Shown here: piece by piece, positions 1 through 64,000 of the stretch | Layout: each line of letters opens with the position of its first letter | How positions within the stretch are numbered: position 1 is the stretch's first letter | Virus record (IMG/VR): IMGVR_UViG_3300044533_001042 | Location: 1 to 64,000 of that record | DNA length: 64,000 nt | Strand: one strand, 5' to 3' | From: a virus | Notes under the pieces: model-generated | The model's input: only the letters and a program-made list of their open reading frames with translations | What the model was told of the DNA's origin: nothing | The model's database searches: none | Program-made: the position numbers and the translations under genes

Positions 1-1
1 C

Positions 2-910
2 AAAATTGATGCGATTAATAGTAGCACCACAGATATCTTGACCGGCGGGGTGTACAATGACATCGATTTTGATGGCGAGCGCTATATCTACGTGGCCACA
101 TCTACAGGTCTGACCCGTATTGATATCCTTGACGATACTACCACTCTCTTGGCAATTACAAATGGTGCATTTACTCTCGAAATAACTGCAGATGCTATTT
201 GGACAGCCCCGGCTGCGGCTTCAGCTACTCCGGTTCTGACACGCGTCAATAAGAGCACATTCGTTGCAGATGCAACAGTGTATACTTTAACGACGTTTGT
301 AGAGGCTGTAATTCTACGGGATAGCTGCATGGATGCTAAGGGTGCTGTTTACTTTGCCCCAACAGTGGCCACAGCGGGTAACTTTAAGGTGGTAAAGGTC
401 TCAGCCAACTCCGTAATCAGCTATAGCACTTTCTCTCAGGTCGCCGCCGCCGCTCCTGCGCTTATCCCTGTAGATGAGGACAATTTGCTGTTATGCCAAT
501 GTGTAAGCAGCTCTACATTTTATCGCACACAATTCTTAGCTAGTACTTTTACAATTCCTGCGGGGGGTTCCACACTTACTGCTAACTCTTGCTCTTCGCT
601 TGACGTAACGCGACGCGCGAGTTGGGCGCGTATCGACGGCACTATCTACGTAGCACCTCCTCCTGGCGGTGCTACTAACTATCTATTCGCGTGCCCAATC
701 GCGCAGTCTATTACTGCAATCTACGCGGCCCCAGTAGTATTGGGAGATATGAATAACGTGCTGCATGCTTCAGGTGCACGCGGATGGATCCACTCTGATG
801 GCGCGAGAATCTTAGGAGGCACGGACCAAGGGTTACGTGTTTTCACGAAGATCCATACGACGAAGCCGATCACTAATACTACGATTGGCCAAATGGCTCT
901 TATCTCATGA
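2..910 (+). CDS. Hypothetical virion protein, 5' end outside window
   Basis: The reading frame is open from base 2, so the gene begins before the window; the TTG at 38 is not a convincing start. About 302 residues are visible. The protein is rich in Thr, Ala, Ser and Val with alternating beta-strand patterns such as FDGERYIYVATSTGLTRIDI, which resembles a beta-propeller blade, but I cannot assign a family. Its stop overlaps the next start as ATGA at 907-910, so it belongs to the same late operon. A virion or tail-fibre role is inferred only from its position next to structural genes. Confidence 0.6.
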   Translation, partial: KIDAINSSTTDILTGGVYNDIDFDGERYIYVATSTGLTRIDILDDTTTLLAITNGAFTLEITADAIWTAPAAASATPVLTRVNKSTFVADATVYTLTTFVEAVILRDSCMDAKGAVYFAPTVATAGNFKVVKVSANSVISYSTFSQVAAAAPALIPVDEDNLLLCQCVSSSTFYRTQFLASTFTIPAGGSTLTANSCSSLDVTRRASWARIDGTIYVAPPPGGATNYLFACPIAQSITAIYAAPVVLGDMNNVLHASGARGWIHSDGARILGGTDQGLRVFTKIHTTKPITNTTIGQMALIS

Positions 911-1875
911 TATTCGCTACTGAGGTAGTGATGACATTTAGCGGTTTGCGTTGTCAGCCACGCTTCGGTAGCAGCAGTCCTTCCTTACAAGAAGTAGCCA
1001 TCGCGAAAGGTGGCTACTCAGGGATGCGACCTGCTAAGATTTCTGTGTTTGTGCAACAAGTTTTGCTCTTTTCGGGGATTGGATCACCGAAGTTCGGGAG
1101 TATGGCTAATGTCAGAAGGTTCGGTCTGGGTGTATTTAGGACTACGCTCATGCGTGCTGCGCGACCAGGTGTGATATCGGCTAGTAGCATTAGTTCCCGC
1201 AACATTACTGAGGGTGGATTCACAGGTGTCAAAGGCGCGAAACTGTTGTCAACAAGGGCGCTCACAGGAGCTCTTTCAGGGCTACCTTTTACCGCAGCCC
1301 TTTCCAGCCTCCGACTCCCTCGCATCTCCAAAGGCCCTTCTTTGCTAGGCATCGCTTCTTCAACCTCCGGGAGATTATTGAAGAATTGTACTCGAATACT
1401 TTCGACACAGTACGTATTACGAGGCAAATTTACCGGAGTAAAGGCACCTAAAATGGGAGTAACTGCTAGCGGTGTAGTGACCGCCGCGATTGCGGCCGCC
1501 GGAGGCTTTACATCCTTCGCGCAGGCAGCTTTATACCAAACGACGATTAGGTACGCGATCAGACAAGCGACTTCCTTACCTCGCGCTATGTCTGCAGGAA
1601 TGTTCTCACCCCCTGTGAAAGAACTGATGACTAAGTTTGTCACTCTGAAGCCTGCGTCTGCAATCCACTCTGTAATTGCGCTATACCCTGCTATAACCGC
1701 GTTTTCGCTTATTAGAGCAGCTCGTCTATTCGCAAACCGCTTGATGGCAGTTAACGGCCCGAGCCCTACAGGCGGGTTCAGCTCACTGGACTACAAGGCC
1801 CCGAGCAATATAATCCAACAGACTGTGAACATCACAGGGTCTGTTGTCAACTCAATTAAACAATTTTGGTACTAA
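907..1875 (+). CDS. Hypothetical structural protein
   Basis: 322 residues, starting at an ATG that overlaps the previous stop (ATGA). The sequence is basic and rich in Ser, Gly, Ala and Arg, with recurring short phrases of the type GGF/YTGVK-A-K (GGYSGMRPAK, GGFTGVKGAK, GKFTGVKAPK, GGFSSLDYKA). These suggest a repeated short unit spaced by about 70-90 residues. The C-terminus (QQTVNITGSVVNSIKQFWY) is hydrophobic and aromatic. I do not recognise the family. It sits among genes that look like virion decoration or fibre components, so a structural role is plausible but unproven. Confidence 0.55.
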   Translation: MIFATEVVMTFSGLRCQPRFGSSSPSLQEVAIAKGGYSGMRPAKISVFVQQVLLFSGIGSPKFGSMANVRRFGLGVFRTTLMRAARPGVISASSISSRNITEGGFTGVKGAKLLSTRALTGALSGLPFTAALSSLRLPRISKGPSLLGIASSTSGRLLKNCTRILSTQYVLRGKFTGVKAPKMGVTASGVVTAAIAAAGGFTSFAQAALYQTTIRYAIRQATSLPRAMSAGMFSPPVKELMTKFVTLKPASAIHSVIALYPAITAFSLIRAARLFANRLMAVNGPSPTGGFSSLDYKAPSNIIQQTVNITGSVVNSIKQFWY

Positions 1876-1876
1876 T

Positions 1877-2068
1877 ATGACACCTCAAGATTTATTGCCA
1901 CAGGCAACTCACATTTACACAAACGTAACTCAAGAAGAGATCGATGCGGTAACTGTCGAGCGCTACACCTCTACATACAAAGATGCCTTGATTTTAGGCA
2001 CCAAAATGCCTGTTGAAGAATTGGCTGCAAAGCTAGTCCAAGAAACCGGCGGTATGGTCTTCGGTTAG
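1877..2068 (+). CDS. Small hypothetical protein
   Basis: 63 residues from the ATG at 1877, two bases after the upstream stop; an in-frame upstream TTG would overlap the previous gene and is less likely. The sequence begins MTPQDLLPQATHIYTNVTQ and is mildly acidic with predicted helices. There is no strong ribosome-binding site, which fits translational coupling to the gene before it. No family recognised. Confidence 0.5.
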   Translation: MTPQDLLPQATHIYTNVTQEEIDAVTVERYTSTYKDALILGTKMPVEELAAKLVQETGGMVFG

Positions 2069-2071
2069 ATT

Positions 2072-2587
2072 ATGATTACCGCAAGTACGCCCGCTGTAAT
2101 CCCTGTCACTACTCAACCTAACGCCAGAATAGCCCCGATAACGGCTGTATCTGTTGGGGATATTGATAGACACCCGTTACGGAATGTCCTTGCGGTACTT
2201 TCAATCGAAGAAGTTGAAGGTGCTGAACAGATCTCTATGGAGGTCGGGGCGAGTGTCACCACAGAGGCTTCTCCTGCTGAACACTTGGCTATTAGATTGG
2301 CTACTGTTAAAACAGACGTCGCACAAGCCGCAGAGCATGTCAGCATGACAATCAACATCAGTGTAATCGACACAAGCGTAGTACTGGACAGTGTTAATGC
2401 CTTTATCCCATTGGACGCATCAGCTCTGGATATCGGCGAAGCTGCGGATATTATATCTTTCGGAATGCAACCTTATGTTGCGGATGTAGTAGCTGCTGGT
2501 AGTGTTGTTGAGTTACACATCCAAGACTACACGGACTGTCCCGACTACTTCGTTCATGAATACGCAGGAACAACTTACTTCTGCTAG
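2072..2587 (+). CDS. Hypothetical protein, Ala/Val/Ser-rich
   Basis: 171 residues, three bases after the previous stop. It is acidic and rich in Ala, Val, Ile and Ser, with the look of an extended beta protein. Recurring phrases (VEGAEQISMEVGASV, VAQAAEHVSMTINISV, IGEAADIISFGMQPYV) suggest three copies of a unit with the pattern AE-x-I/V-S-M/F-x-h. No cysteine cluster or membrane segment is evident except the C-terminal CPDYFVHEYAGTTYFC. Function unknown; the neighbours suggest a virion protein. Confidence 0.5.
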   Translation: MITASTPAVIPVTTQPNARIAPITAVSVGDIDRHPLRNVLAVLSIEEVEGAEQISMEVGASVTTEASPAEHLAIRLATVKTDVAQAAEHVSMTINISVIDTSVVLDSVNAFIPLDASALDIGEAADIISFGMQPYVADVVAAGSVVELHIQDYTDCPDYFVHEYAGTTYFC

Positions 2588-2594
2588 AGGATAT

Positions 2595-3053
2595 ATGATT
2601 TCAGAAAAGATAACGCCATTAGGCATAGTTTCTTTCACACTTACAGATGAATTCGGTAATATAAAAGAAACCCAAGATTCCAACTTAATCCTATCGGCAG
2701 GTAGAGCTTTTGTCGCAAACAGATTATTACCCACCCCTACAGCGCCTGCTATTTCTCATATTGGAGTCGGCACCGGTGGTATCGCACCTAGCCCTGACGA
2801 TGCCGCATTAGGTAATCAACTTGACGCTAGAGCTGTCTTAACTTCTACTACTCTAACTACTACGAATGTTACTCTGGACTCGATTCAGTACATCGCATCA
2901 TTCGGTCCAGGTGTCGCTACAGGCGCATTAACAGAAGCCGGACTATTCACTGGCGCTACTGGCGGAATTCTAGTTGCCAGAACAGTCTTCGGAGTCATTA
3001 CTAAGGGACCCAATGACACTCTTTCTGTGACTTGGCAAATTATTATCACCTAA
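2595..3053 (+). CDS. Phage tail-fibre-like structural protein
   Basis: 152 residues from the ATG at 2595, preceded by AGAGG at a good distance; longer in-frame starts would overlap the upstream gene. The middle holds the phrase ISHIGVGTGGIAPSPDDAAL, followed by a conserved-looking stretch through QLDARAVLT, a pattern often seen in small phage virion or tail-fibre-associated proteins. The C-terminal half (TEAGLFTGATGGILVARTVF through TLSVTWQIII) is typical beta-rich trimer-forming sequence. The match is from memory of the pattern, not a search. Confidence 0.55.
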   Translation: MISEKITPLGIVSFTLTDEFGNIKETQDSNLILSAGRAFVANRLLPTPTAPAISHIGVGTGGIAPSPDDAALGNQLDARAVLTSTTLTTTNVTLDSIQYIASFGPGVATGALTEAGLFTGATGGILVARTVFGVITKGPNDTLSVTWQIIIT

Positions 3054-3065
3054 GGAGGTGCTCAT

Positions 3066-3455
3066 ATGGTCACTATCGTAACCCGCGCCGCTAAAGGAAC
3101 GCCGCTTACTAGCGCAGAAATGGACGCTAACTTGCAGAACCTGAAGGTGGCTGCAGAGTCCATTCCACAATCCGCGAAGACAGCCGCCTGCACACTAGGG
3201 TTAGAACATCTTGGCGGCCATGTGAGCAGTACTGGCGGAGGGTTTACTATCCCCGCTAATGTATTTAGTATCGGCAATGTTATTTTGTTACACAACAATA
3301 GTGCGACTGCGCAGACTATAACATGTAGTGCGCTAACATGCTATCAAGCAGGAATAGACCCCGCTAAGACCTCTTACACATTAGCAGTGAGAGGGCTGGC
3401 GAGTATTCTTTTTCATGGCGCGAATGCCTGTACAATTTCCGGGAATATCTCATGA
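3066..3455 (+). CDS. Tail-fibre-type small structural protein
   Basis: 129 residues, with a near-consensus Shine-Dalgarno (AAGGAGGTG) just upstream of the ATG at 3066, one of the strongest ribosome sites in this part. The N-terminus reads TIVTRAAKGTPLTSAEMDAN, close to the ITRxKGxPLTxxEMDANFxNL phrase common at the N-terminus of phage tail-fibre and virion-associated proteins. The rest is beta-rich. The stop overlaps the start of the RTX gene (ATGA at 3452), suggesting coupled expression and perhaps interaction of the two products. Confidence 0.55.
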   Translation: MVTIVTRAAKGTPLTSAEMDANLQNLKVAAESIPQSAKTAACTLGLEHLGGHVSSTGGGFTIPANVFSIGNVILLHNNSATAQTITCSALTCYQAGIDPAKTSYTLAVRGLASILFHGANACTISGNIS

Positions 3456-4483
3456 GCGTCTTAACAACGTATATGGCCGCGGGAATAACACCTTCGCCTA
3501 CGATGGGTTGGATTGTGGGTACAGCAGGAAACGATTCCTTAACAGGGACAGCAGGCGCTGATACTTTGTTCGGCGGCCTCGGTATCGACACATTAGTCGG
3601 TGGCCTCGGAAACGACACTTACATTGTAGACACAACAACAGATATCATCACAGAGTCCATCACAGGTGGCACAGATACAGTTCTGAGCACGGCAACGTCG
3701 TATACACTGCCAGGTAAGGTAGAGAATGTGAAATTGCAAGGCGTTGGTGATATCAGCGGTACCGGAAATAGTCTTTCGAATATCGTGACGGGGAACAGCG
3801 GGAATAACACGATAGACGGTAGCACCGGTGGTGATACCTTAATAGGTGGCGCTGGTAATGATGTATATATCGTAGATAACGCTGGAGATATTGTGACAGA
3901 ACTTTCAGGAGAAGGCATCGACACCGTACAGACATTTATATCGTACACTTTGCCATCTGAAGTAGATAATCTCAAGCTAACGGGCATAGCCACAGTATCT
4001 GGTACCGGTAACTCAATGGATAACACAATAGCAGGTAACACTGCAGCCAATACATTGGTAGGCGGTCTAGGTAACGACACCTTATCTGGCGATACAGGCA
4101 CTGACAGTTTAGACGGTGGCTTGGGGAATGATGTTCTATGGGGCGGCTTGCACGTAGACACCTTGACAGGCGGTGATGGAGCAGATAGCTTCCGCTTTGT
4201 AGTCTCCGCCGATTCCGGAACAGGTGTTAGCAGAGATATTATTACTGATTTCACAACCGGAGTTGACAAAATCGACTTGACGGGCTTAGCGCTGACCGGC
4301 GGAGTGATCGGGACAGCAGCCTTTACTACTGTTGGGCAGGTTAGATGGGCGTTTTATGGTACAGGTGCCACAGCTTACGCCGTGGTGCAAATTACTACGA
4401 CCCCTGCTACTCCGACGACAGCATCGATGGAGATTAAGTTAAATCTAGTTACTACATTGGTCACATCAGACTTTTTATTATAG
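3452..4483 (+). CDS. RTX-repeat (hemolysin-type calcium-binding) protein
   Basis: 343 residues with many glycine-rich nonapeptides of the RTX form GGxGxDxLx, for example FGGLGIDTLVGGLGNDTYIV near residues 35-55 and GGLGNDVLWGGLHVDTLTGG near residues 220-245. Between these are two roughly 85-residue repeats containing YxVD, TDTV/IDTV and SGTGNS. The C-terminus (DIITDFTTGVDKIDLTGL) is the usual end of serralysin- or hemolysin-type calcium-binding regions. RTX repeats fold into a calcium-bound beta-roll. There is no protease or toxin domain and no obvious signal peptide, so a virion adhesin or fibre stabilised by calcium is more likely than a secreted toxin. Confidence 0.8.
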   Translation: MSVLTTYMAAGITPSPTMGWIVGTAGNDSLTGTAGADTLFGGLGIDTLVGGLGNDTYIVDTTTDIITESITGGTDTVLSTATSYTLPGKVENVKLQGVGDISGTGNSLSNIVTGNSGNNTIDGSTGGDTLIGGAGNDVYIVDNAGDIVTELSGEGIDTVQTFISYTLPSEVDNLKLTGIATVSGTGNSMDNTIAGNTAANTLVGGLGNDTLSGDTGTDSLDGGLGNDVLWGGLHVDTLTGGDGADSFRFVVSADSGTGVSRDIITDFTTGVDKIDLTGLALTGGVIGTAAFTTVGQVRWAFYGTGATAYAVVQITTTPATPTTASMEIKLNLVTTLVTSDFLL

Positions 4484-4508
4484 CAGTTGATACTACTCAA
4501 GAGGCGTT

Positions 4509-4973
4509 ATGCAAGATTTAAGCTTTGATGGAATTGTGTTTACGAAAGGTGGAGAAGGATTTGAATCTGCCCCTTATTTAGACAGTGGCGATGTCCCCAC
4601 TATCGGGTTCGGCTCGACTTATTATGAAGATGGCACTAAAGTCCGCATGACTGACGCTCCGATCACAATGGAGCGAGCTGCCACGCTATTCAGCGTAACC
4701 ATGCGAATATATGTTAACGCTGTTAGAGCTGCCATTAAGACTCCTCTCAAGCAGTATCAGTTTGACGCGCTAGTGTCATTGTGCTATAATATTGGAGTAG
4801 CAGCGTTCTCGTCTTCTACTCTTGTGAAGGTAATCAATGCTGGCCAAGATGAAGACGCCATCACCTTCCAGTTTATGCGTTGGAATAAAGATAATGGCAA
4901 GGTTGTCAAAGGTCTAACCAATCGCCGCGCCAAAGAAGTTAAACTATACCATAAAGGAATTTACCATGATTAG
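4509..4973 (+). CDS. Endolysin, phage lysozyme (GH24, T4-type)
   Basis: 154 residues; start at 4509 preceded by GAGG. This is a muramidase that would cut the N-acetylmuramic acid to N-acetylglucosamine bond of peptidoglycan. The catalytic triad spacing of T4 lysozyme (Glu11, Asp20, Thr26) is matched exactly by Glu16 (in KGGEGFE), Asp25 (in PYLDSG) and Thr31 (in PTIGFGS). The distal motif QYQFDALVSLCYNIG and the NRRAKEVKLY C-terminus also fit the family. There is no signal peptide, so export would need a holin; a holin-like gene lies far away near 50.9 kb. It is unusual that it sits just before the portal gene. Confidence 0.92.
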   Translation: MQDLSFDGIVFTKGGEGFESAPYLDSGDVPTIGFGSTYYEDGTKVRMTDAPITMERAATLFSVTMRIYVNAVRAAIKTPLKQYQFDALVSLCYNIGVAAFSSSTLVKVINAGQDEDAITFQFMRWNKDNGKVVKGLTNRRAKEVKLYHKGIYHD

Positions 4974-5406
4974 TTTGCCACTAGGCACGCAAACAGAGCT
5001 CCCTGTGTCTTTGACAAAAAGCAAATTAGACCGCGCCACCAGCACTTACGAAGCTGTCCTCTCCGATACTAACGGTGTAAACACTGTATTGACGGTGAGA
5101 GTGCCAGCGGATAAAGGGGAGTGGGATCCAGCGACAGCCTATAGTGCTGGTGATGAAGTCACGATCGGGCTAGCGGTCTACGCCTTAAAGGCAGGAACAG
5201 CAGTGGTTTCCACAGTGTCACCAGGTTTGTCAACCGCATGGAAGACTGCGAAGGCCAATCACGTTTACATCCAGCTACCGCACACAGTAGTGACTGGAGG
5301 AACTGTCGAGTTGAGCGTCACTGAGACAGGTGTGGCATTTCCACAGATCTTGAAGATCTACAATGAACAAATCGAATTTACAGCAAGCCCAACGGAGCTA
5401 GTATGA
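4966..5406 (+). CDS. Small virion protein with carbohydrate-binding-like module
   Basis: 146 residues, start overlapping the lysozyme stop by 8 bases and preceded by AAAGGAA. Residues about 50-85 read WDPATAYSAGDEVTIG...VYALKAG...WKTA, which resembles the short chitin-binding (CBM5/12) fold pattern of W, AYxxGDxV and VY. The rest is beta-rich. A similar module occurs twice in the tail fibre at 43090-46422. It may be a capsid or neck decoration that binds surface sugars; this is inferred from pattern and position only. Confidence 0.5.
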   Translation: MISLPLGTQTELPVSLTKSKLDRATSTYEAVLSDTNGVNTVLTVRVPADKGEWDPATAYSAGDEVTIGLAVYALKAGTAVVSTVSPGLSTAWKTAKANHVYIQLPHTVVTGGTVELSVTETGVAFPQILKIYNEQIEFTASPTELV

Positions 5407-5615
5407 TAGACAAAATTGAAACACCAGCAGTGGTACAGCCAGCTGCAAAACAGTCAACCCCTGCTGCTAACTTCAGCATTGACCCCCTGAATAAAGCCCC
5501 AGGATTATGGGAAATCTCAGCTCAGGAAGATGGCACAATCAGAGCTGTACATAGCATGGTCGGCCAAGTATTTGTCGGTTCAATGGCCGACTTTAACGCA
5601 GCGATGGCAATCTAA
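5403..5615 (+). CDS. Small hypothetical head-region protein
   Basis: 70 residues, coupled at both ends: it starts inside the upstream stop (ATGA at 5403) and its stop overlaps the portal start (TAATG at 5613). The N-terminal third is Pro/Ala-rich and probably disordered. The C-terminal half (residues ~33-70, from APGLWEISAQEDGTIRAVHS to the end) looks like a compact beta-beta-alpha unit. The family is not recognised. Its place immediately before the portal suggests a head role. Confidence 0.55.
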   Translation: MIDKIETPAVVQPAAKQSTPAANFSIDPLNKAPGLWEISAQEDGTIRAVHSMVGQVFVGSMADFNAAMAI

Positions 5616-7147
5616 TGGTTACGGTAGCGACCCCATGCGCTGCTTACTCCTTGTTCGCTAAATTATGGGGACGTTGCCGAGCTGTATGTAACGGAGAAGC
5701 AGCTGTAAAGAAGTATGATGCAGTGCTGGATGTGTACAATTTTGAGAATTTACTGATTCCATTCTCTCACTCGATGAGCTATGATCAGTGGAAGTTCTAT
5801 AAAGCCGAGGCTGAATTGCCCGGTATCTCAGCTCAATTCGCCAGAATGCTGGTTGGCGGATTACTTCGCAAGCAACCAATCCTTGAACTGCCTGCCACGG
5901 CTCCTGCAGAAGCCCATGAATGGCTGATGCAACAGTTCTGTAAAGATGACTCACCGATGACGGCATTCCTAGATGAAGCGTTGTGGGAAGAGATGCAGTC
6001 TTCTCGTTGTTGGGTGTTCTTGGACTATCCGAACATCGCCAATCCTGATGAGGTTGACCCTGAAGAGCTTAAGAACTTTAAGCCCTATCCTGTGATTCAC
6101 AAATCAGAAAGCATTATCAACTGGAAAGTAGACAGCAGAGGCCTTAGTCAAGTAATTGTAAGAGGCTTTGAAGAAGTGTACTCCCCTGACAACGAGTTCC
6201 ACCCGAAAGTCCTCGACACCTGCTGGGTACATGAGTTGACTGAAGAGGGCTATTATCAAGTCAGGGTATTCCAGGAAACAGGGCGCAAGAGTGAAGATAG
6301 ACAGCAGACGAATACAACCTCAGTCAGAGACTTGACAGATGTAGCATCCGGAATGGTTTTGAAAGACACATTCGACAATATTCTCATGCATGGCGAGAGA
6401 GTCACATCAATCCCTGCGTGGCCTCTTAATGGTTCTATCAAGCCTGTGCCGCCCCTGTTGACCGCTATTGTGGACAAAGAAGTGAGTCTTTATAACAAGG
6501 TCAGTCGACGCAATCACTTGCTGTATGGTGCAGCTACTTACACACCTGTTATCTGTGCTGATTTGACTGATGACGCCTTTGACGAGATAGTTGAAGCAGG
6601 TTTAGGCTCTTGGATTCGTCTACCGATGGACGGTAAGGCTACAATCTTGGATACGCCTACTGCGGCCTTATCGGACATGGATCGCTCAATCGTCCAGGCC
6701 ATCGAAGAGATTGCTAGACTGGGTGTGAGAATGTTATCGCCTGAGAATGTTCAGTCAGGTGTTGCCTTAGAGATTCGTAATGCTGCCCAAACAGCGCAGC
6801 TGGGTGTACTTAGTAATAAAGTAAGCCACACCATGCGAGCTATCATCGCGTTTATGATTAAGTGGCGCTATAACATTGATATTCCGTTGACAGAGGTGAA
6901 GTTCACATTATCCACTGACTTTGATCCGGTGCCTTTAGGCGCAGATTGGTTGCGACTAGCGACAGAGTGGTATGAGAAAGGATTGATCCCCCGCTCTTTG
7001 TGGTTGCAAATGCTCAAGTCTAACGACATGGTGGATCCTTCTTACAATGACGAGGAAGGGATCCAGGAAATCACTGGTGATGTGCTTACTCAGGCGGCAC
7101 CTCAAACAAATGACAATTTCGCTAGCACGCTAGCAATGGAGAGTTAA
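5615..7147 (+). CDS. Portal protein (DUF4055-like)
   Basis: 510 residues, within the usual size of siphovirus portals. The portal dodecamer forms the DNA channel at one capsid vertex and docks terminase and the neck. Residues 50-95 (SYDQWKFYKAEAELPGISAQ then FARMLVGGLLRKQP) and 285-300 (LYNKVSRRNHLLYGAATYTP) fit the DUF4055 portal pattern, and residues ~360-410 are the long helical part expected for the clip and stem. It precedes the MuF-type head gene, scaffold and capsid, the normal order portal-MuF-scaffold-capsid. No terminase gene is in the window, so it must lie outside. Confidence 0.75.
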   Translation: MVTVATPCAAYSLFAKLWGRCRAVCNGEAAVKKYDAVLDVYNFENLLIPFSHSMSYDQWKFYKAEAELPGISAQFARMLVGGLLRKQPILELPATAPAEAHEWLMQQFCKDDSPMTAFLDEALWEEMQSSRCWVFLDYPNIANPDEVDPEELKNFKPYPVIHKSESIINWKVDSRGLSQVIVRGFEEVYSPDNEFHPKVLDTCWVHELTEEGYYQVRVFQETGRKSEDRQQTNTTSVRDLTDVASGMVLKDTFDNILMHGERVTSIPAWPLNGSIKPVPPLLTAIVDKEVSLYNKVSRRNHLLYGAATYTPVICADLTDDAFDEIVEAGLGSWIRLPMDGKATILDTPTAALSDMDRSIVQAIEEIARLGVRMLSPENVQSGVALEIRNAAQTAQLGVLSNKVSHTMRAIIAFMIKWRYNIDIPLTEVKFTLSTDFDPVPLGADWLRLATEWYEKGLIPRSLWLQMLKSNDMVDPSYNDEEGIQEITGDVLTQAAPQTNDNFASTLAMES

Positions 7148-7148
7148 A

Positions 7149-7562
7149 ATGGCTAAGTTTGGTAATAATAATGCGGCAGGCCCTCATAAGAAGAATGGTC
7201 GCAGACTCGGTACCGCAGCCTCAATGCTTGCTGGACCAATTGGTTCTTATATCGCCGGTAACATCGCTGGAAAGCGAGGTTCAGAGTCGTCGCGAAGAGT
7301 CGTATCTTCCTCGACGGCTACCGGTATGGTTGGTGGCGCACTCGTTGGCAGTATTAGAGGTGCCATTGTTGGTAGTGCAATGGGACCAGGCGGAACGGCG
7401 GTAGGCGCAGCAGCAGGTGCTGTAGGCGGAGCAGCTGTAAGCGGCCTCACCCATTATGCTGGTGCTAAACTAGGTGTACGCATGACACGTCCTTCTGGGC
7501 CTCCTCACTCTGGCGTAGGAATGGGCTTAGACAAGTCCCGTCCAGGCCTCCACGGTAAATAA
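7149..7562 (+). CDS. Glycine-zipper protein in head operon
   Basis: 137 residues. Residues about 22-42 and 60-102 are Gly/Ala-rich with repeated GxxxG spacing (AAGAVGGAAVSGLTHYAGAK), the form of glycine-zipper segments that pack in or insert into membranes. The two ends are basic. There is no signal peptide. In the head operon such a protein could be packaged and act on the inner membrane during DNA ejection; with the fused RNA polymerase next door, a role in passing proteins through the envelope is an attractive but speculative idea. Confidence 0.55.
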   Translation: MAKFGNNNAAGPHKKNGRRLGTAASMLAGPIGSYIAGNIAGKRGSESSRRVVSSSTATGMVGGALVGSIRGAIVGSAMGPGGTAVGAAAGAVGGAAVSGLTHYAGAKLGVRMTRPSGPPHSGVGMGLDKSRPGLHGK

Positions 7563-7571
7563 GGAATTGAC

Positions 7572-7616
7572 ATGGCTTGTAAAGGCAAAGGTAAAGGCGG
7601 CGGTAAAGGTAAATAA
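7572..7616 (+). CDS. 14-residue Lys/Gly peptide ORF
   Basis: ATG at 7572 preceded by AAGGAA, reading MACKGKGKGGGKGK then TAA. The stop is directly followed by the ATG of the next gene with no gap. The peptide is extremely basic and contains one Cys. It might be a real DNA-binding or head peptide or simply a coupling leader. The good ribosome site and exact abutment are the only support. Confidence 0.4.
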   Translation: MACKGKGKGGGKGK

Positions 7617-7769
7617 ATGGCTAAGGTGACAGTTCAAGTCGCCAAAGGTCTTCGTCCCCGTGAAGGCAGAGCAGCTATTGTTGCTAAGTTAAGAGAACTT
7701 CACGGGAACCGCGACTGGCGCATCGTAGAGTACGACACAGTTACTGGTAAAGGCTCAGCACAGGATTAG
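7617..7769 (+). CDS. Small head-operon protein, paralogue A
   Basis: 50 residues beginning MAKVTVQVAKGLRPREG and ending in YDTVTGKGSAQD. It directly follows the 14-residue ORF. It shares the pattern VQVxKGL...EG...I/VxK.L...G..R...YDxxTGKG with the next gene, so the two look like a tandem duplication. It is basic, with no known family. Small and conserved-looking pairs in this position may be head or ejection accessory proteins. Confidence 0.6.
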   Translation: MAKVTVQVAKGLRPREGRAAIVAKLRELHGNRDWRIVEYDTVTGKGSAQD

Positions 7770-7771
7770 TC

Positions 7772-7915
7772 ATGGCGCGGTCCGTACAGGTAGAGAAGGG
7801 TCTTACAAAGAAAGAAGGTGTCAAGAGAGTAATCTCCAAGGCGCTTAAACAATATGGTGGAGATTATCGTGGGGCAACTTACGATCCACTTACAGGTAAA
7901 GGAAAGGTGATCTAA
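7772..7915 (+). CDS. Small head-operon protein, paralogue B
   Basis: 47 residues, beginning MARSVQVEKGLTKKEGVKRV and ending YDPLTGKGKVI. Similar throughout to the preceding gene (same KGL, EG, YD and TGKG positions). Its TAA overlaps the ATG of the MuF-RNA polymerase gene (TAATG at 7913), so the two are translationally coupled. No family recognised. Confidence 0.6.
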   Translation: MARSVQVEKGLTKKEGVKRVISKALKQYGGDYRGATYDPLTGKGKVI

Positions 7916-10900
7916 TGGCTATAAATGCGAATACAGAGCTGTACGATAGAATCATTGACAGAGCCGCAATGGTGCGCTTATTTGAGCGGAGAGTTGCCGG
8001 AAGAGTCGAGTTGATCCTAGATGGCCATGCCGTTCGTGTTGATAAGTTAGTCAATGACGCCAACTTCTCCACTGCGGGCTTTTTGATATTCAGAGAGGCT
8101 GTGGATAAGGAGATTAAAAAGACATATACAGATGCATTTCGCTCTACTAAGAATGACTTACTGGGCCTCGCAAGTGACCAAGCCTCATTCACGTATGGTG
8201 GAGTCGAAAAGCTCTTCGGAGACATCTGGAAGACAGAAAGACCTAATCGGCGTATTGCGGAAGAGATTGTGCTAGAGAGACCTCTGCACGAAGAAAAGAC
8301 TCTGGCGCAGGGCTGGGCAGGCATTTCTGAAGGTGAAAAGATAAGAATTGAGTCTGCTATTCGGAGAGGTCTTGCAGAGGGCAACACTAACAGCGAGTTA
8401 GCTAAGAGTGTTAGAGCTATCTCTGCGATATCGAAGAACCAAGCAGCTGCATTAGTAACCACGGCAGTCACCTCGGTGACGAATCAGGCCGATCATGAGA
8501 TTTATAAGGCGAATGAAAAAGCTATTAGCGGGTGGCAGTATGTTGCTGTACTTGATTCCCGTACCACTCCAATTTGTGCTCATCGAGATGGTCAGATTTA
8601 CCCTATTGGTGATACAGAGCATCTACCTCCTGCCCATTATAGATGTAGATCAACTACCACCCCCGTCCTTAAGTCTTGGGATGACATGGGAAAGTTGGAG
8701 GCAGTCGCTCAGGTCAGAAAGAGGAATCTCGGAAGTCTCACTAAAGATCAGCAAGCTTATTACGACGGGATGTTGCCTCTGCATGAGTCTTATAATGATT
8801 GGCTTCTCCGCCAACCTAAACAGACACAGCTACGGCATCTGGGGGATTACAAGAAGGTTGAGATGTTCAACACAGGTCAACTTACCGTTGACAAATTCTC
8901 TAATCCTGAGGGAAACACAGTAGGCTTGAATGAACTGAGACAGATCACTGATAGCACTTACACTATCCCTAACGACACCATGCGCTTTGCTAACGCTAAG
9001 GCGAAGTTAGACGCCATGCAACTTCATGCCACAATGCCTGAAGATTTCTTCTCGGATCCTGCATTGACACAGACACTGAAAGACTATTATCTCTTACAAG
9101 CAGGCGAGCTTGACGGCACTCTCTCACTAACTAACTTCCGTGGAGCGCTTATTGGTAACAAGAAAGCGATGAAGCGGCGAGTGCTAACAAGCCTCCCCCG
9201 CGAAGATCAGATGATATTCAATCCAGTAACAGGGCGTTATGAGGACACCCGTCTGTATCAGCCAAATCTAGGCGTGCTTAATAACAATCTGAAATTGATT
9301 CGGAATAGTCCAGATTTGAAGCAGGTAGATAAAGACTTCATAGTTACCTTCGTAGAAGGCTTGAATGAAAAGATGGGAGCCAATGAAAGAGCTGTTATTG
9401 CTGATAACTTGAGGATTGTATTCACACGTTATCGTAAGAATGGCGAGCGTTGGGGAAACTTCAAAGCTGTATCACAATCACAAATCAAGTTTGACGTGAT
9501 GAACGTTTCGGATTCGATTGAGACTCAGATAAGAAGCGGCTCTGACCCTTTAAAGAAGTTACTTCAAGATAACTACATTGACCCTGTTCTGGGACCAACT
9601 CAGCTTCAAGATCTTCATGACAACTTCATTGGCAATATTAAGGCCAAGAATTTGTGGGAAGACAGAACTGCCCCTAAGATTGCGAGAGAGCTAAGGGATG
9701 CTTTTGACAGACATATTCCACTAATAATCAACCATCGCCTCGATGAAGCAAGTAAGCAGATGTTCTACTTACGCTTCGCCAACCGATTGTCATTAGCGGA
9801 TACCCCTGACAGAGACCAGCTAGCTATCGCATTGGGCAGAGATCTGTACAACCAAGCTAACTTAAACGGTACAAAGGATAAGTGGTATGAGACAGGTCTG
9901 GCATTACTGGAAGGCAATACCGATCTGTTTGAGGTAGAGACTTTTGGCGTCCAGAAACGACGCATGAAGTCGCGAATGTCAGGGAATCTATTTGGCCCGT
10001 ATTACGATACGCTCGCATACAACATTAGGGTCACAGACCCTAGAGTGCAAGAGTACTCCCACCTCACCAGAAAGGTAGAGCTGGGTTTGCGGGTTGCTGT
10101 AACGAAACCTGAGAATCGTCTTAAGTTCAGAGAGGGCTACAAGACGTACTTTACTGAAGATAATTATGATACTCGTATCCCGATTACCTCTACAAGCTCG
10201 TTTAGTGACTTCCCTGAGTCTTTTGTTGACAAGAACACTGTGGACGCCTTAAATTGGGCATCCCAGACTGAATATAGGGTGGACCCTGATTTCTATGATG
10301 CCGTTCAAAAGGTTCTTTACTTTGTGGATGACAGAGGTAAGGCTAAATTCTACGATGGACTTAATGAGTACAAACACTACATTGCAGGACGTGGAGATGC
10401 GTATGAACGCTTTAAATCAATGGAGTGGCTGCGTAAATCGGGTGATTCATTCTCTAATAACCCGTTTATTGATCATCGGGCTCGCATTTATGACCGTGGG
10501 TTGATTAGCCCTCAGTCTGGTGAATCTTTCCGGCCATTCCTTAACACGAAGGAAGAGAAGATTCTCGGATATGACGGTTACTTGAATTTCAGAGATCAGA
10601 CTGGCGCCTTCTTAGGAGGCCTGACTGATGCCTTTGAAGGCAAAGACAACTCATTGACATTTACTGGGCGGCAGAAGATTGCCGATAGATTGTGGCCTGA
10701 GATGGTCGATGTCGGCAATAAGCTGATGAGAGGTAAACCGGCAGACATCAGAGGTGTTCTTGAGTCAAGCATGGTGCAACAGGTCGAAGGCGAAGAGCTT
10801 GGTAAGTTCTTTAGATTCGCTATGGAAGCTGCTAAGATTGACAATTATCTCAAAGACGGGACTTCTGCTGCTGTTAGCGAGGTGGTATCTACCCCAGGCC

Positions 10901-12888
10901 TATTATCTGAACGGCAAGATGCAGCAGGGTTAGTGCGTTTGCTTGGTGTGAATAATAAGACTGATCCTGATTACATTAGCAGTCCCGCAGAGGTAATACA
11001 GGCGCAATCAGACTTATTAAGGCTTGCATCAGAAGGTAAATTGACATCTAAGGATGTTGGCGAAGCCTTTAAATGGCTGCATACCGCTGACATTTCGCTT
11101 ACCAAAGAGCGGATGGAGAGGGCTACTTATAAGACGTTCGACCAAGCCACAGGAGAGAAATTCTCTGCAGCCAAGGTGGCGGAGAATAAGGCTAAATTCG
11201 AACAGCGCTCTAAAGGTGACACACCTCGTTACATTGCCATGCAAGTGGTGGAGGAGCTCGGTGAGTTTATGGAGGAGCATCTGAAGTCTGCTTCGGTTCC
11301 AAGGAGTGCCAGAGTCTTTAAGCTAATAGAGGCTCAGAAAAGAGCTTTAAAGGCTGAGAGATTTGGCGCGGCTACTGTAATTAAAGATGCTGATAGTCCT
11401 TACTTTATGAAGACCAATCAGGAGGCTGCATTAATTGCTGCAAATGATGCCGGCCTTAAGGTAGTTCCAGGGGACGCGATTGGACTAATTGAGAGGTTGA
11501 ACAAGGAAATCGGTGCTGAGAGTGTCAAGGCATTAGCTGCACCACGTGCAACTGATGTTGTGGCGAAGATGAATAGTTACAAAACAGCTCTTGCTTTAGA
11601 GCAAGATGCTTCATCCTCAGGTGCTCAGATTATCGCGCTGGCAACTAAGAACAAACAGTTAGCTGAACTTAGCAATGTAGTTCCTACCACCCAGAAGCGC
11701 CGCCTATACGATGAGATAGCTGCGGCTACTTACAATGACCCACGTTTCAAGGTCATGAATGAGCGTCTCGGCCTATCTGAGAAAGACTTAAGGAAGGCGG
11801 CGAAGGCTCAGAACATGGTTACCTTTTACGGTGCTGGAGAACGTACAGGTATTCTCAATGTTGAAGGCAAATTAGCCAAGATACTAGAGAAGCAGGGCAA
11901 CACCTTAGTAGTGAAGGCGTCAGAGCGTGATACCATCCTGGACGAGATCTCTGCCAGAGCAGCCCGCTATAAGTCTTACGACCCTGACACCTTTGACGAG
12001 CTGATGACCTTGAGAGCTAATGTCAGAGATATCTTCAACAAAGGTCTAGATCCCGGTGACGAGATTATGGAGCAACTTTACTTCTTAGACCCTGGCAACC
12101 GTGCTTTAGTCGAGAAGATGTCTGCAACGTACGATTTGGTTGTCACACCAAAGGACTTTAAGGATATTGCGAACATCATGAGTGATCACCTTGGTGAACA
12201 AGTGCCGATCCTTAAAGATTTCACTAAGTTCTTCGGAAGGCTGGCAGAAGACTATCTTCGCCATGCCAAGCCTAAGAACGCTGACTTCGATTGGAAGGCT
12301 ATTGGTGAAATCACGCTCTTTGGTGAACGCAAGAAAGGCAAGACAGTTGATAGAGTTGTGGGTGATTTGTTAGGTCTAGATAATAAGGTGAAAGTCCTGT
12401 TCGGATCTCGCTTCAGTGAGATGTTAGGTGTTGACCCTAAAACTCCATTGACTGAACAGGTGCTGAAGCGATTTAGTTGGTTTAAACCAGACTCTACACT
12501 GGCTGACATCCTTCTAGGAGGAAAGCAGGCAAGTACAGATCGCCGAACAGGTGCCAAGTACGCTAAAATAGAACTGTTTCAGATCTTAGATGTTACGAAG
12601 GGCTTTCAGCTATTCTACTCAAATAAGCTCCCAAAGAGCTGGACAAATGTCCCTTGGGTGAACTTTGATGGGAAGGTTCTAGAGCAGAACTTCACCCAAG
12701 CCTTCGAAGAGAAACTGCTCTATAAAGACAAGGATGGCAATACAGTAATGAATGTCATTCAGGTTCCTCAAAAGACAGAAGCAACTTGGTGGGAACAGAT
12801 CATCAACAAAGAAGGCAAGATTAACGACATTGCAGATGTTACAAAGGCCAGGACAGCTTACGCGGTTAATGGCAACCACTCAAACGAT
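7915..12888 (+). CDS. MuF head protein fused to single-subunit RNA polymerase, exon 1
   Basis: First 1658 residues of a predicted 1784-residue spliced protein. Residues ~160-250 are a MuF/SPP1 gp7 minor-head domain: W207, LDSRTTPIC (Asp214 to Cys221) and PPAHYRCRS (Cys244). The C-terminal part carries T7-family RNA polymerase motifs with T7 spacing. Asp853-x-Arg855-x-Arg857-x-Tyr859 matches T7 421-427. Motif A is DASSSGAQ with Asp1231 = T7 Asp537. Motif B is Arg1293, Lys1297 and Tyr1305-Gly = T7 Arg627, Lys631, Tyr639. The exon ends within motif C after NHSND (T7 VHSQD). Inserts of about 265 and 200 residues relative to T7 lie before motif A and between motifs B and C. MuF proteins are normally packaged in capsids, so an injected polymerase is inferred. 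Start overlaps the previous stop (TAATG). Confidence 0.85.
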
Positions 12889-13843
12889 AAACAAAGCTGT
12901 CGTTTTAAAACCTTGTGAATTCAGTGGAAGCCCAGAACGGGTAATACTGAGCCCTGTGTAGCAGGATGCTACTATATAGCGGGGTGCAACGACTATCGAA
13001 ATCGTAATAAGAGAGTAGAGTAGGTGTCAAGTGATGCCGAAGCGCAAGGACAAGGATGTATGATATAGTCTAGACTCCATCGGAATATGGAGATGTGTGT
13101 CAGAACACATTGGAGAAGCTACAAATGAATGAAATTTGGAAACAATACAAAGATACACAATACTCTGTCAGCGATCAAGGCAGACTTAGGAATGACAACA
13201 CAGGGACCTTGCTGGCAGGGAACATTACCTCTCAAGGTTACGTCAAATTTGGCATGTGGCACAATGGTGTAGTCAAGACAGTCCAAGTGCACCGGTTGGT
13301 GGCAGAGACGTTTATCGACAATCCTATGGGAAAGCCTGTTGTTAACCATAAAGATAGTAACCCAGCCAATAACGCTGTTGCTAATTTAGAGTGGTCCACT
13401 ACTGCAGAAAATATTCAACACTCGTATGCAGAAGGAAATGGCAAAGTGGGTGAGGAGAGCGTACACGCGCTGCTGGCTGAGAAGGATGTCATCCTAATTC
13501 TTGAGCGTTGCGCTAGAGGCGAATCTACCGCAGATATTGCAAAAGCATTTGGGTGCAGCACAGGGGCTATAAGCCACATTCGTCTTAACAAGACTTGGAA
13601 GCATATCTCCAGAGACGCCTTCCCTAATCTTTCGCAGAAAGGGAAATTAACACCAGAATCGGTAGCTGAGATAAGGCTACTGCTAGCAGATTCAGTGCCA
13701 AAGAAAGTAATTGCTGCAACGTATGGCGTCCATAGAGGCACCATCGCAGGAATTGAGTCCGGAAAGATCTGGAAAAACCATTAATTATTAACCTCAAAAT
13801 CTGACACACACAGCAAGATTAACGAACTGGCTGTAATATAACG
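12889..13843 (+). ncRNA. Group I intron 1, in motif C of MuF-RNA polymerase
   Basis: 955 bases. The 5' exon end AAACGAT (12882-12888) pairs perfectly with intron GTCGTTT (12898-12904), leaving the U-G wobble expected at the 5' splice site (P1). P7 is GACTA (12991-12995) with TAGTC (13066-13070), inside the conserved GATATAGTC element. P9 is the 6-bp hairpin CTCCAT/ATGGAG with loop CGGAAT (13075-13092). The intron ends with G at 13843 (omega G); joining to GCAACACTC restores the frame and completes RNA polymerase motif C. Without splicing, exon 1 reads into the intron and stops at 12918. An HNH gene lies after P9. The core is clearly related to the intron at 59707. Confidence 0.88.
13125..13784 (+). 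CDS. Intron-encoded HNH homing endonuclease (NUMOD4-HNH)
   Basis: 219 residues from the ATG at 13125 (GGAG nine bases upstream); an upstream in-frame start at 13095 would lie in the intron structure. Residues 1-20 have the NUMOD4 pattern (EIWKQYKDTQYSVSDQGRLR). Residues 55-100 are the HNH nuclease: VHRLVAETFIDNP, then VVNHKDSNPANN and NLEW. The C-terminus has two helix-turn-helix-like repeats (ADIAKAFGCSTGAISHIRLN and KKVIAATYGVHRGTIAGIES), probably for DNA targeting. Such enzymes cut intronless alleles to spread the intron. Both ends are inside intron 1. Confidence 0.88.
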   Translation: MNEIWKQYKDTQYSVSDQGRLRNDNTGTLLAGNITSQGYVKFGMWHNGVVKTVQVHRLVAETFIDNPMGKPVVNHKDSNPANNAVANLEWSTTAENIQHSYAEGNGKVGEESVHALLAEKDVILILERCARGESTADIAKAFGCSTGAISHIRLNKTWKHISRDAFPNLSQKGKLTPESVAEIRLLLADSVPKKVIAATYGVHRGTIAGIESGKIWKNH

Positions 13844-14224
13844 GCAACACTCGTAAAAGGCTTTCACCTATGGGGCAAGAAGAACAACATCCCTACCAGC
13901 ACCATCCATGATGCTTTCTTTGCCAACAGTGCTGATATGATAAAGGCCAGAGCAGGTCTCCGTGAGCTTTATGCTGAAGCAGTCTCCAAGCAGTCAATCA
14001 AGGCAACATTAGATGAGATGCACGCACGTGGTCTCCCAGATGAGCTTTACCAAAAATACTTAGATGAGGCAATCGATACTGGGATCATTCCGGTGGCTGG
14101 TCGCTCTCGGATTAACGGTGTGTTACTCAAGGAATCAGATATCCTTACCGAAGAACACATTCTCTCTCCAATACCTGAGCCGTCAAAATATGACAATGAC
14201 TTAGGCTTTTACGGAATAGGCTGA
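13844..14224 (+). CDS. MuF head protein-RNA polymerase fusion, exon 2 (motif C)
   Basis: 126 residues that complete the fused polymerase. In spliced numbering it begins at Ala1659. It contains IHDAFF, giving the second catalytic aspartate (Asp1681 = T7 Asp812) next to His1680, then a helix (ADMIKARAGLRELYAEAV) like the T7 helix after motif C. The frame has no proper start of its own: it is open back to 13823 and continuous only through splicing. An internal ATG at 13937 would lack the catalytic residue. The C-terminal 60 residues (to YDNDLGFYGIG) are not recognised. The next gene begins two bases after the stop. Confidence 0.85.
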   Translation, partial: ATLVKGFHLWGKKNNIPTSTIHDAFFANSADMIKARAGLRELYAEAVSKQSIKATLDEMHARGLPDELYQKYLDEAIDTGIIPVAGRSRINGVLLKESDILTEEHILSPIPEPSKYDNDLGFYGIG

Positions 14225-14226
14225 CA

Positions 14227-14418
14227 ATGCAACCTTATCAACAAAGAGTCATTCAAGAGAATGACGAATTACTTTTAAAGATCAATGCCTTAAATGACTT
14301 TTTGAGTCGTGATGACTCTACTGCGTCTCCAGAGGAATACACCAGAATGACACGTCAGTTAGCTGCGATGCGTGAGTACGCGTATATCTTGGCAGAAAGA
14401 ATCGAGGCATTCGTATGA
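14227..14418 (+). CDS. Acb2/crAss001_48-like small protein (putative cyclic-nucleotide sponge)
   Basis: 63 residues forming a helical hairpin: QQRVIQENDELLLKINALND, an acidic loop, then a second helix ending in LAAMREYAYILAERIEAF. This is the pattern of the Acb2/Tad1 hairpin domain, also annotated as crAss001_48-related (ER-E-x-L-x-K-x-L-x-F ... RQLxxMxxYxxxLxxRI). Characterised Acb2 proteins bind cyclic oligonucleotides and thus block CBASS defence. Its stop overlaps the next start (ATGA), placing it in a three-gene cluster with a Gp49-family and a Tad2-like gene. Binding specificity cannot be read from the sequence; assignment is by pattern. Confidence 0.68.
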   Translation: MQPYQQRVIQENDELLLKINALNDFLSRDDSTASPEEYTRMTRQLAAMREYAYILAERIEAFV

Positions 14419-14741
14419 ACGAGCAGCAATTAGAGGAGGAGATTGTCGCGAAAGGACTTACTGCTCCTCGCTTGTCCCCTGAACACATTGATGCGCAGAT
14501 TATTGGTGAAGCGTATTATGTGTTTCCTGACACTACTGTCACGGTGTGCTTACTTACCTTAACAAACGGTTTCCAAGTCACTGGAGAATCAGCATGTGCG
14601 TCTCCAGAGAACTTCAATGAAGCCATAGGGCGCTCTGTTGCACGCGGCAATGCCAGAGATAAAGTTTGGCAGTTAGAGGGCTATCGCCTCAAGCAGCATC
14701 TTTGGCTCTCTGAAGCCGGTCACAACTCGGTGTTCGCATGA
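14415..14741 (+). CDS. N4 Gp49/Sf6 gp66 family protein
   Basis: 108 residues. The core from residue ~25 to the end fits the Gp49/gp66 family: TVTVCLLTLTNGFQVTGESA, then CASPENFNEAIGRSVARGNA, then KVWQLEGYRLKQHL. The family is widespread in phages; its function is not established to my knowledge, but it often lies beside Acb2-like and DUF2829 genes. Here it overlaps both (ATGA at 14415 and 14738), so co-translation and a shared anti-defence or accessory role are inferred. Confidence 0.8.
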   Translation: MNEQQLEEEIVAKGLTAPRLSPEHIDAQIIGEAYYVFPDTTVTVCLLTLTNGFQVTGESACASPENFNEAIGRSVARGNARDKVWQLEGYRLKQHLWLSEAGHNSVFA

Positions 14742-15175
14742 TGAAGGCATATTACGGGAGTAAGTTAGTAACTGCCACCCCGATGACACGTCTTGCCTAC
14801 AACGAATTGCGCGGATGGGATTTGCCTACGAATGAGAATGGCGAGGATGACGGGTACTTGGTGGAAGATAATGGTGGTGCGTGTACTCCAAATCACCCCA
14901 ATTACGGCGGTTACATCTCTTGGACACCTAAAGTGCAATTTGACTCCAGCTACCGTGAGATTGAAAGGATGACTTTCGGTCTGGCAATTGAGGCTCTTAA
15001 GCGTGGTGCATCTGTTAGCCGAAAAGGGTGGAATGGCAAGGGCATGTATGTGACATTAGTCCCCGAATCTGAACAGTTAAACTCATACTTGGCGATCAAG
15101 AATGTAAACGGCTCTACAAGTACGTGGGTACCGAGTATCAACGACACTTTGTCGGAAGACTGGGCAATCCTTTAG
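14738..15175 (+). CDS. Tad2-like (DUF2829) putative Thoeris anti-defence protein
   Basis: 145 residues in two parts. Residues ~1-75 contain PMTRLAYNELRGW and GYLVEDNGG...HPNYGGYISWTPK, a phage-associated N-terminal unit. Residues ~80-145 match DUF2829: MTFGLAIEALKRGASVSRKG, WNGKGMYVTLVPES, YLAIKNVNGSTSTWVPS and DTLSEDWAI. Known Tad2 proteins sequester the gcADPR signal of Thoeris defence. ATG-ATG at the start gives two possible initiation codons (14738 or 14741). Last gene of the overlapping three-gene cluster; a 95-base gap follows before the scaffold gene. Confidence 0.75.
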   Translation: MMKAYYGSKLVTATPMTRLAYNELRGWDLPTNENGEDDGYLVEDNGGACTPNHPNYGGYISWTPKVQFDSSYREIERMTFGLAIEALKRGASVSRKGWNGKGMYVTLVPESEQLNSYLAIKNVNGSTSTWVPSINDTLSEDWAIL

Positions 15176-15200
15176 CAGTAATCTGAGCTGAAGCAGACAC

Positions 15201-15239
15201 TTCGGCAAATCAACCGGTCAGTGCTGTGCCTGTGCCGAA
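15201..15239 (+). promoter_or_regulatory. Hairpin in scaffold-capsid leader
   Basis: In the 95-base gap before the scaffold gene, TTCGGCA (15201-15207) and TGCCGAA (15233-15239) can pair as a 7-bp stem around a 25-base loop. There is no T-run after it, so it is not a classical terminator. It may be an mRNA leader or processing element for the highly expressed capsid genes. Only the inverted repeat is seen. Confidence 0.3.
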
Positions 15240-15270
15240 CCCCAATAGATTTGTAATCTAGGAAATTAAA

Positions 15271-15987
15271 ATGAGCGAAGAAACAACCCAACCAGCAGCA
15301 CAAGAAGCTGCGACACCTGCCCCTGCAACCGAAACGGCAAAGCCTGCTCCAGCACCTGCTGCGGCAACTATTACCGAAACCGCTTCTACTAAGAAGACTC
15401 TTACCATCACGGAAGAAGAATTGGCAGCAATGGTTCAAGAGCAGTTAAAGCCAATCAAGGGTAAGTTAGACAGTGCTTTTGCCGAAAGAGACGCTGCTCA
15501 GGCTAAGGCTGATGCCTTAGAGAAGAAAGAGCGCGATGCAGAAATTGCACGATTGACAGAAGAAGGCAAGCATAAAGAAGCCTTCGACATGCAATTAGCA
15601 GAGAAGGATGCCAAGCTAGCTGCGTTGGCGAAAAGAAACACTGAGTTATCACGCGACAATGAAGTGACGGCTGTGCTGTCTACCTACCAATTCCGTGGCA
15701 ATACAGCAGCTGAAATGACTCATGGCAAGGTACTCGCTGAATTGGTCCAAACCGATGACGGCAAATGGGTGCACAAGTCTGGTATTTCAGTGCGTGACTT
15801 TATGAAAGTATTCGCTGAGAATGAAGATAATGCCTTCTTATTCAAGGCCAAAGTATCTTCAGGAACAGGAAGTCAAGCGACTTCTCCTACACCTGGCACT
15901 ACTCAAAAGAGCTCTATCTTCGCGATGACTCAAGAGGAAGTGTTACAACACATCTCAGAGGGAAAACCTCTACCTAACCGGAATTAA
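15271..15987 (+). CDS. Capsid scaffolding protein
   Basis: 238 residues; start preceded by AGGAAAT. The N-terminus (1-35) is Ala/Pro/Glu-rich and probably disordered. Residues ~50-135 are a highly charged coiled coil (KLDSAFAERDAAQAKADALE and following). The C-terminal part ends in a compact basic tail (EEVLQHISEGKPLPNRN). This composition and position immediately before the major capsid gene are typical of siphovirus scaffolds, which direct shell assembly and are then removed. No protease domain is seen in the window, so removal may be by exit rather than cleavage. Confidence 0.78.
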   Translation: MSEETTQPAAQEAATPAPATETAKPAPAPAAATITETASTKKTLTITEEELAAMVQEQLKPIKGKLDSAFAERDAAQAKADALEKKERDAEIARLTEEGKHKEAFDMQLAEKDAKLAALAKRNTELSRDNEVTAVLSTYQFRGNTAAEMTHGKVLAELVQTDDGKWVHKSGISVRDFMKVFAENEDNAFLFKAKVSSGTGSQATSPTPGTTQKSSIFAMTQEEVLQHISEGKPLPNRN

Positions 15988-15991
15988 GTAA

Positions 15992-17179
15992 ATGACAGTT
16001 CGTACTAACGTTGCAGGCGCAACAAATTATGTTTTACAAGAAGCAATCACAGCATACAGTGATGAAGCTTACACAACTGCTAAGAAATTATCAGGCACTG
16101 GTATCGTTGGCGACAACCCATTAATCGACACCAACACAGAAACCTTTATTGGTCAAGTTCGTTGGTTCAAACCGATGAACCCTACCATCAACGTTGCATC
16201 TTTAACAGATGCTACTGATGGTACGGCTACAAGCTTCAACTCTGATTACTTAACATACATCAAAACTGTGCGTACGCATGGTGCCGAGAAAGTCAACATG
16301 CAGCAAGTTGTTACACAACAAGACGGCTTAGCTAAAATGGGTCGTGACTTTGGTGAAACTCGTGCGCAAGATGAACACAACGCTATCTTGTCTGTGTTGA
16401 AAGGTGTGGCGATGACCGAAGCATTGTACGGCGCGAAAGCGGGCGGCTTAGGCGGTCAATCTTTCACCAACGATCCTACCAGCAAAAACTACGGTTTCTA
16501 CTACGATGCAGGTAACACTGCGTTAATGTTGGCTAGTGGTGGTGCTGCAGGTACTAACGCGGCTATCTCAGGTGCGGTAAGAGCGGAAACAATCTTACAA
16601 GCATTCGGTACAGCGTTCAAAGACTATGAACCAGATTGGTGCTACTTAGTTGTTAGCCCTAAAACATTGTCGTCTTTCCGCTCAGCTAACTTAGTTGACG
16701 AAGATCGCATCACTGAAGGCAACATGAACTTCGATTCTATCTTCCAAGGTAAATTCCGTTTAGTTGTTACACGTGCATCTGCGGCATTCTCTGCGGCTGA
16801 ATTGGCTAAAATCAACACTGGTACAGGCGTTGACATTGCTGGTACAGATTGCTCATTCGTAGTATTGCCTGGTGCATTGGCAATGAAAGCATTGTCAGTT
16901 CCAGAACCTACTGAAATTTACCGTGATGCGCGTAAATTCAAAGGCGGCGGCTCTACATCTGTGTGGAATCGTTGGGGATATGTTGTTGCACCTGCTGGTT
17001 ACGACTGGATTGGTAGCAAAGACGCATTCCCTTCAGATGCTAACTACTACGGTGTAATGGAAGGCGGCACACAGAAAGTATTAACTGCAGCTACTTCTAC
17101 AGACGCTACGACAGGCGTTTGGGATCGTAAAGCTTCATCTGTGTTGTCTTTAGGTATCTTACCAATCTTCCACGGCTAA
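15992..17179 (+). CDS. Major capsid protein
   Basis: 395 residues directly after the scaffold. Codon choice shifts to a restricted, apparently optimal set (repeated GGT, GAA, AAA, CGT), as expected of the most abundant virion protein. Secondary structure looks like an HK97-fold capsid: an N-terminal arm, a long region near residues 85-140 (HGAEKVNMQQVVTQQDGLAK), then a beta-rich domain with VVSPKTLSSFRSANLVDEDR and FRLVVTRASAAF. No obvious N-terminal cleavage site. The family was judged from order and fold features, not from a search. Confidence 0.85.
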   Translation: MTVRTNVAGATNYVLQEAITAYSDEAYTTAKKLSGTGIVGDNPLIDTNTETFIGQVRWFKPMNPTINVASLTDATDGTATSFNSDYLTYIKTVRTHGAEKVNMQQVVTQQDGLAKMGRDFGETRAQDEHNAILSVLKGVAMTEALYGAKAGGLGGQSFTNDPTSKNYGFYYDAGNTALMLASGGAAGTNAAISGAVRAETILQAFGTAFKDYEPDWCYLVVSPKTLSSFRSANLVDEDRITEGNMNFDSIFQGKFRLVVTRASAAFSAAELAKINTGTGVDIAGTDCSFVVLPGALAMKALSVPEPTEIYRDARKFKGGGSTSVWNRWGYVVAPAGYDWIGSKDAFPSDANYYGVMEGGTQKVLTAATSTDATTGVWDRKASSVLSLGILPIFHG

Positions 17180-17183
17180 TAAG

Positions 17184-17657
17184 ATGGCCTTGGAGCTTGG
17201 TGTTAACTCTTATGCAGACCTTGACAGTGCTAATCTGTACTTTGAGAATCGTATGGATGTGGCGGCTTGGACTGCAGCAGAACCATTGATGCGTGAGCAA
17301 GCTCTAATAATGGCTACAGCTTCCTTAGAAGAAATGATGTGGGTTGGCAAAGTGAGAGATTCGTCTCAGGCGCTTTGCTGGCCTCGCACTGGTTCCGTTG
17401 TTGACGCCTCCCGTGGTGATGTTATTGTGTTTGACGACACAATCCCTGACCGTATCTTAAAGGCATGTTATGAACTTGCTTACCATTATCTAAATAATGA
17501 TGGTCTATTTGATGATACAGGCGGGGTAGCCTCGTTAGTTGTTGACACTATCAATCTCGCTCGCATTAAGGCACCTGCGAAGGTTCCCTTCATTGCTAAA
17601 AGATTGATAGCGCCTTACCTCATACAAAGCCGTAACACGTGGTGGAGGGCGAATTAA
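17184..17657 (+). CDS. Head-tail connector (DnaT-like/adaptor) protein
   Basis: 157 residues. The N-terminus (GVNSYADLDSANLYFENRMD) and the helical body (TASLEEMMWVGKVRDSSQAL then CWPRTG and ILKACYELAYHYL) fit the neck adaptor family sometimes labelled DnaT-like in phage annotations. These adaptors bind under the portal after packaging. It lies just after the capsid gene, the standard place. The stop overlaps the next start (TAATG). Confidence 0.72.
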   Translation: MALELGVNSYADLDSANLYFENRMDVAAWTAAEPLMREQALIMATASLEEMMWVGKVRDSSQALCWPRTGSVVDASRGDVIVFDDTIPDRILKACYELAYHYLNNDGLFDDTGGVASLVVDTINLARIKAPAKVPFIAKRLIAPYLIQSRNTWWRAN

Positions 17658-17995
17658 TGTCAATCGCATCATTGGTTGATAAAGGCCTTTTAACAGCCTT
17701 TGCACAGGTGAAGGAGTTGGCTGTCGACATAGTCATTACTATTGCAGCTTCTCAGTCCTTTGATTTCAATACAGCCGCTGCAACAGTCTCAACGTTGCCT
17801 GATGTGCACGCCAAGGCGATTATTATGAAAGAGCGTACTCTAGAGGACGGCTCTAAATCACTAAAGCTGCTAATCAAGGCAGAGAATATCAAGTTCTACG
17901 ACACTGTGCTGATCGGTGACGTTACTTGGAAGATTGCAAAATACATCCAATCCAATAAGCATACAACAGTATTAGAGGTGTACGCTAATGTCTAG
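17657..17995 (+). CDS. Neck/head completion protein
   Basis: 112 residues from the ATG at 17657, which overlaps the connector stop (TAATG) and has GGAGGG upstream; an in-frame GTG at 17639 is less likely. The sequence is a mix of an N-terminal helix (IASLVDKGLLTAFAQVKEL) and beta strands ending in DVTWKIAKYIQSNKHTTVLE. Size and position between adaptor and tail terminator suggest a stopper or head-closure protein. I do not recognise the family with certainty. Confidence 0.55.
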   Translation: MSIASLVDKGLLTAFAQVKELAVDIVITIAASQSFDFNTAAATVSTLPDVHAKAIIMKERTLEDGSKSLKLLIKAENIKFYDTVLIGDVTWKIAKYIQSNKHTTVLEVYANV

Positions 17996-18374
17996 ATATT
18001 TATCAGTAGAGAAAGGTGTGTACGCTGTCTTCGGAGCTCCTGCATGGGCCGCCGAGAAGATCCCTACGTACCCTTCCAACTTTGCAGCGAAGGCAAATGA
18101 ATACATTCGCGTATCAATCATCCCAGGCAGCAGCGGGGTTAATCGTAACTCTATCGCTGGTGTGGTGATCATTGATATTTTCATCGCAGCAAATAACGGA
18201 GCGCATCGCGCATTCGAGATTGCTGATAAACTGGATAGCCACTTCTGTAACAAGACATTTGATAATGTCCAATTCAAGACCAGCACCTTAGGTGAGGGGA
18301 AAGAAGACAAGGTGAATCCCTTGTTGTTCAGAATGGGTTATACAATTCCCTTTAATTACTTTGAGAGTTTATAA
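17988..18374 (+). CDS. Tail terminator protein (DUF4128-like)
   Basis: 128 residues, overlapping the previous gene by 8 bases. The pattern YIRVSIIPGSSGVNRNSIAG followed by VVIIDIFIAANNGAHRAFEI and a C-terminal GYTIPFNYFE fits the DUF4128/gpU-like tail terminator group: a strand, a loop and a helix that cap the tail tube at its head end. The position just before the tail-tube genes supports this. Confidence 0.68.
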   Translation: MSRYLSVEKGVYAVFGAPAWAAEKIPTYPSNFAAKANEYIRVSIIPGSSGVNRNSIAGVVIIDIFIAANNGAHRAFEIADKLDSHFCNKTFDNVQFKTSTLGEGKEDKVNPLLFRMGYTIPFNYFESL

Positions 18375-18377
18375 ATT

Positions 18378-19199
18378 ATGGCACATATCTCAACACTAGC
18401 TGCGGCTATGTTTACTGATTTGGCACTAAGTACTACTCCTGTTCCTTCTACTCTTGCAATGGAGCACTTTGAGAGAATGGGGCTAGGCGGTGCGGTAACC
18501 AACCCTATGACAATGAATGGGTTTAATGGCTTCAGAAGTCCAGACAATGCGGGCCAAGACGCGTCATCTTACTTTACCAATGCGGTGGCTAACAGCTTAT
18601 TGGTTAATACGGCGGCAAATGACGCGGCACAGAATGACCGGAACACGGCTGCAGGATATTTCTCGCAGTACACTCGTATTATCAACATCAAAGAGTTTCC
18701 AGCAATCGGAACACCTGCTAACATTGTTAAAGTTCCGGAGTACGGAACAAAGACTTCTAAGCAGATCAATGCACAGGCTGACTTGAACAACATGGAGTTG
18801 ACAGTCAATTTTGTACCTGATTACTGGAAAGATAGTGCTCTTCACAAGGCTGATGGCACTAATGGCAATTTGGGGGCAGGTAGTGGCACCAATGTTCCTA
18901 AAGTTGGTGATGGCAAGGTCTACTTGTTCAGATTCGCCTTATTGGCCACTGACCCTGATACAACAAATACTGCTACAACGAAGTATAACAACGCCTATAT
19001 TGATGAATCGACCGATGCCTTGGGAACAATCCCTGCAGCGACTACAACGAATTCGTTGGGGCTGATCCAGAATTCCATCTACTATTTCTTAGGTAAATTA
19101 GAAGCGGTAGAAGTGACACCTTCCTTGACAGACGCTATCACAGCTAAGTTGACTATTTCAATTCAATCACGCATCTCAGGTGCGTGGACAGAGGGCTAA
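18378..19199 (+). CDS. Major tail tube protein A
   Basis: 273 residues starting MAHISTLAAAMFTDLALSTT. It shares with the next gene the core KEFPAIGTPANIVKVPxYGxK, QADLNNMELTxNFxPxxW, and SSYYFLGKLEAxEVTPSLTD near the C-terminus, so they are paralogues. It has an extra ~80 residues, mainly after the N-terminus and in the middle. The beta-rich fold and C-terminal SIQSRISGAWTEG fit a siphovirus tube subunit. Which of the two forms the main tube cannot be told from sequence. Confidence 0.75.
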   Translation: MAHISTLAAAMFTDLALSTTPVPSTLAMEHFERMGLGGAVTNPMTMNGFNGFRSPDNAGQDASSYFTNAVANSLLVNTAANDAAQNDRNTAAGYFSQYTRIINIKEFPAIGTPANIVKVPEYGTKTSKQINAQADLNNMELTVNFVPDYWKDSALHKADGTNGNLGAGSGTNVPKVGDGKVYLFRFALLATDPDTTNTATTKYNNAYIDESTDALGTIPAATTTNSLGLIQNSIYYFLGKLEAVEVTPSLTDAITAKLTISIQSRISGAWTEG

Positions 19200-19201
19200 T
19201 C

Positions 19202-19780
19202 ATGGCACATTTAAGTACATTGACTGCGGCGTTGTTCACTTCATTAGTTGTTACTGACAACGCTAGCACAGCACCTAAATCACTTGGTGACATTTCTGCG
19301 GTGGCAAACTGCCAAAGTAACTTCTCAGGTACCGAGGCAGCTGGTGCGTTCTTGCGTATTAAGAATGTTAAAGAGTTTCCAGCGATCGGAACACCTGCGA
19401 ACATTGTCAAGGTGCCTGTTTATGGCCAAAAGACTTCTTCGCAGATCAACGGTCAGGCTGACTTGAACAACATGGAGTTGACGATCAACTTCATTCCAGG
19501 TGACTGGTCTAATAACAAACTCGGCACTTCTACCAATATCACTATTGGGGATGGTGTCCTTCGCGTGTTTCGCTTTACATTGGCAGATAAAGACCCTCAG
19601 TCAGTGGCAGGCGGCGGCTACTCAGATACAGCTGGAAGTCTAGGTGCTGTTCAGAACTCTTCTTACTACTTCTTAGGAAAAGTAGAAGCGTTAGAGGTCA
19701 CGCCTTCCTTGACAGACGCTCTTGCTGCTAAATTGACCATTTCGATTCAATCGGAAATCAAAGGCGCCTACACAATATAG
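19202..19780 (+). CDS. Major tail tube protein B (paralogue)
   Basis: 192 residues from the ATG at 19202 (MAHLSTLTAALFTSLVVTDN), two bases after the upstream stop; a start at 19184 would overlap the upstream gene. It is similar to tube protein A along its length, including NVKEFPAIGTPANIVKVPVY and SYYFLGKVEALEVTPSLTDA, but shorter. Tandem tube paralogues can form alternate rings or mark a special segment of the tube. RNA or virion protein levels would tell which is major. Confidence 0.75.
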   Translation: MAHLSTLTAALFTSLVVTDNASTAPKSLGDISAVANCQSNFSGTEAAGAFLRIKNVKEFPAIGTPANIVKVPVYGQKTSSQINGQADLNNMELTINFIPGDWSNNKLGTSTNITIGDGVLRVFRFTLADKDPQSVAGGGYSDTAGSLGAVQNSSYYFLGKVEALEVTPSLTDALAAKLTISIQSEIKGAYTI

Positions 19781-19787
19781 GTAGCAG

Positions 19788-20042
19788 ATGACTGAGTTAG
19801 GAAAGAAGAAACTTCCACAGCTCAATACAGAGAAGGTACTTGACTTAACGGTCGGGTACCTGCTTCGTAATGTGGATTTTAGTATTAACAAAACAATCGA
19901 CCGTGTAGAAGAATACGCAGGCAACGCACAGATGTCTGCTCGCGTACTCCACACATTATCCGTTTTACATCAACTTCGGAAAGTTATCAATGACTTCCAT
20001 CTCTCATATAAGGATTCTTCCAATGACAACAGTAGCAACTAG
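19788..20042 (+). CDS. Small tail-assembly region protein
   Basis: 84 residues, starting MTELGKKKLPQLNTEKVLDL; helical, charged, with a Ser/Asn-rich tail. It overlaps the next gene by 20 bases. Located between the tube and the chaperone genes, it may be a tail-assembly accessory. No family recognised. Confidence 0.5.
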   Translation: MTELGKKKLPQLNTEKVLDLTVGYLLRNVDFSINKTIDRVEEYAGNAQMSARVLHTLSVLHQLRKVINDFHLSYKDSSNDNSSN

Positions 20043-20340
20043 CGGTATTAAAGGTTTAGTCGGTCAACGCATGACTAAAGAAGTGAAATTCATGGGCAGT
20101 AGCCTCAAAATCTCTAAATTAAGTGTTGACGAAGTAGTTAACATCCAAGCTCAAGCGAAAGACGCTGAGACAAATGAAATGGCTGGCTTGGAATTGCTCA
20201 AGACAGTTATTCGCGCAGGCTCAGAGGGCGGTGCTGATTTGACAGACGAAGACTTTGGCACATTCGCTATGGATGAGTTGTCTAAATTGTCTGGCGAAAT
20301 CATGAAGTTCTCTGGAATGGGCGCAGACGCGGGAAAGTAG
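20023..20340 (+). CDS. Tail assembly chaperone, short form (G-like)
   Basis: 105 residues from the ATG at 20023; the in-frame start at 19990 would overlap the preceding gene more and has no better ribosome site. The protein is helical and acidic (KLSVDEVVNIQAQAKDAETN, then a C-terminal MGADAGK). It occupies the lambda G position, between tube and tape measure. It ends at a slippery site that allows a minority of ribosomes to make the longer G-T form. These chaperones bind the tape measure and do not enter the virion. Confidence 0.78.
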   Translation: MTTVATSGIKGLVGQRMTKEVKFMGSSLKISKLSVDEVVNIQAQAKDAETNEMAGLELLKTVIRAGSEGGADLTDEDFGTFAMDELSKLSGEIMKFSGMGADAGK

Positions 20341-20681
20341 TTCTCGGTCCAGAATTATTGCCAATCTACGAAGTAGCGTATCATCTCCGTATGCCTGTGT
20401 ATCAGTTACGTGCGGAGATGTCCTACGAAGAATTCTTAAATTGGTTATCTTACTTTGAGCAGCGACCTGTAGAGTGGCGTGCTGACGATAGAGCTGCTAA
20501 GTTGTTACAAGCGCAGGGTGTGAAAGAAAAGCCATGGGCTCTATTCCACTCCTTGGATGCGATTTACAATTCATCAAAGGCCGATGTAATTGATGGTGAG
20601 GTGGGAATAGCGGCCTTAAAGGGCTCTTCTGTATTCGCCCAATTACTAACGGCAACTGGCGGCCACAAACTGGAGTTCTAA
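20023..20681 (+). CDS. Tail assembly chaperone, -1 frameshift fusion (GT-like)
   Basis: A -1 shift at GGGAAAG (20331-20337) links the short chaperone to the frame ending at 20681, giving about 219 residues. After the shift the frame reads GTA GTT CTC GGT..., then LPIYEVAYHLRMPVYQLRAE, the PVYxLxxEM pattern typical of the T domain, and EEFLNWLSYFEQRP. The T part has no proper start codon of its own (only a TTG at 20358 with no ribosome site), which supports frameshifting. The heptamer is the same as the lambda G/GT site. Confidence 0.8.
20331..20337 (+). other. Programmed -1 frameshift site GGGAAAG
   Basis: Form X-XXY-YYZ with zero-frame codons GGA AAG just before the TAG at 20338. The same heptamer is used by phage lambda for GT synthesis. 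The stop directly after the slippery codon and the open -1 frame over 340 bases make this convincing. Confidence 0.82.
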
Positions 20682-20960
20682 GTGGATATAATGTTAAAGT
20701 TCAACACCGAGCTAGCGGCTCGGAAGAAAAAGGTTCTGCACAAGCTTGTGGATGAACTGAAAGCCGCCACTCCCGTGGATACGGGGGTTGCACGGGATGG
20801 GTGGGAAATTGAAGATGGAAAGATAGTCAACAAAGTAGATTACATTGATGACTTGAACTCAGGCTCTTCAACCCAAGCGCCATCTCATTTCATTGAGAGA
20901 ACGCTTCTCGCGCATCAGGGTGTACATGCCAATGGCACTATTGTGCACTCAAAAGCGTAA
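20682..20960 (+). CDS. Tail completion-like protein (HK97 gp10-type)
   Basis: 92 residues from GTG at 20682 (GGAG upstream), or from ATG at 20691. It contains LKAATPVDTGVARDGWEI, then VDYIDDLNSGSSTQAPSHFI, the HK97 gp10-like pattern (xPVDTGxxRxxW ... Y...LExGTSxQAPxxF). Such proteins usually sit before the tail terminator; here the gene follows the chaperone. It is the last gene before a strong terminator. It may be a neck or tail completion protein. Confidence 0.6.
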   Translation: MDIMLKFNTELAARKKKVLHKLVDELKAATPVDTGVARDGWEIEDGKIVNKVDYIDDLNSGSSTQAPSHFIERTLLAHQGVHANGTIVHSKA

Positions 20961-20967
20961 CAAAACT

Positions 20968-21008
20968 AACCCCCTACGGAGCTGTATTATGCCTGTAGGG
21001 GGTTTTTT
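20968..21008 (+). terminator. Rho-independent terminator before tape measure
   Basis: AACCCCCTAC (20968-20977) pairs perfectly with GTAGGGGGTT (20995-21004), followed by more T. A classical 10-bp GC-rich hairpin with a T run. It closes the head-neck-tube-chaperone transcription unit just before the tape measure gene, so that gene may need its own promoter or read-through. Confidence 0.88.
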
Positions 21009-21028
21009 ACTAACAATAGGAGGAAGTT

Positions 21029-24000
21029 ATGTCAGGTATTGAGATCGAAGTCAGCGCCAAAGTCGACAAGGTCCAAAGAGATATGGAGACTCTCAATCAT
21101 ACTGTGTCAGACATTACAAAGAATGTCGGAGGTATGGTAAATGGCTTCAAGAACTTAGTAGTAGGAGGCGCTGCGGTTGGCTCCTTGTTGATGATGGCAA
21201 AAGTAGCCAAGGATATCACTGTTGAATTTGGCCAACTGGAGAATAAAATAGCCGCAGTAACAGACCGAACAGCTGCTATGGGCGAAGCACTAAGTGGCGT
21301 TAGTGACATTGCTAAGTCTACACAGACCACCCTTTCCGATACGGCTGCTACTTTCGCAGCCCTAGGCAGTAGTGCTGCCTCTTTAAAGCCTTCTACCGAA
21401 GCTTTATTGACTGCAACAAAAGCGATACAAGCTGCTAGTACCATCGCAGGTGGGAACTTAGAGGGCTTTAAAGCGGCTGTATTTCAGCTATCACAAGGAT
21501 TGGGCGCGGGCGTTCTTAGAGGTGAAGAATTCAACTCAGTGATGGAGCAGGCTCTCCCATTAGCGGGAGCCATCGCTGATTCGTTGCATGTCTCTACAGG
21601 TGAGTTGCGTCAGATGGCGGCAGCTGGCAAATTAACTTCTGAGCAAGTGTTCGGTGCACTTATTGGGCAAGCTGGTGCCTTAGAGGCCAAGTTAGCCAAT
21701 ATAACACCTACACTTGATGCGCAGATGGGGCGTGTTAAAGAAAGTTTCAAGACTACATTTGATGAATTCTTAAAGGGCACAGGGTACACCACTCAGTTTA
21801 GTCAGGCATTAGGAACAATTACCAATAAGGTCGGTGATGTGACTAAATCAGCTTTTGAGATGGGAATGGCACTAAGAGACGGAGTAGATGCTTTCAGAGA
21901 AAAGTGGGGAATGGCGATAAAGCCAGCCTTATGGTTCTTTGATATTATTGCTAGACGCGCTAAGGCTGTATTAGACGCATTTGGTATTACAGCCTTCTTT
22001 GTAAGATCATTCGCAAGTGCAGAGTTGGCTGTGTCTCATTTCTTCAATGTGTTTGTTGTGAGAATGGGGAGTGTCGGTACAGTATTGTCCTCGTTAGAGA
22101 ACTTTAAGACTACAGGATTAACAGGTGTTTTCGGGTCTCTAGAGAAATCTATGGGGATGTCCTTAAAGGCCACAATGAGTTCTGCAGGTCTGTTTCTCAA
22201 TTTCTTTGAGACCAGCTTCTTGGCTGGGATACGCGCCCAAATGAGTGCAGTCGGGCACCTACTCTACAGCAGTTTGGAGAGTATTGGTCTTTCTAAGGCA
22301 TTGAAGCTAGACGCCTTTGTATTCTTTGGCGCTAAATTAAATACAGTACTGTCTACAATTGTCTCATTCACGAAATCGTCATTCTCAAAGCTCGCGAGGG
22401 CCATGTCCCGTACTGAGTTCTTTTACTTGTTTGATACATTTGGGTTAATCGGTAAAGGAATCAAGGCGCTAATTCCAGAGGATGCATTGTCTGGATTATT
22501 AAACTTCTTGGATGATCTCGCAGATAAGCTAGACATCAACAAGGTATTCCTAAATGCAGCGGCAGGGGCTAGACACTTTCTGAGAGAAGCAGCAGATTTT
22601 ATTGACTTGATTCCTGGTCTGACTCTGTTCACTTCTACACTCAGAAAGGCTGCGAAGGTTGCAGGAAACTTTACGGGTCTGAAAGGCCTGGGCGGTAACC
22701 TTAAGAACCTAGTTACAGGACTTAGATTCTCTTTAGACACTACGTCATTCGGCGCTGTGAAGATTGTGGTGATGCGCCTCATCAGAGATTTAGTGAAAAG
22801 TGTTAGCGCTTTAGCGAAGAAGGGGTTTGCAGCTATTAACCTCGGCAAGCTAAGCTTCAAATTGAAAGACTTGTTTCCGACACCATCGTTCGACCTCTCT
22901 GCCTTACAAAGTTACTTCTCTAAAGGGTTTAAAGCCTTCAAAGACTGGGCAACTGCCCTAATATCTCGGTTCAGCTTACCAGACGTAGATATCTTAGGTA
23001 AGTTAAAGACTGTAATGGATGCTGTCCACAACTTTGTAAAAGACAGGCTAGCAGCTCTCACCTCTACATTGCCTACATTGTCTTTTGGTGATTTCTTCAC
23101 CAAGACAGTAGAGGCTATCGAAGAAAGCCTGCCTTCCCTTGATGATGTTGTAGGCTACATTAAAGGGTTCTATGAGAAAGTTGTTCATTACTTCTTCTTA
23201 ATCTATGACGAAGTTATTGCCCACTCTTGGTGGACAGACCTCGTAATTGATGTGGTGGATGGCGCGAAGGAGATGGTGTCCACAGTGGCGAAGTACATCT
23301 CTGCATTTGCCGATTATGTCATAGCAGCGTTCAAGACAGTATACGATGCCGGATCTAAGTTGTTCGGAAAAATAGCTGATAGCTTCAACATCGATACATT
23401 ACAGGCTAAGCTCTCAGGAGTAGCAGCTAGCATGGCTGCAGCCTTTACTTCGTTCAAATCAGGCAAGCTAGTTGTAGCAATCTCAACAGGCGACTTCAAA
23501 GGAGTTGGCAGTGCTTTGAAGGAAATTGGTCATAACATGGCTAACAGTTCGGGGGTGATATTCGCGAAAGCAGTACTATTACATCTTACTGGTAAATTCC
23601 TTCCCTCATTGCTTCCGAAAGGCGATATCCTTGGCTTGTTAGAAGGCGCTGTGAAGCGAGCCGGTCAACGCGCTTGGATGCAGTTAGCAAGCTCTCTGAA
23701 AGATACCGACCTGGCTAAGAATTTAGCTAATATGTCTGGTTCTGCAGTGGGTGCGTTCCTCGGTGATACTTTCGCCAGCTTCGTAGATAATCTCCCAGGC
23801 ACTATATCTTTGATCTTTGGCGTAATTGCCAGTGGCATGAGAGCTATGCTAGAGAACCTAGGCGGCGTCATCGGTCCAGCGTTCCAAGGGCTATTTAAAG
23901 TAGCAGATACTCTAGAATTAGGGAATGCACTTGGCTTAGTGGGCGGTATTCTCTTTGGCAACAACGTCTTGAATGTTCTTAAATGGATGGGCATCTTTGA

Positions 24001-27000
24001 GACTCGTATTCAAGGGTTACAAGACAAGCTAGAACCATTGATGAAGTTCTTTACAGGACGCTTCCGCTCTGGGATGACAGGCTCATTATTACAGACACTC
24101 TCTAGAGAGATGTTCGGTGGCGCTCGTAAGTTTGTGTTTCTTGGTGCAGCTGCTCTGGCGTTGGACTTTGTGGGTGGATTTGACTCTGTCTTCCAAGACC
24201 AACCTATTGGACACGCTGTGTTTGATGCGTTAGCGATGGCGATGATGGCTTTTGGTAAAGATTTGCCGACCCTTATGAGTCGTTATGTTACCACTCCATT
24301 CAGAGGCATCTTAGGTTCAGGGCTACGTTCGGCAGGCCTTACCAGTCTAGGAAATTGGATTCTGCCCACCGCAGGACCAAGAGCCAGCATGATCTCGGTT
24401 GCAAGTGCAATGATTTCTGGGGTACATGACTTGTTCACCACAAGAGCGGCTGCTCTTATGCGACCAGGCACACGTACCTTCATGGAAGCTTTGCTGCTAG
24501 GAAGAAGTGTTGGTTCAATCCCACCGGCCTTAAGGGCTGCTATCCCTGCTTGGCAGATGGCTTTGATTGCTGCAGAACGAGCTGGTCGACATTCAATCAG
24601 AACTAGTCTTGGATCGATAGTAGCTACAACGCCTGTCATCGGCCCTATGGTCGCTGGGCTGCAATCGCTAGCTAACACAATGAGGACTTCTACGACTGCA
24701 GGAGGTGCGTTTGCCAGAGCGATGTCGTCATTAGTAAGACCGCTTACTGTGGTAGCAATGCTCGCAGGATTGTTTGCTTCAATGGGGGCATTTGCTGCAG
24801 AAGATCAAACGGTCAAAGTAGACGTTAAGCCTACTGAGTCGCCCTACAAGAAGATGATGGAAGATATCAGAGGCCCTCTCAAAAGTGGGCTAGACGCTAT
24901 CAAAGAAGTCACATCTGTCATCTGGGATAACTTTGTAATGATAGATACTGCCTTAATCGGTGGTGTGGCATTGCTGAAGATATTTGGATTTCTTGCCAGG
25001 GTGTCAGAGGCCGCTATCCTTAGTGGTGCCTCAGGGACAGCTCTTATCGGTTTAGCGCTTCGCCCTGCTACAAGTGGATTCGCTAAGTTAGCAGCTGGTG
25101 TGCAATTCTTCTCTATGCAAACAAGGGTTGCAGCTGTATTGATAGGCTCTTTATTTACCGTCCTAGCGAAGCTGAGCAGTGAAGATGCGCTAGCACCTTT
25201 GATGAACAACATTGGGGAGAGCGTAGGTGATGCGCTTAACATTGACAATAGCGGCTATCTAGACAAATTACACAGTATCTCTTCAGCTACTGGCGACTTC
25301 TTCAAAAGCATGTTTAGTTTCTTAGACCAAAGCAAGAAATTAGCTACATGGGGGCTTATCGGTGCTCTAGTCGGCGGCTTCGGGTTCTGGGGTGTTAGAA
25401 TGAAGCAATTAGCCGCCGAAGCAAGGATCGCTCGTAGAGAGCTGAATCCGATGCAAGCGAGTAATAACTTCGTAGGCCCAAGAGTACCTGGATCTGTCGG
25501 TACGCCTACATTCATCGGACCTATGAATGCTGGCTTCAATAGAAATGCGCCTTACAGAGGTGCTGCTCCTGTTGTCGCCACTAAGTCTTCTGCAGGTGTA
25601 AGAATGGCAGGTGGCGCACTATTAGCTGCAGATCTACTCGGCGCATTTGACAGCGCGATTGATCCTGATTCAATAGGCCATATATTCATAAGAGCTGCTG
25701 CAGGTGCGCTGGTCTTGTTTGGAAGAACATTGACTGACGGGTTACTCGGTATGCTCGGAAAGGCAGCTTCACCTTGGGGATTAGCGATCGGCGGTATTAT
25801 CGCCGCTGCGATCTTTACTGGGTTGAAGATGTCAAAGACAGAGGACCAAGGGGGTGTGCCTAAAGGATTCTTCTCTGAGTTGATGTCATTAGAAACACTC
25901 TCAGTGGCAGCTTTCGGCGTGTTTGCTGTTGGCGCCAGAAAGGCTGTTCTCTACTGGGGTGAAATCAGAGCAGCTGCGGAAGTAGCGAGAGTGGCGCAGA
26001 CCGCATCTTTAGCTGCCTTCAATGTACAACAAGCGTTCGTGGGCCCTTTAGCGCCCGGCATGCCCGGATACGTAGGTGCACCTACTATGTTTGGGGGAAG
26101 AGCCTATCATGCAGCTGGTGCCCCTCCTGTTGCCCCTGTTGTAGGCAGCTTTACAGCTCGTGCTGCGGCTGCAATGGCAGCTAGTCCGCTAACGTATATG
26201 CCTGCCACGATGATGGGCAAAGCTATGCCGATGATGACAAAGATTGGTGCAACAGCTGGTATGGCATTTGCAGCCGGCTTCGCAACTACTGAGTTGTTCG
26301 GATTGAAAGATTATGGCACAGAGGCTACGTTAATTGGCGGCCTTATTGGATGGAATCTTATCGGCGGTTTGATTACAAAGATAACACCTATTCTGAGCAC
26401 TGGTCTCGCGGGAATGTTTGGTCTATTGGTGGTAAGTGGCGGGCTATTGTGGGCGTATTTCAGCGGAAACGGTACCTTGTCAGAGAGAATGGACCAGGCC
26501 ATGCACAAGATGAAAGAAATCATCGGCATGGGAACGAAGCTGAGAAAGAATACAGGTGATGGGCTAGATGCACCAATGACAGCTTTCGCTAAAGATAATA
26601 ACTTTAGCCTGAACTATGACATGACCCGTATCAATATGGACATCTTATCGCCTAAGCAACGTAATAAGTTGGAAGGTGCTTTTGATAAGTTCTATGAGTC
26701 AATGTCTGAGCTGAAGAAGAAAGTTGATGAAGGAGAGGAGATTACTCCTGCCGACAGAGATGCGACTCAGCGTAAGTTAGGCAACTTAGAACGCCAATAT
26801 GCGCGTGCCCTCAGCGAAACCCGCTTCGACTTCAAAGGCAAGATGCCTGATATCAAGTCATTTGAGAAATTCGAAGGATTCTCCAACGCAGATTATGCAA
26901 AGGCGATTCTAGAGAATCCAGGTACATTTGCCTCAGCAAAACTAGGCAGAGGCGCTCAGTCTCAGAAGGACTGGAAAGAAGCAAGAAAGGGCATCGAGCT

Positions 27001-30000
27001 ATTTGATGGCGTCAAGAAGGGTGTTGAGCTATTTGAGAGAGTCGCTAAATCAAGCGCCACTAACAGCGTCACTCCTAACTTAACTACCGCAATAAACGGT
27101 GTCAGCGCTACTACCTTCGCTGCGATGAAAGAGCTTCGCGACAATATGGCAGAGGGCAGTACAGGCTCGTTGTGGGGACAGAGAAGTAATGCACAGTTAG
27201 AGGCTACTTCCAAAGAAGGGTTGGCGATAATGGCTGCGTTACAGGCCAGGATTGATGCAGAAGTTGCGGTAAGTCAACAATCGATTTTGTTTGGGAAAGA
27301 GCTGACTGAACTCGGTAACAGGATGTCTAAGGTTGATCTGAAGATTGACTGGGATGTTACATCAGCCACTGAGGACTTAAGAAATCAACTAAGCCAAGCC
27401 ACCTTCGCACTCGATTATTGGACCAAGAAGCTAAAGGACAGAAATTCCGGTGACACGCCTGCGAAGGCAGTTACAGAGGATATGTTCAAGGCTGCAGGGC
27501 TGGTGCTCCCTAAGAAGGATGACCCTAAATATGTCACGATGAATCGGCCAGCATGGAATGAACAGCAACGTCAAGAGTATGCAGATGTGACAGCATATTC
27601 TGAGTACGCAGTGCCAGAGATGGCAACTGGTGTCGAGTACGATGATGCACAATTCCGCGCTGACACTGCTGACATAATGAAGAAACGCGCAGCGTTGTCA
27701 AAAGAGCTTGCAGCCCCTGATATGGCAGCTAGTGCTAGAGTGCATGATGAGAGTGCTCGTGCTAAAATGTACGCCAAGCAAGAAGCTGATCGTGCTATTG
27801 AGTGGGGTGCGTTAGCAGGTAGTAAGTTGTCTTCTACGTTAGCGAATCTTAGTGGTAAAGTAGGGATCGAGTTGCCTGCAGGCCACATTGCTCTAGGCGA
27901 TAAGGAATCTGCAGCAGTCAAAGACATCTTGAAGGGTGTCTCTGATACGCTCGCAAGACTCGATGCACCAGAGATCTCTAAACAAGAAGCCATGCCAGAC
28001 ATGCCTCGCCAGGAAGACTTCACTAAGGAAGGTAAGTCTCAGTGGACACGGAGCGGCTTTACTAAGACAAGTGTGCCTGACTTTGAAGGGTACGAGAAGG
28101 CAATGACTGCTTTCACTGAGATGCAGAAACAAATGGCACTATCTGTTGCTGATAAAGAGAAGGCAGCTAGTGACCCAGAGTATGCCAGCAAGCTCAGAAG
28201 CAAAGCCGCCAACGACATCTTCGATAAAGTGAACGGAAATGCTGCGGCCAGAGCACTCAACAACCAATCGGTCTTTGAGTCAAACTCAATAGACCCTTCG
28301 AGAGTCAATGCTCGTTATGGTGCCAATGCTGCGCAGGATGCATCAGCTAAGATTCAGAGAGAGATGTTGATTCAGCAATTCTCTAAAGGTGTGGATAAGT
28401 CGGCATTCGAGGCTTCGGCAAAACGTGTCAAGGCTATCATGGAGTCTATCAAGATTCCAGACTATCAGCCATTGTTAGCTGCTGTCAACTCGATTGACTC
28501 TACAATTACTGGTGAGTCTCTGCAGTTCTTGAGCAAAGAACAGCTAGCTGCGCTGGATAAAGCGGCCACTGATATAGAGATTATTGAGTCTAAATTGAAG
28601 AATTCTGAGTTGTTGCCTGAGCAGTCTGCAGCATTGTTGGCTGAGAAGTTCAAGATAATCGAAGAGAGCTCTAAAATCACTGAAAGCATTTACCACAGAA
28701 TCGGTAGTAAAATAACCGAAGCGATGGGAAAGGCTGGCTTTGATGATGCTAAAGTTGCCGCTAATCAGGGGATGAGTCCTCAGATGTATGCAGCAGGCGC
28801 GGCACTTACAGCTGCAGAGAAGGACAGAGGCAAATCAACTAGCGTCTCTGAATGGGTGACTCGCTCTCTAGAAGTTCATCGCTTAACACTTGAAGTGCAG
28901 ATGCTTAATGCGAGCCTGGCACTTACCGGTGATGAGATGGCGCAGGCCTTCTCCGATATCGGCGTAACTACAGCTGCTGCGATGTCTAAGCTTGATGGAA
29001 AGTTACCATTCGCTTTATTCAGAGCAGGACGCAGAGCTAAGGTTGACTTAGCCGCAGCGAGTGATGAAGCCTCGTTCAAGAGAGCGATGAAGGAAGGCGC
29101 AGTTGTAGAGAGAGCGAAATTATTGCTGACTAAGCAATATCAATCCCTTAAGGCTGGTTTTGAGTCTGCTAAATCGGCGCTCTCATTGTCTTTTGACGAG
29201 AGCTCTTTTGGCAGAGTATCGTCTTCATTGATGAACACTCTCATTAACGTAGCGAATGGATTCGAGATAGCGTTAAGTGATGCGATGTCTAACCCTGACC
29301 TCTGGAAAAGCTTGACAGCTCAGATGGAGATCTTAAAGGACGATGCAGCAATCTTGTCAGGTCTGGACACTATCGCAAAGGATGTGGCCAATTCTAAACG
29401 TGAAAGTGGAAAGGCCAACTACGACAGAGTTACTGCAGCAAAACCTAACTTGAATCTGTCACGAGCAGAGTATAGTTTTGTGCCAGCTGCTGACAAGGCA
29501 GCCTTCACAGCTGAAGCAGACTTGCAGAGGGTGTATGATGCGCTAGATAGCATGACGCTGACACCTGTCCTCGCTGATACTGCTGATTCAATGTTCAAGA
29601 ATGGCAGTACTGCAAAAGAAATCTCAGATACACTATCTAAGATAGGCGGAGATGATTTCACAGCTAAGTGGGGTGATGCATACAAGGCATCGCTATCGCC
29701 TCTTCAGTTGAACAGCACAGCCACGGAAGAGAACACGAAGGCGATCCTTAGCTGGACTTCAATGTTACAAGCAAAGCCTGCGACGGCTGTTCCTGCTGTA
29801 GACACAGCTCCTGCTAAGCTAGAGAAGACAGACTACGCAATTCACAAGTCTACACCTTTTGCGCAGGATATGCTCACGCGGGCAAAACCCTACGCTGACA
29901 AGTTGGGGCTACCTGCAGATGCGTTAGTGGCACAATCAGCTTGGGAAACAGGCTGGGGAAAGGCCATTCGCACCAAAGAGGGCGGTGGTAGTACTAATAA

Positions 30001-33000
30001 TCTGTTTAACATCAAGGCTACAAAGAACTGGAAGGGTGGCAGATCTGCGCGACCAGCTACCGATGGCGGCTACTTCAGAGCTTACGAAAGCTTAGAGGAT
30101 TCTTTAGCGGATTATGTGGCGCTTATTCAAAAGGCTCCTCGTTACGCTAAGGCAGTTATTGCTGCCAAAGCCGGTGATGTGAATCAGTACTTCAAAGAGT
30201 TGCAGGCTGCAGGCTATGCCGGTGCTTCAACACACTACGCTTCTGATCTTAGTAAGCTCAATGTGCGTGGAAAGGCTGCTGCACGTAACAAGTACGCCGT
30301 TCCTGACGAGACTGCTAAAGCTGCTGTGTCAATCAAAGAAGCTGCGAAGAAACCTGCTGAATTGATAAATGCTTCCTTCCAAGAAGTAAGCAACCAAGTA
30401 GCTGCGTCCTCTGAGCAATTAGTGGATACAGTTATAAACATCAAAGAGCGTGCGGCAGACGAGACTCAACATCTCGCAGGTAGAGTTACTCGCGAGAAGC
30501 CGTATGATCGCTCAGTTGCACAGTACGAGGCAGACTTTGAAGCTTACAAAAGTGATTTTCATGCAAAGCGCAGAGTAGCTACCGGGAACGAAGGTTTAGG
30601 CATTGAGCCTATTGCTTACAACTTAGCAGACATCGCACAATCAGCGGAGCTTACAACATTCGCAGAGCAGATTAAGCTTGCTAAAGAGGCATTAGACAGT
30701 GCCACCAACGCTGAAGATGCGGCTAAGGCTCAAGAAGCTTTATTACAGTATCAGTCTGGTCTTGAAAGCCTTACAACTTCAATTATGGAGAATGCTAAGT
30801 CTATTGAGAATGCCGGTAAGTCCTTCAAGGATGGAATGAAAGGCTTCGCTGAGTCTACCTTCAAAGATTTACTAGAAGGCAATACTAAAGGTATTGGCAA
30901 GAAAATGCTAGATGGCTTCACCGGTCATGTAACAGATACATTGTCCAAAGGTCTCGCAGCTTCTTTCGGCTTCGGAAGAGGCGGCATGATGGATAAGATG
31001 ATGGAGCGAACTGGTAGCATGTTGTTCGCCGGACCAGGAAGTTTGCTGGGAAGTATCCCTGGTGTTGGTGATTTACTATCAGGCCTTGGAGGTGGAAGTC
31101 TCGTAGGTAAAACTCCGGAAGATACCTTCAGCTCTGCAGTAGATAAATTTGCTGCATCTGTAGGATTGATGGGTGCTGGAGGTGTCGGGGCAGCAGCAGC
31201 AGCAGCAGCTTCTAGCGGCGGTATCATGGACACTATAGGATCCGTTGCACCTTGGCTGTTAGGCGGGGCAGGTGTCATAGGCGCTGGATATCTTCTCAAG
31301 AACGGTATTAGTCAAGATGTACTGAAAGGGGCAGGCTACGGGAAAGCAGACATAGGTAATATAAACACCTTGTTTGGCTCTTCTGGAGAAGACTTTGACC
31401 CATTCAACGCCTCTCTCTTCGATAGTAAATCTGACAAAACTTCTTCATTCTTATCTGATCTTTTCACTGAGAAGAGTAGAGGTGAGCTTACTAGTAGTAT
31501 CAAGTCTGCAGGTGGCAATCCATGGCTAGATGACGGTATGAAGTCTGTAATAGCTGGTAAATCAGACGGCATGTTCGACTGGCTCATCGGTGATGACGGC
31601 TTCTTAGGTAAGAACGGTTCTATTGCAAATATCTTCTCCTCTAAAACAAAAGAGGGCGAAGGAGGAATGCTAGACTGGCTTATCGGAGACAATGGCATCT
31701 GGGGCTTCCTTAAGAAGATGATCATGGGTGAGAACATGGACGGCACAGGCGGCTTAGTCGGTGGTATCGCTAGTATTTGGTCATCCCTGGGTTTTGCTGA
31801 AGGCGGCCATGTATCCGGACCAGGCACTTCTAAGTCTGATAGTATTCCTGCAATGTTATCTGATGGCGAGTTTGTGGTAAATGCCAAAGCTACGCGCAAA
31901 CATGCTGGTCTATTACAGGCTATCAACTCCGGCAGCGAGCTTGTACATCGCGCTGAAGGAGGCTTCATCGGTACTGCAATGAGTCTTGCATCTCCTATAA
32001 TGTCGCTGGTAGGTTCTATCAACGCTAGCTCTGCTAATGCTGAGTTAGAGAAGGCTGCTAAAGAGTTACAGAAGGCAGCTCTCATGCTGATGGGTGGCGG
32101 TAAAGGTGGTGTTGCTGATGGTATTTCGTCCGCTATGTCGAAGGCTCTGCCAACCACTAAGGGCGACAAAGGAATGTTCAGCGGTATCACTGATTGGCTA
32201 GGTATTACTTCGCCAGATACATCCGTAGACATGAGCCCTGTCGCTGCTGCAGAAGGCAGCTTGACTGATACCTTGGATAAGTTCACAGGAAAGACTACAA
32301 CATCAGCAATGATGTCACCAGTGGATGCCAAGGGATTGACCAGCAAGCTAGATGAGATGACAAAACCTGACTCTGGATTCTTCAGTGGTATTGGTGATTC
32401 AATCTCAAGTTGGTTTGATGGCGGAGGAGGAGATGCTGCCAGTGGTCTGACCAGAGTGCCTATTGAAAAGACTGCTGATTTCATGAACGCCTCTCCTGAC
32501 ATCCAGTCAGCACTTTCAAGTGCATTGCCGGATGGAATCACTGCACAGAATAGTTCTTTGAGCTCTGTACTGGGCGGCGGAAAGGGTGGCGGCGGATTGT
32601 CTTCTCTGTTCGGAGGCGGTAGTAGCGCAGATAGCTTCGTAGGACCTATGCAGCCAGACCAAGGAATGTTCTCTGGATTGTCAACGATGATGGATGACAT
32701 GACGACCATGATGGACGATATGCTAGGTGGTCTGATGGACAGTCTTAGTGGATTGATGGACGGTCTTATGGACGGTCTGTCAGGCGCTATGAGCGGTATT
32801 ATGGACGGTCTATCAGGTGCACTAGGGGGTATAGGTGACTTACTAGGTGGCGCTGGTGGTGGCATCATGGACGGCTTGTCAGGACTTGGCGGAATGTTCA
32901 TGGGTATGTTTGCCGATGGAGGCCATGTATCTGGACCAGGCACTTCTACTTCTGACAGCATTCCCGCGCTGCTATCTAATGGCGAATTTGTAGTGAATGC

Positions 33001-33307
33001 TAAAGCAACTGCTCAGCACGCTGGCTTGCTAAAGGCTATCAATAGTGGTTCTGTTATAAAGAGAGCAATGGGTGGCGGTGTTGGTTCAATACCTACCTCT
33101 CCTGCGATCTTGACAACGCCCACAATGGCGTCCAACACAGCTGCAGCAAAGGCTGGCGAAAAGGCAGTGAGTAATAAGTCCAGTGTAGTCAATATGAACA
33201 TCACCGGAGATATCAGTCGCCAAACAAGATCTGAGATTTACAAGATGCTCCCTGATATTACTCAAGGAGTGAACAACAACAACAAAGAGTCTAACTATAG
33301 GAGTTAA
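21029..33307 (+). CDS. Tape measure protein with glucosaminidase domain
   Basis: 4092 residues, very long for this family; start preceded by AGGAGG. Residues ~60-260 fit the tape-measure N-terminal domain (RGEEFNSVMEQALPLAGAIA, SEQVFGALIGQ). A long Ala/Gly/Phe-rich middle has many hydrophobic segments. Residues ~2950-3075 are a FlgJ-type (GH73) glucosaminidase: LVAQSAWETGWGKAIR with probable catalytic Glu2973, then NNLFNIKA and a YESLEDSLADY segment. Two C-terminal copies of GGHVSGPGTSxSDSIPAxLS-x-GEFVVNAKAT lie near residues 3592 and 3965, with Gly/Met/Asp-rich sequence between. It sets tail length and probably cuts peptidoglycan during DNA entry. Confidence 0.93.
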   Translation: MSGIEIEVSAKVDKVQRDMETLNHTVSDITKNVGGMVNGFKNLVVGGAAVGSLLMMAKVAKDITVEFGQLENKIAAVTDRTAAMGEALSGVSDIAKSTQTTLSDTAATFAALGSSAASLKPSTEALLTATKAIQAASTIAGGNLEGFKAAVFQLSQGLGAGVLRGEEFNSVMEQALPLAGAIADSLHVSTGELRQMAAAGKLTSEQVFGALIGQAGALEAKLANITPTLDAQMGRVKESFKTTFDEFLKGTGYTTQFSQALGTITNKVGDVTKSAFEMGMALRDGVDAFREKWGMAIKPALWFFDIIARRAKAVLDAFGITAFFVRSFASAELAVSHFFNVFVVRMGSVGTVLSSLENFKTTGLTGVFGSLEKSMGMSLKATMSSAGLFLNFFETSFLAGIRAQMSAVGHLLYSSLESIGLSKALKLDAFVFFGAKLNTVLSTIVSFTKSSFSKLARAMSRTEFFYLFDTFGLIGKGIKALIPEDALSGLLNFLDDLADKLDINKVFLNAAAGARHFLREAADFIDLIPGLTLFTSTLRKAAKVAGNFTGLKGLGGNLKNLVTGLRFSLDTTSFGAVKIVVMRLIRDLVKSVSALAKKGFAAINLGKLSFKLKDLFPTPSFDLSALQSYFSKGFKAFKDWATALISRFSLPDVDILGKLKTVMDAVHNFVKDRLAALTSTLPTLSFGDFFTKTVEAIEESLPSLDDVVGYIKGFYEKVVHYFFLIYDEVIAHSWWTDLVIDVVDGAKEMVSTVAKYISAFADYVIAAFKTVYDAGSKLFGKIADSFNIDTLQAKLSGVAASMAAAFTSFKSGKLVVAISTGDFKGVGSALKEIGHNMANSSGVIFAKAVLLHLTGKFLPSLLPKGDILGLLEGAVKRAGQRAWMQLASSLKDTDLAKNLANMSGSAVGAFLGDTFASFVDNLPGTISLIFGVIASGMRAMLENLGGVIGPAFQGLFKVADTLELGNALGLVGGILFGNNVLNVLKWMGIFETRIQGLQDKLEPLMKFFTGRFRSGMTGSLLQTLSREMFGGARKFVFLGAAALALDFVGGFDSVFQDQPIGHAVFDALAMAMMAFGKDLPTLMSRYVTTPFRGILGSGLRSAGLTSLGNWILPTAGPRASMISVASAMISGVHDLFTTRAAALMRPGTRTFMEALLLGRSVGSIPPALRAAIPAWQMALIAAERAGRHSIRTSLGSIVATTPVIGPMVAGLQSLANTMRTSTTAGGAFARAMSSLVRPLTVVAMLAGLFASMGAFAAEDQTVKVDVKPTESPYKKMMEDIRGPLKSGLDAIKEVTSVIWDNFVMIDTALIGGVALLKIFGFLARVSEAAILSGASGTALIGLALRPATSGFAKLAAGVQFFSMQTRVAAVLIGSLFTVLAKLSSEDALAPLMNNIGESVGDALNIDNSGYLDKLHSISSATGDFFKSMFSFLDQSKKLATWGLIGALVGGFGFWGVRMKQLAAEARIARRELNPMQASNNFVGPRVPGSVGTPTFIGPMNAGFNRNAPYRGAAPVVATKSSAGVRMAGGALLAADLLGAFDSAIDPDSIGHIFIRAAAGALVLFGRTLTDGLLGMLGKAASPWGLAIGGIIAAAIFTGLKMSKTEDQGGVPKGFFSELMSLETLSVAAFGVFAVGARKAVLYWGEIRAAAEVARVAQTASLAAFNVQQAFVGPLAPGMPGYVGAPTMFGGRAYHAAGAPPVAPVVGSFTARAAAAMAASPLTYMPATMMGKAMPMMTKIGATAGMAFAAGFATTELFGLKDYGTEATLIGGLIGWNLIGGLITKITPILSTGLAGMFGLLVVSGGLLWAYFSGNGTLSERMDQAMHKMKEIIGMGTKLRKNTGDGLDAPMTAFAKDNNFSLNYDMTRINMDILSPKQRNKLEGAFDKFYESMSELKKKVDEGEEITPADRDATQRKLGNLERQYARALSETRFDFKGKMPDIKSFEKFEGFSNADYAKAILENPGTFASAKLGRGAQSQKDWKEARKGIELFDGVKKGVELFERVAKSSATNSVTPNLTTAINGVSATTFAAMKELRDNMAEGSTGSLWGQRSNAQLEATSKEGLAIMAALQARIDAEVAVSQQSILFGKELTELGNRMSKVDLKIDWDVTSATEDLRNQLSQATFALDYWTKKLKDRNSGDTPAKAVTEDMFKAAGLVLPKKDDPKYVTMNRPAWNEQQRQEYADVTAYSEYAVPEMATGVEYDDAQFRADTADIMKKRAALSKELAAPDMAASARVHDESARAKMYAKQEADRAIEWGALAGSKLSSTLANLSGKVGIELPAGHIALGDKESAAVKDILKGVSDTLARLDAPEISKQEAMPDMPRQEDFTKEGKSQWTRSGFTKTSVPDFEGYEKAMTAFTEMQKQMALSVADKEKAASDPEYASKLRSKAANDIFDKVNGNAAARALNNQSVFESNSIDPSRVNARYGANAAQDASAKIQREMLIQQFSKGVDKSAFEASAKRVKAIMESIKIPDYQPLLAAVNSIDSTITGESLQFLSKEQLAALDKAATDIEIIESKLKNSELLPEQSAALLAEKFKIIEESSKITESIYHRIGSKITEAMGKAGFDDAKVAANQGMSPQMYAAGAALTAAEKDRGKSTSVSEWVTRSLEVHRLTLEVQMLNASLALTGDEMAQAFSDIGVTTAAAMSKLDGKLPFALFRAGRRAKVDLAAASDEASFKRAMKEGAVVERAKLLLTKQYQSLKAGFESAKSALSLSFDESSFGRVSSSLMNTLINVANGFEIALSDAMSNPDLWKSLTAQMEILKDDAAILSGLDTIAKDVANSKRESGKANYDRVTAAKPNLNLSRAEYSFVPAADKAAFTAEADLQRVYDALDSMTLTPVLADTADSMFKNGSTAKEISDTLSKIGGDDFTAKWGDAYKASLSPLQLNSTATEENTKAILSWTSMLQAKPATAVPAVDTAPAKLEKTDYAIHKSTPFAQDMLTRAKPYADKLGLPADALVAQSAWETGWGKAIRTKEGGGSTNNLFNIKATKNWKGGRSARPATDGGYFRAYESLEDSLADYVALIQKAPRYAKAVIAAKAGDVNQYFKELQAAGYAGASTHYASDLSKLNVRGKAAARNKYAVPDETAKAAVSIKEAAKKPAELINASFQEVSNQVAASSEQLVDTVINIKERAADETQHLAGRVTREKPYDRSVAQYEADFEAYKSDFHAKRRVATGNEGLGIEPIAYNLADIAQSAELTTFAEQIKLAKEALDSATNAEDAAKAQEALLQYQSGLESLTTSIMENAKSIENAGKSFKDGMKGFAESTFKDLLEGNTKGIGKKMLDGFTGHVTDTLSKGLAASFGFGRGGMMDKMMERTGSMLFAGPGSLLGSIPGVGDLLSGLGGGSLVGKTPEDTFSSAVDKFAASVGLMGAGGVGAAAAAAASSGGIMDTIGSVAPWLLGGAGVIGAGYLLKNGISQDVLKGAGYGKADIGNINTLFGSSGEDFDPFNASLFDSKSDKTSSFLSDLFTEKSRGELTSSIKSAGGNPWLDDGMKSVIAGKSDGMFDWLIGDDGFLGKNGSIANIFSSKTKEGEGGMLDWLIGDNGIWGFLKKMIMGENMDGTGGLVGGIASIWSSLGFAEGGHVSGPGTSKSDSIPAMLSDGEFVVNAKATRKHAGLLQAINSGSELVHRAEGGFIGTAMSLASPIMSLVGSINASSANAELEKAAKELQKAALMLMGGGKGGVADGISSAMSKALPTTKGDKGMFSGITDWLGITSPDTSVDMSPVAAAEGSLTDTLDKFTGKTTTSAMMSPVDAKGLTSKLDEMTKPDSGFFSGIGDSISSWFDGGGGDAASGLTRVPIEKTADFMNASPDIQSALSSALPDGITAQNSSLSSVLGGGKGGGGLSSLFGGGSSADSFVGPMQPDQGMFSGLSTMMDDMTTMMDDMLGGLMDSLSGLMDGLMDGLSGAMSGIMDGLSGALGGIGDLLGGAGGGIMDGLSGLGGMFMGMFADGGHVSGPGTSTSDSIPALLSNGEFVVNAKATAQHAGLLKAINSGSVIKRAMGGGVGSIPTSPAILTTPTMASNTAAAKAGEKAVSNKSSVVNMNITGDISRQTRSEIYKMLPDITQGVNNNNKESNYRS

Positions 33308-33313
33308 CTCGGT

Positions 33314-34183
33314 ATGAAATACGGTATCCTAAGAGGCACTGATGTTATTGCGGAATTTACAGTCCCATTGACTGTCCGCAGCAATAACCCTGTGTTTCAA
33401 ACGGATACCCTTTCTCTCAAGCGAATTGTATTGCGCAGAGGAGCCCAACGTTGGGAGATCTCTACAAAATTGACACCGTTGCTCGTTGATGCTAACGAGC
33501 TGATGGTTGAACTTGTTACGAAAGGGTATCACACACAGACACAAGTAGCATTCCCTCAGAACTATGGCGCCATTATGGCGATGCGCAAGGAGTACGATTA
33601 TGACGCTATCTCCGCGCGTAATGGGGCACGAGCGACTATAACAATCCCGGACAGGCTGACACAAGTCGCGCCAGGCGTTGATTTTCTATTCGTAGCGACT
33701 TCAGCAGGGCAAGGTTACTATCCTGTTGTGCCTGCTAGCGCTTCTCACCCTTCACAGGGAATCACAGTAAACGCATCACAGAATGGAGATCCAGCGAAGC
33801 TGTTAGCTGCTGCTAGCACTCCCTGCAAGGTTCACTTCCCTTCGAATTATGACAAAGACGGCGCCCCTGAGACTGTGCCATGTACAAGGGCGCCACTCGC
33901 AAACCATATCGTAGTCCCGGAGGCTACTGCAGCTGATTGGCGACTTGTGCCGGGTTGGTTTGTTCAGCTAAATAACACCTCTAAGGTGTACATGGTCAAG
34001 GAAGTGCAAAGTAATCACTTGATTTTGTTCCCTGAACTACGCCTTTCCGGAACTATCTCTTCTATCCGCATTCTCAATGTTGTTGCAAATTGTTATTTCG
34101 ACTCAGATACAGTGACAGGAATGGCATATGATGACGGCATTTTGATGGACTGCGGCACTATTAAACTTGTGGAGGCTTTATGA
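33314..34183 (+). CDS. Minor tail protein (distal tail-like)
   Basis: 289 residues, following the tape measure by six bases. Beta-rich, with LKRIVLRRGAQRWEISTKLT early, as in tail-distal proteins that contact the tube and tip. The C-terminus (VTGMAYDDGILMDCGTIKLV) overlaps the next start (ATGA). It is placed like lambda M or a Dit protein. No clear family motif beyond that. Confidence 0.62.
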   Translation: MKYGILRGTDVIAEFTVPLTVRSNNPVFQTDTLSLKRIVLRRGAQRWEISTKLTPLLVDANELMVELVTKGYHTQTQVAFPQNYGAIMAMRKEYDYDAISARNGARATITIPDRLTQVAPGVDFLFVATSAGQGYYPVVPASASHPSQGITVNASQNGDPAKLLAAASTPCKVHFPSNYDKDGAPETVPCTRAPLANHIVVPEATAADWRLVPGWFVQLNNTSKVYMVKEVQSNHLILFPELRLSGTISSIRILNVVANCYFDSDTVTGMAYDDGILMDCGTIKLVEAL

Positions 34184-34800
34184 TCACAGTATCAGATCGT
34201 TCGAAGAATCTACTATCAGCCGGCATGGGCGCTTACGCTGTGCTGTTTCTCGTTATTTTCGATCTTGATAACACAGCAATATACGCAACTTCGTCACATT
34301 TCGATGATTACGAGATGCCTGAGGCTACGCGTACTGCGCTAAATCTGCCTGGCGCTGGAGACCTCATCTTCACAGCGGACGGGACTTTAAAGAGTCTAGA
34401 GCCGCCGAGAATGACCTCATCAGTCGACAGAGAGACATATAAGATAGAGTCTACGGATTTACGGCTAAGTCTACTAGCTGAGAATTCTTGGGGGCTGACA
34501 GGCCGCTTCGCCACTGTACTGGCTGTTTTCACAGACGATGGTAGCATTCCTACGTCGGCTGACGAGTTCTTGACAGTATATCGGGGAAAAACTACCGCTG
34601 TCGTCACTAGAATGTCTTGCGGTGAATTCGGGGAACTTATTGTCCAAATCTCATTAGGAAGTCCCATGCAGGCTTTAGACAGAAAAAATGGGAGATACTT
34701 TTCTTCACCAAGGGTGCGTGCGCATAATGAGTTGGACAGATGCGCTGACAGTGTTTACGTTAACTCTAGAGGCGCTGTAGCAGCGTGGGGGCGTGGGTAA
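34180..34800 (+). CDS. Minor tail protein (tip complex)
   Basis: 206 residues. Contains SSVDRETYKIESTDLRLSLL, then FLTVYRGKTTAVVTRMSCGE and LIVQISLGSPMQALDR, a pattern seen in tip-complex proteins between the distal tail protein and J. The Cys near the C-terminus (LDRCADSVYV) could suggest a metal or disulphide but is not a clear motif. The stop overlaps the J-like start (TAATG). Confidence 0.6.
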   Translation: MITVSDRSKNLLSAGMGAYAVLFLVIFDLDNTAIYATSSHFDDYEMPEATRTALNLPGAGDLIFTADGTLKSLEPPRMTSSVDRETYKIESTDLRLSLLAENSWGLTGRFATVLAVFTDDGSIPTSADEFLTVYRGKTTAVVTRMSCGEFGELIVQISLGSPMQALDRKNGRYFSSPRVRAHNELDRCADSVYVNSRGAVAAWGRG

Positions 34801-37800
34801 TGACTGATCCAGTCTCAATAATCATGGCAGTCATCTCGATTGCGATGACGATTTACAAGATGGTCTCGGCGCCTAAGCCGCGAAAACCATCGTCGCAGGG
34901 TGAAAACGTTGCAATGTCATCGCTAACGTCTTCTGTGGATGTCACTATTGACGGAACACCGGGCCCTCTGCCTGTCGTATATGGCCGTGGAAAGATTGCA
35001 GGGATCAGAGCCTCTGCTTCAGTGAGAAGCGACGTCGACTTGACGAAGACTTCGACTTATTGGCAATACGTCCATCCTGAGAGCCACGAGACAACGCGCT
35101 TTAAGGCCGGTGTTAGCGTTAATGCGCCGCCCAACAATATCTTACGCACACCAATCGCCCTCGCGCATGCACCGCTGTCATCGCTTGTAAGAGTAATGCT
35201 AGAGGAAAATGACTCCTCAATATCCACGTACTGCGCCCAGCCTAATAGCAGCTTGAACGACTACAAAGACATCCCATCTAAATCTTGGGTGGGCGCGATT
35301 AAGCTAGGCGGCAACGCGTCGGAAGCACCTTTCGCTCCGAATGGTAGTAATGAGCTATTCCATGGAATAGCTGCTGCAGACTTGCTAACAAAAATCGACG
35401 ATGTTCGACCTCAATTCAGTAGTGCACCAGAGTTTCAATTTCTAGTGACGGGGCAGCCCGTAAAGGCGTACTCAACGGCAGGTGCGGAACTCGGTGTGGC
35501 ATCTAATATTTCTAATTCTGCGTGGGTTCTTCTTGATTACTTAACAAATGTGACATATGGAGCAGGTGTGCCCTTGTCCGAGGTGGATGTGGCTTCATTT
35601 GCAGCTGCTGCGGAGATCTGCGATAGATTCATCGATAATGGTGCAACATTTACAACTGCTGGTTTGTTTTTCTCTAAAACTGGAAGAGATGTCGTCTCGC
35701 GTAAGATTCGCTTGTTCGAGTGCAATTTAGTCGTAGATACAGGTAAGTCCATCCGGGACAATATTGAAAAGATCCTTTCTACGATGACTGGTGCTATTCT
35801 CATTTGGAGTGGAGGCCAGTATAAGCTCAGACTTTCTCATTTTGTAAATGATGAGCAAGAGGCAGCTGCCTTCGCTAATGTCCCTACGATAACTGACGAC
35901 GAACTCACGCTAGATCAGCAAATCGAGATTGTATGGCCAGAAGCAGCCAGCAAGCTCAATAAGTGCGCGGTGCATTTCAGAAATGAGGGAGTTAACTTCA
36001 AAGAAGACTCCATCGAGTGGCCGATGTCGATTTTATCGCAGACCTACTCGAACGTCGTACAATCGCAAACGCCTACAAGTAACTGGACACATAGAGCACA
36101 ATTTGAGTTTACGTCCGGTATCAGCGGCTCTAATTCGTGGAGAAAGACGCAACGCACGCATCTTGTGGAGAATTCTTTAGTCTTTGAACTTTTGAATAAG
36201 TACGGTGTGACCCTTCCAGTCGATACCAGCTCGGAGACGTTCATTGTTAACTTTAGAACAGGGGCTGACTCGCAGATTATTTTTGACGCGGTATTCTTTT
36301 CAGGCGCTACCTCCGTTACTATACAGGAATTTACCAAGTATGGAGAAGCAATAGGCTCTCCGGTGACTGCCACTGGCCTGGCAGCTGTAATGGCACGCTC
36401 TCCTAAGGCAGAGGGAGGGGATTACACGATGATGGCTGGCCTCGATGAGTATAGCTCAAAAATAGATGACGCGTGGGATGTACGTTATGGTGACACAATG
36501 TCTCAGCTGGGAACTAATGGCTTCTACACGGCTGATGCGACCTCTAAGAGCTGGCCTCACCAGATTTTCAGGATAAGAGGTGCTAACGGCTCTACTGATC
36601 ATGCCTACACGCCGTCTGGCCTCGACGCACTCACTCTAAACTTTCGCGGTCACTTAGTCGCAGGTTATATACTAGGTGCGCATGATGGCAGTTATTGGGC
36701 GCAGGTGGATCAAGCTGGTCTGTGGAAAGATGATGTACACAATGGGACGCTGACAAATGGCGGGCATTGCGTGCGATTGGCGAATAAGGCGCTTGCCCAA
36801 AATACGGTAGGCGTTACTGGATCTGTAATGGAGCCGATTAAGCTATCGGTGACGCCTAACCAGGAGACTTGGTTGCAGGTGACTATCACATTCCCTAGTA
36901 GCGCTGGGCGATCTTATTATGGGCAGGGCGTCTCTTACGCAGATAAGGCCGCCACGGATTACATTAAGAACCTAGGCAAGGCATCCTCAACCACTTCGAC
37001 TGACTTCGCCTTCACGATCAGAGGTGCTTCATCTTTGGCGCTACTTTGGCATTCTCATCAGAGTCACTATGTAGAGTTTCCTAAGAGATCTGATGCGAAA
37101 GAGACGAACTTTACTACTGTTACAGGCGAGTTGTCTACCGTCTATGAGCAGTTCTTAGTGGAAGATAATCGAATCGAAAACACAGCTGACTACGACTTGG
37201 CAGGAGTTACAACGCAGCAGCAAGCATGGATTCGCGCCGAAGAAATAGTAAGACAGTCGAGATATCAGTTCGGGATCAAGTTTTCTTACAAAGTGACGAG
37301 AATGTATCTAGAGCCCGGTGATTTATTCTTTCTAGATAGCGCCACATTACAGTATGACAAACCAGTACCGTTACGCTGTATCTCTGCAACACTTGATCAA
37401 GAGAATGTCGCCACTATCTCTGCGCAGTACTTCGATCGTGTGCTATTTGTGGAACGCACAACTACCGATTTTGTCTTGCCTGAGGTTGCGCATCGCAACA
37501 CATTGCTGACTGCAGTTGAGCTGGCTGGTGTGCAAATTCAGCGATTGCAGGGCGGTTCGCTTGTTGTGCGTCTCCAGCCAAGAAGTCTATCCGGCTATTC
37601 TTTCAGTCGTGTTGTTGTCACCTCCTCCGCCTTTAGAGAAGTAATTGATGAGGTCAGGTTCGAGGCCACCATAAGTCCGTTGCATGACGGTGTAGTGTTG
37701 GTAGAAGCCACGCCGCTCAGCGATAAACGTGTGGCGGCAGGACAGACGTTAAGTACGTCGATAGATTTATCAGGCATAGAGCAGGCCTTGACTGTCGTAG

Positions 37801-40800
37801 TAGAGCCTCCAATCGTGAGAAAGAAAGATGGCAAAGCTTCATTGGCAGTTACCGTCATCGGTGCTGATTTGTACAGCCTCTACTTGGACGGGACGCTCAT
37901 CGATGAAGTAGCAGACGGTGGACATGTAGTTCTGATCAATGACACGAGCAAGGACCACGTCTTTAAAGTGGTAGCTGATGGCCTCATTGACGAATTTACT
38001 GTGAAATCTGTAGCTGATAACTCTCGTGCATTAATCGTCGACACCCATGTTTCAGTTCCGCTGGACGGCCTGCAAGTGGTGGCGCCAGGGGTGTTGCCTA
38101 TCAAGGTGCCTGTGCGTGCGTATGTCAATAACGAATTAGCGGCGGCGCCTTTAGATTTAGAGGTAACGTCTCCTTCGTGGATTACAGCCGACATCACAGA
38201 GGGCGCATTGTTCATCAGAGAGATCGCTGTTGGTGACCTTACGGAGCATGCCAAGGCTACGCTAGTTCTTTCTGCCGCCACGTACGCCTCTGTAAATGTC
38301 GAGCTTGTTCTAGCAAACTTCAGAGTAGCGTCAGTACCTGTTTCAATAAAAGGACCTGTTTCATTGCAATTCTCGCAGAGTTTTGTATGTGAGTCACCGT
38401 CGGCTAAGTTTACTTGCGACCTAGGTATCTTGTTGAGTGATGTGGCAGTCCCTGTCATCAAGTGGTACGTCAATGACACGCTTCAGACTGAAAGCAGTAC
38501 AACCTTGGTAGTTAACACATCAACTACGGATATCCTCGCGTTGCCGCTACGAGTGCGGGTGGAGATCTTCAATCCTTCCGGTAAGCTATTAGGTGCCGAC
38601 GTGGTGGAGGTTGGCGCTAACATGCAAGGCGTTGTAGATTCCGGTCTGTCGCTTACTAATTCGTTTGTGGCTATCCCGACGGCGCTTAATGGCACACTCT
38701 CAATGGTAGGCTCAGGCACGACAGCGGTCTTCACATCTGGAGGCAAGCTACTGACATGTAAAGGGATGTGGCCGACTACGCTGGCGGCAGGCGAGTGGGC
38801 TTTGGAACTCTCTACGGATGGCCTCCAAGGCACTGTGTCTACGTTTGTGTCTTCGAATACAGCGCTTGTTGTAGGTGACTATCCAGGATTTAGCGGGGAT
38901 GCTCTTGATGTAGAATTCACCGCGCACTACCGCATAGGCAATGATACTTTTACTCAGACTAAGTTCCAACGCCTATTTAAGCAATTTTCGGGGGATACAG
39001 ATGAGGACCTCAAGGCGGCTATCGCTACTAGTGCTTCTGAATACAGCAAACTGGACACTGTCGTCGATATCCAGCCTGGAAGTGTAACTACTTCTAGAAA
39101 GTTTACGGTGACAAAAATCGGGACAATCCCTTCTGCGAACAGCTTTCTTCTTTATTTGCCGTACTACAGTACTGATCCTGACGCAATTCCTCCAACCATC
39201 TCTGTGGCTGACTTTTTGGCTGCGAAAGGGCTCGGCACCACTTCTGTTAATACAGAAGTCAAACCGGAATGGCCTGATATGTACGGAGTATACGGATACC
39301 ATGTCTTGGCGTGCAGGACAGTGAACGCACTGGTGGATGGCGCACTTCGTCTTCCAGCTATTCAGTCAGGGAAGCCTTTTGTTGCTGATGACCTTGTCAA
39401 GTACTCAGGCTCAACGTTTATCTATGAGGACGCGGATCTCGGGACGTTAGCGTTTACCGCTACACCAGTCACGTACGGAACTGACAAGGCTGCGTCACAC
39501 GATGGTCGGATCGCTAACGCCAAGACTAACGTTGCTGTTAATCTTGAGTGGGTTGGTGAAACGACGGCCTCAACTAAGATCATGGCGCTGCTAGTGCGCG
39601 ACGGCGACGGAGAAGGATATGGTAAGGTGGACGCGATGACAGTGAAAGAGATTGTCTCAAAGCCTTCTGCGATGTTTGCTGAAGTATCTGCCGTAGCTGG
39701 ACCTGTCACTGTCACGTTTAAGGGTGTTGATGCTTACGCGTACTATACCGTTCACGCTTTCGTAGCGAGACAGACTGTTCGCGGCTTCGTGTTAGATAAG
39801 TCTAAAGTCATCAACAATGTCAAGTCTTTTCCGAAGGCGATATGTAGTAGTGTGCTAACATACCCTCCAGTGGCCGACGATTGTTACGCGATCAAGGACG
39901 ACAGCCGACTGCCTACACTTGGCGCAATTACACTCGTGCAGACAGCGTTCAATAAGCAAGTGGTTAAATGTAAACTGTTGTCAACAGTTGCGGTTTCTGG
40001 CGCGTACTCAACGGAGGGATTGGTGTGCCGCGCTATCTTCCAGTATAGAGGAGAGGACGCCCCTGTCTTCGCTGACTTCTTGTCCAAAGGCAAAGCTGTG
40101 GCAGCAAAGACAATGACAGCTACAGCGATGTCATTCGAGTCTGGAACATTCGATGCGTTCGCTCAAGTGGATGTATATGTGGCTGTATTTAGAGCTGTGA
40201 ACGAATTCGGTATTGCGACGATCGTTCGAGAAGGTAAACAGGCGTACACCCTAGCACAGGCCGCGCACTCTATTGACTTTAATGTAGAACTGCCACCTGC
40301 CTTGCCTTTTACTGCAACAGATTTTACTCAGGTGTTGAAGCTCCCTAAGAAAGTCCAGGCGGCTCTGACCCTATCTTGCGTCAAGCCCTCCAGCTTAGAT
40401 CTTCTGAATCGGGATTTGCTGTACATTGCAGTGAGACCTGCTGAGGATGCTGCCTTGACTGAAGAGACTCTTTTCAAAACCGTCGAGGGTAAATTGACAG
40501 TGACCAATGGAGCGACTCTTGCGTGTTCTGTAAAGGGAGTGGACAGCTTTGAAGACTGGACTGTGTATTGGATGGTTGCGCGACAAATTAGTCAACACGC
40601 AGTTATCCCTGCAGGGTGGCATTTGTTTGACAAGGCCGGTAGAGAAGAACGGTATATAACAGATGGTGTGCATTCTATCACTAAGAGCTTTGCGATAAAG
40701 ACAAGCACTGGTACTTTCACTCTAACGAATGTAACTCCTTGGTATTCGAACAATAGAGTATATGGTGAGTTACATTATAGTTCTTCAGCAGATAATACTG

Positions 40801-43079
40801 ATGCGGATGTCAAGATTATCGGAGGGCTTATTGATTACGATGAGGATGCTTCACCTGCCAAGCGGTTAGAGGTTTTTCAAGACGGCCAAGTGATGCTTCA
40901 AAATTACACGGCGTTTGATAAAACAGTGGGCACCCATGTTCAGCGCTTGAAATGCGACACAGAGCATGGGTATTTCAGATTCTGGATGGCTATCGTAAGA
41001 AAGCTAGAGGGGACGCGTGGGGTAACAGGTACCGTTGTCTATGACGCTGCGAAGGACCCATATCTCGTCAACTCGCTGGTCTTCAGCCCTTCTGCGAGTT
41101 CGGATGCGCATATGTGGACTGACAACACTATTATTAATACGCCCACTGCAGTTTCCGTCACCAGAGGCAAGCTGACTAAGAAAGCCACAGCACCTTTCAC
41201 GATATCAGCAGTAGCGGATGCAGGAGATGATACGGCGGGCGTAACTATTCGCGTCGTATATGAAGATGTTGACTTAGATACTCCAGAGACGTTTAATCAT
41301 ATTGAGGTATTTAACGCCACCTCGAACGTCGTTGAATTTCCAATAGGCGGATCGGCAATCACACCTGCTGTAGACGCTTTCACCCGATTGAGCCTCACAG
41401 CGATAATGGTGCGCGAAGTGGATCCGTTCGGATTGCCGCCTGAGGCGCTATTCTGGCGGAAAAAGAAGGCATATCTCATCTCTAGCAAGTATTCTACTGT
41501 GGTGGACTTCATTGCCAATCAAGACCCAGGCACTGTCGTTTTAACGTCCGCTTCGGCGGGAGATATCCTCTCTTTGACAACACAACAGTTTAACCTACAG
41601 TATAATTATAGCCGCAGTGAGACACCTGACGACAATGTTGACTTGTATGTAGGTGTGGTTACTGCGTCGGGGAAGACAGATAAGACACCGGTAGACCCGA
41701 AGACGATAATGGAGAGCACCAAGCCGCTGGCGACGATAACAACCGGTACAGACCTACAGCATGCTGTGAAAGATGCGCCAGATAAGGGTTATCTCCGATT
41801 CTACGCTTTTGCGGTGAGGAAGCTGGAGAGCCTTCATAACGTAACCGGTGTTGTTACTAAGGTGCGCTCTTCAAACTATGTAGTAGGGCCTGTTAGTTAC
41901 TATCCTCCAATCACGCAATCACCTACCAATAATCATGATGACTTGTCTGATGTCGAAGTTCCGACAGGGTTCGCTGTCACGCAAACGGGTGACGTAGATG
42001 GTGACGGAATGACTGATGTAGTGGTAACGTGGGACGCACGGACGGATGTGACGCACTGGGCGCTTGACATTAAGACTGCAGTATCTGAGGCTAAGCTGAA
42101 GAATGCGTCTGTAGCGGATATTTGGACAGGCTTATTAGACGGTGCTGCCACTTCCGCTACTCGCAGCGTTCCGAAAGGAAGAGTATTCAAGGTCTGGCTT
42201 CGGGCGCTGCGATCAATAAGCGTTGCCAGCTCGAAAGTCGCTACTCAGCCTATTGTGACAGAGAGTACAGGAGGTAAGCTGCAGTCCACGTCGACACCGT
42301 ATTTAGTATCTGCGCCAGTTACTTCCGCTGTTCTAACGAGTACTCCATATAAGCCAGTCTTGATCGCTAGTGCAACACAGCCAGCTAATGCAAGTTTAAC
42401 GGATCGCTGGCTTAATACGACAACTTGGCGCCTCAACATTAAAACAGTGTCAGGATTTGTTCAATGCTCTGATGCCGAGGCCACCGCGCTGATCACTGGA
42501 GAGCTAGCTACTAACGCTAGTATCCGACGCACGTCTTCGACAGCGCCAACGCCGCCTTCTCCGCATTATGTATGGGTCAATTCATCGACAACAACGATAG
42601 AGGGTGTGCAGAGGAATCACGGAGCAATATGGGATGCCGCCGCTAGTAGCTGGAGAGTAATAAGTATTCCATCCGATTATGTTAAGTTTCGAATAGTGAG
42701 CATTACTGCCGCGACTGAATCTGCTGCAAAGACCGCTGCAAAGACTGCTGTAGCTTCTTTGACGTGTTATGCTGATTGTAGCGTCTTGTGCAGAGACAGT
42801 AACGGGTGGAGCGTCTTCATGACAGAGGCTAGTGGTAAGTGGTCTCCTAAGTTTACGTTTGCGAAGGCAGCTGTAGTCACAGCAACTCCCGATGCGGCGT
42901 ATCTAGTTGCCAATCCTTCTATTCGTAGAGTGTTTAATCTAACCGATAATACTATGTGGTATAGTCCTGCTCCTAATGGAGTAGCGAAGCCTTTCTACCA
43001 GGTAGATCTATCTAACTTCAAGGCGGTAGTCAAAAAGGCATCAGAAGTAGGTGTGCCTTTTCCTGCCGAATTATTTTAA
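34800..43079 (+). CDS. J-like central tail tip/host-specificity protein
   Basis: 2759 residues from the ATG at 34800, which overlaps the upstream stop; an earlier in-frame start at 34785 is less likely. Residues ~5-20 form a hydrophobic helix; residues ~55-75 (GTPGPLPVVYGRGKIAGIRA) are a J-type N-terminal motif. The first ~1000 residues look like the hub and baseplate part. From ~39.3 to 42.2 kb there are about eight degenerate repeats of ~135-145 residues, each ending in a h-x-RxhxxxG phrase (VARQTV, VARQIS, IVRKLE, AVRKLE), probably Ig/Fn3-like. Unusually long compared with lambda J (about 1130 residues). Confidence 0.82.
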   Translation: MTDPVSIIMAVISIAMTIYKMVSAPKPRKPSSQGENVAMSSLTSSVDVTIDGTPGPLPVVYGRGKIAGIRASASVRSDVDLTKTSTYWQYVHPESHETTRFKAGVSVNAPPNNILRTPIALAHAPLSSLVRVMLEENDSSISTYCAQPNSSLNDYKDIPSKSWVGAIKLGGNASEAPFAPNGSNELFHGIAAADLLTKIDDVRPQFSSAPEFQFLVTGQPVKAYSTAGAELGVASNISNSAWVLLDYLTNVTYGAGVPLSEVDVASFAAAAEICDRFIDNGATFTTAGLFFSKTGRDVVSRKIRLFECNLVVDTGKSIRDNIEKILSTMTGAILIWSGGQYKLRLSHFVNDEQEAAAFANVPTITDDELTLDQQIEIVWPEAASKLNKCAVHFRNEGVNFKEDSIEWPMSILSQTYSNVVQSQTPTSNWTHRAQFEFTSGISGSNSWRKTQRTHLVENSLVFELLNKYGVTLPVDTSSETFIVNFRTGADSQIIFDAVFFSGATSVTIQEFTKYGEAIGSPVTATGLAAVMARSPKAEGGDYTMMAGLDEYSSKIDDAWDVRYGDTMSQLGTNGFYTADATSKSWPHQIFRIRGANGSTDHAYTPSGLDALTLNFRGHLVAGYILGAHDGSYWAQVDQAGLWKDDVHNGTLTNGGHCVRLANKALAQNTVGVTGSVMEPIKLSVTPNQETWLQVTITFPSSAGRSYYGQGVSYADKAATDYIKNLGKASSTTSTDFAFTIRGASSLALLWHSHQSHYVEFPKRSDAKETNFTTVTGELSTVYEQFLVEDNRIENTADYDLAGVTTQQQAWIRAEEIVRQSRYQFGIKFSYKVTRMYLEPGDLFFLDSATLQYDKPVPLRCISATLDQENVATISAQYFDRVLFVERTTTDFVLPEVAHRNTLLTAVELAGVQIQRLQGGSLVVRLQPRSLSGYSFSRVVVTSSAFREVIDEVRFEATISPLHDGVVLVEATPLSDKRVAAGQTLSTSIDLSGIEQALTVVVEPPIVRKKDGKASLAVTVIGADLYSLYLDGTLIDEVADGGHVVLINDTSKDHVFKVVADGLIDEFTVKSVADNSRALIVDTHVSVPLDGLQVVAPGVLPIKVPVRAYVNNELAAAPLDLEVTSPSWITADITEGALFIREIAVGDLTEHAKATLVLSAATYASVNVELVLANFRVASVPVSIKGPVSLQFSQSFVCESPSAKFTCDLGILLSDVAVPVIKWYVNDTLQTESSTTLVVNTSTTDILALPLRVRVEIFNPSGKLLGADVVEVGANMQGVVDSGLSLTNSFVAIPTALNGTLSMVGSGTTAVFTSGGKLLTCKGMWPTTLAAGEWALELSTDGLQGTVSTFVSSNTALVVGDYPGFSGDALDVEFTAHYRIGNDTFTQTKFQRLFKQFSGDTDEDLKAAIATSASEYSKLDTVVDIQPGSVTTSRKFTVTKIGTIPSANSFLLYLPYYSTDPDAIPPTISVADFLAAKGLGTTSVNTEVKPEWPDMYGVYGYHVLACRTVNALVDGALRLPAIQSGKPFVADDLVKYSGSTFIYEDADLGTLAFTATPVTYGTDKAASHDGRIANAKTNVAVNLEWVGETTASTKIMALLVRDGDGEGYGKVDAMTVKEIVSKPSAMFAEVSAVAGPVTVTFKGVDAYAYYTVHAFVARQTVRGFVLDKSKVINNVKSFPKAICSSVLTYPPVADDCYAIKDDSRLPTLGAITLVQTAFNKQVVKCKLLSTVAVSGAYSTEGLVCRAIFQYRGEDAPVFADFLSKGKAVAAKTMTATAMSFESGTFDAFAQVDVYVAVFRAVNEFGIATIVREGKQAYTLAQAAHSIDFNVELPPALPFTATDFTQVLKLPKKVQAALTLSCVKPSSLDLLNRDLLYIAVRPAEDAALTEETLFKTVEGKLTVTNGATLACSVKGVDSFEDWTVYWMVARQISQHAVIPAGWHLFDKAGREERYITDGVHSITKSFAIKTSTGTFTLTNVTPWYSNNRVYGELHYSSSADNTDADVKIIGGLIDYDEDASPAKRLEVFQDGQVMLQNYTAFDKTVGTHVQRLKCDTEHGYFRFWMAIVRKLEGTRGVTGTVVYDAAKDPYLVNSLVFSPSASSDAHMWTDNTIINTPTAVSVTRGKLTKKATAPFTISAVADAGDDTAGVTIRVVYEDVDLDTPETFNHIEVFNATSNVVEFPIGGSAITPAVDAFTRLSLTAIMVREVDPFGLPPEALFWRKKKAYLISSKYSTVVDFIANQDPGTVVLTSASAGDILSLTTQQFNLQYNYSRSETPDDNVDLYVGVVTASGKTDKTPVDPKTIMESTKPLATITTGTDLQHAVKDAPDKGYLRFYAFAVRKLESLHNVTGVVTKVRSSNYVVGPVSYYPPITQSPTNNHDDLSDVEVPTGFAVTQTGDVDGDGMTDVVVTWDARTDVTHWALDIKTAVSEAKLKNASVADIWTGLLDGAATSATRSVPKGRVFKVWLRALRSISVASSKVATQPIVTESTGGKLQSTSTPYLVSAPVTSAVLTSTPYKPVLIASATQPANASLTDRWLNTTTWRLNIKTVSGFVQCSDAEATALITGELATNASIRRTSSTAPTPPSPHYVWVNSSTTTIEGVQRNHGAIWDAAASSWRVISIPSDYVKFRIVSITAATESAAKTAAKTAVASLTCYADCSVLCRDSNGWSVFMTEASGKWSPKFTFAKAAVVTATPDAAYLVANPSIRRVFNLTDNTMWYSPAPNGVAKPFYQVDLSNFKAVVKKASEVGVPFPAELF

Positions 43080-43089
43080 GGAGAAATGA

Positions 43090-46000
43090 ATGACAGATTT
43101 CATCTCTGCAGGTGAGAGATGGGTTAATAATAGCGGGATGGATTTAACCTGTCCCGCTACAGGTACTCTTCTCAAAAACGGTGTAACGTATGAGTGGACC
43201 GGGACGGACTGGGAGACTCAGCTGGTAGATTGGAGTGCAATAAACCCTAGTGACCCAAACAGGCCTGCGGACAAGGCTACTCGCAACGAGTTCAAAGGCG
43301 CATTCGTCGCTGGCTTGTACAGTAAAGGCGACATGGTGACTTATGGCGGCGATGCCTACATTTGTGACGCTGGCACCGCCCAGTACTACTCGTCTATCGT
43401 CAGTGGGTGGTCTATCCTCGTGCGCAAGGGCCAGGGGATTGTCAAGGCTATCAGCTTTACCCGGCATACAGCTGCGCCAGATGCGCCCTCTTCATCAGAT
43501 GGTACCTTCAACTCCCCTAACGCGTCTGGGCAGGTGAAGGTCGGTGGCAGCAATGTGGCTGGTATTTACTGGTCCGACGGCATTCCGCCTGGGGACAGCC
43601 AACTCTATATGACTTCGAGGATGTTTACGTCTGATGGTGCATCTCCTCAGCAGTCTGTGTGGTCTACGCCGCAGGCGATATCTAAGAATGGTGTCGTTGG
43701 GCAGGGTGTCCGCGTTGTCTTCAGTCTGACTGAGAACGGCGCATACTCGACATCGCAGGCTGGTGCTGAATGGATGAAGTCGCAAACTTCCTCGGACAAT
43801 GTTACTTGGCAAGATTCTAGCATTCCGGTGAAGATCAAAGGAGAGCAGGGGTTATCGGTCAAGGGGGATCCAGGCCAGGGGCAGGTGAAGGGCGTTTCAT
43901 TTACTCGTTCGGTCAGCCAGCCGAGTGCACCTTCTGGGGGCTCTTTTAGCTCGCCAAATGCCACAGCAGCCGGCTGGACAGACGGGGTAACAGCAGGTAC
44001 AGGCAAGCTATGGCAATCTACGAGAATCTTCACATCCGATGGCGCATCTCCTCAGCAGTCTGTGTGGTCTACACCTACTGCGATTGCTAACGACGCACGT
44101 CATAAATTCCAGTTCAGTACAGATAATACATCTTGGTCAGATACGCCATTTACTGGCGCTCTGTATATGCGCTCTCTTACTAGCACCGACGGCACCAACT
44201 GGGACAACCCCGCTGGCGTATTGATCAAAGGAGAAAGAGGGGTCCAAGGGGATCCGGTATACACTTGGGTTGCTTATGCTGATGATGCTTCTGGAAGCAC
44301 CAATTTTACAACAGGCGCACCTGCTGGACATAAGTATATCGGGATTGCGACTAATCAAGCTTCGCCTACAGAGTCACTGAGCCCTGCCAGTTATAGCTGG
44401 ACAATCATTAGAGGTGATAATGGCGCTGATGGTTGCTCTCTTGTCCTTTCCAAAGAGTCTATTGTAATACCTGCAAGCAGTGATGGTACTGTGGACTTAA
44501 ACGCATTAGCGACTGCTTCTAAGAACATAGTTGGTAAAGTCATCAAAGGTGGCACAGATGATACAGCTAACTGGTCATGCCTAGTCTCTTCGTCTAATAC
44601 GTCTAATTTGAATACCACAGAGAATTGGTCAAGTGCGTCGCAGACTATCTCCTTATTCAGTGCGGGCGCTACGCTAGAGACGTTGACTTGGACTTTTTCT
44701 CGTACTAATTACGCAACGCTTACTAAGACGTGCACTGTCACTAAGTCTAAGCAAGGTGCGCAGAGCACGCAGGCAGGACCTAAGGGTGCCAGTAACTACC
44801 GTATTTACGCCTACGTAGCGAACAACTCCGCTATTATGCCGGCCGCGCCAGCTAATGGGAATGCGATAGCTTCTATTTCGGTATCCGGCACGTCAATGGC
44901 GACTTGGTACCAACAACCGCCTACGCTAGGTGCTAATAACGTAATGTATCAGTGCGACGGAACGTCACCTGAAGGAAGTAGCGCGATTACGTGGACCACT
45001 CCTTACCTGTCGACATTGAAGGTAGGCTCACTCGATGCGTGGGCGGTAAATACTGGCAGCTTAACATCTTCTTCTTCTAATTCCTCTTACTTGACAATCA
45101 ATGAGAAGGACAAAGGGACACGAGGCACGTGGGCGTATGGCGTTGCATATTTGGTTGATCAGACGGTAGAGTATGGCGGAAGTATTTATAGAAATGTTAC
45201 ATCTACTAGCACGCAGGCACCGGGCACAAGCTATTGGACACTTTTAGGTACGGCTGGTGATTCCCACGAATTTAGGGTGCGCAACTCCGGGGGTCTAATG
45301 GCCGCCATAGGGGATACCACTAGCGGCACTGCTTTTGAATCAGTGTTTTACGCAAACCCATATTCTCTGAGTGCAACGCACGCGACCAATAGAGCAACAG
45401 TAGGTTTCTTCAATGAGCTGATTATTGACGCTACCTATGCCAGCAACAGCCATACGTACGGATTAGTGCATAGGTCTAGGGACCCTAGTAACAACACCTT
45501 GATGGCGGCTGTACTCGGATGGGATGGGACCGGCGCTGGCGTAACTGGCCTGCCTAACATTCATACTAGTTTCTATGGCTCTCAGAGGGACACTGCTGCT
45601 GGCTCAGATACTCTAGTGTATCTAAACTATAGCTCATCTGGAACTCGTTACGCGGGTAGCTTTGAGTTTGGTGGCAACTCTACCATACTAGGGAGTGCAA
45701 GCTTTGCAGCTAGCTTCAATGGCTCTACGAACACTACAGGAACAGCGTGGATCAACGGTAAGGTAGACATCACAGCGCCAGTAGTATCTCTCAGCAAGTC
45801 ATTCGCAAGCTATAGTGCTAACTCCGCTGGTACCATCAACTCCACCGCTGACCTAGGACTCTCTTACCTAACCGGAGCTGGCCAGTCCTATGGCGGTTAC
45901 TTTTCATTATCTGTCAGTGGCGTGGTCACTTCTGCTTATATCGCTACTCCGGGATACTCCGTTAAAGGCGTCGGTAGAGCTTACTTCTCTACAGCGGCTC

Positions 46001-46422
46001 AGTCAGTCGATTTATGTAACGGAACAGATGCACTCTCAGCGAACGGGAACATCACTGCTTCTGGCAACGTCACTGCCTACGACGGCTCTGATATTCGCTG
46101 GAAAGAAAATGTGCAGCCGATAAGGGATCCGATTCGTAAACTACTGCGCTTATCAGGGAATACTGTGACGTGGTCTGATGAGTATTACTCTACTCAAAAT
46201 GCTAAGTATTTCAAGAAGGAGGATGTTGCTGTTATTGCCCAAGAAGTTGCAGCAGTGCTACCAGAAGCTGTGCATCAACAAGATGATGGGTATTTACGAG
46301 TGGCGTATCAGAAGCTCATCCCGCTGCTCATAGAGGGCTTCAAGGCGCAACAGACCGAGATTGACGATCTTAAATCGATTATAAAGGAGTTACGTGATGA
46401 CATTAGTCGCAACGCCCTTTAA
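43090..46422 (+). CDS. Tail fibre with S74-type self-cleaving chaperone
   Basis: 1110 residues; GGAG upstream of the start. Two tandem units near residues 175-335 share SDGASPQQSVWSTP and are nearly identical there. Two short carbohydrate-binding-like units (YSKGDMVTYGGDAYICDAG; WAYGVAYLVDQTVEYGGSIY) occur near residues 75 and 680. The C-terminus is an intramolecular chaperone of peptidase S74 type: DGSDIRWKENV with Ser1000 and Lys1005 as the expected Ser-Lys pair, then VIAQEVAAVLPEAV and VAYQKLIPLLIEGF. Cleavage before Ser1000 would release about 111 residues after trimerisation. Confidence 0.86.
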   Translation: MTDFISAGERWVNNSGMDLTCPATGTLLKNGVTYEWTGTDWETQLVDWSAINPSDPNRPADKATRNEFKGAFVAGLYSKGDMVTYGGDAYICDAGTAQYYSSIVSGWSILVRKGQGIVKAISFTRHTAAPDAPSSSDGTFNSPNASGQVKVGGSNVAGIYWSDGIPPGDSQLYMTSRMFTSDGASPQQSVWSTPQAISKNGVVGQGVRVVFSLTENGAYSTSQAGAEWMKSQTSSDNVTWQDSSIPVKIKGEQGLSVKGDPGQGQVKGVSFTRSVSQPSAPSGGSFSSPNATAAGWTDGVTAGTGKLWQSTRIFTSDGASPQQSVWSTPTAIANDARHKFQFSTDNTSWSDTPFTGALYMRSLTSTDGTNWDNPAGVLIKGERGVQGDPVYTWVAYADDASGSTNFTTGAPAGHKYIGIATNQASPTESLSPASYSWTIIRGDNGADGCSLVLSKESIVIPASSDGTVDLNALATASKNIVGKVIKGGTDDTANWSCLVSSSNTSNLNTTENWSSASQTISLFSAGATLETLTWTFSRTNYATLTKTCTVTKSKQGAQSTQAGPKGASNYRIYAYVANNSAIMPAAPANGNAIASISVSGTSMATWYQQPPTLGANNVMYQCDGTSPEGSSAITWTTPYLSTLKVGSLDAWAVNTGSLTSSSSNSSYLTINEKDKGTRGTWAYGVAYLVDQTVEYGGSIYRNVTSTSTQAPGTSYWTLLGTAGDSHEFRVRNSGGLMAAIGDTTSGTAFESVFYANPYSLSATHATNRATVGFFNELIIDATYASNSHTYGLVHRSRDPSNNTLMAAVLGWDGTGAGVTGLPNIHTSFYGSQRDTAAGSDTLVYLNYSSSGTRYAGSFEFGGNSTILGSASFAASFNGSTNTTGTAWINGKVDITAPVVSLSKSFASYSANSAGTINSTADLGLSYLTGAGQSYGGYFSLSVSGVVTSAYIATPGYSVKGVGRAYFSTAAQSVDLCNGTDALSANGNITASGNVTAYDGSDIRWKENVQPIRDPIRKLLRLSGNTVTWSDEYYSTQNAKYFKKEDVAVIAQEVAAVLPEAVHQQDDGYLRVAYQKLIPLLIEGFKAQQTEIDDLKSIIKELRDDISRNAL

Positions 46423-48598
46423 CGGTTCGTTATCATTATCTGCAGTGAACACTGAAAGAGGTGTGGCTTCCAATACGAAGGTGTCTCTAGACAATCTTCG
46501 AAGGCTGGCGGCGTTATCGGCAACTCTAACAGGAAACGCAGGAGGGGACGAAGCGGGTTACGCAGGCGCCCCTATTTCCTTGAGAGAACTATACGGATGT
46601 ACTAGGCCTGCTGAATTATTGACGTCAAATATGTGGTCGTATTTTCCGCATGGCTTTTCCTTCTCTGGTGTGTCAACAGATATTGCAGCCGATTACTACG
46701 AGATATTGTTCTACGCCAAAGACTGGGGCGTGTATATTGGAGGTGCCGATATCGCGCCTGCTACGTCGTTCAATCTAAACATTATGGACGCCAATAGCGC
46801 GTGGTTGTTGGCAGCGGCTACTCAGTATTGTGTAAAACTCTATTCCGTCAGAGGTAACTCCATGAATTACTTCTACATGACGAACTACTATACTTGCTTG
46901 GATGATCCGGTCGGTGATGCGGTAGTTGTGGAGGCACAAAGAACCACCTCTGCTTTCAGATTCACTTTGACGAATAATGTCAATAAAGCCAATAAGGTCT
47001 TCTACCGAAAGTGGGTGGATGGAGTGCTTGACGCCAGCTACACAGGGGTTGCCGTGGCTGCTAACGGAGTAGTCAACGTTGACTTCTCGGGCGTGCCAGC
47101 GGGGACTGAAGTTAAAGTACTAAGGTACTACGCAGATACTTTAACAAACATTCCTAACTCCAGAGAGTGGACTACATGGAGCTTTTGTTGGCTAGCTGAC
47201 GTCGTGTTCGGGGAGTCCAATAGGACGACTACTACTGTGACGGTTTCATTAGGCGCAGTGGCCAATCAGACCGGCTTTTACTATGTTGTCACCATTGACG
47301 GTGTGGCTGCAGCTCAAGTCAAACAACCTACTGTCTCAGAGCTTAACATTCCTAAGACGCTTAACCCGGGGACAATAGTCAAAGTAACAGGGTACGCGTA
47401 CCGTACTATCCCTGATGGTGAGTCTTACTCGAAGTACAATATGGCGTATACCACTTTCACATACCTATCTGCCGTTACCGGGACTATTTCACCGACGGCG
47501 AATGGTGCGCAGATGTGGATAGATGGTGACGCCTATCGGACTGATGTCGAGCTCATCTGGAGTATTGACGGAGTAGCTGATTCACCTCAAACAATAAACA
47601 GCTCTGCGGGATTCGGCACTGGCCGAGGAGCAGTAACGCCGGGAGCTATTATCAAATGTGCGGTAGCCTCTAAGCGTGTTACAGCTAATGGAACTGCGTG
47701 GTCACAGTATTACTATCAATGGTATTCGTATTGCTATCTTGCAGACCCGACTGTAGGCTTCAGTGAGAATTTCACGTCTTATGTGGTGTTCACGACATCG
47801 CTACCTGCAGCTGCCACCGCAATGATCGTCTGGGTGGAGACTAACGGTGTGATCGGTTCTAGTCGTTTCCTTGCTAAGTCCGCAACGTATCGAGTGGACT
47901 GCGCCGACGGTGTATTGATCAAGTTGTATGTGCAGTCAGCGAGAGAAGTGTATCTCGATAACGCGTGGAGAACCTCCTACAGTCTGAACTCTAGTAGCTA
48001 TTCTGCTTGGTCGGTCATGCTAGACCCTGTATTGTCCAGCAAGTACTACTCTGGGGGCACGTGCGGCTGTGCGATTGCAGCTCATGCTTCGGCTACTGGG
48101 CGCCAAGTATATATGCGAATAAATGGATCATGGAGCTCAGTCACTTCGTATAACAATGCTGCAAGGAGCGTATCGTCACCGACCACAGATATCGCACCTG
48201 GCTTTAAGGGCAACATCGCTGTTCAAGACTACAACATTATAGCTGCAGGGTCTTACTACTCTAATTTTGCGTACCTCTACACGGAAGCGGAGCTGACAGC
48301 TTTAGGACCTTTGGTCGCTATGCCTACAAGTGTAGCTGGCTCAGCTGTGTCGAAATCAGGTACAACTGTGACTTGCTCGTGGTCGAGCGTTTACGCTGGT
48401 GCTACATACACTTACTTCTGGAAGGCATGGTACTGGAGCGGCGCAGCTTGGGTTGAAATCACAAGCGGCAACACCACCTCTACTTCTTTCACCTTTACAG
48501 GCTACACAGGCTACTACTGCGGCTTTACTGTGTACGCACAATCCGGCGAAGGCTACGTGAACCCTCAATGGACTCCTGTCTCTTACTTAATGGTATGA
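46397..48598 (+). CDS. Large repeat-containing fibre/receptor-binding protein
   Basis: 733 residues from ATG at 46397 with AAGGAG seven bases before; GTG at 46394 is also possible. It overlaps the S74 fibre gene by 26 bases. The N-terminus (ASNTKVSLDNLRRLAALSAT, then PISLRELYG) resembles anchoring ends of phage fibre proteins. The remainder has at least four repeats of ~95 residues, each with an aromatic-rich link such as WSFCWLAD, YTTFTYLS and YSYCYLAD. It is rich in Tyr, Trp, Ser and Thr. It is probably a receptor-binding or side-fibre protein. Confidence 0.62.
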   Translation: MTLVATPFNGSLSLSAVNTERGVASNTKVSLDNLRRLAALSATLTGNAGGDEAGYAGAPISLRELYGCTRPAELLTSNMWSYFPHGFSFSGVSTDIAADYYEILFYAKDWGVYIGGADIAPATSFNLNIMDANSAWLLAAATQYCVKLYSVRGNSMNYFYMTNYYTCLDDPVGDAVVVEAQRTTSAFRFTLTNNVNKANKVFYRKWVDGVLDASYTGVAVAANGVVNVDFSGVPAGTEVKVLRYYADTLTNIPNSREWTTWSFCWLADVVFGESNRTTTTVTVSLGAVANQTGFYYVVTIDGVAAAQVKQPTVSELNIPKTLNPGTIVKVTGYAYRTIPDGESYSKYNMAYTTFTYLSAVTGTISPTANGAQMWIDGDAYRTDVELIWSIDGVADSPQTINSSAGFGTGRGAVTPGAIIKCAVASKRVTANGTAWSQYYYQWYSYCYLADPTVGFSENFTSYVVFTTSLPAAATAMIVWVETNGVIGSSRFLAKSATYRVDCADGVLIKLYVQSAREVYLDNAWRTSYSLNSSSYSAWSVMLDPVLSSKYYSGGTCGCAIAAHASATGRQVYMRINGSWSSVTSYNNAARSVSSPTTDIAPGFKGNIAVQDYNIIAAGSYYSNFAYLYTEAELTALGPLVAMPTSVAGSAVSKSGTTVTCSWSSVYAGATYTYFWKAWYWSGAAWVEITSGNTTSTSFTFTGYTGYYCGFTVYAQSGEGYVNPQWTPVSYLMV

Positions 48599-49947
48599 TT
48601 ATGATTATGATTAGATTTTTATTCTTGACGTTGATACTGTTCTCGGCAGATGTCTCGGCTGACTTTCAAAGAGACACACTTATCATCGGCTTTCATAAAG
48701 AAGCAGATAGAGAAGGTATCCTCAAGTCTGTTAAAGGCGAGTTGAAGACGATGATCGATGGCGATACAATGTCTGTTACTCTCCCTAGAGGTAGTAATTT
48801 GGAGCTACTGTCCCGAATACTCCTTAAAAAGTCTGGCGTCAAGTATGTAGAGAAGAACCAGATCTACAAGACAGACGCCACTGCAAATGATACGTACGCC
48901 AACAGTTCATATTTGTGGGGCATGTTCGGCACATACGGCAGCGGTGCTAGCTCGGCGTGGGCGAATGGTAGAACAGATTGTAGTAGCGTAGTCGTAGGTA
49001 TCACTGATACAGGTACGTATAATCTGCATGAGGACTTAATCGATAACATCTGGTCCAATCCTGGAGAGAGCTTTAACACCTATGACGATGATGCCAATGG
49101 TTACAAAGACGATCTTTACGGATGGGACTTCGATGGCAACAACTCCTCGATATATGACTCAGGAGGAATGGAGCTGACATGGAACGGCTCTGCCTACGTG
49201 CCACGATACTCTAGCGACATTACTGGAGCGTCTGTAACGCAGTCTGCAAATTCTCACGGCTCTCATGTTGCGGGAACGATTGCAGGGAGAGGAGGGAATT
49301 CAATCGGTGTTGCAGGTATCTGTTGGACGGCGAAGATCATGACGCTTAAGGTCTGCGAGAAAGGCGCCTGCTACACAGATGCAGCTGCTAGAGCTTTGAA
49401 TTATGCAGCCTACATGAAGAACTACAAAAGCGTCCCTATCGTGGCGATCAACGCATCGTGGGGAGGTAGCACTTCACCGTCTACTGCGTTGTCGTCAGCT
49501 ATTGATGCTATAAATTCTGCAGGAATACTGTTCGTAACTTCTGCAGGTAACTCTACGGTAAATCTCAATTCAACGCCGGTGTATCCTGTATGTTACTCCC
49601 AAGCAAACGTCATAGGCGTTGCAGCAATCGACAGCGCAGGCGCCTTGGCTTCCTTTAGTAATTATGGAAGTAACTGTGTAGAACTTGGTGCACCCGGTGT
49701 CAGTATCAACTCTTCCGTCCCTTCTTTCGATCCAACGACTCGTGAGTGGAGCTCAAAATATATGTCCTTTAACGGGACTTCTATGGCGGCGCCTCATGTC
49801 ACAGGAGCTGCAGCTCTTTACAAAGCGTATCATCCTGCTGCAACAATGACAGATATCAAGAATGCTCTACTTGCAGGAACAACAACAACATCGCTGGCGT
49901 CGCCTAAGACGTCTAGCGGTAACCGACTTTATATTGGAGGCTTTTAA
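48595..49947 (+). CDS. Secreted subtilisin-like serine protease (S8)
   Basis: 450 residues from ATG at 48595 overlapping the upstream stop (ATGA); nearby ATGs at 48601 and 48607 are also possible. Residues 1-22 are a hydrophobic signal peptide ending SADVSA. Residues ~23-90 look like an I9-type propeptide (DTLIIGFHKEADREGILKSV). The mature domain has the catalytic triad Asp138 (VVVGITDTG), His221 (SHGSHVAGTIAG) and Ser396 (FNGTSMAAPHVTGAAA), plus VTSAGNS with the oxyanion Asn. Six or more Cys suggest disulphides and action outside the cytoplasm. It lies among fibre genes and may process host surface or phage fibres; it may be a recent capture. Confidence 0.9.
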   Translation: MIMIMIRFLFLTLILFSADVSADFQRDTLIIGFHKEADREGILKSVKGELKTMIDGDTMSVTLPRGSNLELLSRILLKKSGVKYVEKNQIYKTDATANDTYANSSYLWGMFGTYGSGASSAWANGRTDCSSVVVGITDTGTYNLHEDLIDNIWSNPGESFNTYDDDANGYKDDLYGWDFDGNNSSIYDSGGMELTWNGSAYVPRYSSDITGASVTQSANSHGSHVAGTIAGRGGNSIGVAGICWTAKIMTLKVCEKGACYTDAAARALNYAAYMKNYKSVPIVAINASWGGSTSPSTALSSAIDAINSAGILFVTSAGNSTVNLNSTPVYPVCYSQANVIGVAAIDSAGALASFSNYGSNCVELGAPGVSINSSVPSFDPTTREWSSKYMSFNGTSMAAPHVTGAAALYKAYHPAATMTDIKNALLAGTTTTSLASPKTSSGNRLYIGGF

Positions 49948-50426
49948 TGTTTATTTATTTTCCACAACCAGATAAAGGCTACTTATCGGCGTCTGCTGAT
50001 GGTATCTTATTCCCCATCTTTGAATTAGGCGTAAACGACAGTCTTATTGTTGAGCGCTACCGCATCATCAACGGTGTATTGGCCGACATCTATATTGGTA
50101 AAACAGATCAGGAGGTGGTGGACATGCTAGCGCCACCTCCTGTCATGGCAGGAGCGCCTGTTTCGTCTCAAGATATTGCAATTGCCACCGCCTTGGCTTC
50201 TCCCTTAAATCCTGTGGCATTCAAGCTGCGGTTCACCACAGACGAGCGTGTCGCGATTTACGCCAGCACTGACGCGTATGTTGTGGACTTCCTTAGAATT
50301 CTTGATGATGCACGTTTAGCCAAGGTGATCAAGATTGACCAGACTCTCAATGACGGCGTAGCCCGTTTAGTAGAGCTAAATTTGTTAACAGCAGAACGCG
50401 CTTCTGAAATCCTTAATTGGTGCTGA
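49947..50426 (+). CDS. Putative fibre-associated small protein
   Basis: 159 residues, starting at the last base of the protease stop (TAATG). The N-terminus (MFIYFPQPDKGYLSASADGI) looks like a short beta domain; the C-terminus is helical (DDARLAKVIKIDQTLNDGVA, then LNLLTAERASEIL). It may be a tail-fibre assembly factor, but I do not recognise the family. Confidence 0.5.
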   Translation: MFIYFPQPDKGYLSASADGILFPIFELGVNDSLIVERYRIINGVLADIYIGKTDQEVVDMLAPPPVMAGAPVSSQDIAIATALASPLNPVAFKLRFTTDERVAIYASTDAYVVDFLRILDDARLAKVIKIDQTLNDGVARLVELNLLTAERASEILNWC

Positions 50427-50428
50427 TT

Positions 50429-50899
50429 ATGGAGTTTAAGCGGCTTAGTAATCTTAGCGAGCTTCGCCGCTGTCTGACCATCTCTATCGCGCAATACAAG
50501 AAAGATCAAATTCCTGAGTTTCCAATAGATGAAAGCTACTCGCTACAGAGTCTTATGGGTCTATCTCGCAGAGGGCTTTTCAGGGTGCAGTACGACGGTA
50601 AAGATCTAGTAGGGTGGTTATCGGCGGTGGAAGGCGGGTGTCCTCTATATAGCCGTAGAAAGACACTCACACTGGCAGGATACCATACGTCGTTGCGCGG
50701 TAGAAAGGCAGTGAAGGCACTAGTAGAAGCGCAGTATCTTGTGCTAGACTACGCAGAGGCTTTGAAATACGAAGTAGTCACTGCAAATAGTGTTCTCAGC
50801 ACTCGCGCAGTATTCAATAGAATCTTAGGGGAGTACGATTGGTTCGACAGAGGAGGAACGATGGTGGCTGTTACGACACACTACAGGAGAAGTGCATGA
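50429..50899 (+). CDS. Putative acetyltransferase-like or unknown protein
   Basis: 156 residues from ATG at 50429, two bases after the previous stop. It has alternating strands and helices: MEFKRLSNLSELRRCLTISI, GLFRVQYDGKDLVGWLSAVE, GRKAVKALVEAQYLVLDYAE, and a C-terminal FNRILGEYDWFDRGG. The order resembles a GNAT acyltransferase (substrate strand, V-strand, helix, C-terminal strand). The acetyl-CoA loop (R/QxxGxG/A) is not clear, so this is tentative. The stop overlaps the holin-like start. Confidence 0.4.
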   Translation: MEFKRLSNLSELRRCLTISIAQYKKDQIPEFPIDESYSLQSLMGLSRRGLFRVQYDGKDLVGWLSAVEGGCPLYSRRKTLTLAGYHTSLRGRKAVKALVEAQYLVLDYAEALKYEVVTANSVLSTRAVFNRILGEYDWFDRGGTMVAVTTHYRRSA

Positions 50900-51096
50900 A
50901 GTATCTTAAAAACAGACTAAAAGAACCGTCAACGTGGATGGGATTGCTCCCTGCAACGTTGACCTTATTAACATCTTTCCATCTTGTGGAGTTGACTCCG
51001 GAGCAATATGATGCGATTAAGAATATTGTTATTGTATTGCTATGCGGCGGCTTAGTCGCTACTAAGGATAGTAACGGTGACGGCATTCCTGACTAG
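50896..51096 (+). CDS. Holin-like small membrane protein
   Basis: 66 residues from ATG at 50896, overlapping the previous stop (ATGA). It has a first hydrophobic stretch (STWMGLLPATLTLLTSFHLV) and a second (NIVIVLLCGGLVA), separated by a short polar loop (ELTPEQYDAIK), and a charged C-terminus (TKDSNGDGIPD). This resembles small two-segment phage holins that release lysozyme to the periplasm. No other holin is obvious in the window, but this one is far from the lysozyme gene at 4.5 kb. Confidence 0.55.
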   Translation: MKYLKNRLKEPSTWMGLLPATLTLLTSFHLVELTPEQYDAIKNIVIVLLCGGLVATKDSNGDGIPD

Positions 51097-51235
51097 CCAC
51101 GCGAGTGTACTAGTTCTGCAGCCGCTGTGGGCGCGTGTGGCGCGTTTTTCGGCGGCGCGGGTGAGAGTCACGGGGCAGCGTGGTGGGCAGACTGGGCGCG
51201 TGTCGCCAAAATTCACAACAACGAGTAAGGCAATT
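51097..51235 (+). other. GC-rich junction between late and small-gene modules
   Basis: 139 bases without a clear gene and visibly richer in G+C than the flanks. It holds two direct copies of TGGGCGCGTGT-like sequence (GGGCGCGTGT at 51129-51138 and 51194-51203). An open frame from 51077 crosses it but has poor start context and odd composition. The region could be regulatory or mark a recombination junction. Confidence 0.4.
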
Positions 51236-51424
51236 ATGAATAAAGAATTCAAGATAAGCGAAGTAAAGGCGGCGGCAGAGTTCCTGAGAAGCCTCAATGA
51301 AGTTAAGCTAGATGAGCTGGTGCTAATAGACGATAATGGCGAAGCAGTTGACTTCTCGGCGAAGATAGCTAGGTGGAGATTCATAGGACTGAATAATCGA
51401 GACTTTGTACTCGCGCATTTTTAG
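51236..51424 (+). CDS. Small hypothetical protein
   Basis: 62 residues from ATG at 51236 with AAGG upstream; the frame extends upstream into the GC-rich segment but the protein sense begins here. MNKEFKISEVKAAAEFLRSL, acidic middle, then IGLNNRDFVLAHF. Helical, no known family. A promoter-like motif overlaps the end of this gene. Confidence 0.5.
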   Translation: MNKEFKISEVKAAAEFLRSLNEVKLDELVLIDDNGEAVDFSAKIARWRFIGLNNRDFVLAHF

Positions 51425-51437
51425 GTATCTTATATGA
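51413..51437 (+). promoter_or_regulatory. Promoter-like motif, copy 1
   Basis: GCGCA (51413-51417), 8 bases, then TATCTTATATGA (51426-51437). One of four copies in 51-55 kb; three have identical spacing. It lies 43 bases before the next start codon. Proposed as a phage RNA polymerase promoter because of size and placement; not proven. Confidence 0.5.
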
Positions 51438-51439
51438 TA

Positions 51440-51461
51440 TGGATAACAATCCCGTTATTCA
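51440..51461 (+). promoter_or_regulatory. Leader hairpin, AATCCC loop
   Basis: TGGATAAC/GTTATTCA stem (8 bp with one G-U) around AATCCC. It lies 19 bases before the start at 51481. Member of the C-AATYCC-G hairpin family of the 51-63 kb region. Confidence 0.5.
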
Positions 51462-51480
51462 GTCATTTAGGAGAACTATT

Positions 51481-51978
51481 ATGAACAATTTTATCGAACT
51501 AAAAGAATGGGAGGGTTCTGTAGAGGAATTCAATAGTGCGCTGAACCTCAGCTGCACCACTACGCCCATAGTAGACATCGGTCCTGGCGCTGTAGTCAAG
51601 CACTGCATGGAGGTGACAACTAAAACACCTCTATTCCTGGCAGCCGGGAAGCTATACAGGACTTACGAGGAAGCCGCAAACTCCGTCAGTCTTGAGTTCC
51701 AGACGGAGAGGGTCAAATCAGTGATCCATGTTAACTTCATAGTTGCTAATCTGGCCGCGCTAAAGCGTATGTCAAAAGCAGAGGCAAAAAGGAGAGGGGA
51801 ACTGTACACCAAGCTTGCTCTCGGTAGACTGTTGAAAGTTGCACCTATTGAGGCTTTGCATAAGTGGGAACGGGCTAAACTAATTGAAGTGCATGCGGAG
51901 TTAACTGTTATAGGTCTCGATGTAAAGTATCTCAGTAGACTCACGGATAATGAAATAATCAAAGCGATTAAGTTGTGA
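51481..51978 (+). CDS. Hypothetical protein of small-gene module
   Basis: 165 residues from ATG at 51481 (AGGAG upstream); a longer in-frame start at 51439 lies inside the leader hairpin. N-terminal MNNFIELKEWEGSVEEFNSA; middle TTKTPLFLAAGKLYRTYEEA; C-terminal basic helices (MSKAEAKRRGELYTKLALGR). No recognised family. Likely early-expressed because of the promoter-like motif just upstream. Confidence 0.55.
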   Translation: MNNFIELKEWEGSVEEFNSALNLSCTTTPIVDIGPGAVVKHCMEVTTKTPLFLAAGKLYRTYEEAANSVSLEFQTERVKSVIHVNFIVANLAALKRMSKAEAKRRGELYTKLALGRLLKVAPIEALHKWERAKLIEVHAELTVIGLDVKYLSRLTDNEIIKAIKL

Positions 51979-51988
51979 TGTAGTGGCA

Positions 51989-52015
51989 GGCGTAGGAATG
52001 GTTCTGCGCCTTTTA
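51989..52015 (+). terminator. Hairpin with ATGG loop and short T run
   Basis: GGCGTAGGA/TTCTGCGCC (9 bp with two G-U pairs) around ATGG, followed by TTTTAT. It may be a weak terminator. The same architecture, with covarying bases, occurs at 52340-52361 without the T run. Confidence 0.45.
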
Positions 52016-52037
52016 TCAATCTAGTGGAGTAAATATT

Positions 52038-52310
52038 ATGTTATTTGAGACTTACGAAGTATTGCCTGGGATGCCAACCTTTGCAACCCCAAAAGAACTG
52101 TCCAGCCGTTATTGGCAATCACAATTCGCAATTCTGTATATTGTGAATAAGAATGGGGAGCCACAAGCAGCTTGCTTGCCGACAACAGACAACAAAGTGA
52201 AAGCAGTGTGGCAGAAGGCTGGGTGCAAAGTGTTAACACCAGCTGAGAAGGCCTTCGGCATTGTCGGTTCAGAAGAGTACAACAGTTGGGTGCGTTCCAT
52301 AAGAGTGTAA
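52038..52310 (+). CDS. Small hypothetical protein
   Basis: 90 residues; GGAG nine bases before the ATG. MLFETYEVLPGMPTFATPKE at the start, then QFAILYIVNKNGEPQAACLP, suggesting a small alpha/beta domain. Its codon choice, like that of its neighbours, looks suited to strong expression. Function unknown. Confidence 0.55.
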   Translation: MLFETYEVLPGMPTFATPKELSSRYWQSQFAILYIVNKNGEPQAACLPTTDNKVKAVWQKAGCKVLTPAEKAFGIVGSEEYNSWVRSIRV

Positions 52311-52312
52311 AT

Positions 52313-52337
52313 GCGCAGAAAGCAGTATCTTATATGA
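52313..52337 (+). promoter_or_regulatory. Promoter-like motif, copy 2
   Basis: GCGCA (52313-52317), 8 bases, TATCTTATATGA (52326-52337) followed by AAG. It lies in the 70-base gap before the gene at 52381 and is directly followed by an ATGG-loop hairpin. Confidence 0.5.
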
Positions 52338-52339
52338 AA

Positions 52340-52361
52340 GGAGTAGAAATGGTTCTGCTCC
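52340..52361 (+). promoter_or_regulatory. Leader hairpin, ATGG loop
   Basis: GGAGTAGAA/TTCTGCTCC with one G-U pair, around ATGG. It shares the central pattern GTAGRA-ATGG-TTCTGC with the hairpin at 51989 while the outer pairs differ compensatorily. Confidence 0.42.
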
Positions 52362-52380
52362 TAACTTTAGCGAGGGCGTT

Positions 52381-52551
52381 ATGATTAGTTTAAAACTATG
52401 TGCAGTATTGGAAGTTCAAGATGTAGAAGATTTGACAGAGATTTTAACAGCAGCAGGGGTTGCCTTTAAAGAATTGAGTGGCGACAGCGAAGACCATTTC
52501 AATTCTTTGGCAGAACGGGTAGAGAAAATCTTAGCAGGGATGAGCGTATGA
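52381..52551 (+). CDS. Small acidic protein
   Basis: 56 residues (MISLKLCAVLEVQDVEDLTE to AERVEKILAGMSV), with GAGGG upstream. Acidic and helical. Its stop overlaps the next start (ATGA). Too short for the usual length cut-off, but the ribosome site, coupling and codon use support it. Unknown function. Confidence 0.55.
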   Translation: MISLKLCAVLEVQDVEDLTEILTAAGVAFKELSGDSEDHFNSLAERVEKILAGMSV

Positions 52552-52712
52552 GCACGTATGGGTTGGCATGTATTTGGACAACGCTGCTTGCAACGGTAGC
52601 GTATGCAGCGGTGATCTTGTATCACGAGTTCCACGAAGGTCTCATTGCCACGAAGAAATGGCGCTTGCGTGACAAGCTCTACTTCGCAGTTGGTCCACGG
52701 GCACGCAATTAA
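52548..52712 (+). CDS. Small single-span membrane protein
   Basis: 54 residues. One hydrophobic segment (GLACIWTTLLATVAYAAVIL) followed by a basic tail (KKWRLRDKL). Start overlaps the previous stop by ATGA. A small inner-membrane protein is likely; no family is recognised. Confidence 0.55.
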   Translation: MSTYGLACIWTTLLATVAYAAVILYHEFHEGLIATKKWRLRDKLYFAVGPRARN

Positions 52713-52736
52713 TTGAATCCATTTGGGAGTATTACC

Positions 52737-52931
52737 ATGTCATCAGTAAAATCTAAAGAAGAAGTTGTCATCACCACTCCAGATCGCAATCACGGGTATT
52801 GTGATGAATGTGGTGGAGTAGAGCGTTACGATTCGTTTTACCATTTCTCCAGCGCAACAAACAAGCATGTACATGTGTGCGTGCATTGTGTGCTGAAGGA
52901 CAAGTTTCAGTCTAAATTGGTAGACATGTAA
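52737..52931 (+). CDS. Small zinc-ribbon-like protein
   Basis: 64 residues from ATG at 52737, with GGGAG upstream. It has two CxxC pairs: YCDECGG and VCVHCV, spaced by about 24 residues, with His nearby (HVHVC). This suggests a zinc-bound small domain that could bind nucleic acid or a host protein. Often such early phage proteins modify host machinery; this is inference. Confidence 0.6.
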   Translation: MSSVKSKEEVVITTPDRNHGYCDECGGVERYDSFYHFSSATNKHVHVCVHCVLKDKFQSKLVDM

Positions 52932-52933
52932 AC

Positions 52934-52958
52934 GCGCAAAAGGGGATATCTTATATGA
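52934..52958 (+). promoter_or_regulatory. Promoter-like motif, copy 3
   Basis: GCGCA (52934-52938), 8 bases, TATCTTATATGA (52947-52958), then AAGAGATAAAG. It is also part of an inverted repeat: GGGATATC (52943-52950) and GATATCCC (52969-52976). Confidence 0.52.
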
Positions 52959-52982
52959 AAGAGATAAAGATATCCCTTCAAC

Positions 52983-52996
52983 GACCAATTCCGGTC
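52983..52996 (+). promoter_or_regulatory. Leader hairpin, AATTCC loop
   Basis: GACC-AATTCC-GGTC, 26 bases before the start at 53023. Short-stem member of the hairpin family. Confidence 0.5.
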
Positions 52997-53022
52997 ACAA
53001 TTAAATTATTCGGAGTATTACC

Positions 53023-53289
53023 ATGAAAGCATTAACACAAGAAGTAACAGCAGCAGCAGCAGGAACAGTAGCAGGAACAGCAGTGGCAACACAAATGGCG
53101 CCAGTAGTTTTGAGCGTTGGTCTTGCAGCGGTAGAATCACAAATCGCAGTAACAGCACTTGGTATGGAAGTTGTATTACCATTTGTAGCACGTTCAGCAG
53201 CTGCGGCAGTTGTAACAGTTAACCCAATCATTCTCGGTGCAGCTGTCGGTTTGACAGTTTACAGCTTGGTGAAATGGTTCAACAGATAA
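53023..53289 (+). CDS. Ala/Val-rich membrane protein, paralogue 1
   Basis: 88 residues, with CGGAG upstream. Two or three hydrophobic Ala/Val/Gly segments (QMAPVVLSVGLAAVE; LGMEVVLPFVARSAAAAVVT; NPIILGAAVGLTVYSLV) and a short basic C-terminus. It is about 83% identical to the product at 56249, with the C-terminal half almost unchanged. Probably an abundant small membrane protein made early. Function unknown. Confidence 0.65.
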   Translation: MKALTQEVTAAAAGTVAGTAVATQMAPVVLSVGLAAVESQIAVTALGMEVVLPFVARSAAAAVVTVNPIILGAAVGLTVYSLVKWFNR

Positions 53290-53290
53290 T

Positions 53291-53322
53291 GCGGTAACGG
53301 ATATCCCGTTTCATCAGACCGC
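53291..53322 (+). promoter_or_regulatory. Composite hairpin with ATATC loop
   Basis: Outer stem GCGGT/ACCGC and inner stem AACGG/CCGTT with loop ATATC. An identical copy lies at 55669 and a compensated version at 54413. It lies just after a gene and just before an AATTCC hairpin. Confidence 0.5.
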
Positions 53323-53333
53323 AGTCCATTCAG

Positions 53334-53359
53334 GTAGAGAAACAATTCCGTTTCTCTAC
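53334..53359 (+). promoter_or_regulatory. Leader hairpin, AATTCC loop
   Basis: Perfect 10-bp stem GTAGAGAAAC/GTTTCTCTAC around AATTCC. It differs from the copies at 54453 and 56197 by a compensated G-C to A-T change. The start codon at 53405 is 45 bases away, longer than usual because of a TTA repeat. Confidence 0.58.
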
Positions 53360-53369
53360 TTTACACATT

Positions 53370-53390
53370 TTATTATTATTATTATTATTA
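53370..53390 (+). repeat. (TTA)7 microsatellite in leader
   Basis: Seven TTA units between the leader hairpin and ribosome site of the gene at 53405. It lengthens that spacing by about 20 bases compared with the related leaders. Confidence 0.7.
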
Positions 53391-53404
53391 TTCGGAGTAT
53401 TACC

Positions 53405-53695
53405 ATGTTACCATTAGCAATCTTAGGCACAGCAGTTGCAGTTTCATTAGCAATCAAAGCAGTAAAAAGCGTATTAGAAGTTAAAACAGCAGCAGCAGAA
53501 TTAGTTGAAGTAACAGCTGATGCAGTAGTATCTTCAGTAATCGTTGGTATGGTTTCTGAAGCTTTCTTTGGAGCAGCATTCTTACCAACTGCAATTCTTT
53601 CTTTCAAAATCTTCATGGCAATGTACCTTGTGGGGTGGGTGCTAATGTGCGGATTTATTCTCTTTGTTCTTTCAGCATCATCATCACGTATTTAA
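53405..53695 (+). CDS. Small membrane protein, paralogue 1
   Basis: 96 residues; CGGAG upstream. N-terminal hydrophobic segment (LPLAILGTAVAVSLAIKAVK), a second region (SSVIVGMVSEAFFGAAFLPT) and a C-terminal span (YLVGWVLMCGFILFVLSASS). Its first 121 bases are identical to those of the gene at 54505, with the rest diverged. Probably an inner-membrane protein of unknown role. Confidence 0.65.
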   Translation: MLPLAILGTAVAVSLAIKAVKSVLEVKTAAAELVEVTADAVVSSVIVGMVSEAFFGAAFLPTAILSFKIFMAMYLVGWVLMCGFILFVLSASSSRI

Positions 53696-53718
53696 TTCAA
53701 TTTACCAGGAGCATTACA

Positions 53719-53916
53719 ATGAACACTACAGTAGACATGTTACAAACATTAAGAGCAAACACCGGTCTTGACTTCAGCATTGAATTGTTTGAAACGGCGG
53801 ATGCGCTCGACAAAGAGCACGAAGCATTCCAAGCTGAATATGCAGCGAAAGCAGCTGCACGTGAAGCACAAATGGCAGCAATGCGTGCAAGAATGGCAGC
53901 CAGGGCTGCCAACTAA
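53719..53916 (+). CDS. Small Ala-rich charged protein
   Basis: 65 residues from ATG at 53719 (GGAGC upstream). Begins MNTTVDMLQTLRANTGLDFS; the second half is a charged Ala/Arg/Met helix (QAEYAAKAAAREAQMAAMRA). It may form a coiled coil or bind nucleic acid. No family recognised. Confidence 0.55.
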   Translation: MNTTVDMLQTLRANTGLDFSIELFETADALDKEHEAFQAEYAAKAAAREAQMAAMRARMAARAAN

Positions 53917-53942
53917 TCAATTAAACATTTTGGAGAATTACG

Positions 53943-54413
53943 ATGGACTTGGGCAATTTAGTATTTCAAGCAGAGATACACGGTGTAGAAGTATGGATCA
54001 ATCACGAAGCCAACCATGAGTTGGATGTGGTTGCTGGTGGTGGTGCTGCAATACGGGCAATGTTACCAGAAGTAGGCAACGCGTCTGTAGTTACAGAAAG
54101 AGCTGTGGCAGTACTTGGTATTTCACTTGTAACAACTGCACCAACCGATGAAGTTAACTTTGTTGTGTTGCATGAAATTGGGCATATCTTGAGCGGACAC
54201 ATCGCTGAAGGGTATCGTCTGATTTCAGAACGAGATGAACCAGCTGCTGACGCGGTTGCGATGTCTTTAGGTGCGTCTCCAGAAGCTGGTATTGATTTCT
54301 TGAAGAAAGCGTATCAAACGTTTAAGACTACGGAAAAAAGTCTACTTCGTCGTATGTGGGTCTGGTGCATGACCGAGATACGCGTTCACAAGCTTGCAAA
54401 ATTAATCAACTAA
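53943..54413 (+). CDS. HEIGH-motif metalloprotease-like protein
   Basis: 156 residues; TTGGAG before the ATG. It holds a zincin motif VVLHEIGHILSGH near residues 77-89, with two zinc-binding His and catalytic Glu, and a downstream acidic helix (RDEPAADAVAMSLG) whose Glu may be the third ligand, as in ImmA/M48-like proteases. The C-terminus is helical and basic. No transmembrane segment. A phage protease in an early-type module might cut a host repressor or defence protein; the target is unknown. Confidence 0.72.
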   Translation: MDLGNLVFQAEIHGVEVWINHEANHELDVVAGGGAAIRAMLPEVGNASVVTERAVAVLGISLVTTAPTDEVNFVVLHEIGHILSGHIAEGYRLISERDEPAADAVAMSLGASPEAGIDFLKKAYQTFKTTEKSLLRRMWVWCMTEIRVHKLAKLIN

Positions 54414-54445
54414 CCAGCAGCAGATATCCTGCGCCACAATCTGGT
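54413..54445 (+). promoter_or_regulatory. Composite hairpin with ATATC loop (variant)
   Basis: Outer ACCAG/CTGGT and inner GCAG/CTGC with loop ATATC. Both stems differ from the copy at 53291 but keep pairing, suggesting conserved structure. Confidence 0.48.
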
Positions 54446-54452
54446 CATTCAG

Positions 54453-54478
54453 GTAGAGAGACAATTCCGTCTCTCTAC
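54453..54478 (+). promoter_or_regulatory. Leader hairpin, AATTCC loop
   Basis: Perfect 10-bp stem GTAGAGAGAC/GTCTCTCTAC around AATTCC, 26 bases before the start at 54505. Confidence 0.58.
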
Positions 54479-54504
54479 TTTAAACACAATTCAGGAGTAT
54501 TATC

Positions 54505-54792
54505 ATGTTACCATTAGCAATCTTAGGCACAGCAGTTGCAGTTTCATTAGCAATCAAAGCAGTAAAAAGCGTATTAGAAGTTAAAACAGCAGCAGCAGAA
54601 TTAGTTGAAGTAACAGCTGATGCAGCAGTGTCTGCTTCAATTATTGGCGTTATTGCAGAAGCGTACTGCGGAGCAGCATTCCTTCCAGTCGCGATTCTTT
54701 CTTTCAAAGTGTTGATGGCAATCTATCTCGTTGGGTGGATGTTGATGTGTGGGTTGATCATCGCTATTTTCTCTTCAGTGTCACGAGTGTAA
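54505..54792 (+). CDS. Small membrane protein, paralogue 2
   Basis: 95 residues. The first 40 residues and 121 bases match the gene at 53405 exactly; the rest has similar hydrophobic organisation (SASIIGVIAEAYCGAAFLPV; YLVGWMLMCGLIIAIFSSVS). The sudden change from identity to divergence suggests recent gene conversion of the 5' part. Unknown function, likely membrane. Confidence 0.65.
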   Translation: MLPLAILGTAVAVSLAIKAVKSVLEVKTAAAELVEVTADAAVSASIIGVIAEAYCGAAFLPVAILSFKVLMAIYLVGWMLMCGLIIAIFSSVSRV

Positions 54793-54802
54793 GCAGCAAA
54801 TA

Positions 54803-54826
54803 CGCGGAAAGCAGTATCTTATATGA
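54803..54826 (+). promoter_or_regulatory. Promoter-like motif, copy 4
   Basis: CGCGG in place of GCGCA, 7 bases, then TATCTTATATGA (54815-54826) and AAGAGATAAAG as in copy 3. An open frame starting with its ATG at 54823 runs into the next gene but is probably leader. Confidence 0.5.
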
Positions 54827-54848
54827 AAGAGATAAAGGTATCCTTTCA

Positions 54849-54863
54849 TGACCAATTCGGTCA
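54849..54863 (+). promoter_or_regulatory. Leader hairpin, AATTC loop
   Basis: TGACC-AATTC-GGTCA, 25 bases before the start at 54889; a one-base shorter loop than the other copies. Confidence 0.48.
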
Positions 54864-54888
54864 CAATTATTTTATTCGGAGATTCAAA

Positions 54889-55164
54889 ATGAGCACATTA
54901 GTATTGGCAAAAGAAGTAGTAGCAGCAGCGTTGAAATTAGGTATGGTCTTTAACGAAGTGGCTTATGACCGCTTCAACTACGATGACAGTCGCCGTGATG
55001 AAATGGGTCGTATCAGTGTCGGCATCACAGAAGTGCAATTAAGCGTCCTCAGCTATGACGCTGACCGCGCTGCGTATTTGGCAGAGCAGTTCGGTGGAAT
55101 GGAGTTGACAGGTGATGCTGATATTGGGTACTCTGTCGTCAAATTCTTTAAAGCTGCTGCGTAA
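54889..55164 (+). CDS. Small hypothetical protein
   Basis: 91 residues from ATG at 54889 with CGGAG upstream; the longer frame from 54823 overlaps the promoter-like motif and hairpin. MSTLVLAKEVVAAALKLGMV, then RISVGITEVQLSVLSYDADR and GYSVVKFFKAAA. It resembles the C-terminal part of the gene at 55241 (LKL-G, EVxLxxL, GYxV), so the two may be distant paralogues. Function unknown. Confidence 0.58.
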   Translation: MSTLVLAKEVVAAALKLGMVFNEVAYDRFNYDDSRRDEMGRISVGITEVQLSVLSYDADRAAYLAEQFGGMELTGDADIGYSVVKFFKAAA

Positions 55165-55195
55165 GCGGCACCTGCATCATAAGATGTTCCTTCAA

Positions 55196-55209
55196 GACCA
55201 ATTCCGGTC
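55196..55209 (+). promoter_or_regulatory. Leader hairpin, AATTCC loop
   Basis: GACC-AATTCC-GGTC, 31 bases before the start at 55241, identical in core to the one at 52983. Confidence 0.5.
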
Positions 55210-55240
55210 ACAATTATTTTATCTTATTTGGAGTATTACC

Positions 55241-55675
55241 ATGAACTTATTGAACACAACAGCAGCAACTACAGCAAACAACGTTCGTATCCGTTTCGAA
55301 GACAATGGCACCCGTATTGAAATGCGTGGTGAGTTTGCAGCCATCCGCGAAGTAATCGCAAACAACCCAGGAGTATGCATCGACATGGACATGTATCAAG
55401 AAGGTCTCGACGAAGTAGTCGGAGGTATCTTCAATCGTGATGCGCAACGCATCATCCTTAAGTTGATCTCAATGGGTGTTGAGCTTGAAAGAGACGGCTA
55501 CAACACTTTCCGTGAAACAGGTCTAATGAACAACGGATTTGTTCGCATTCGTGTATCAGAAGTAAATCTTCAGTTGCTAGCTGGAGAATCAATGGCTCGC
55601 CAAACAGCTGTAGCGGATGCAATCGGTGCATCAGTTACAGGCTCAATGCGCGGTTATGTAGTATCAATGCGGTAA
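55241..55675 (+). CDS. Hypothetical protein of small-gene module
   Basis: 144 residues from ATG at 55241 with TTGGAG upstream. Residues 1-65 are an alpha/beta stretch (IRFEDNGTRIEMRGEFAAIR); residues ~75-144 resemble the 91-residue protein at 54889. Its stop codon lies within the following ATATC composite hairpin, so the structure may couple 3' end and next leader. Unknown function. Confidence 0.58.
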   Translation: MNLLNTTAATTANNVRIRFEDNGTRIEMRGEFAAIREVIANNPGVCIDMDMYQEGLDEVVGGIFNRDAQRIILKLISMGVELERDGYNTFRETGLMNNGFVRIRVSEVNLQLLAGESMARQTAVADAIGASVTGSMRGYVVSMR

Positions 55676-55700
55676 CGGATATCCCGTTTCATCAGACCGC
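55669..55700 (+). promoter_or_regulatory. Composite hairpin with ATATC loop
   Basis: GCGGT (AACGG-ATATC-CCGTT) ACCGC, identical to the copy at 53291 and overlapping the stop codon of the upstream gene. Confidence 0.5.
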
Positions 55701-55701
55701 T

Positions 55702-55727
55702 GCAGAGAGACAATTCCGTCTCTCTGC
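55702..55727 (+). promoter_or_regulatory. Leader hairpin, AATTCC loop
   Basis: Perfect 10-bp stem GCAGAGAGAC/GTCTCTCTGC around AATTCC; compared with 54453 a T-A pair has become C-G, a compensatory change. 24 bases before the start at 55752. Confidence 0.6.
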
Positions 55728-55751
55728 CTTATCCCCTTTAGGAGTATTATC

Positions 55752-55904
55752 ATGAACACAGAATTACCATTAGTAGAAGACACTAGAAGTCTTGAAGAAC
55801 GTTTAAATGCCACAATCGAGATGGCATTGAAACAAATCGCGCAAGAGCGCAAATCAGCTCGTGAAGAAGACAACTTCTTCAGAACACTTTTATCATCAAA
55901 CTAG
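55752..55904 (+). CDS. Small charged helical protein
   Basis: 50 residues (MNTELPLVEDTRSLEERLNA to NFFRTLLSSN); GGAG upstream. Highly charged, likely one long helix. Real because of its ribosome site and full leader hairpin. Unknown function. Confidence 0.55.
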   Translation: MNTELPLVEDTRSLEERLNATIEMALKQIAQERKSAREEDNFFRTLLSSN

Positions 55905-55914
55905 GAGAGCCGCA

Positions 55915-56151
55915 ATGAGCACAATTAAATTATTTGGTACCACTTTCGACGTAACATACACTACGAAAGCCGGAGCAGTAGTGTTCGAAAATGAGGCAGT
56001 AAGAGGACACGTGTACAATGGCATTGCGTACCTTGCCGGAGGCTGTGAAGCCCTCGGTCGCATCGTTGAAGGCAGAGAAGACTCTGTCTACATCGTTGGC
56101 GTGGAAGAAAGAGAATTGGGCGGCTACGCTCAACTGTACATCAACGTATAA
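55915..56151 (+). CDS. Small beta-rich protein
   Basis: 78 residues from ATG at 55915 with GGAGAG upstream. MSTIKLFGTTFDVTYTTKAG, ending SVYIVGVEERELGGYAQLYI. Compact beta protein of unknown family, possibly co-transcribed with the 50-residue gene before it (10 bases apart). Confidence 0.55.
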   Translation: MSTIKLFGTTFDVTYTTKAGAVVFENEAVRGHVYNGIAYLAGGCEALGRIVEGREDSVYIVGVEERELGGYAQLYINV

Positions 56152-56158
56152 CTGAGGC

Positions 56159-56173
56159 AGCGGATATCCCGTT
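56159..56173 (+). promoter_or_regulatory. ATATC-loop hairpin (short variant)
   Basis: AGCGG-ATATC-CCGTT with one G-U pair; the outer stem of the other copies is not clearly kept. Confidence 0.4.
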
Positions 56174-56196
56174 TTACCAGACCACAGTCTATTCAG

Positions 56197-56222
56197 GTAG
56201 AGAGACAATTCCGTCTCTCTAC
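56197..56222 (+). promoter_or_regulatory. Leader hairpin, AATTCC loop
   Basis: Perfect 10-bp stem GTAGAGAGAC/GTCTCTCTAC around AATTCC, 26 bases before the start at 56249; same as the copy at 54453. Confidence 0.58.
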
Positions 56223-56248
56223 TTTAAACACAATTTAGGAGTATTATC

Positions 56249-56515
56249 ATGAAAGTAGTAACACAAGACACAGCAGCAGTAGCATTCGGAGCAGCAGCAG
56301 GAACAGCAGTGGCAACACAAATGGCGCCAATGGTCGTCAGCGTAGGTTTGGCTGCAGTAGAAACCCAAGTGGCAGTGACAGCACTTGGTATGGAAGTTGT
56401 ATTACCATTCGTGGCCCGTTCAGCAGCAGCAGCAGTTGTAACGGTTAATCCAATTATCTTAGGCGCCGCTGTAGGCTTGACAGTTTACAGCTTGGTGAAA
56501 TGGTTCAACAAATGA
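56249..56515 (+). CDS. Ala/Val-rich membrane protein, paralogue 2
   Basis: 88 residues; GGAG upstream. About 83% identical to the product at 53023; the region LGMEVVLPFVARSAAAAVVT to the C-terminus is nearly unchanged, while the N-terminal 20 residues vary. Its stop overlaps the next start (ATGA). Probably an abundant small membrane protein; two copies may raise dosage or have diverged partners. Confidence 0.65.
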   Translation: MKVVTQDTAAVAFGAAAGTAVATQMAPMVVSVGLAAVETQVAVTALGMEVVLPFVARSAAAAVVTVNPIILGAAVGLTVYSLVKWFNK

Positions 56516-56619
56516 AACTAATTCATGTGATGTTATTAATCGCGTTTATCGCAGCTTTGGCACCTGTGAAATTTGCGTACTTTATCGCAGTCCTTTATGC
56601 AATCATGACGGGAGGTTAA
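56512..56619 (+). CDS. 35-residue membrane peptide
   Basis: MKLIHVMLLIAFIAALAPVK followed by FAYFIAVLYAIMTGG. Hydrophobic throughout, start overlapping the previous stop. A one- or two-segment membrane peptide. Coupling supports its reality; function unknown. Confidence 0.5.
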   Translation: MKLIHVMLLIAFIAALAPVKFAYFIAVLYAIMTGG

Positions 56620-56620
56620 T

Positions 56621-56965
56621 ATGCCAGCTTTATTATTGGTAGGTGGTTTGTTCGTTCTAGTTGTCGGTCTGTGCTCCCGACAATACAACAAGACTGTAGC
56701 GGAATTAGTAGAGTCTACAGAGAAGGCTTTAGCTGCAGCAAGAATCTCTGGAACGTTGCAAGTGGACTGTTTGTCTTGGGACCCTAAGACTAAGGAGTAC
56801 TACGCAGACACTCAAAAGCTCACACTCGCTACCATTATCTTGGTTGAGAGAGATGTGGTGTTAGACGATTGCATGTATCGTGCAATATCTGTGACGCCTA
56901 GAGAGCGTCCCATCTTAGTAGTTCCTCATGTCTTCGCTCTAGTAGAGCGTTGCAAAGCTCTTTAA
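56621..56965 (+). CDS. Membrane-anchored small protein
   Basis: 114 residues; GGAGG upstream. N-terminal transmembrane segment (ALLLVGGLFVLVVGLC), then a short coiled part (QYNKTVAELVESTEKALAAA) and a soluble beta domain with three Cys. It may be an anchored periplasmic or cytoplasmic domain. It ends the small-gene transcription unit just before a strong terminator. Confidence 0.55.
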   Translation: MPALLLVGGLFVLVVGLCSRQYNKTVAELVESTEKALAAARISGTLQVDCLSWDPKTKEYYADTQKLTLATIILVERDVVLDDCMYRAISVTPRERPILVVPHVFALVERCKAL

Positions 56966-56973
56966 CTGACTAT

Positions 56974-57019
56974 ACAGACCACCCTTCGGGGTGGTCTGTA
57001 CTCCCCTTATTTTTTTTTT
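56974..57019 (+). terminator. Rho-independent terminator with TTCG tetraloop
   Basis: ACAGACCACCC/GGGTGGTCTGT, 11-bp perfect stem with TTCG loop (56974-56999), followed after 10 bases by a run of nine or more T. Very strong intrinsic terminator closing the 51-57 kb small-gene unit. Confidence 0.9.
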
Positions 57020-57033
57020 CTTACAGGAAGCTT

Positions 57034-57396
57034 ATGACAGATTTCGGCTGTATAGTACTGGCGTTATTGATGGAAAGCCAGAATCAAGGTCTTAACACTA
57101 ACTTAGGAGTAGCGAATGTAATATTAGACAGAGGAGGAAAGCCTTGCAGCGTAGTTACAGCGCCTGGGCAGTTCTCTTGGTACCCGCGTCATCGTTTAAG
57201 GCCGTTCAAGGCTAAGAATCCTGCTGAAGCAAAAGCAGTGTTGCTAGCTAAGAGGGCGGCCAGGGCGGCGCTACACGGGGCCAGAGCGAAGGGCATGAAA
57301 GGCAAGAAGTTCAAATTCTTCAATACGAGGAAGAAAGGGAAGCGCTTCAAGACTAAGAACTTGATGGTCGCTTCAGGTGATTTAGTTTTCTATTAG
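57034..57396 (+). CDS. SleB-like cell wall hydrolase
   Basis: 120 residues from ATG at 57034 with AGGAAG upstream. The N-terminal part resembles the Hydrolase_2/SleB domain: IVLALLMESQNQGLNTNLGV, ANVILDR and APGQFSWYP (usual pattern: nhxxEARgEp...AVAxVxlNR...gQFsw); Glu in MES is the likely catalytic residue. The C-terminal ~50 residues are very basic (KGMKGKKFKFFNTRKKGKRF), perhaps binding the cell wall or DNA. It lies after a terminator, apart from the lysozyme, suggesting a distinct use such as a second lysin. Confidence 0.68.
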   Translation: MTDFGCIVLALLMESQNQGLNTNLGVANVILDRGGKPCSVVTAPGQFSWYPRHRLRPFKAKNPAEAKAVLLAKRAARAALHGARAKGMKGKKFKFFNTRKKGKRFKTKNLMVASGDLVFY

Positions 57397-57401
57397 GGGG
57401 G

Positions 57402-57608
57402 GTGAATGTGGTAGATAATGTGTTGGCGCGTAGAGTCGCCGAAAGAGTAATGGCAGAAGAAACGGTCTCCTTTGTGGAGTATGTGTCAGAGACTATCCCA
57501 GAGTTTGACTTGGATAAGACAGAAATCTTGAGAGAAGTCTTAAGAGACGCCACCTACGATCATCACTGGAAGGATGCGTATTTACTGAAGGAGTCGTTAG
57601 ATGACTGA
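57402..57608 (+). CDS. Small hypothetical protein
   Basis: 68 residues from GTG at 57402, with a G-rich ribosome site; an alternative in-frame GTG is at 57408. Acidic, helical (VLARRVAERVMAEETVSFVE, then FDLDKTEILREVLRDATYDH). Overlaps the next start by eight bases. Function unknown. Confidence 0.5.
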   Translation: MNVVDNVLARRVAERVMAEETVSFVEYVSETIPEFDLDKTEILREVLRDATYDHHWKDAYLLKESLDD

Positions 57609-57759
57609 GACGCTTCTGGTTATCTCTATTCTAGTGAATGTGATTGTTATCCGCAATTACACAAAGCTCGATTTCAAGTACAGAGAGCTTATCGGTGCCT
57701 TCCAGTTGTATGAGAAGGAAATCATGACGTACCCTCCTAGCAAGAGAATGGTCCAATGA
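57601..57759 (+). CDS. Small membrane-anchored protein
   Basis: 52 residues: hydrophobic N-terminus (LLVISILVNVIVI), then a charged tail (YRELIGAFQLYEKE). Start overlaps the gene before and stop overlaps the gene after (ATGA at 57756). Might be a spanin-like or accessory membrane protein, but no clear motif. Confidence 0.5.
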   Translation: MTETLLVISILVNVIVIRNYTKLDFKYRELIGAFQLYEKEIMTYPPSKRMVQ

Positions 57760-57974
57760 TAGTTGATGAAACGTATGTGATGGGGCGTCTAGGAATAGAC
57801 AGCATACAGATGAAGTGTGCAAGGTATTCTGGTCGGATACCTGACCGCGCTGAGTGGGAACTAGATGATATCGAAGTATATCTGAAAGCGTGGGAGCGTT
57901 CGCTTCGTGCTAAGAAGAAAGACATAGACAGGGATGCGAATCATTCCTGCGTGTCGAGGGTAGTGCCCAGTTAA
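57756..57974 (+). CDS. Small hypothetical protein
   Basis: 72 residues: MIVDETYVMGRLGIDSIQMK, then ARYSGRIPDRAEWELDDIEV and a basic tail with one Cys. Overlaps the upstream gene by ATGA. Family unknown. It is followed by an 88-base gap with an AT-rich stretch but no clear promoter. Confidence 0.5.
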   Translation: MIVDETYVMGRLGIDSIQMKCARYSGRIPDRAEWELDDIEVYLKAWERSLRAKKKDIDRDANHSCVSRVVPS

Positions 57975-58062
57975 GCTGTTAGGGACTTTAGTGTATTTCC
58001 TTTATCTTTTTAAATTCAACTCAAATTAGCTGTTCGTATCTGCGATCACAGTGAGGACCATT

Positions 58063-58173
58063 ATGTTAATTGCTGTTATTGCAGGTGCTGTTTTATTGGG
58101 GCCTAGTGTCCCTGCAATCGTTGTATCAAGCGTTATTTATCTTGTAGCGAAAGGAGTCCACGATGCTGGTTAG
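58063..58173 (+). CDS. 36-residue membrane peptide
   Basis: MLIAVIAGAVLLGPSVPAIV, then VSSVIYLVAKGVHDAG; GAGGA eight bases before the ATG. Almost wholly hydrophobic with a short polar end. Overlaps the next small ORF by 11 bases. Unknown role at the membrane. Confidence 0.5.
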   Translation: MLIAVIAGAVLLGPSVPAIVVSSVIYLVAKGVHDAG

Positions 58174-58258
58174 ATTCCTCGTAATTTACTTAGTGTCGGC
58201 AGTAGTCTGTCAATTATCTGGCAAGCCACGCAAGCCACCTGCGCACAAGAAAAGGTAA
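58163..58258 (+). CDS. 31-residue membrane peptide with basic Pro-rich tail
   Basis: MLVRFLVIYLVSAVVCQLSG, then KPRKPPAHKKR. A single hydrophobic segment with one Cys and a basic Pro-rich tail. AAGGAG upstream. The Cys with Pro-rich tail recalls an outer-membrane spanin, but the residues before Cys do not make a good lipobox. Confidence 0.48.
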   Translation: MLVRFLVIYLVSAVVCQLSGKPRKPPAHKKR

Positions 58259-58311
58259 CATTACATTTCCGATATCCTAAGCATGATGTAAAACTGCTAA
58301 TTGGAGACAAT

Positions 58312-59706
58312 ATGCTTAGTGAACTTTGTCCTACTGTTACGGAGGTGTTGTTTCTGTACACAAGGGCTAAATATAATGAGCCAATAGTGTTGTCAGAGGT
58401 GCTGACAGCGCTCGGCTCGAAACTCTCCAGAGATCCCAGTTCCAGAGTAAGAGCACAAGCAGCAGCAGATCTTGTCTACGACCTTGAAGCTGCCAGGATT
58501 CTCAAGATACAGGTAGAACGTATAGGGAAGAAGAGTGCCTACACAGTGGCTGTTCTGAATGATGAGGCTATTGTGGAGGCTTGGCGGAAGTGTTCCAAAC
58601 AGAGTACTACAGTCTACCCTTCACTTATTCCTTACTCTCCTTGGACTTCTAGGACACACGATCAGCTGACTTACCCACTTATCAAGACGCGAGCAGTATT
58701 ACCGGCTGTTCCTGCAATGGTATTGGACGCTGTTAACCGTGCCCAAGCAGTAGGATGGAAAGTAAACGAGAGAGTGCTGGCAATTGCTATATGGGCGCAT
58801 AAGTACCGTGAGGAAGCCTTCTCAGATATTTGGAAACAAGTCTCAAAGGAGGCAAGAATCACCAAAGGTAGAGAAGTCAACACAGTCCTGACAATGGCGC
58901 AAGATCTGGCAGGTGCTATCTTCTACCATGGTTACTACACAGACTTCAGAGGACGTATCTATGTCGCATCTGCTTACCTCCATGAACAAGGCGCTGATGT
59001 TGCCAAAGGCCTTCTACTACGAGCTGATGCAAAACCGCTAGGAGCTATTGGCTTTAAATGGCTGAAGATATCAATTGCCAGTAACTGGGCGGGCACTTCT
59101 GCCAGAGAAGACAAAGCAAAGACTGACAAGATCCCTTTGGAGGAAAGAGTGCAGTGGGTAGATGATAATCATGAGCTAATCATGGCGTATGCTACATCAC
59201 CCAAGCTCTTTAAAGGGTGGATGGGCGCTGACAAGTGCTGGCAGTTCTTAGCAGCCTGTATGGAGTATGAAGCAGCATGGCGAAGTGGCAATCCAGAGAC
59301 TTTTGTGAGCCATCTTGAGTGCTTCATAGACGGAAGCACCAATGGAAGTCAACATCTAGCTATGCTGACGAGAGATGAAACATCTGCGCCCTATGTGAAT
59401 CTTGTCAAATCAGTACTTCCTGGTGACTTGTATGCGTATGTTGCAAATTCTCTCTGGAACTTTATCGCGCTGACAATCGCAGAATTAGACCCTAAATTAG
59501 TGGCGGCTGCTGATAATTACGTCACAGTCGTTACAGAAATGAAGGCTGAAGTGCGAGCTGCAGAGCGTGGGAGTGATCTCAGAGTTGTCTTAGGGGAACG
59601 ACTAAAGAACTACAGAGAGGCAAATCATTTCCTAGAAGATTCTGCTTGTTTCATATTCTGGAATCGTATCAAGGACAAGAAAGAACGTAGAAAGATAGTC
59701 AAGCGT
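58312..59706 (+). CDS. T7-like RNA polymerase, exon 1
   Basis: 465 residues of a 685-residue spliced enzyme; GGAG upstream of the ATG. It contains TDFRGRIYVASAYLHEQGAD (Asp211, Arg213, Arg215 = T7 421/423/425) and motif A FIDGSTNGSQHLAML (Asp340 = T7 Asp537). The exon ends within motif B: RRKIVKR with Arg460 and Lys464 = T7 Arg627 and Lys631. The N-terminal domain before the DFRGR motif is only ~210 residues versus ~420 in T7, so promoter contact or RNA exit elements are reduced. Expected to transcribe phage genes. Confidence 0.93.
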
Positions 59707-60449
59707 TTAATTACAGGCGCTTGTAAAATCCCTTTAATTGCTGGAACAGCCCAATGGTGTGATGCTAATGGCCAATCAGCAGCCAAGGTTTCAAATAATG
59801 CTGGGAAGTATGGTTTGAAAGAAGGTTCAACGACTAGCCGTAAGGCGTACTGACAAGTGTCAGGAAACGGGGGAGGTAGCTATTTGCTATCGTGATATAG
59901 TCTGGCCTGCATCGGAATATGCAGCAGTAGCTGGTCGCTACAAAAGAGGAGGTTGTATGGTAGAGTATCTCTATGATAAAGAGAATGGTGGGCTATTGCA
60001 CAAGAATGGCCGCAAGGCAGGTTCGCCTAATAGCAAAGGGCATGTGCAAGTAGAGAAGAATGGCAAGAAGACAATGGTGCATCGTATTGTGTTTGAGATG
60101 CATAAAGGAGCAGTGCCGAAAGGGAAGGTTGTTGATCATAAGGATGGAAATCCTGCTAATAACAAGATATCTAATCTGAGGGCAGCCTCAGTGGCTGAGA
60201 ACCGTATTAACACGCTTCCTAATAAAGGAGCGAAGACCGGCGCTAAAGGTGTAACTGCAACGAAGTCTGGTAAATACCGTGCTAGAGTCTGTGAAGGGGG
60301 TGTTAACAAGACTGTAGGTACCTTTGCAACGGTAGAGGCTGCGGCTAATGCAGCGAAGAAAGCGAGAAAGAAGATTTTTGGCAATTTTGTCAGATAACAC
60401 AAGCGACCAACTACGCGTAGAAACTAACGACATCTACGGAACACAAGCG
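59707..60449 (+). ncRNA. Group I intron 2, in motif B of T7-like RNA polymerase
   Basis: 743 bases. P1: exon CAAGCGT (59700-59706) pairs with intron GCGCTTG (59718-59724) with U-G at the splice site. P7: GACTA (59832-59836) with TAGTC (59898-59902) in the conserved GATATAGTC. P9: CTGCAT/ATGCAG with loop CGGAAT (59907-59924), the same loop as in intron 1. The 3' end is G at 60449; joining CGT to GGA GTA ATG gives KR-GVMTIPYG, which matches T7 motif B residue for residue in length. Unspliced translation stops at 59853. Carries an HNH gene after P9. Confidence 0.88.
59957..60397 (+). CDS. Intron-encoded HNH endonuclease with AP2-like domain
   Basis: 146 residues; AGGAGG close to the ATG. Residues ~38-78 are the HNH core: VHRIVFEMHKGAVP, KVVDHKDGNPANNKISNLRA. 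Residues ~93-140 look like an AP2-type DNA-binding domain (GAKGVTATKSGKYRARV, VGTFATVEAAANAAKKA). This HNH-AP2 arrangement is common in phage introns. It differs from the NUMOD4-HNH enzyme in intron 1 although the introns' RNA cores are related, suggesting endonuclease exchange. Confidence 0.88.
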   Translation: MVEYLYDKENGGLLHKNGRKAGSPNSKGHVQVEKNGKKTMVHRIVFEMHKGAVPKGKVVDHKDGNPANNKISNLRAASVAENRINTLPNKGAKTGAKGVTATKSGKYRARVCEGGVNKTVGTFATVEAAANAAKKARKKIFGNFVR

Positions 60450-61112
60450 GGAGTAATGACTATCCCATACGGTGCAGTTTCTTATGGGATGTCTGAGCAG
60501 GTCATAGAAGATGCCAAGAAGCACGGCATCGATTCGCTCTTAGACCTGGACAGGAAATGGGGAGCATTCATGGGAAGACTAATCTACGCTAGCTGCAAAG
60601 ATAGCATGAATAAACCCATGAAGCTTCTTGAGATATTCAGTAATGCAGGGATTGCTGCTGAGAAAAGAGGTGAATTCCTCAGCTGGACTGTCCCTGTAAC
60701 GGGCTTCAAAGTGGTTCAGCATTATGAAGAAGGCACTATTAAGCCTGTTATCCTGTCTTATGGACACAAGGATATCAAGATTAGCCTACTTCACAAGGAA
60801 GAACGAGTCCCTGCTAAGCGCAAGCAAGGCCAAGGAGCAGCGCCTAATATCATTCATAGCATGGATGCAGCACACTTAATGATGATTAAGGTGGGCTGTG
60901 AGTTCCCTGTGACAACCATCCACGACTCTTACGGATGTTTGTGTGCGGATATGGATGTATTGTTCAGAGTCGCTAGAGAGAAGTTTGTTGAGCTGTACTC
61001 TAGCGATCCACTAGTAGCGCTGATGAATGATATCTCAGGTAACTGGGAAGGTCTTGAAATCGGCTCACTTGACATCAATGCAGTATTAGAGAGCGAATAT
61101 GCTTTCACTTAA
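60450..61112 (+). CDS. T7-like RNA polymerase, exon 2
   Basis: 220 residues. Begins in motif B (GVMTIPYGAVSYGMSEQ, Tyr472 = T7 Tyr639) and continues to motif C: APNIIHSMDAAHLMMIKVG and TTIHDSYGC with catalytic Asp624 (T7 Asp812). The C-terminus (DINAVLESEYAFT) ends in the conserved FA-like foot that shapes the T7 active site. The frame is open before 60450 but the upstream part belongs to the intron. With exon 1 it makes a complete catalytic core. Confidence 0.93.
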   Translation, partial: GVMTIPYGAVSYGMSEQVIEDAKKHGIDSLLDLDRKWGAFMGRLIYASCKDSMNKPMKLLEIFSNAGIAAEKRGEFLSWTVPVTGFKVVQHYEEGTIKPVILSYGHKDIKISLLHKEERVPAKRKQGQGAAPNIIHSMDAAHLMMIKVGCEFPVTTIHDSYGCLCADMDVLFRVAREKFVELYSSDPLVALMNDISGNWEGLEIGSLDINAVLESEYAFT

Positions 61113-61131
61113 TCCAATTATAGAGGAAACA

Positions 61132-61434
61132 ATGGGCGGAAATGATACGTACTACGCAGCTCTGGCAGCTGAGTCACGACCTAATTTTACACCACCTGTG
61201 CCGGTCACGACAGTGTGGGTGTTGAGTTCTGGGTATTTACATACTAAGTGGGAAGAGGGGAGTCCACGTGTAAACCTGATTGCAGTGTACCGCAATAAGC
61301 CGAGTCTAGACAGACTCTCCCAAGACTTAGTTGACTTTATCGATAGCGTTGCTGCTGTTAGAAGCATTGGTGCTGGCGAGATAGTGATGGTCAATGGTGA
61401 GGCTCTTAGCTTAGAAGAAAAGGAGCTAGAATGA
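61132..61434 (+). CDS. Small hypothetical protein after RNA polymerase
   Basis: 100 residues from ATG at 61132 with GAGGAA upstream; ATG at 61099 overlaps the polymerase end and is less likely. MGGNDTYYAALAAESRPNFT; then VTTVWVLSSGYLHTKWEEGS and a helical acidic end (ALSLEEKELE). Stop overlaps the next start. No family recognised. Confidence 0.55.
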   Translation: MGGNDTYYAALAAESRPNFTPPVPVTTVWVLSSGYLHTKWEEGSPRVNLIAVYRNKPSLDRLSQDLVDFIDSVAAVRSIGAGEIVMVNGEALSLEEKELE

Positions 61435-61655
61435 GTGATTGGAAGTTTGTCGTTGTAGACACTGACACCTCTAAGAAGGACGCAGAAACAACCGAATTCA
61501 AAGATATTATGGTCAGATTCAGCCTGCCTAACTTTGGATTCGACAAGTACCACCTCCTCGCTGAGAAGAGTAAGATTGTCCAAAAGGTAACTACGCAGGA
61601 GCAGCTCTGCACTTTAGCTGTGTTGATTAACAAAGGAGGAACAGATGGTGATTAA
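61431..61655 (+). CDS. Small hypothetical protein
   Basis: 74 residues: MSDWKFVVVDTDTSKKDAET, later FGFDKYHLLAEKSKIVQKVT. ATGA overlap with the gene before and an 11-base overlap with the next. Part of a run of coupled small genes leading into replication functions. Unknown. Confidence 0.52.
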   Translation: MSDWKFVVVDTDTSKKDAETTEFKDIMVRFSLPNFGFDKYHLLAEKSKIVQKVTTQEQLCTLAVLINKGGTDGD

Positions 61656-61842
61656 GCAGGAACGCCTCAAAGCGTATGTATTTGAGGCAAATGACGGAAC
61701 CCACTTGGGGGAAGTGCAAGTGGGCGAGGATGGGTTGATGCAAGTGTTTATTGACATTGACTACTTAACGTTGGAGCAGTTTAAGGAAACTGTTTCAGCA
61801 CTTAACGGCGTATTGGATGGAGTGAGAAATGCAAGTATTTAA
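61645..61842 (+). CDS. Small hypothetical protein
   Basis: 65 residues; AAAGGAGG upstream. MVIKQERLKAYVFEANDGTH, then LTLEQFKETVSALNGVLDGV. Probably a small alpha/beta domain. Overlaps both neighbours. Unknown. Confidence 0.52.
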   Translation: MVIKQERLKAYVFEANDGTHLGEVQVGEDGLMQVFIDIDYLTLEQFKETVSALNGVLDGVRNASI

Positions 61843-62173
61843 AGATATTTCAGAAATGGCAGAAGTGCCTGAAGATTTGTGGGCGCACATGCTGCAAATC
61901 TGTCCTGAAGACAAATTCATGGACTATCTAGGAGGTGATGTATTTCTGTTGGAAACACTAGATGATTTAGCGCAGGTGGCTGTGTGGGATCTTGACAGTG
62001 ATGGTGCTACTTTAGCATCTGCTGCTGGCGGCTTTGATGTGGCGGAAGAGCTCCCAGGCGGGGAGCATGCAGTATTTGTAAGTATTACCAGTAACTCAGG
62101 GGGAGCCACTTTCTTCATCCCTAAACAACTTTGGACTGCAAATGTCCTTGAATCAATTCAATTAACTAACTAA
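61829..62173 (+). CDS. Hypothetical protein upstream of ssDNA-binding genes
   Basis: 114 residues, acidic: MQVFKDISEMAEVPEDLWAH, then SNSGGATFFIPKQLWTANVL. Resembles the small phage protein type with a central beta hairpin (AVFVSITSNSGGATFFIP). Located nine bases before the first SSB gene. Function unknown. Confidence 0.52.
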   Translation: MQVFKDISEMAEVPEDLWAHMLQICPEDKFMDYLGGDVFLLETLDDLAQVAVWDLDSDGATLASAAGGFDVAEELPGGEHAVFVSITSNSGGATFFIPKQLWTANVLESIQLTN

Positions 62174-62182
62174 GGAACTATC

Positions 62183-62674
62183 ATGGCTCGTGAAACAACA
62201 ACTCTAGATGTAACATTCTTATTCGCTAACTTGAGCGACAAACCTCGTAAAGACTTAAGCTCCAAGTTAGCTTGGTCTGTCCGCTGCGAGTTCGATAAAG
62301 CTTTGTTACCTCAGGTAAAAGAGTTGGGCATTCACATTAAGAAGGAAGTGGATGATAACACAGACGCTGTAACTTACAGCTTCACTGCGAAACAAAATTA
62401 CCTGAATCCTAGAACAGGTGAACCGTTCCGCAAACCTAACATCCTCGACGCCAAGAATAAGATCCTAAAGGGGGAGTTGATCGGTAATGGGTCGACTGGT
62501 AAGGTCAAAATCAGCACCTTTGAATACAACTTTGAAGGCAAGAAGGGTGTTGCAGCGACCTTAGAGGCAATGAAGGTCATTAACCTTGTCGAATACGTAC
62601 GCGAGGAAGACCCTGACTTTGCAGTAAATGAAGATGAATCTGATGACTTTCCGGAAGATGATTCTGATTTCTAA
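62183..62674 (+). CDS. ssDNA-binding protein 1 (DUF2815/Enc34-type)
   Basis: 163 residues; AAGGAA upstream. Contains KQNYLNPRTGEPFRKPNILD, IGNGSTGKVKISTFEYNFEG and LEAMKVINLVEY, the OB-fold pattern of the Enc34/DUF2815 phage SSB family, and an acidic tail ending DDSDF as in T7 gp2.5-type proteins (partner binding). 91% identical (148/163 by eye) to the next gene. It would coat ssDNA during replication or recombination. Confidence 0.78.
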   Translation: MARETTTLDVTFLFANLSDKPRKDLSSKLAWSVRCEFDKALLPQVKELGIHIKKEVDDNTDAVTYSFTAKQNYLNPRTGEPFRKPNILDAKNKILKGELIGNGSTGKVKISTFEYNFEGKKGVAATLEAMKVINLVEYVREEDPDFAVNEDESDDFPEDDSDF

Positions 62675-62725
62675 GCAGTAAAAGAGAGAGGCGCAGTCTC
62701 TAATCTGTGTCACCGTAGTATCTGT

Positions 62726-62749
62726 GAGGGCGGCAATCCCGTCGTCCTC
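62726..62749 (+). promoter_or_regulatory. Leader hairpin, AATCCC loop
   Basis: GAGGGCGGC/GTCGTCCTC (9 bp with two G-U pairs) around AATCCC, 23 bases before the second SSB start. The same family as the hairpins in 51-57 kb but isolated from them. Confidence 0.52.
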
Positions 62750-62772
62750 TAACCCTATATTGGAGATGTATC

Positions 62773-63264
62773 ATGGCTCGTGAAACAACAACTTTGGCAG
62801 TAACATTCTTATTCCCTAACTTGTCTGACAAACCTCGTAAAGACTTAAGCTCCAAGTTGGCTTGGTCTGTGCGTTGTGAGTTCGACAAAGAATTGTTGCC
62901 AACTGTCAAAGCATTGGGCATCCACATTAAGAAGGAAGTGGATGATAACACAGACGCTGTAACCTACAGCTTCACTGCTAAACAAAATTACCTGAATCCT
63001 AAAACAGGTGAACCGTTCCGCAAACCTAATATCTTGAACGCTAAGAACAAGATCCTAAAGGGCGAGTTGATCGGTAACGGCTCAACAGGCCTCATTAAGA
63101 TCAGCACCTTTGAATACAACTTTGAAGGTAAGAAGGGTATTGCAGCGACCTTAGAGGCAATGAAGGTCATTAACCTTGTCGAATACGTACGCGAGGAAGA
63201 CCCTGATTTCGCAGTAAATGAGGACGATGACGATGACTTCCCAGAAGACAACGGCGACTATTAA
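62773..63264 (+). CDS. ssDNA-binding protein 2 (tandem paralogue)
   Basis: 163 residues; TTGGAG upstream. 91% identical to the upstream SSB, with changes mainly at residues 9, 15, 40-47, and in the acidic tail (DDDDDFPEDNGDY). Unlike copy 1 it has its own leader hairpin, so the two could be expressed at different times. Both keep the OB-fold pattern and acidic C-terminus. Confidence 0.78.
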   Translation: MARETTTLAVTFLFPNLSDKPRKDLSSKLAWSVRCEFDKELLPTVKALGIHIKKEVDDNTDAVTYSFTAKQNYLNPKTGEPFRKPNILNAKNKILKGELIGNGSTGLIKISTFEYNFEGKKGIAATLEAMKVINLVEYVREEDPDFAVNEDDDDDFPEDNGDY

Positions 63265-63294
63265 GATCTTTCAACTTCAACCACGAGGTAGTAA

Positions 63295-63837
63295 ATGAGC
63301 AGTAAATTCGTATATGAGTATTCTAACGGTGTAGGTGCCTTAGAAACTACTGAGAACTTCGTTCATGTCGAAGATCATGTTACAGGTCTTGTAACAGTTA
63401 CACGCAAGGACAACAGCGAAGTAGTTTGTGTTCTTGACACTTCTGAGCAGTTCGCTACATGGCGTGACATGCTAGAGCGTGATTTTGCGTGGAAACCAGA
63501 CATGGTGGCGCACAATACTGCTTATGCTGATTTGATCGCACCACTAACTAAAGTGGCCTCTGCTGTTAATCCTTCACATTACAAGGGGTACGTGAAGGAC
63601 ATGCAATGGATGGAGACAATGGGTCATCTACCTAACTTCAGAGATCTCAGCAATGGTAAATTCTATGCAGCGATTGAGCTGCAGATCAGAAAGTATCTAG
63701 ACCGTTTGGGGAAGAAAGATGCCGGAGTGCAAGAGCTACTTAAAGCACGCTGGTACACCGACTACCTCATCGCTTGTATGCACACTGGTCGTGTAGTGAG
63801 TGTTGAAGAAGTTCAAACAATCATTTCAACAATTTAG
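63295..63837 (+). CDS. DUF3310 domain protein
   Basis: 180 residues. The C-terminal part (residues ~95-170) has AVNPSHYKGYVKDMQWMETM, FYAAIELQIRKYLDRLGKKD and LLKARWYTDYLIAC, the DUF3310 pattern (NPxHYk...ECIE...YxxryxxKd...DLkKAxWYL). The N-terminal ~90 residues are beta-rich and specific. DUF3310 proteins are common in phage nucleotide-metabolism/replication regions; the function is not established. Confidence 0.75.
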   Translation: MSSKFVYEYSNGVGALETTENFVHVEDHVTGLVTVTRKDNSEVVCVLDTSEQFATWRDMLERDFAWKPDMVAHNTAYADLIAPLTKVASAVNPSHYKGYVKDMQWMETMGHLPNFRDLSNGKFYAAIELQIRKYLDRLGKKDAGVQELLKARWYTDYLIACMHTGRVVSVEEVQTIISTI

Positions 63838-63843
63838 GATATC

Positions 63844-63859
63844 TGCACAGGGAAGTGCA
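63844..63859 (+). promoter_or_regulatory. Short hairpin before last gene
   Basis: TGCAC-AGGGAA-GTGCA, 5-bp stem with 6-base loop, 20 bases before the ATG at 63880. Same size and place as the AATTCC hairpins but different loop; may be a variant. Confidence 0.35.
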
Positions 63860-63879
63860 ATCTTTATAGGAGTAGTTTT

Positions 63880-64000
63880 ATGTTTTGTGTAATGTGTGAG
63901 AACCACGATAGTGGTAAAACCTTTCTTATCAAAGAAACAGGCAGCAGACCTAGTGTGGCAAATCTACATCGAATGTTAAGAGCTGATTTGACTGACGATC
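63880..64000 (+). CDS. Hypothetical protein, truncated by window end
   Basis: 40 residues visible from ATG at 63880 with AGGAG upstream: MFCVMCENHDSGKTFLIKET and following. A CxxC pair occurs near the start. The 3' part is outside the window, so nothing more can be said. Confidence 0.5.
   Translation, partial: MFCVMCENHDSGKTFLIKETGSRPSVANLHRMLRADLTDD

Follow-up and report, generated by a model that had tools for sequence, protein, structure and literature searches.

A phage MuF head protein fused to a T7-type single-subunit RNA polymerase

Described systems and the MuF-RNAP locus

In the Thermus phage P23-45 the virion RNA polymerase (RNAP) gp96 is fused to the tape measure protein, an arrangement that has been worked out experimentally (PMC10770324). 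The virion RNAP gp50 (vRNAP) of phage N4 (Schitoviridae) is a member of the single-subunit RNAP superfamily that acts in an early-to-middle cascade together with a second phage RNAP (PMC12633501, PMC5512222). SPP1 gp7 and the MuF polymorphic toxins share a MuF domain, a position in the head operon and C-terminal enzymatic cargo that has been proposed to be delivered (PMC5576092). Here we describe a gene (henceforth referred to as MuF-RNAP) that lies in a stretch of 64,000 nucleotides (henceforth referred to as the window; positions 1 to 64,000 of IMG/VR record IMGVR_UViG_3300044533_001042) and in which a MuF head domain is fused to a T7-type single-subunit RNA polymerase, a fusion that is real and conserved.

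The locus resembles that of P23-45 in that a long-tailed phage has a virion RNAP (here predicted) fused to a structural protein, together with two promoter classes (here candidates) and a second, non-virion RNAP, which in P23-45 is encoded among the pre-early genes; for the two P23-45 polymerases an origin by duplication has been proposed (PMC10770324). However, the P23-45 enzyme is a two-barrel RNAP homologous to cellular enzymes and is carried by the tape measure protein, whereas here the polymerase is of the T7-type single-subunit kind and the carrier is MuF. The N4 vRNAP differs in its length of about 3,500 aa (against 1784 aa here), in its own N- and C-terminal parts, in belonging to a podovirus and in having no MuF domain. 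The features named above for MuF proteins recur here, but the cargo is an entire RNA polymerase. Another difference is that MuF toxins go with temperate phages, chiefly those of Firmicutes (PMC5576092), whereas no lysogeny genes were seen in the annotated parts of the present record. Genuine homologues built in the same way are found in Roseophage DSS3_VP1 (QGH74596, ‘minor head protein-like protein’) and EBPR siphovirus 1 (gp47/gp49), but these are annotated only as head or hypothetical proteins and their polymerase part is unnamed. No description of a MuF-RNA polymerase fusion was found in the literature searched, which covered few subscription papers, and in an earlier note on this DNA the fusion was given as not known to be characterised; the general idea, a virion RNAP joined to a structural protein in a long-tailed phage, nevertheless has an experimental precedent in P23-45 (PMC10770324). 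Few injected phage RNA polymerases have been listed so far, and the locus would extend that list by another combination of polymerase and carrier. It would also give the MuF protein a concrete job in a large uncharacterised group.

A spliced chain with a MuF part and a polymerase part

The features of the gene are as follows.

7915..12888, + strand: MuF-RNAP 5' exon, residues 1-1658 (within ORF 7915-12918; junction placed from intron-free homologues and EBPR siphovirus 1)
7915..8964, + strand: MuF head-protein part, residues 1-350 (PF04233, Pfam match at 145-248; phrog_241)
10225..12888, + strand: single-subunit RNA polymerase domain, 5' part, residues about 771-1658 (phrog_414, PF00940, fold of a homologue)
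10471..10491, + strand: DxRxRxY motif, D853-Y859, corresponding to T7 D421-Y427 (alignment)
11602..11622, + strand: motif A QDASSSG with catalytic Asp1231 (alignment)
11791..11832, + strand: motif B RKAAKAQNMVTFYG (R1293, K1297, Y1305; alignment)
12889..13843, + strand: group I intron, 955 nt (Rfam RF00028; homologues without intron)
13095..13784, + strand: intron-encoded HNH homing endonuclease (NUMOD4, HNH_3 and HTH profile matches)
13844..14224, + strand: MuF-RNAP 3' exon, residues 1659-1784 (motif C IHD, Asp1681, at 13904-13912)

The open reading frame 7915-12918 runs out inside the intervening sequence, and joining 7915-12888 to 13844-14224 yields a stop-free chain of 1784 residues, as had been proposed from the letters alone. 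The junction, NGNHSND joined to ATLVKGFHLWG, is unbroken in EBPR siphovirus 1 (NMNHSNDAVIVKRFHLWG) and in intron-free homologues, so that precise exon joining gives back the uninterrupted homologous protein. The intron itself falls just under the RF00028 gathering score (45 bits against 50; E=5.9e-10 on 12889-13843), and introns at a nearby site in two relatives (L035 and L051) exceed it.

The MuF/SPP1 gp7 domain, previously placed at residues ~160-250, was recovered by PF04233 at residues 145-248 (E=4.2e-18; 66.6 bits against a curated cut-off of 29.6), and phrog_241 (head morphogenesis) matches residues 1-347 (E=1.1e-71). The gene sits between the portal and scaffold/capsid genes, and the order portal, MuF-RNAP, scaffold, capsid is kept in nine genomes. 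The C-terminus of the chain is polymerase and contains no toxin domain, which sets it apart from the MuF polymorphic toxins.

In ORF 7915-12918 the profile match to polymerases is weak but significant (phrog_414 E=2.6e-12; PF00940 E=3e-4, borderline). We aligned the chain with 45 homologues (44 IMG/VR loci and the isolate DSS3_VP1), in all of which the MuF start and the polymerase end lie in one uninterrupted ORF. Every catalytic residue cited in the earlier note was found at its position, and D853, R855, R857, Y859, D1231, K1297, Y1305, G1306, H1680 and D1681 are invariant in 46/46 sequences, R1293 being kept in 45/46. The claim that the motifs have T7 spacing holds inside the motifs (R-x3-K-x7-Y, DxRxRxY) but not between them, where the distances are 378/66/376 residues against 116/94/173 in T7. 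The region that follows MuF was modelled with AlphaFold in the intron-free homologue L025, a relative and not the window's own chain (1191 aa, 51-sequence alignment; pLDDT 84.2, pTM 0.78). The model has the RNA-polymerase fold that the structural check suggested earlier had called for: the best PDB matches in Foldseek are human mitochondrial RNAP (E=2e-18) and T7 RNAP (3e2e; E=6.3e-18, probability 1.00, TM-score 0.54 by target length).

Given these residues, MuF-RNAP is predicted to be catalytically active. The borderline Pfam score (20-22.6 bits) would fit a relic that has lost its catalysis and now acts as a DNA anchor or an internal protein of the virion, but the catalytic residues are invariant throughout the alignment, which includes one sequence only about 32% identical, and the gene is under strong purifying selection (over the first 980 codons compared with L016, dN is about 0.1 and dS is saturated). 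Moreover, a matching promoter-like class exists (see below), and we regard such a relic as very improbable.

MuF-RNAP lies outside both the N4 vRNAP lineage and that of P23-45. In profile comparisons with hhalign, which are single pairwise comparisons and involve no tree, MuF-RNAP matched the second RNAP of the same clade (RNAP2, see below) with 82.7% probability (E=9.5e-6) and T7 RNAP with 70% (4e-5), and the N4 vRNAP was unrecognised (1.6%); this last value, with the shorter chain, led us to reject an N4-type vRNAP. A P23-45-type vRNAP was ruled out by the T7 fold and by the tape measure protein being a separate ORF (21029-33307). The comparison with RNAP2 is only a suggestion that MuF-RNAP may have arisen from it by duplication.

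Relatives, a second polymerase and two repeated elements

Two overlapping scans of IMG/VR returned 371 and 550 related stretches, and hundreds of uncharacterised relatives in public data have the same design, two of them laboratory isolates. Of 50,697 annotated phage records, no more than four contain a relative of the catalytic part: DSS3_VP1 (two records), DSS3_PM1 and EBPR siphovirus 1. None of these annotates the homologous gene as a polymerase. The window belongs to a viral record of 107,780 bp with a direct terminal repeat of 253 bp (one mismatch), whose annotated genes are all on the + strand. By homology and broad gene order the record resembles DSS3_VP1 (Naomviridae), with which it shares the succession portal, MuF-RNAP, capsid, tape measure, RNAP2, DNA polymerase, primase, ribonucleotide reductase, NAMPT and terminase; the DSS3_VP1 MuF-RNAP is about 33% identical. 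A search of the window's genome for a dCMP deaminase, which would hint at deoxyuridine DNA, found none. A host search in bacterial genomes matched only phage-like contigs binned in a metagenome-assembled genome.

The second single-subunit RNAP and the first class of repeated elements (M1) lie in the window as follows.

51413..51437, + strand: M1 promoter-like element 1
52313..52337, + strand: M1 promoter-like element 2
52934..52958, + strand: M1 promoter-like element 3
54802..54826, + strand: M1 promoter-like element 4
58312..61112, + strand: second single-subunit RNAP, RNAP2 (phrog_414 E=9e-64 and 2e-48; PF00940 over its cut-off)

RNAP2 lies in the early region and is split by a group I intron of its own (RF00028 at 59642-59924, 68.1 bits), with exon junctions at about 59719 and 60450 as judged from relatives. 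The M1 core, TATCTTATATGA, occurs in five copies on the + strand of the record and in none on the − strand, and in relatives the core is joined by an upstream block (GCGGAAAAnnnnGGTATCTTATATGA). At up to one mismatch, 25 forward sites and 1 reverse site were found in 8/9 genomes, the ninth (G010) having only a variant of M1; weight-matrix scores of the sites (26-40 bits) are separated by a clean gap from the background (up to 13.4 bits). Twenty of the 25 sites lie between the tail-fibre and RNAP2 genes, where 4.5 would be expected (P=2e-11 if the sites were independent, an optimistic value since they come from related genomes). The remaining five lie in the arm between the RNAP2/replication genes and the terminase gene, and the structural block has none. 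A conserved inverted repeat, as in a hairpin promoter, was not apparent by eye in the M1 consensus. DSS3_VP1 has two copies of an M1-like element, GAAAACTAAGGCATCTATAATGA, in the interval from the tape measure gene to the RNAP2 gene; another, different element, ATAGGGTGCGTTAAAGAGGGG, is repeated elsewhere. Searching IMG/VR with GAAAANNNNGGYATCTWWWWTGA gave 73 stretches. About 30 of these belong to relatives of DSS3_VP1 and have the element close to the genes for the tape measure protein and RNAP2. For the isolate DSS3_VP1, whose host can be cultured, this supplies an early promoter candidate that can be tested.

These properties suggest that M1 is a promoter, and its position and conservation point to MuF-RNAP as the enzyme that would read it. 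Alternatively, host RNA polymerase could read M1, with MuF-RNAP acting only in the producing cell and its MuF part serving as a tether to the portal. The DSS3-type M1 contains TATAAT, a perfect bacterial −10 hexamer, and the host enzyme may read it there; but M1 consists of two blocks in a rigid arrangement spanning about 25 bp and lacks a −35 hexamer, and no sigma-70-like site overlaps any of the four M1 sites in the window. Furthermore, RNAP2 already serves the later genes, and it is not obvious what use the cell-bound phage would have for another polymerase attached to a head protein. We consider reading of M1 by the host enzyme unlikely.

A second element, M2 (ACCCCGTTAAATTAACCCT), is strand-specific like M1 and recurs in relatives, where it lies upstream of the terminase and DNA polymerase genes and also between MuF-RNAP, whose stop codon it directly follows, and scaffold/capsid; these positions suggest that it, too, is a promoter, and one that RNAP2 may read. 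Of three M2-like sites in EBPR siphovirus 1, two lie upstream of the terminase and scaffold genes; M1 was not found in this record, which is labelled partial and in which RNAP2 was likewise undetected. In the window's genome the M2 weight matrix gave background only, and the lack of an M2-like element there counts against the programme proposed below. The window's RNAP2 is an outlier (39-47% identity to its relatives against 53-72% among them, with the exon junction approximate), whereas its MuF-RNAP is about as close to the relatives as they are to one another (63-73%); in DSS3_VP1 both polymerases have diverged. Thus, in the window's genome M1 is intact and MuF-RNAP conserved while RNAP2 is diverged and M2 undetectable. 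That M1 and M2 are found in the same genomes would also allow the reversed assignment, in which MuF-RNAP reads M2 and RNAP2 reads M1. However, M1 lies ahead of the RNAP2 gene, which would oblige RNAP2 to start its own synthesis, and in the window's genome MuF-RNAP and M1 are kept while the change affects RNAP2 and M2 as a pair; we give the reversed assignment hardly any credence.

A proposed transcription programme and inserted domains

We consider it likely that MuF-RNAP is packaged, injected and reads M1, leading to production of RNAP2, which in turn would read M2. Late in infection, RNAP2 would transcribe the head operon (terminase - portal - MuF-RNAP - scaffold - capsid), and the MuF part would bind the portal region inside the procapsid so that a few copies are packaged (PMC5576092). 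On infection the chain would leave with the DNA via the siphoviral tail and start at the M1 elements of the early region, from which transcription would lead into the RNAP2 gene, and RNAP2 would then transcribe the replication and late genes from M2. Each virus particle thus probably carries its own polymerase into the bacterium, where it switches on the first viral genes. Packaging in the virion and ejection are here predicted from the gene and its surroundings: the interpretation as an injected polymerase is supported because the fusion is conserved and lies in the head operon, and because an M1-like class with the RNAP2 gene downstream is what an injected polymerase needs. The passage of a polymerase of such size through a siphoviral tail is a point against injection.

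The polymerase part of the window's chain contains one further feature.

10855..11577, + strand: inserted all-helical domain of 241 aa, residues 981-1221, in the loop before motif A (comparison with relatives)

Most homologues have a short linker just before motif A, and long inserted domains are present there in the window and in at least 13 of about 150 loci, which partly repeat contigs. The window's domain is also found in L009-L011; its AF2 model has a pLDDT of 84.6, and no match to it was found in Pfam, PHROGs, the PDB (by sequence or fold) or annotated phages. The insert is a nucleotidyltransferase plus GNAT in L016, GNAT in L018 and L024, a phrog_5043/10766-type domain in L043, L058, L079, L082 and L085, and a phrog_30942-type domain in L030-L032. 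By analogy with polyvalent proteins (PMC5512222), the inserts look like exchangeable cargo on a delivered protein, and if these domains are also delivered, the polymerase would be a carrier of host-takeover enzymes as well. Our confidence is evenly divided on the broader proposal that this is a separate invention, in which a MuF head protein of long-tailed phages captured a polymerase of the T7/N4-RNAPII type, probably a duplicate of RNAP2, that reads its own early promoter class and also serves as a delivery platform whose surface loops take exchangeable host-takeover domains. In one relative, L218, the window's domain is placed after motif B.

Introns in the polymerase genes

The gene for the second single-subunit RNA polymerase, RNAP2 (58312-61112, +), is also split by a group I intron (Rfam match 59642-59924, 68.1 bits), and both RNA polymerase genes of this phage, that for RNAP2 and that for the MuF-polymerase fusion, are intron-split. 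In the fusion gene of the annotated relative EBPR siphovirus 1 and of the homologue L016 the intron lies at motif B, unlike the site used in the window, and in L024, L035 and L051 it lies a few codons 5' of that site.

Repeats and a candidate promoter

In the roseophage isolate DSS3_VP1, ATAGG(G/T)T(G/A)CGTTAAA, often followed 3' by a G-rich sequence, occurs in 11 copies across record positions 2242-59196 (L002, L089) and is a candidate promoter of the isolate's RNAP2. In the record containing the window, many TTTAAAG/ATTATGG-like repeats occupy the intergenic stretch 101540-102080 (L007), 5' of the terminase gene.

Other genes of the window and its record

Genes (L006 and L007, stretches of the same record beyond the window)
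3452-4483, RTX calcium-binding nonapeptide repeat protein, 343 aa (PF00353, E=3.5e-24)
21029-33307, tape measure protein, 4092 aa, with an internal glucosaminidase domain
L006:15199-16473, SPFH/Band 7 protein
L006:18772-19731, NUDIX-cytidylyltransferase fusion
L007:624-1943, nicotinamide phosphoribosyltransferase

An endolysin gene lies directly 3' of the RTX-repeat gene. The last two genes listed suggest a role in NAD metabolism. The Toprim primase/helicase gene (L006:5756-8764; record 69756-72764) contains an intein-like Hint and LAGLIDADG region.
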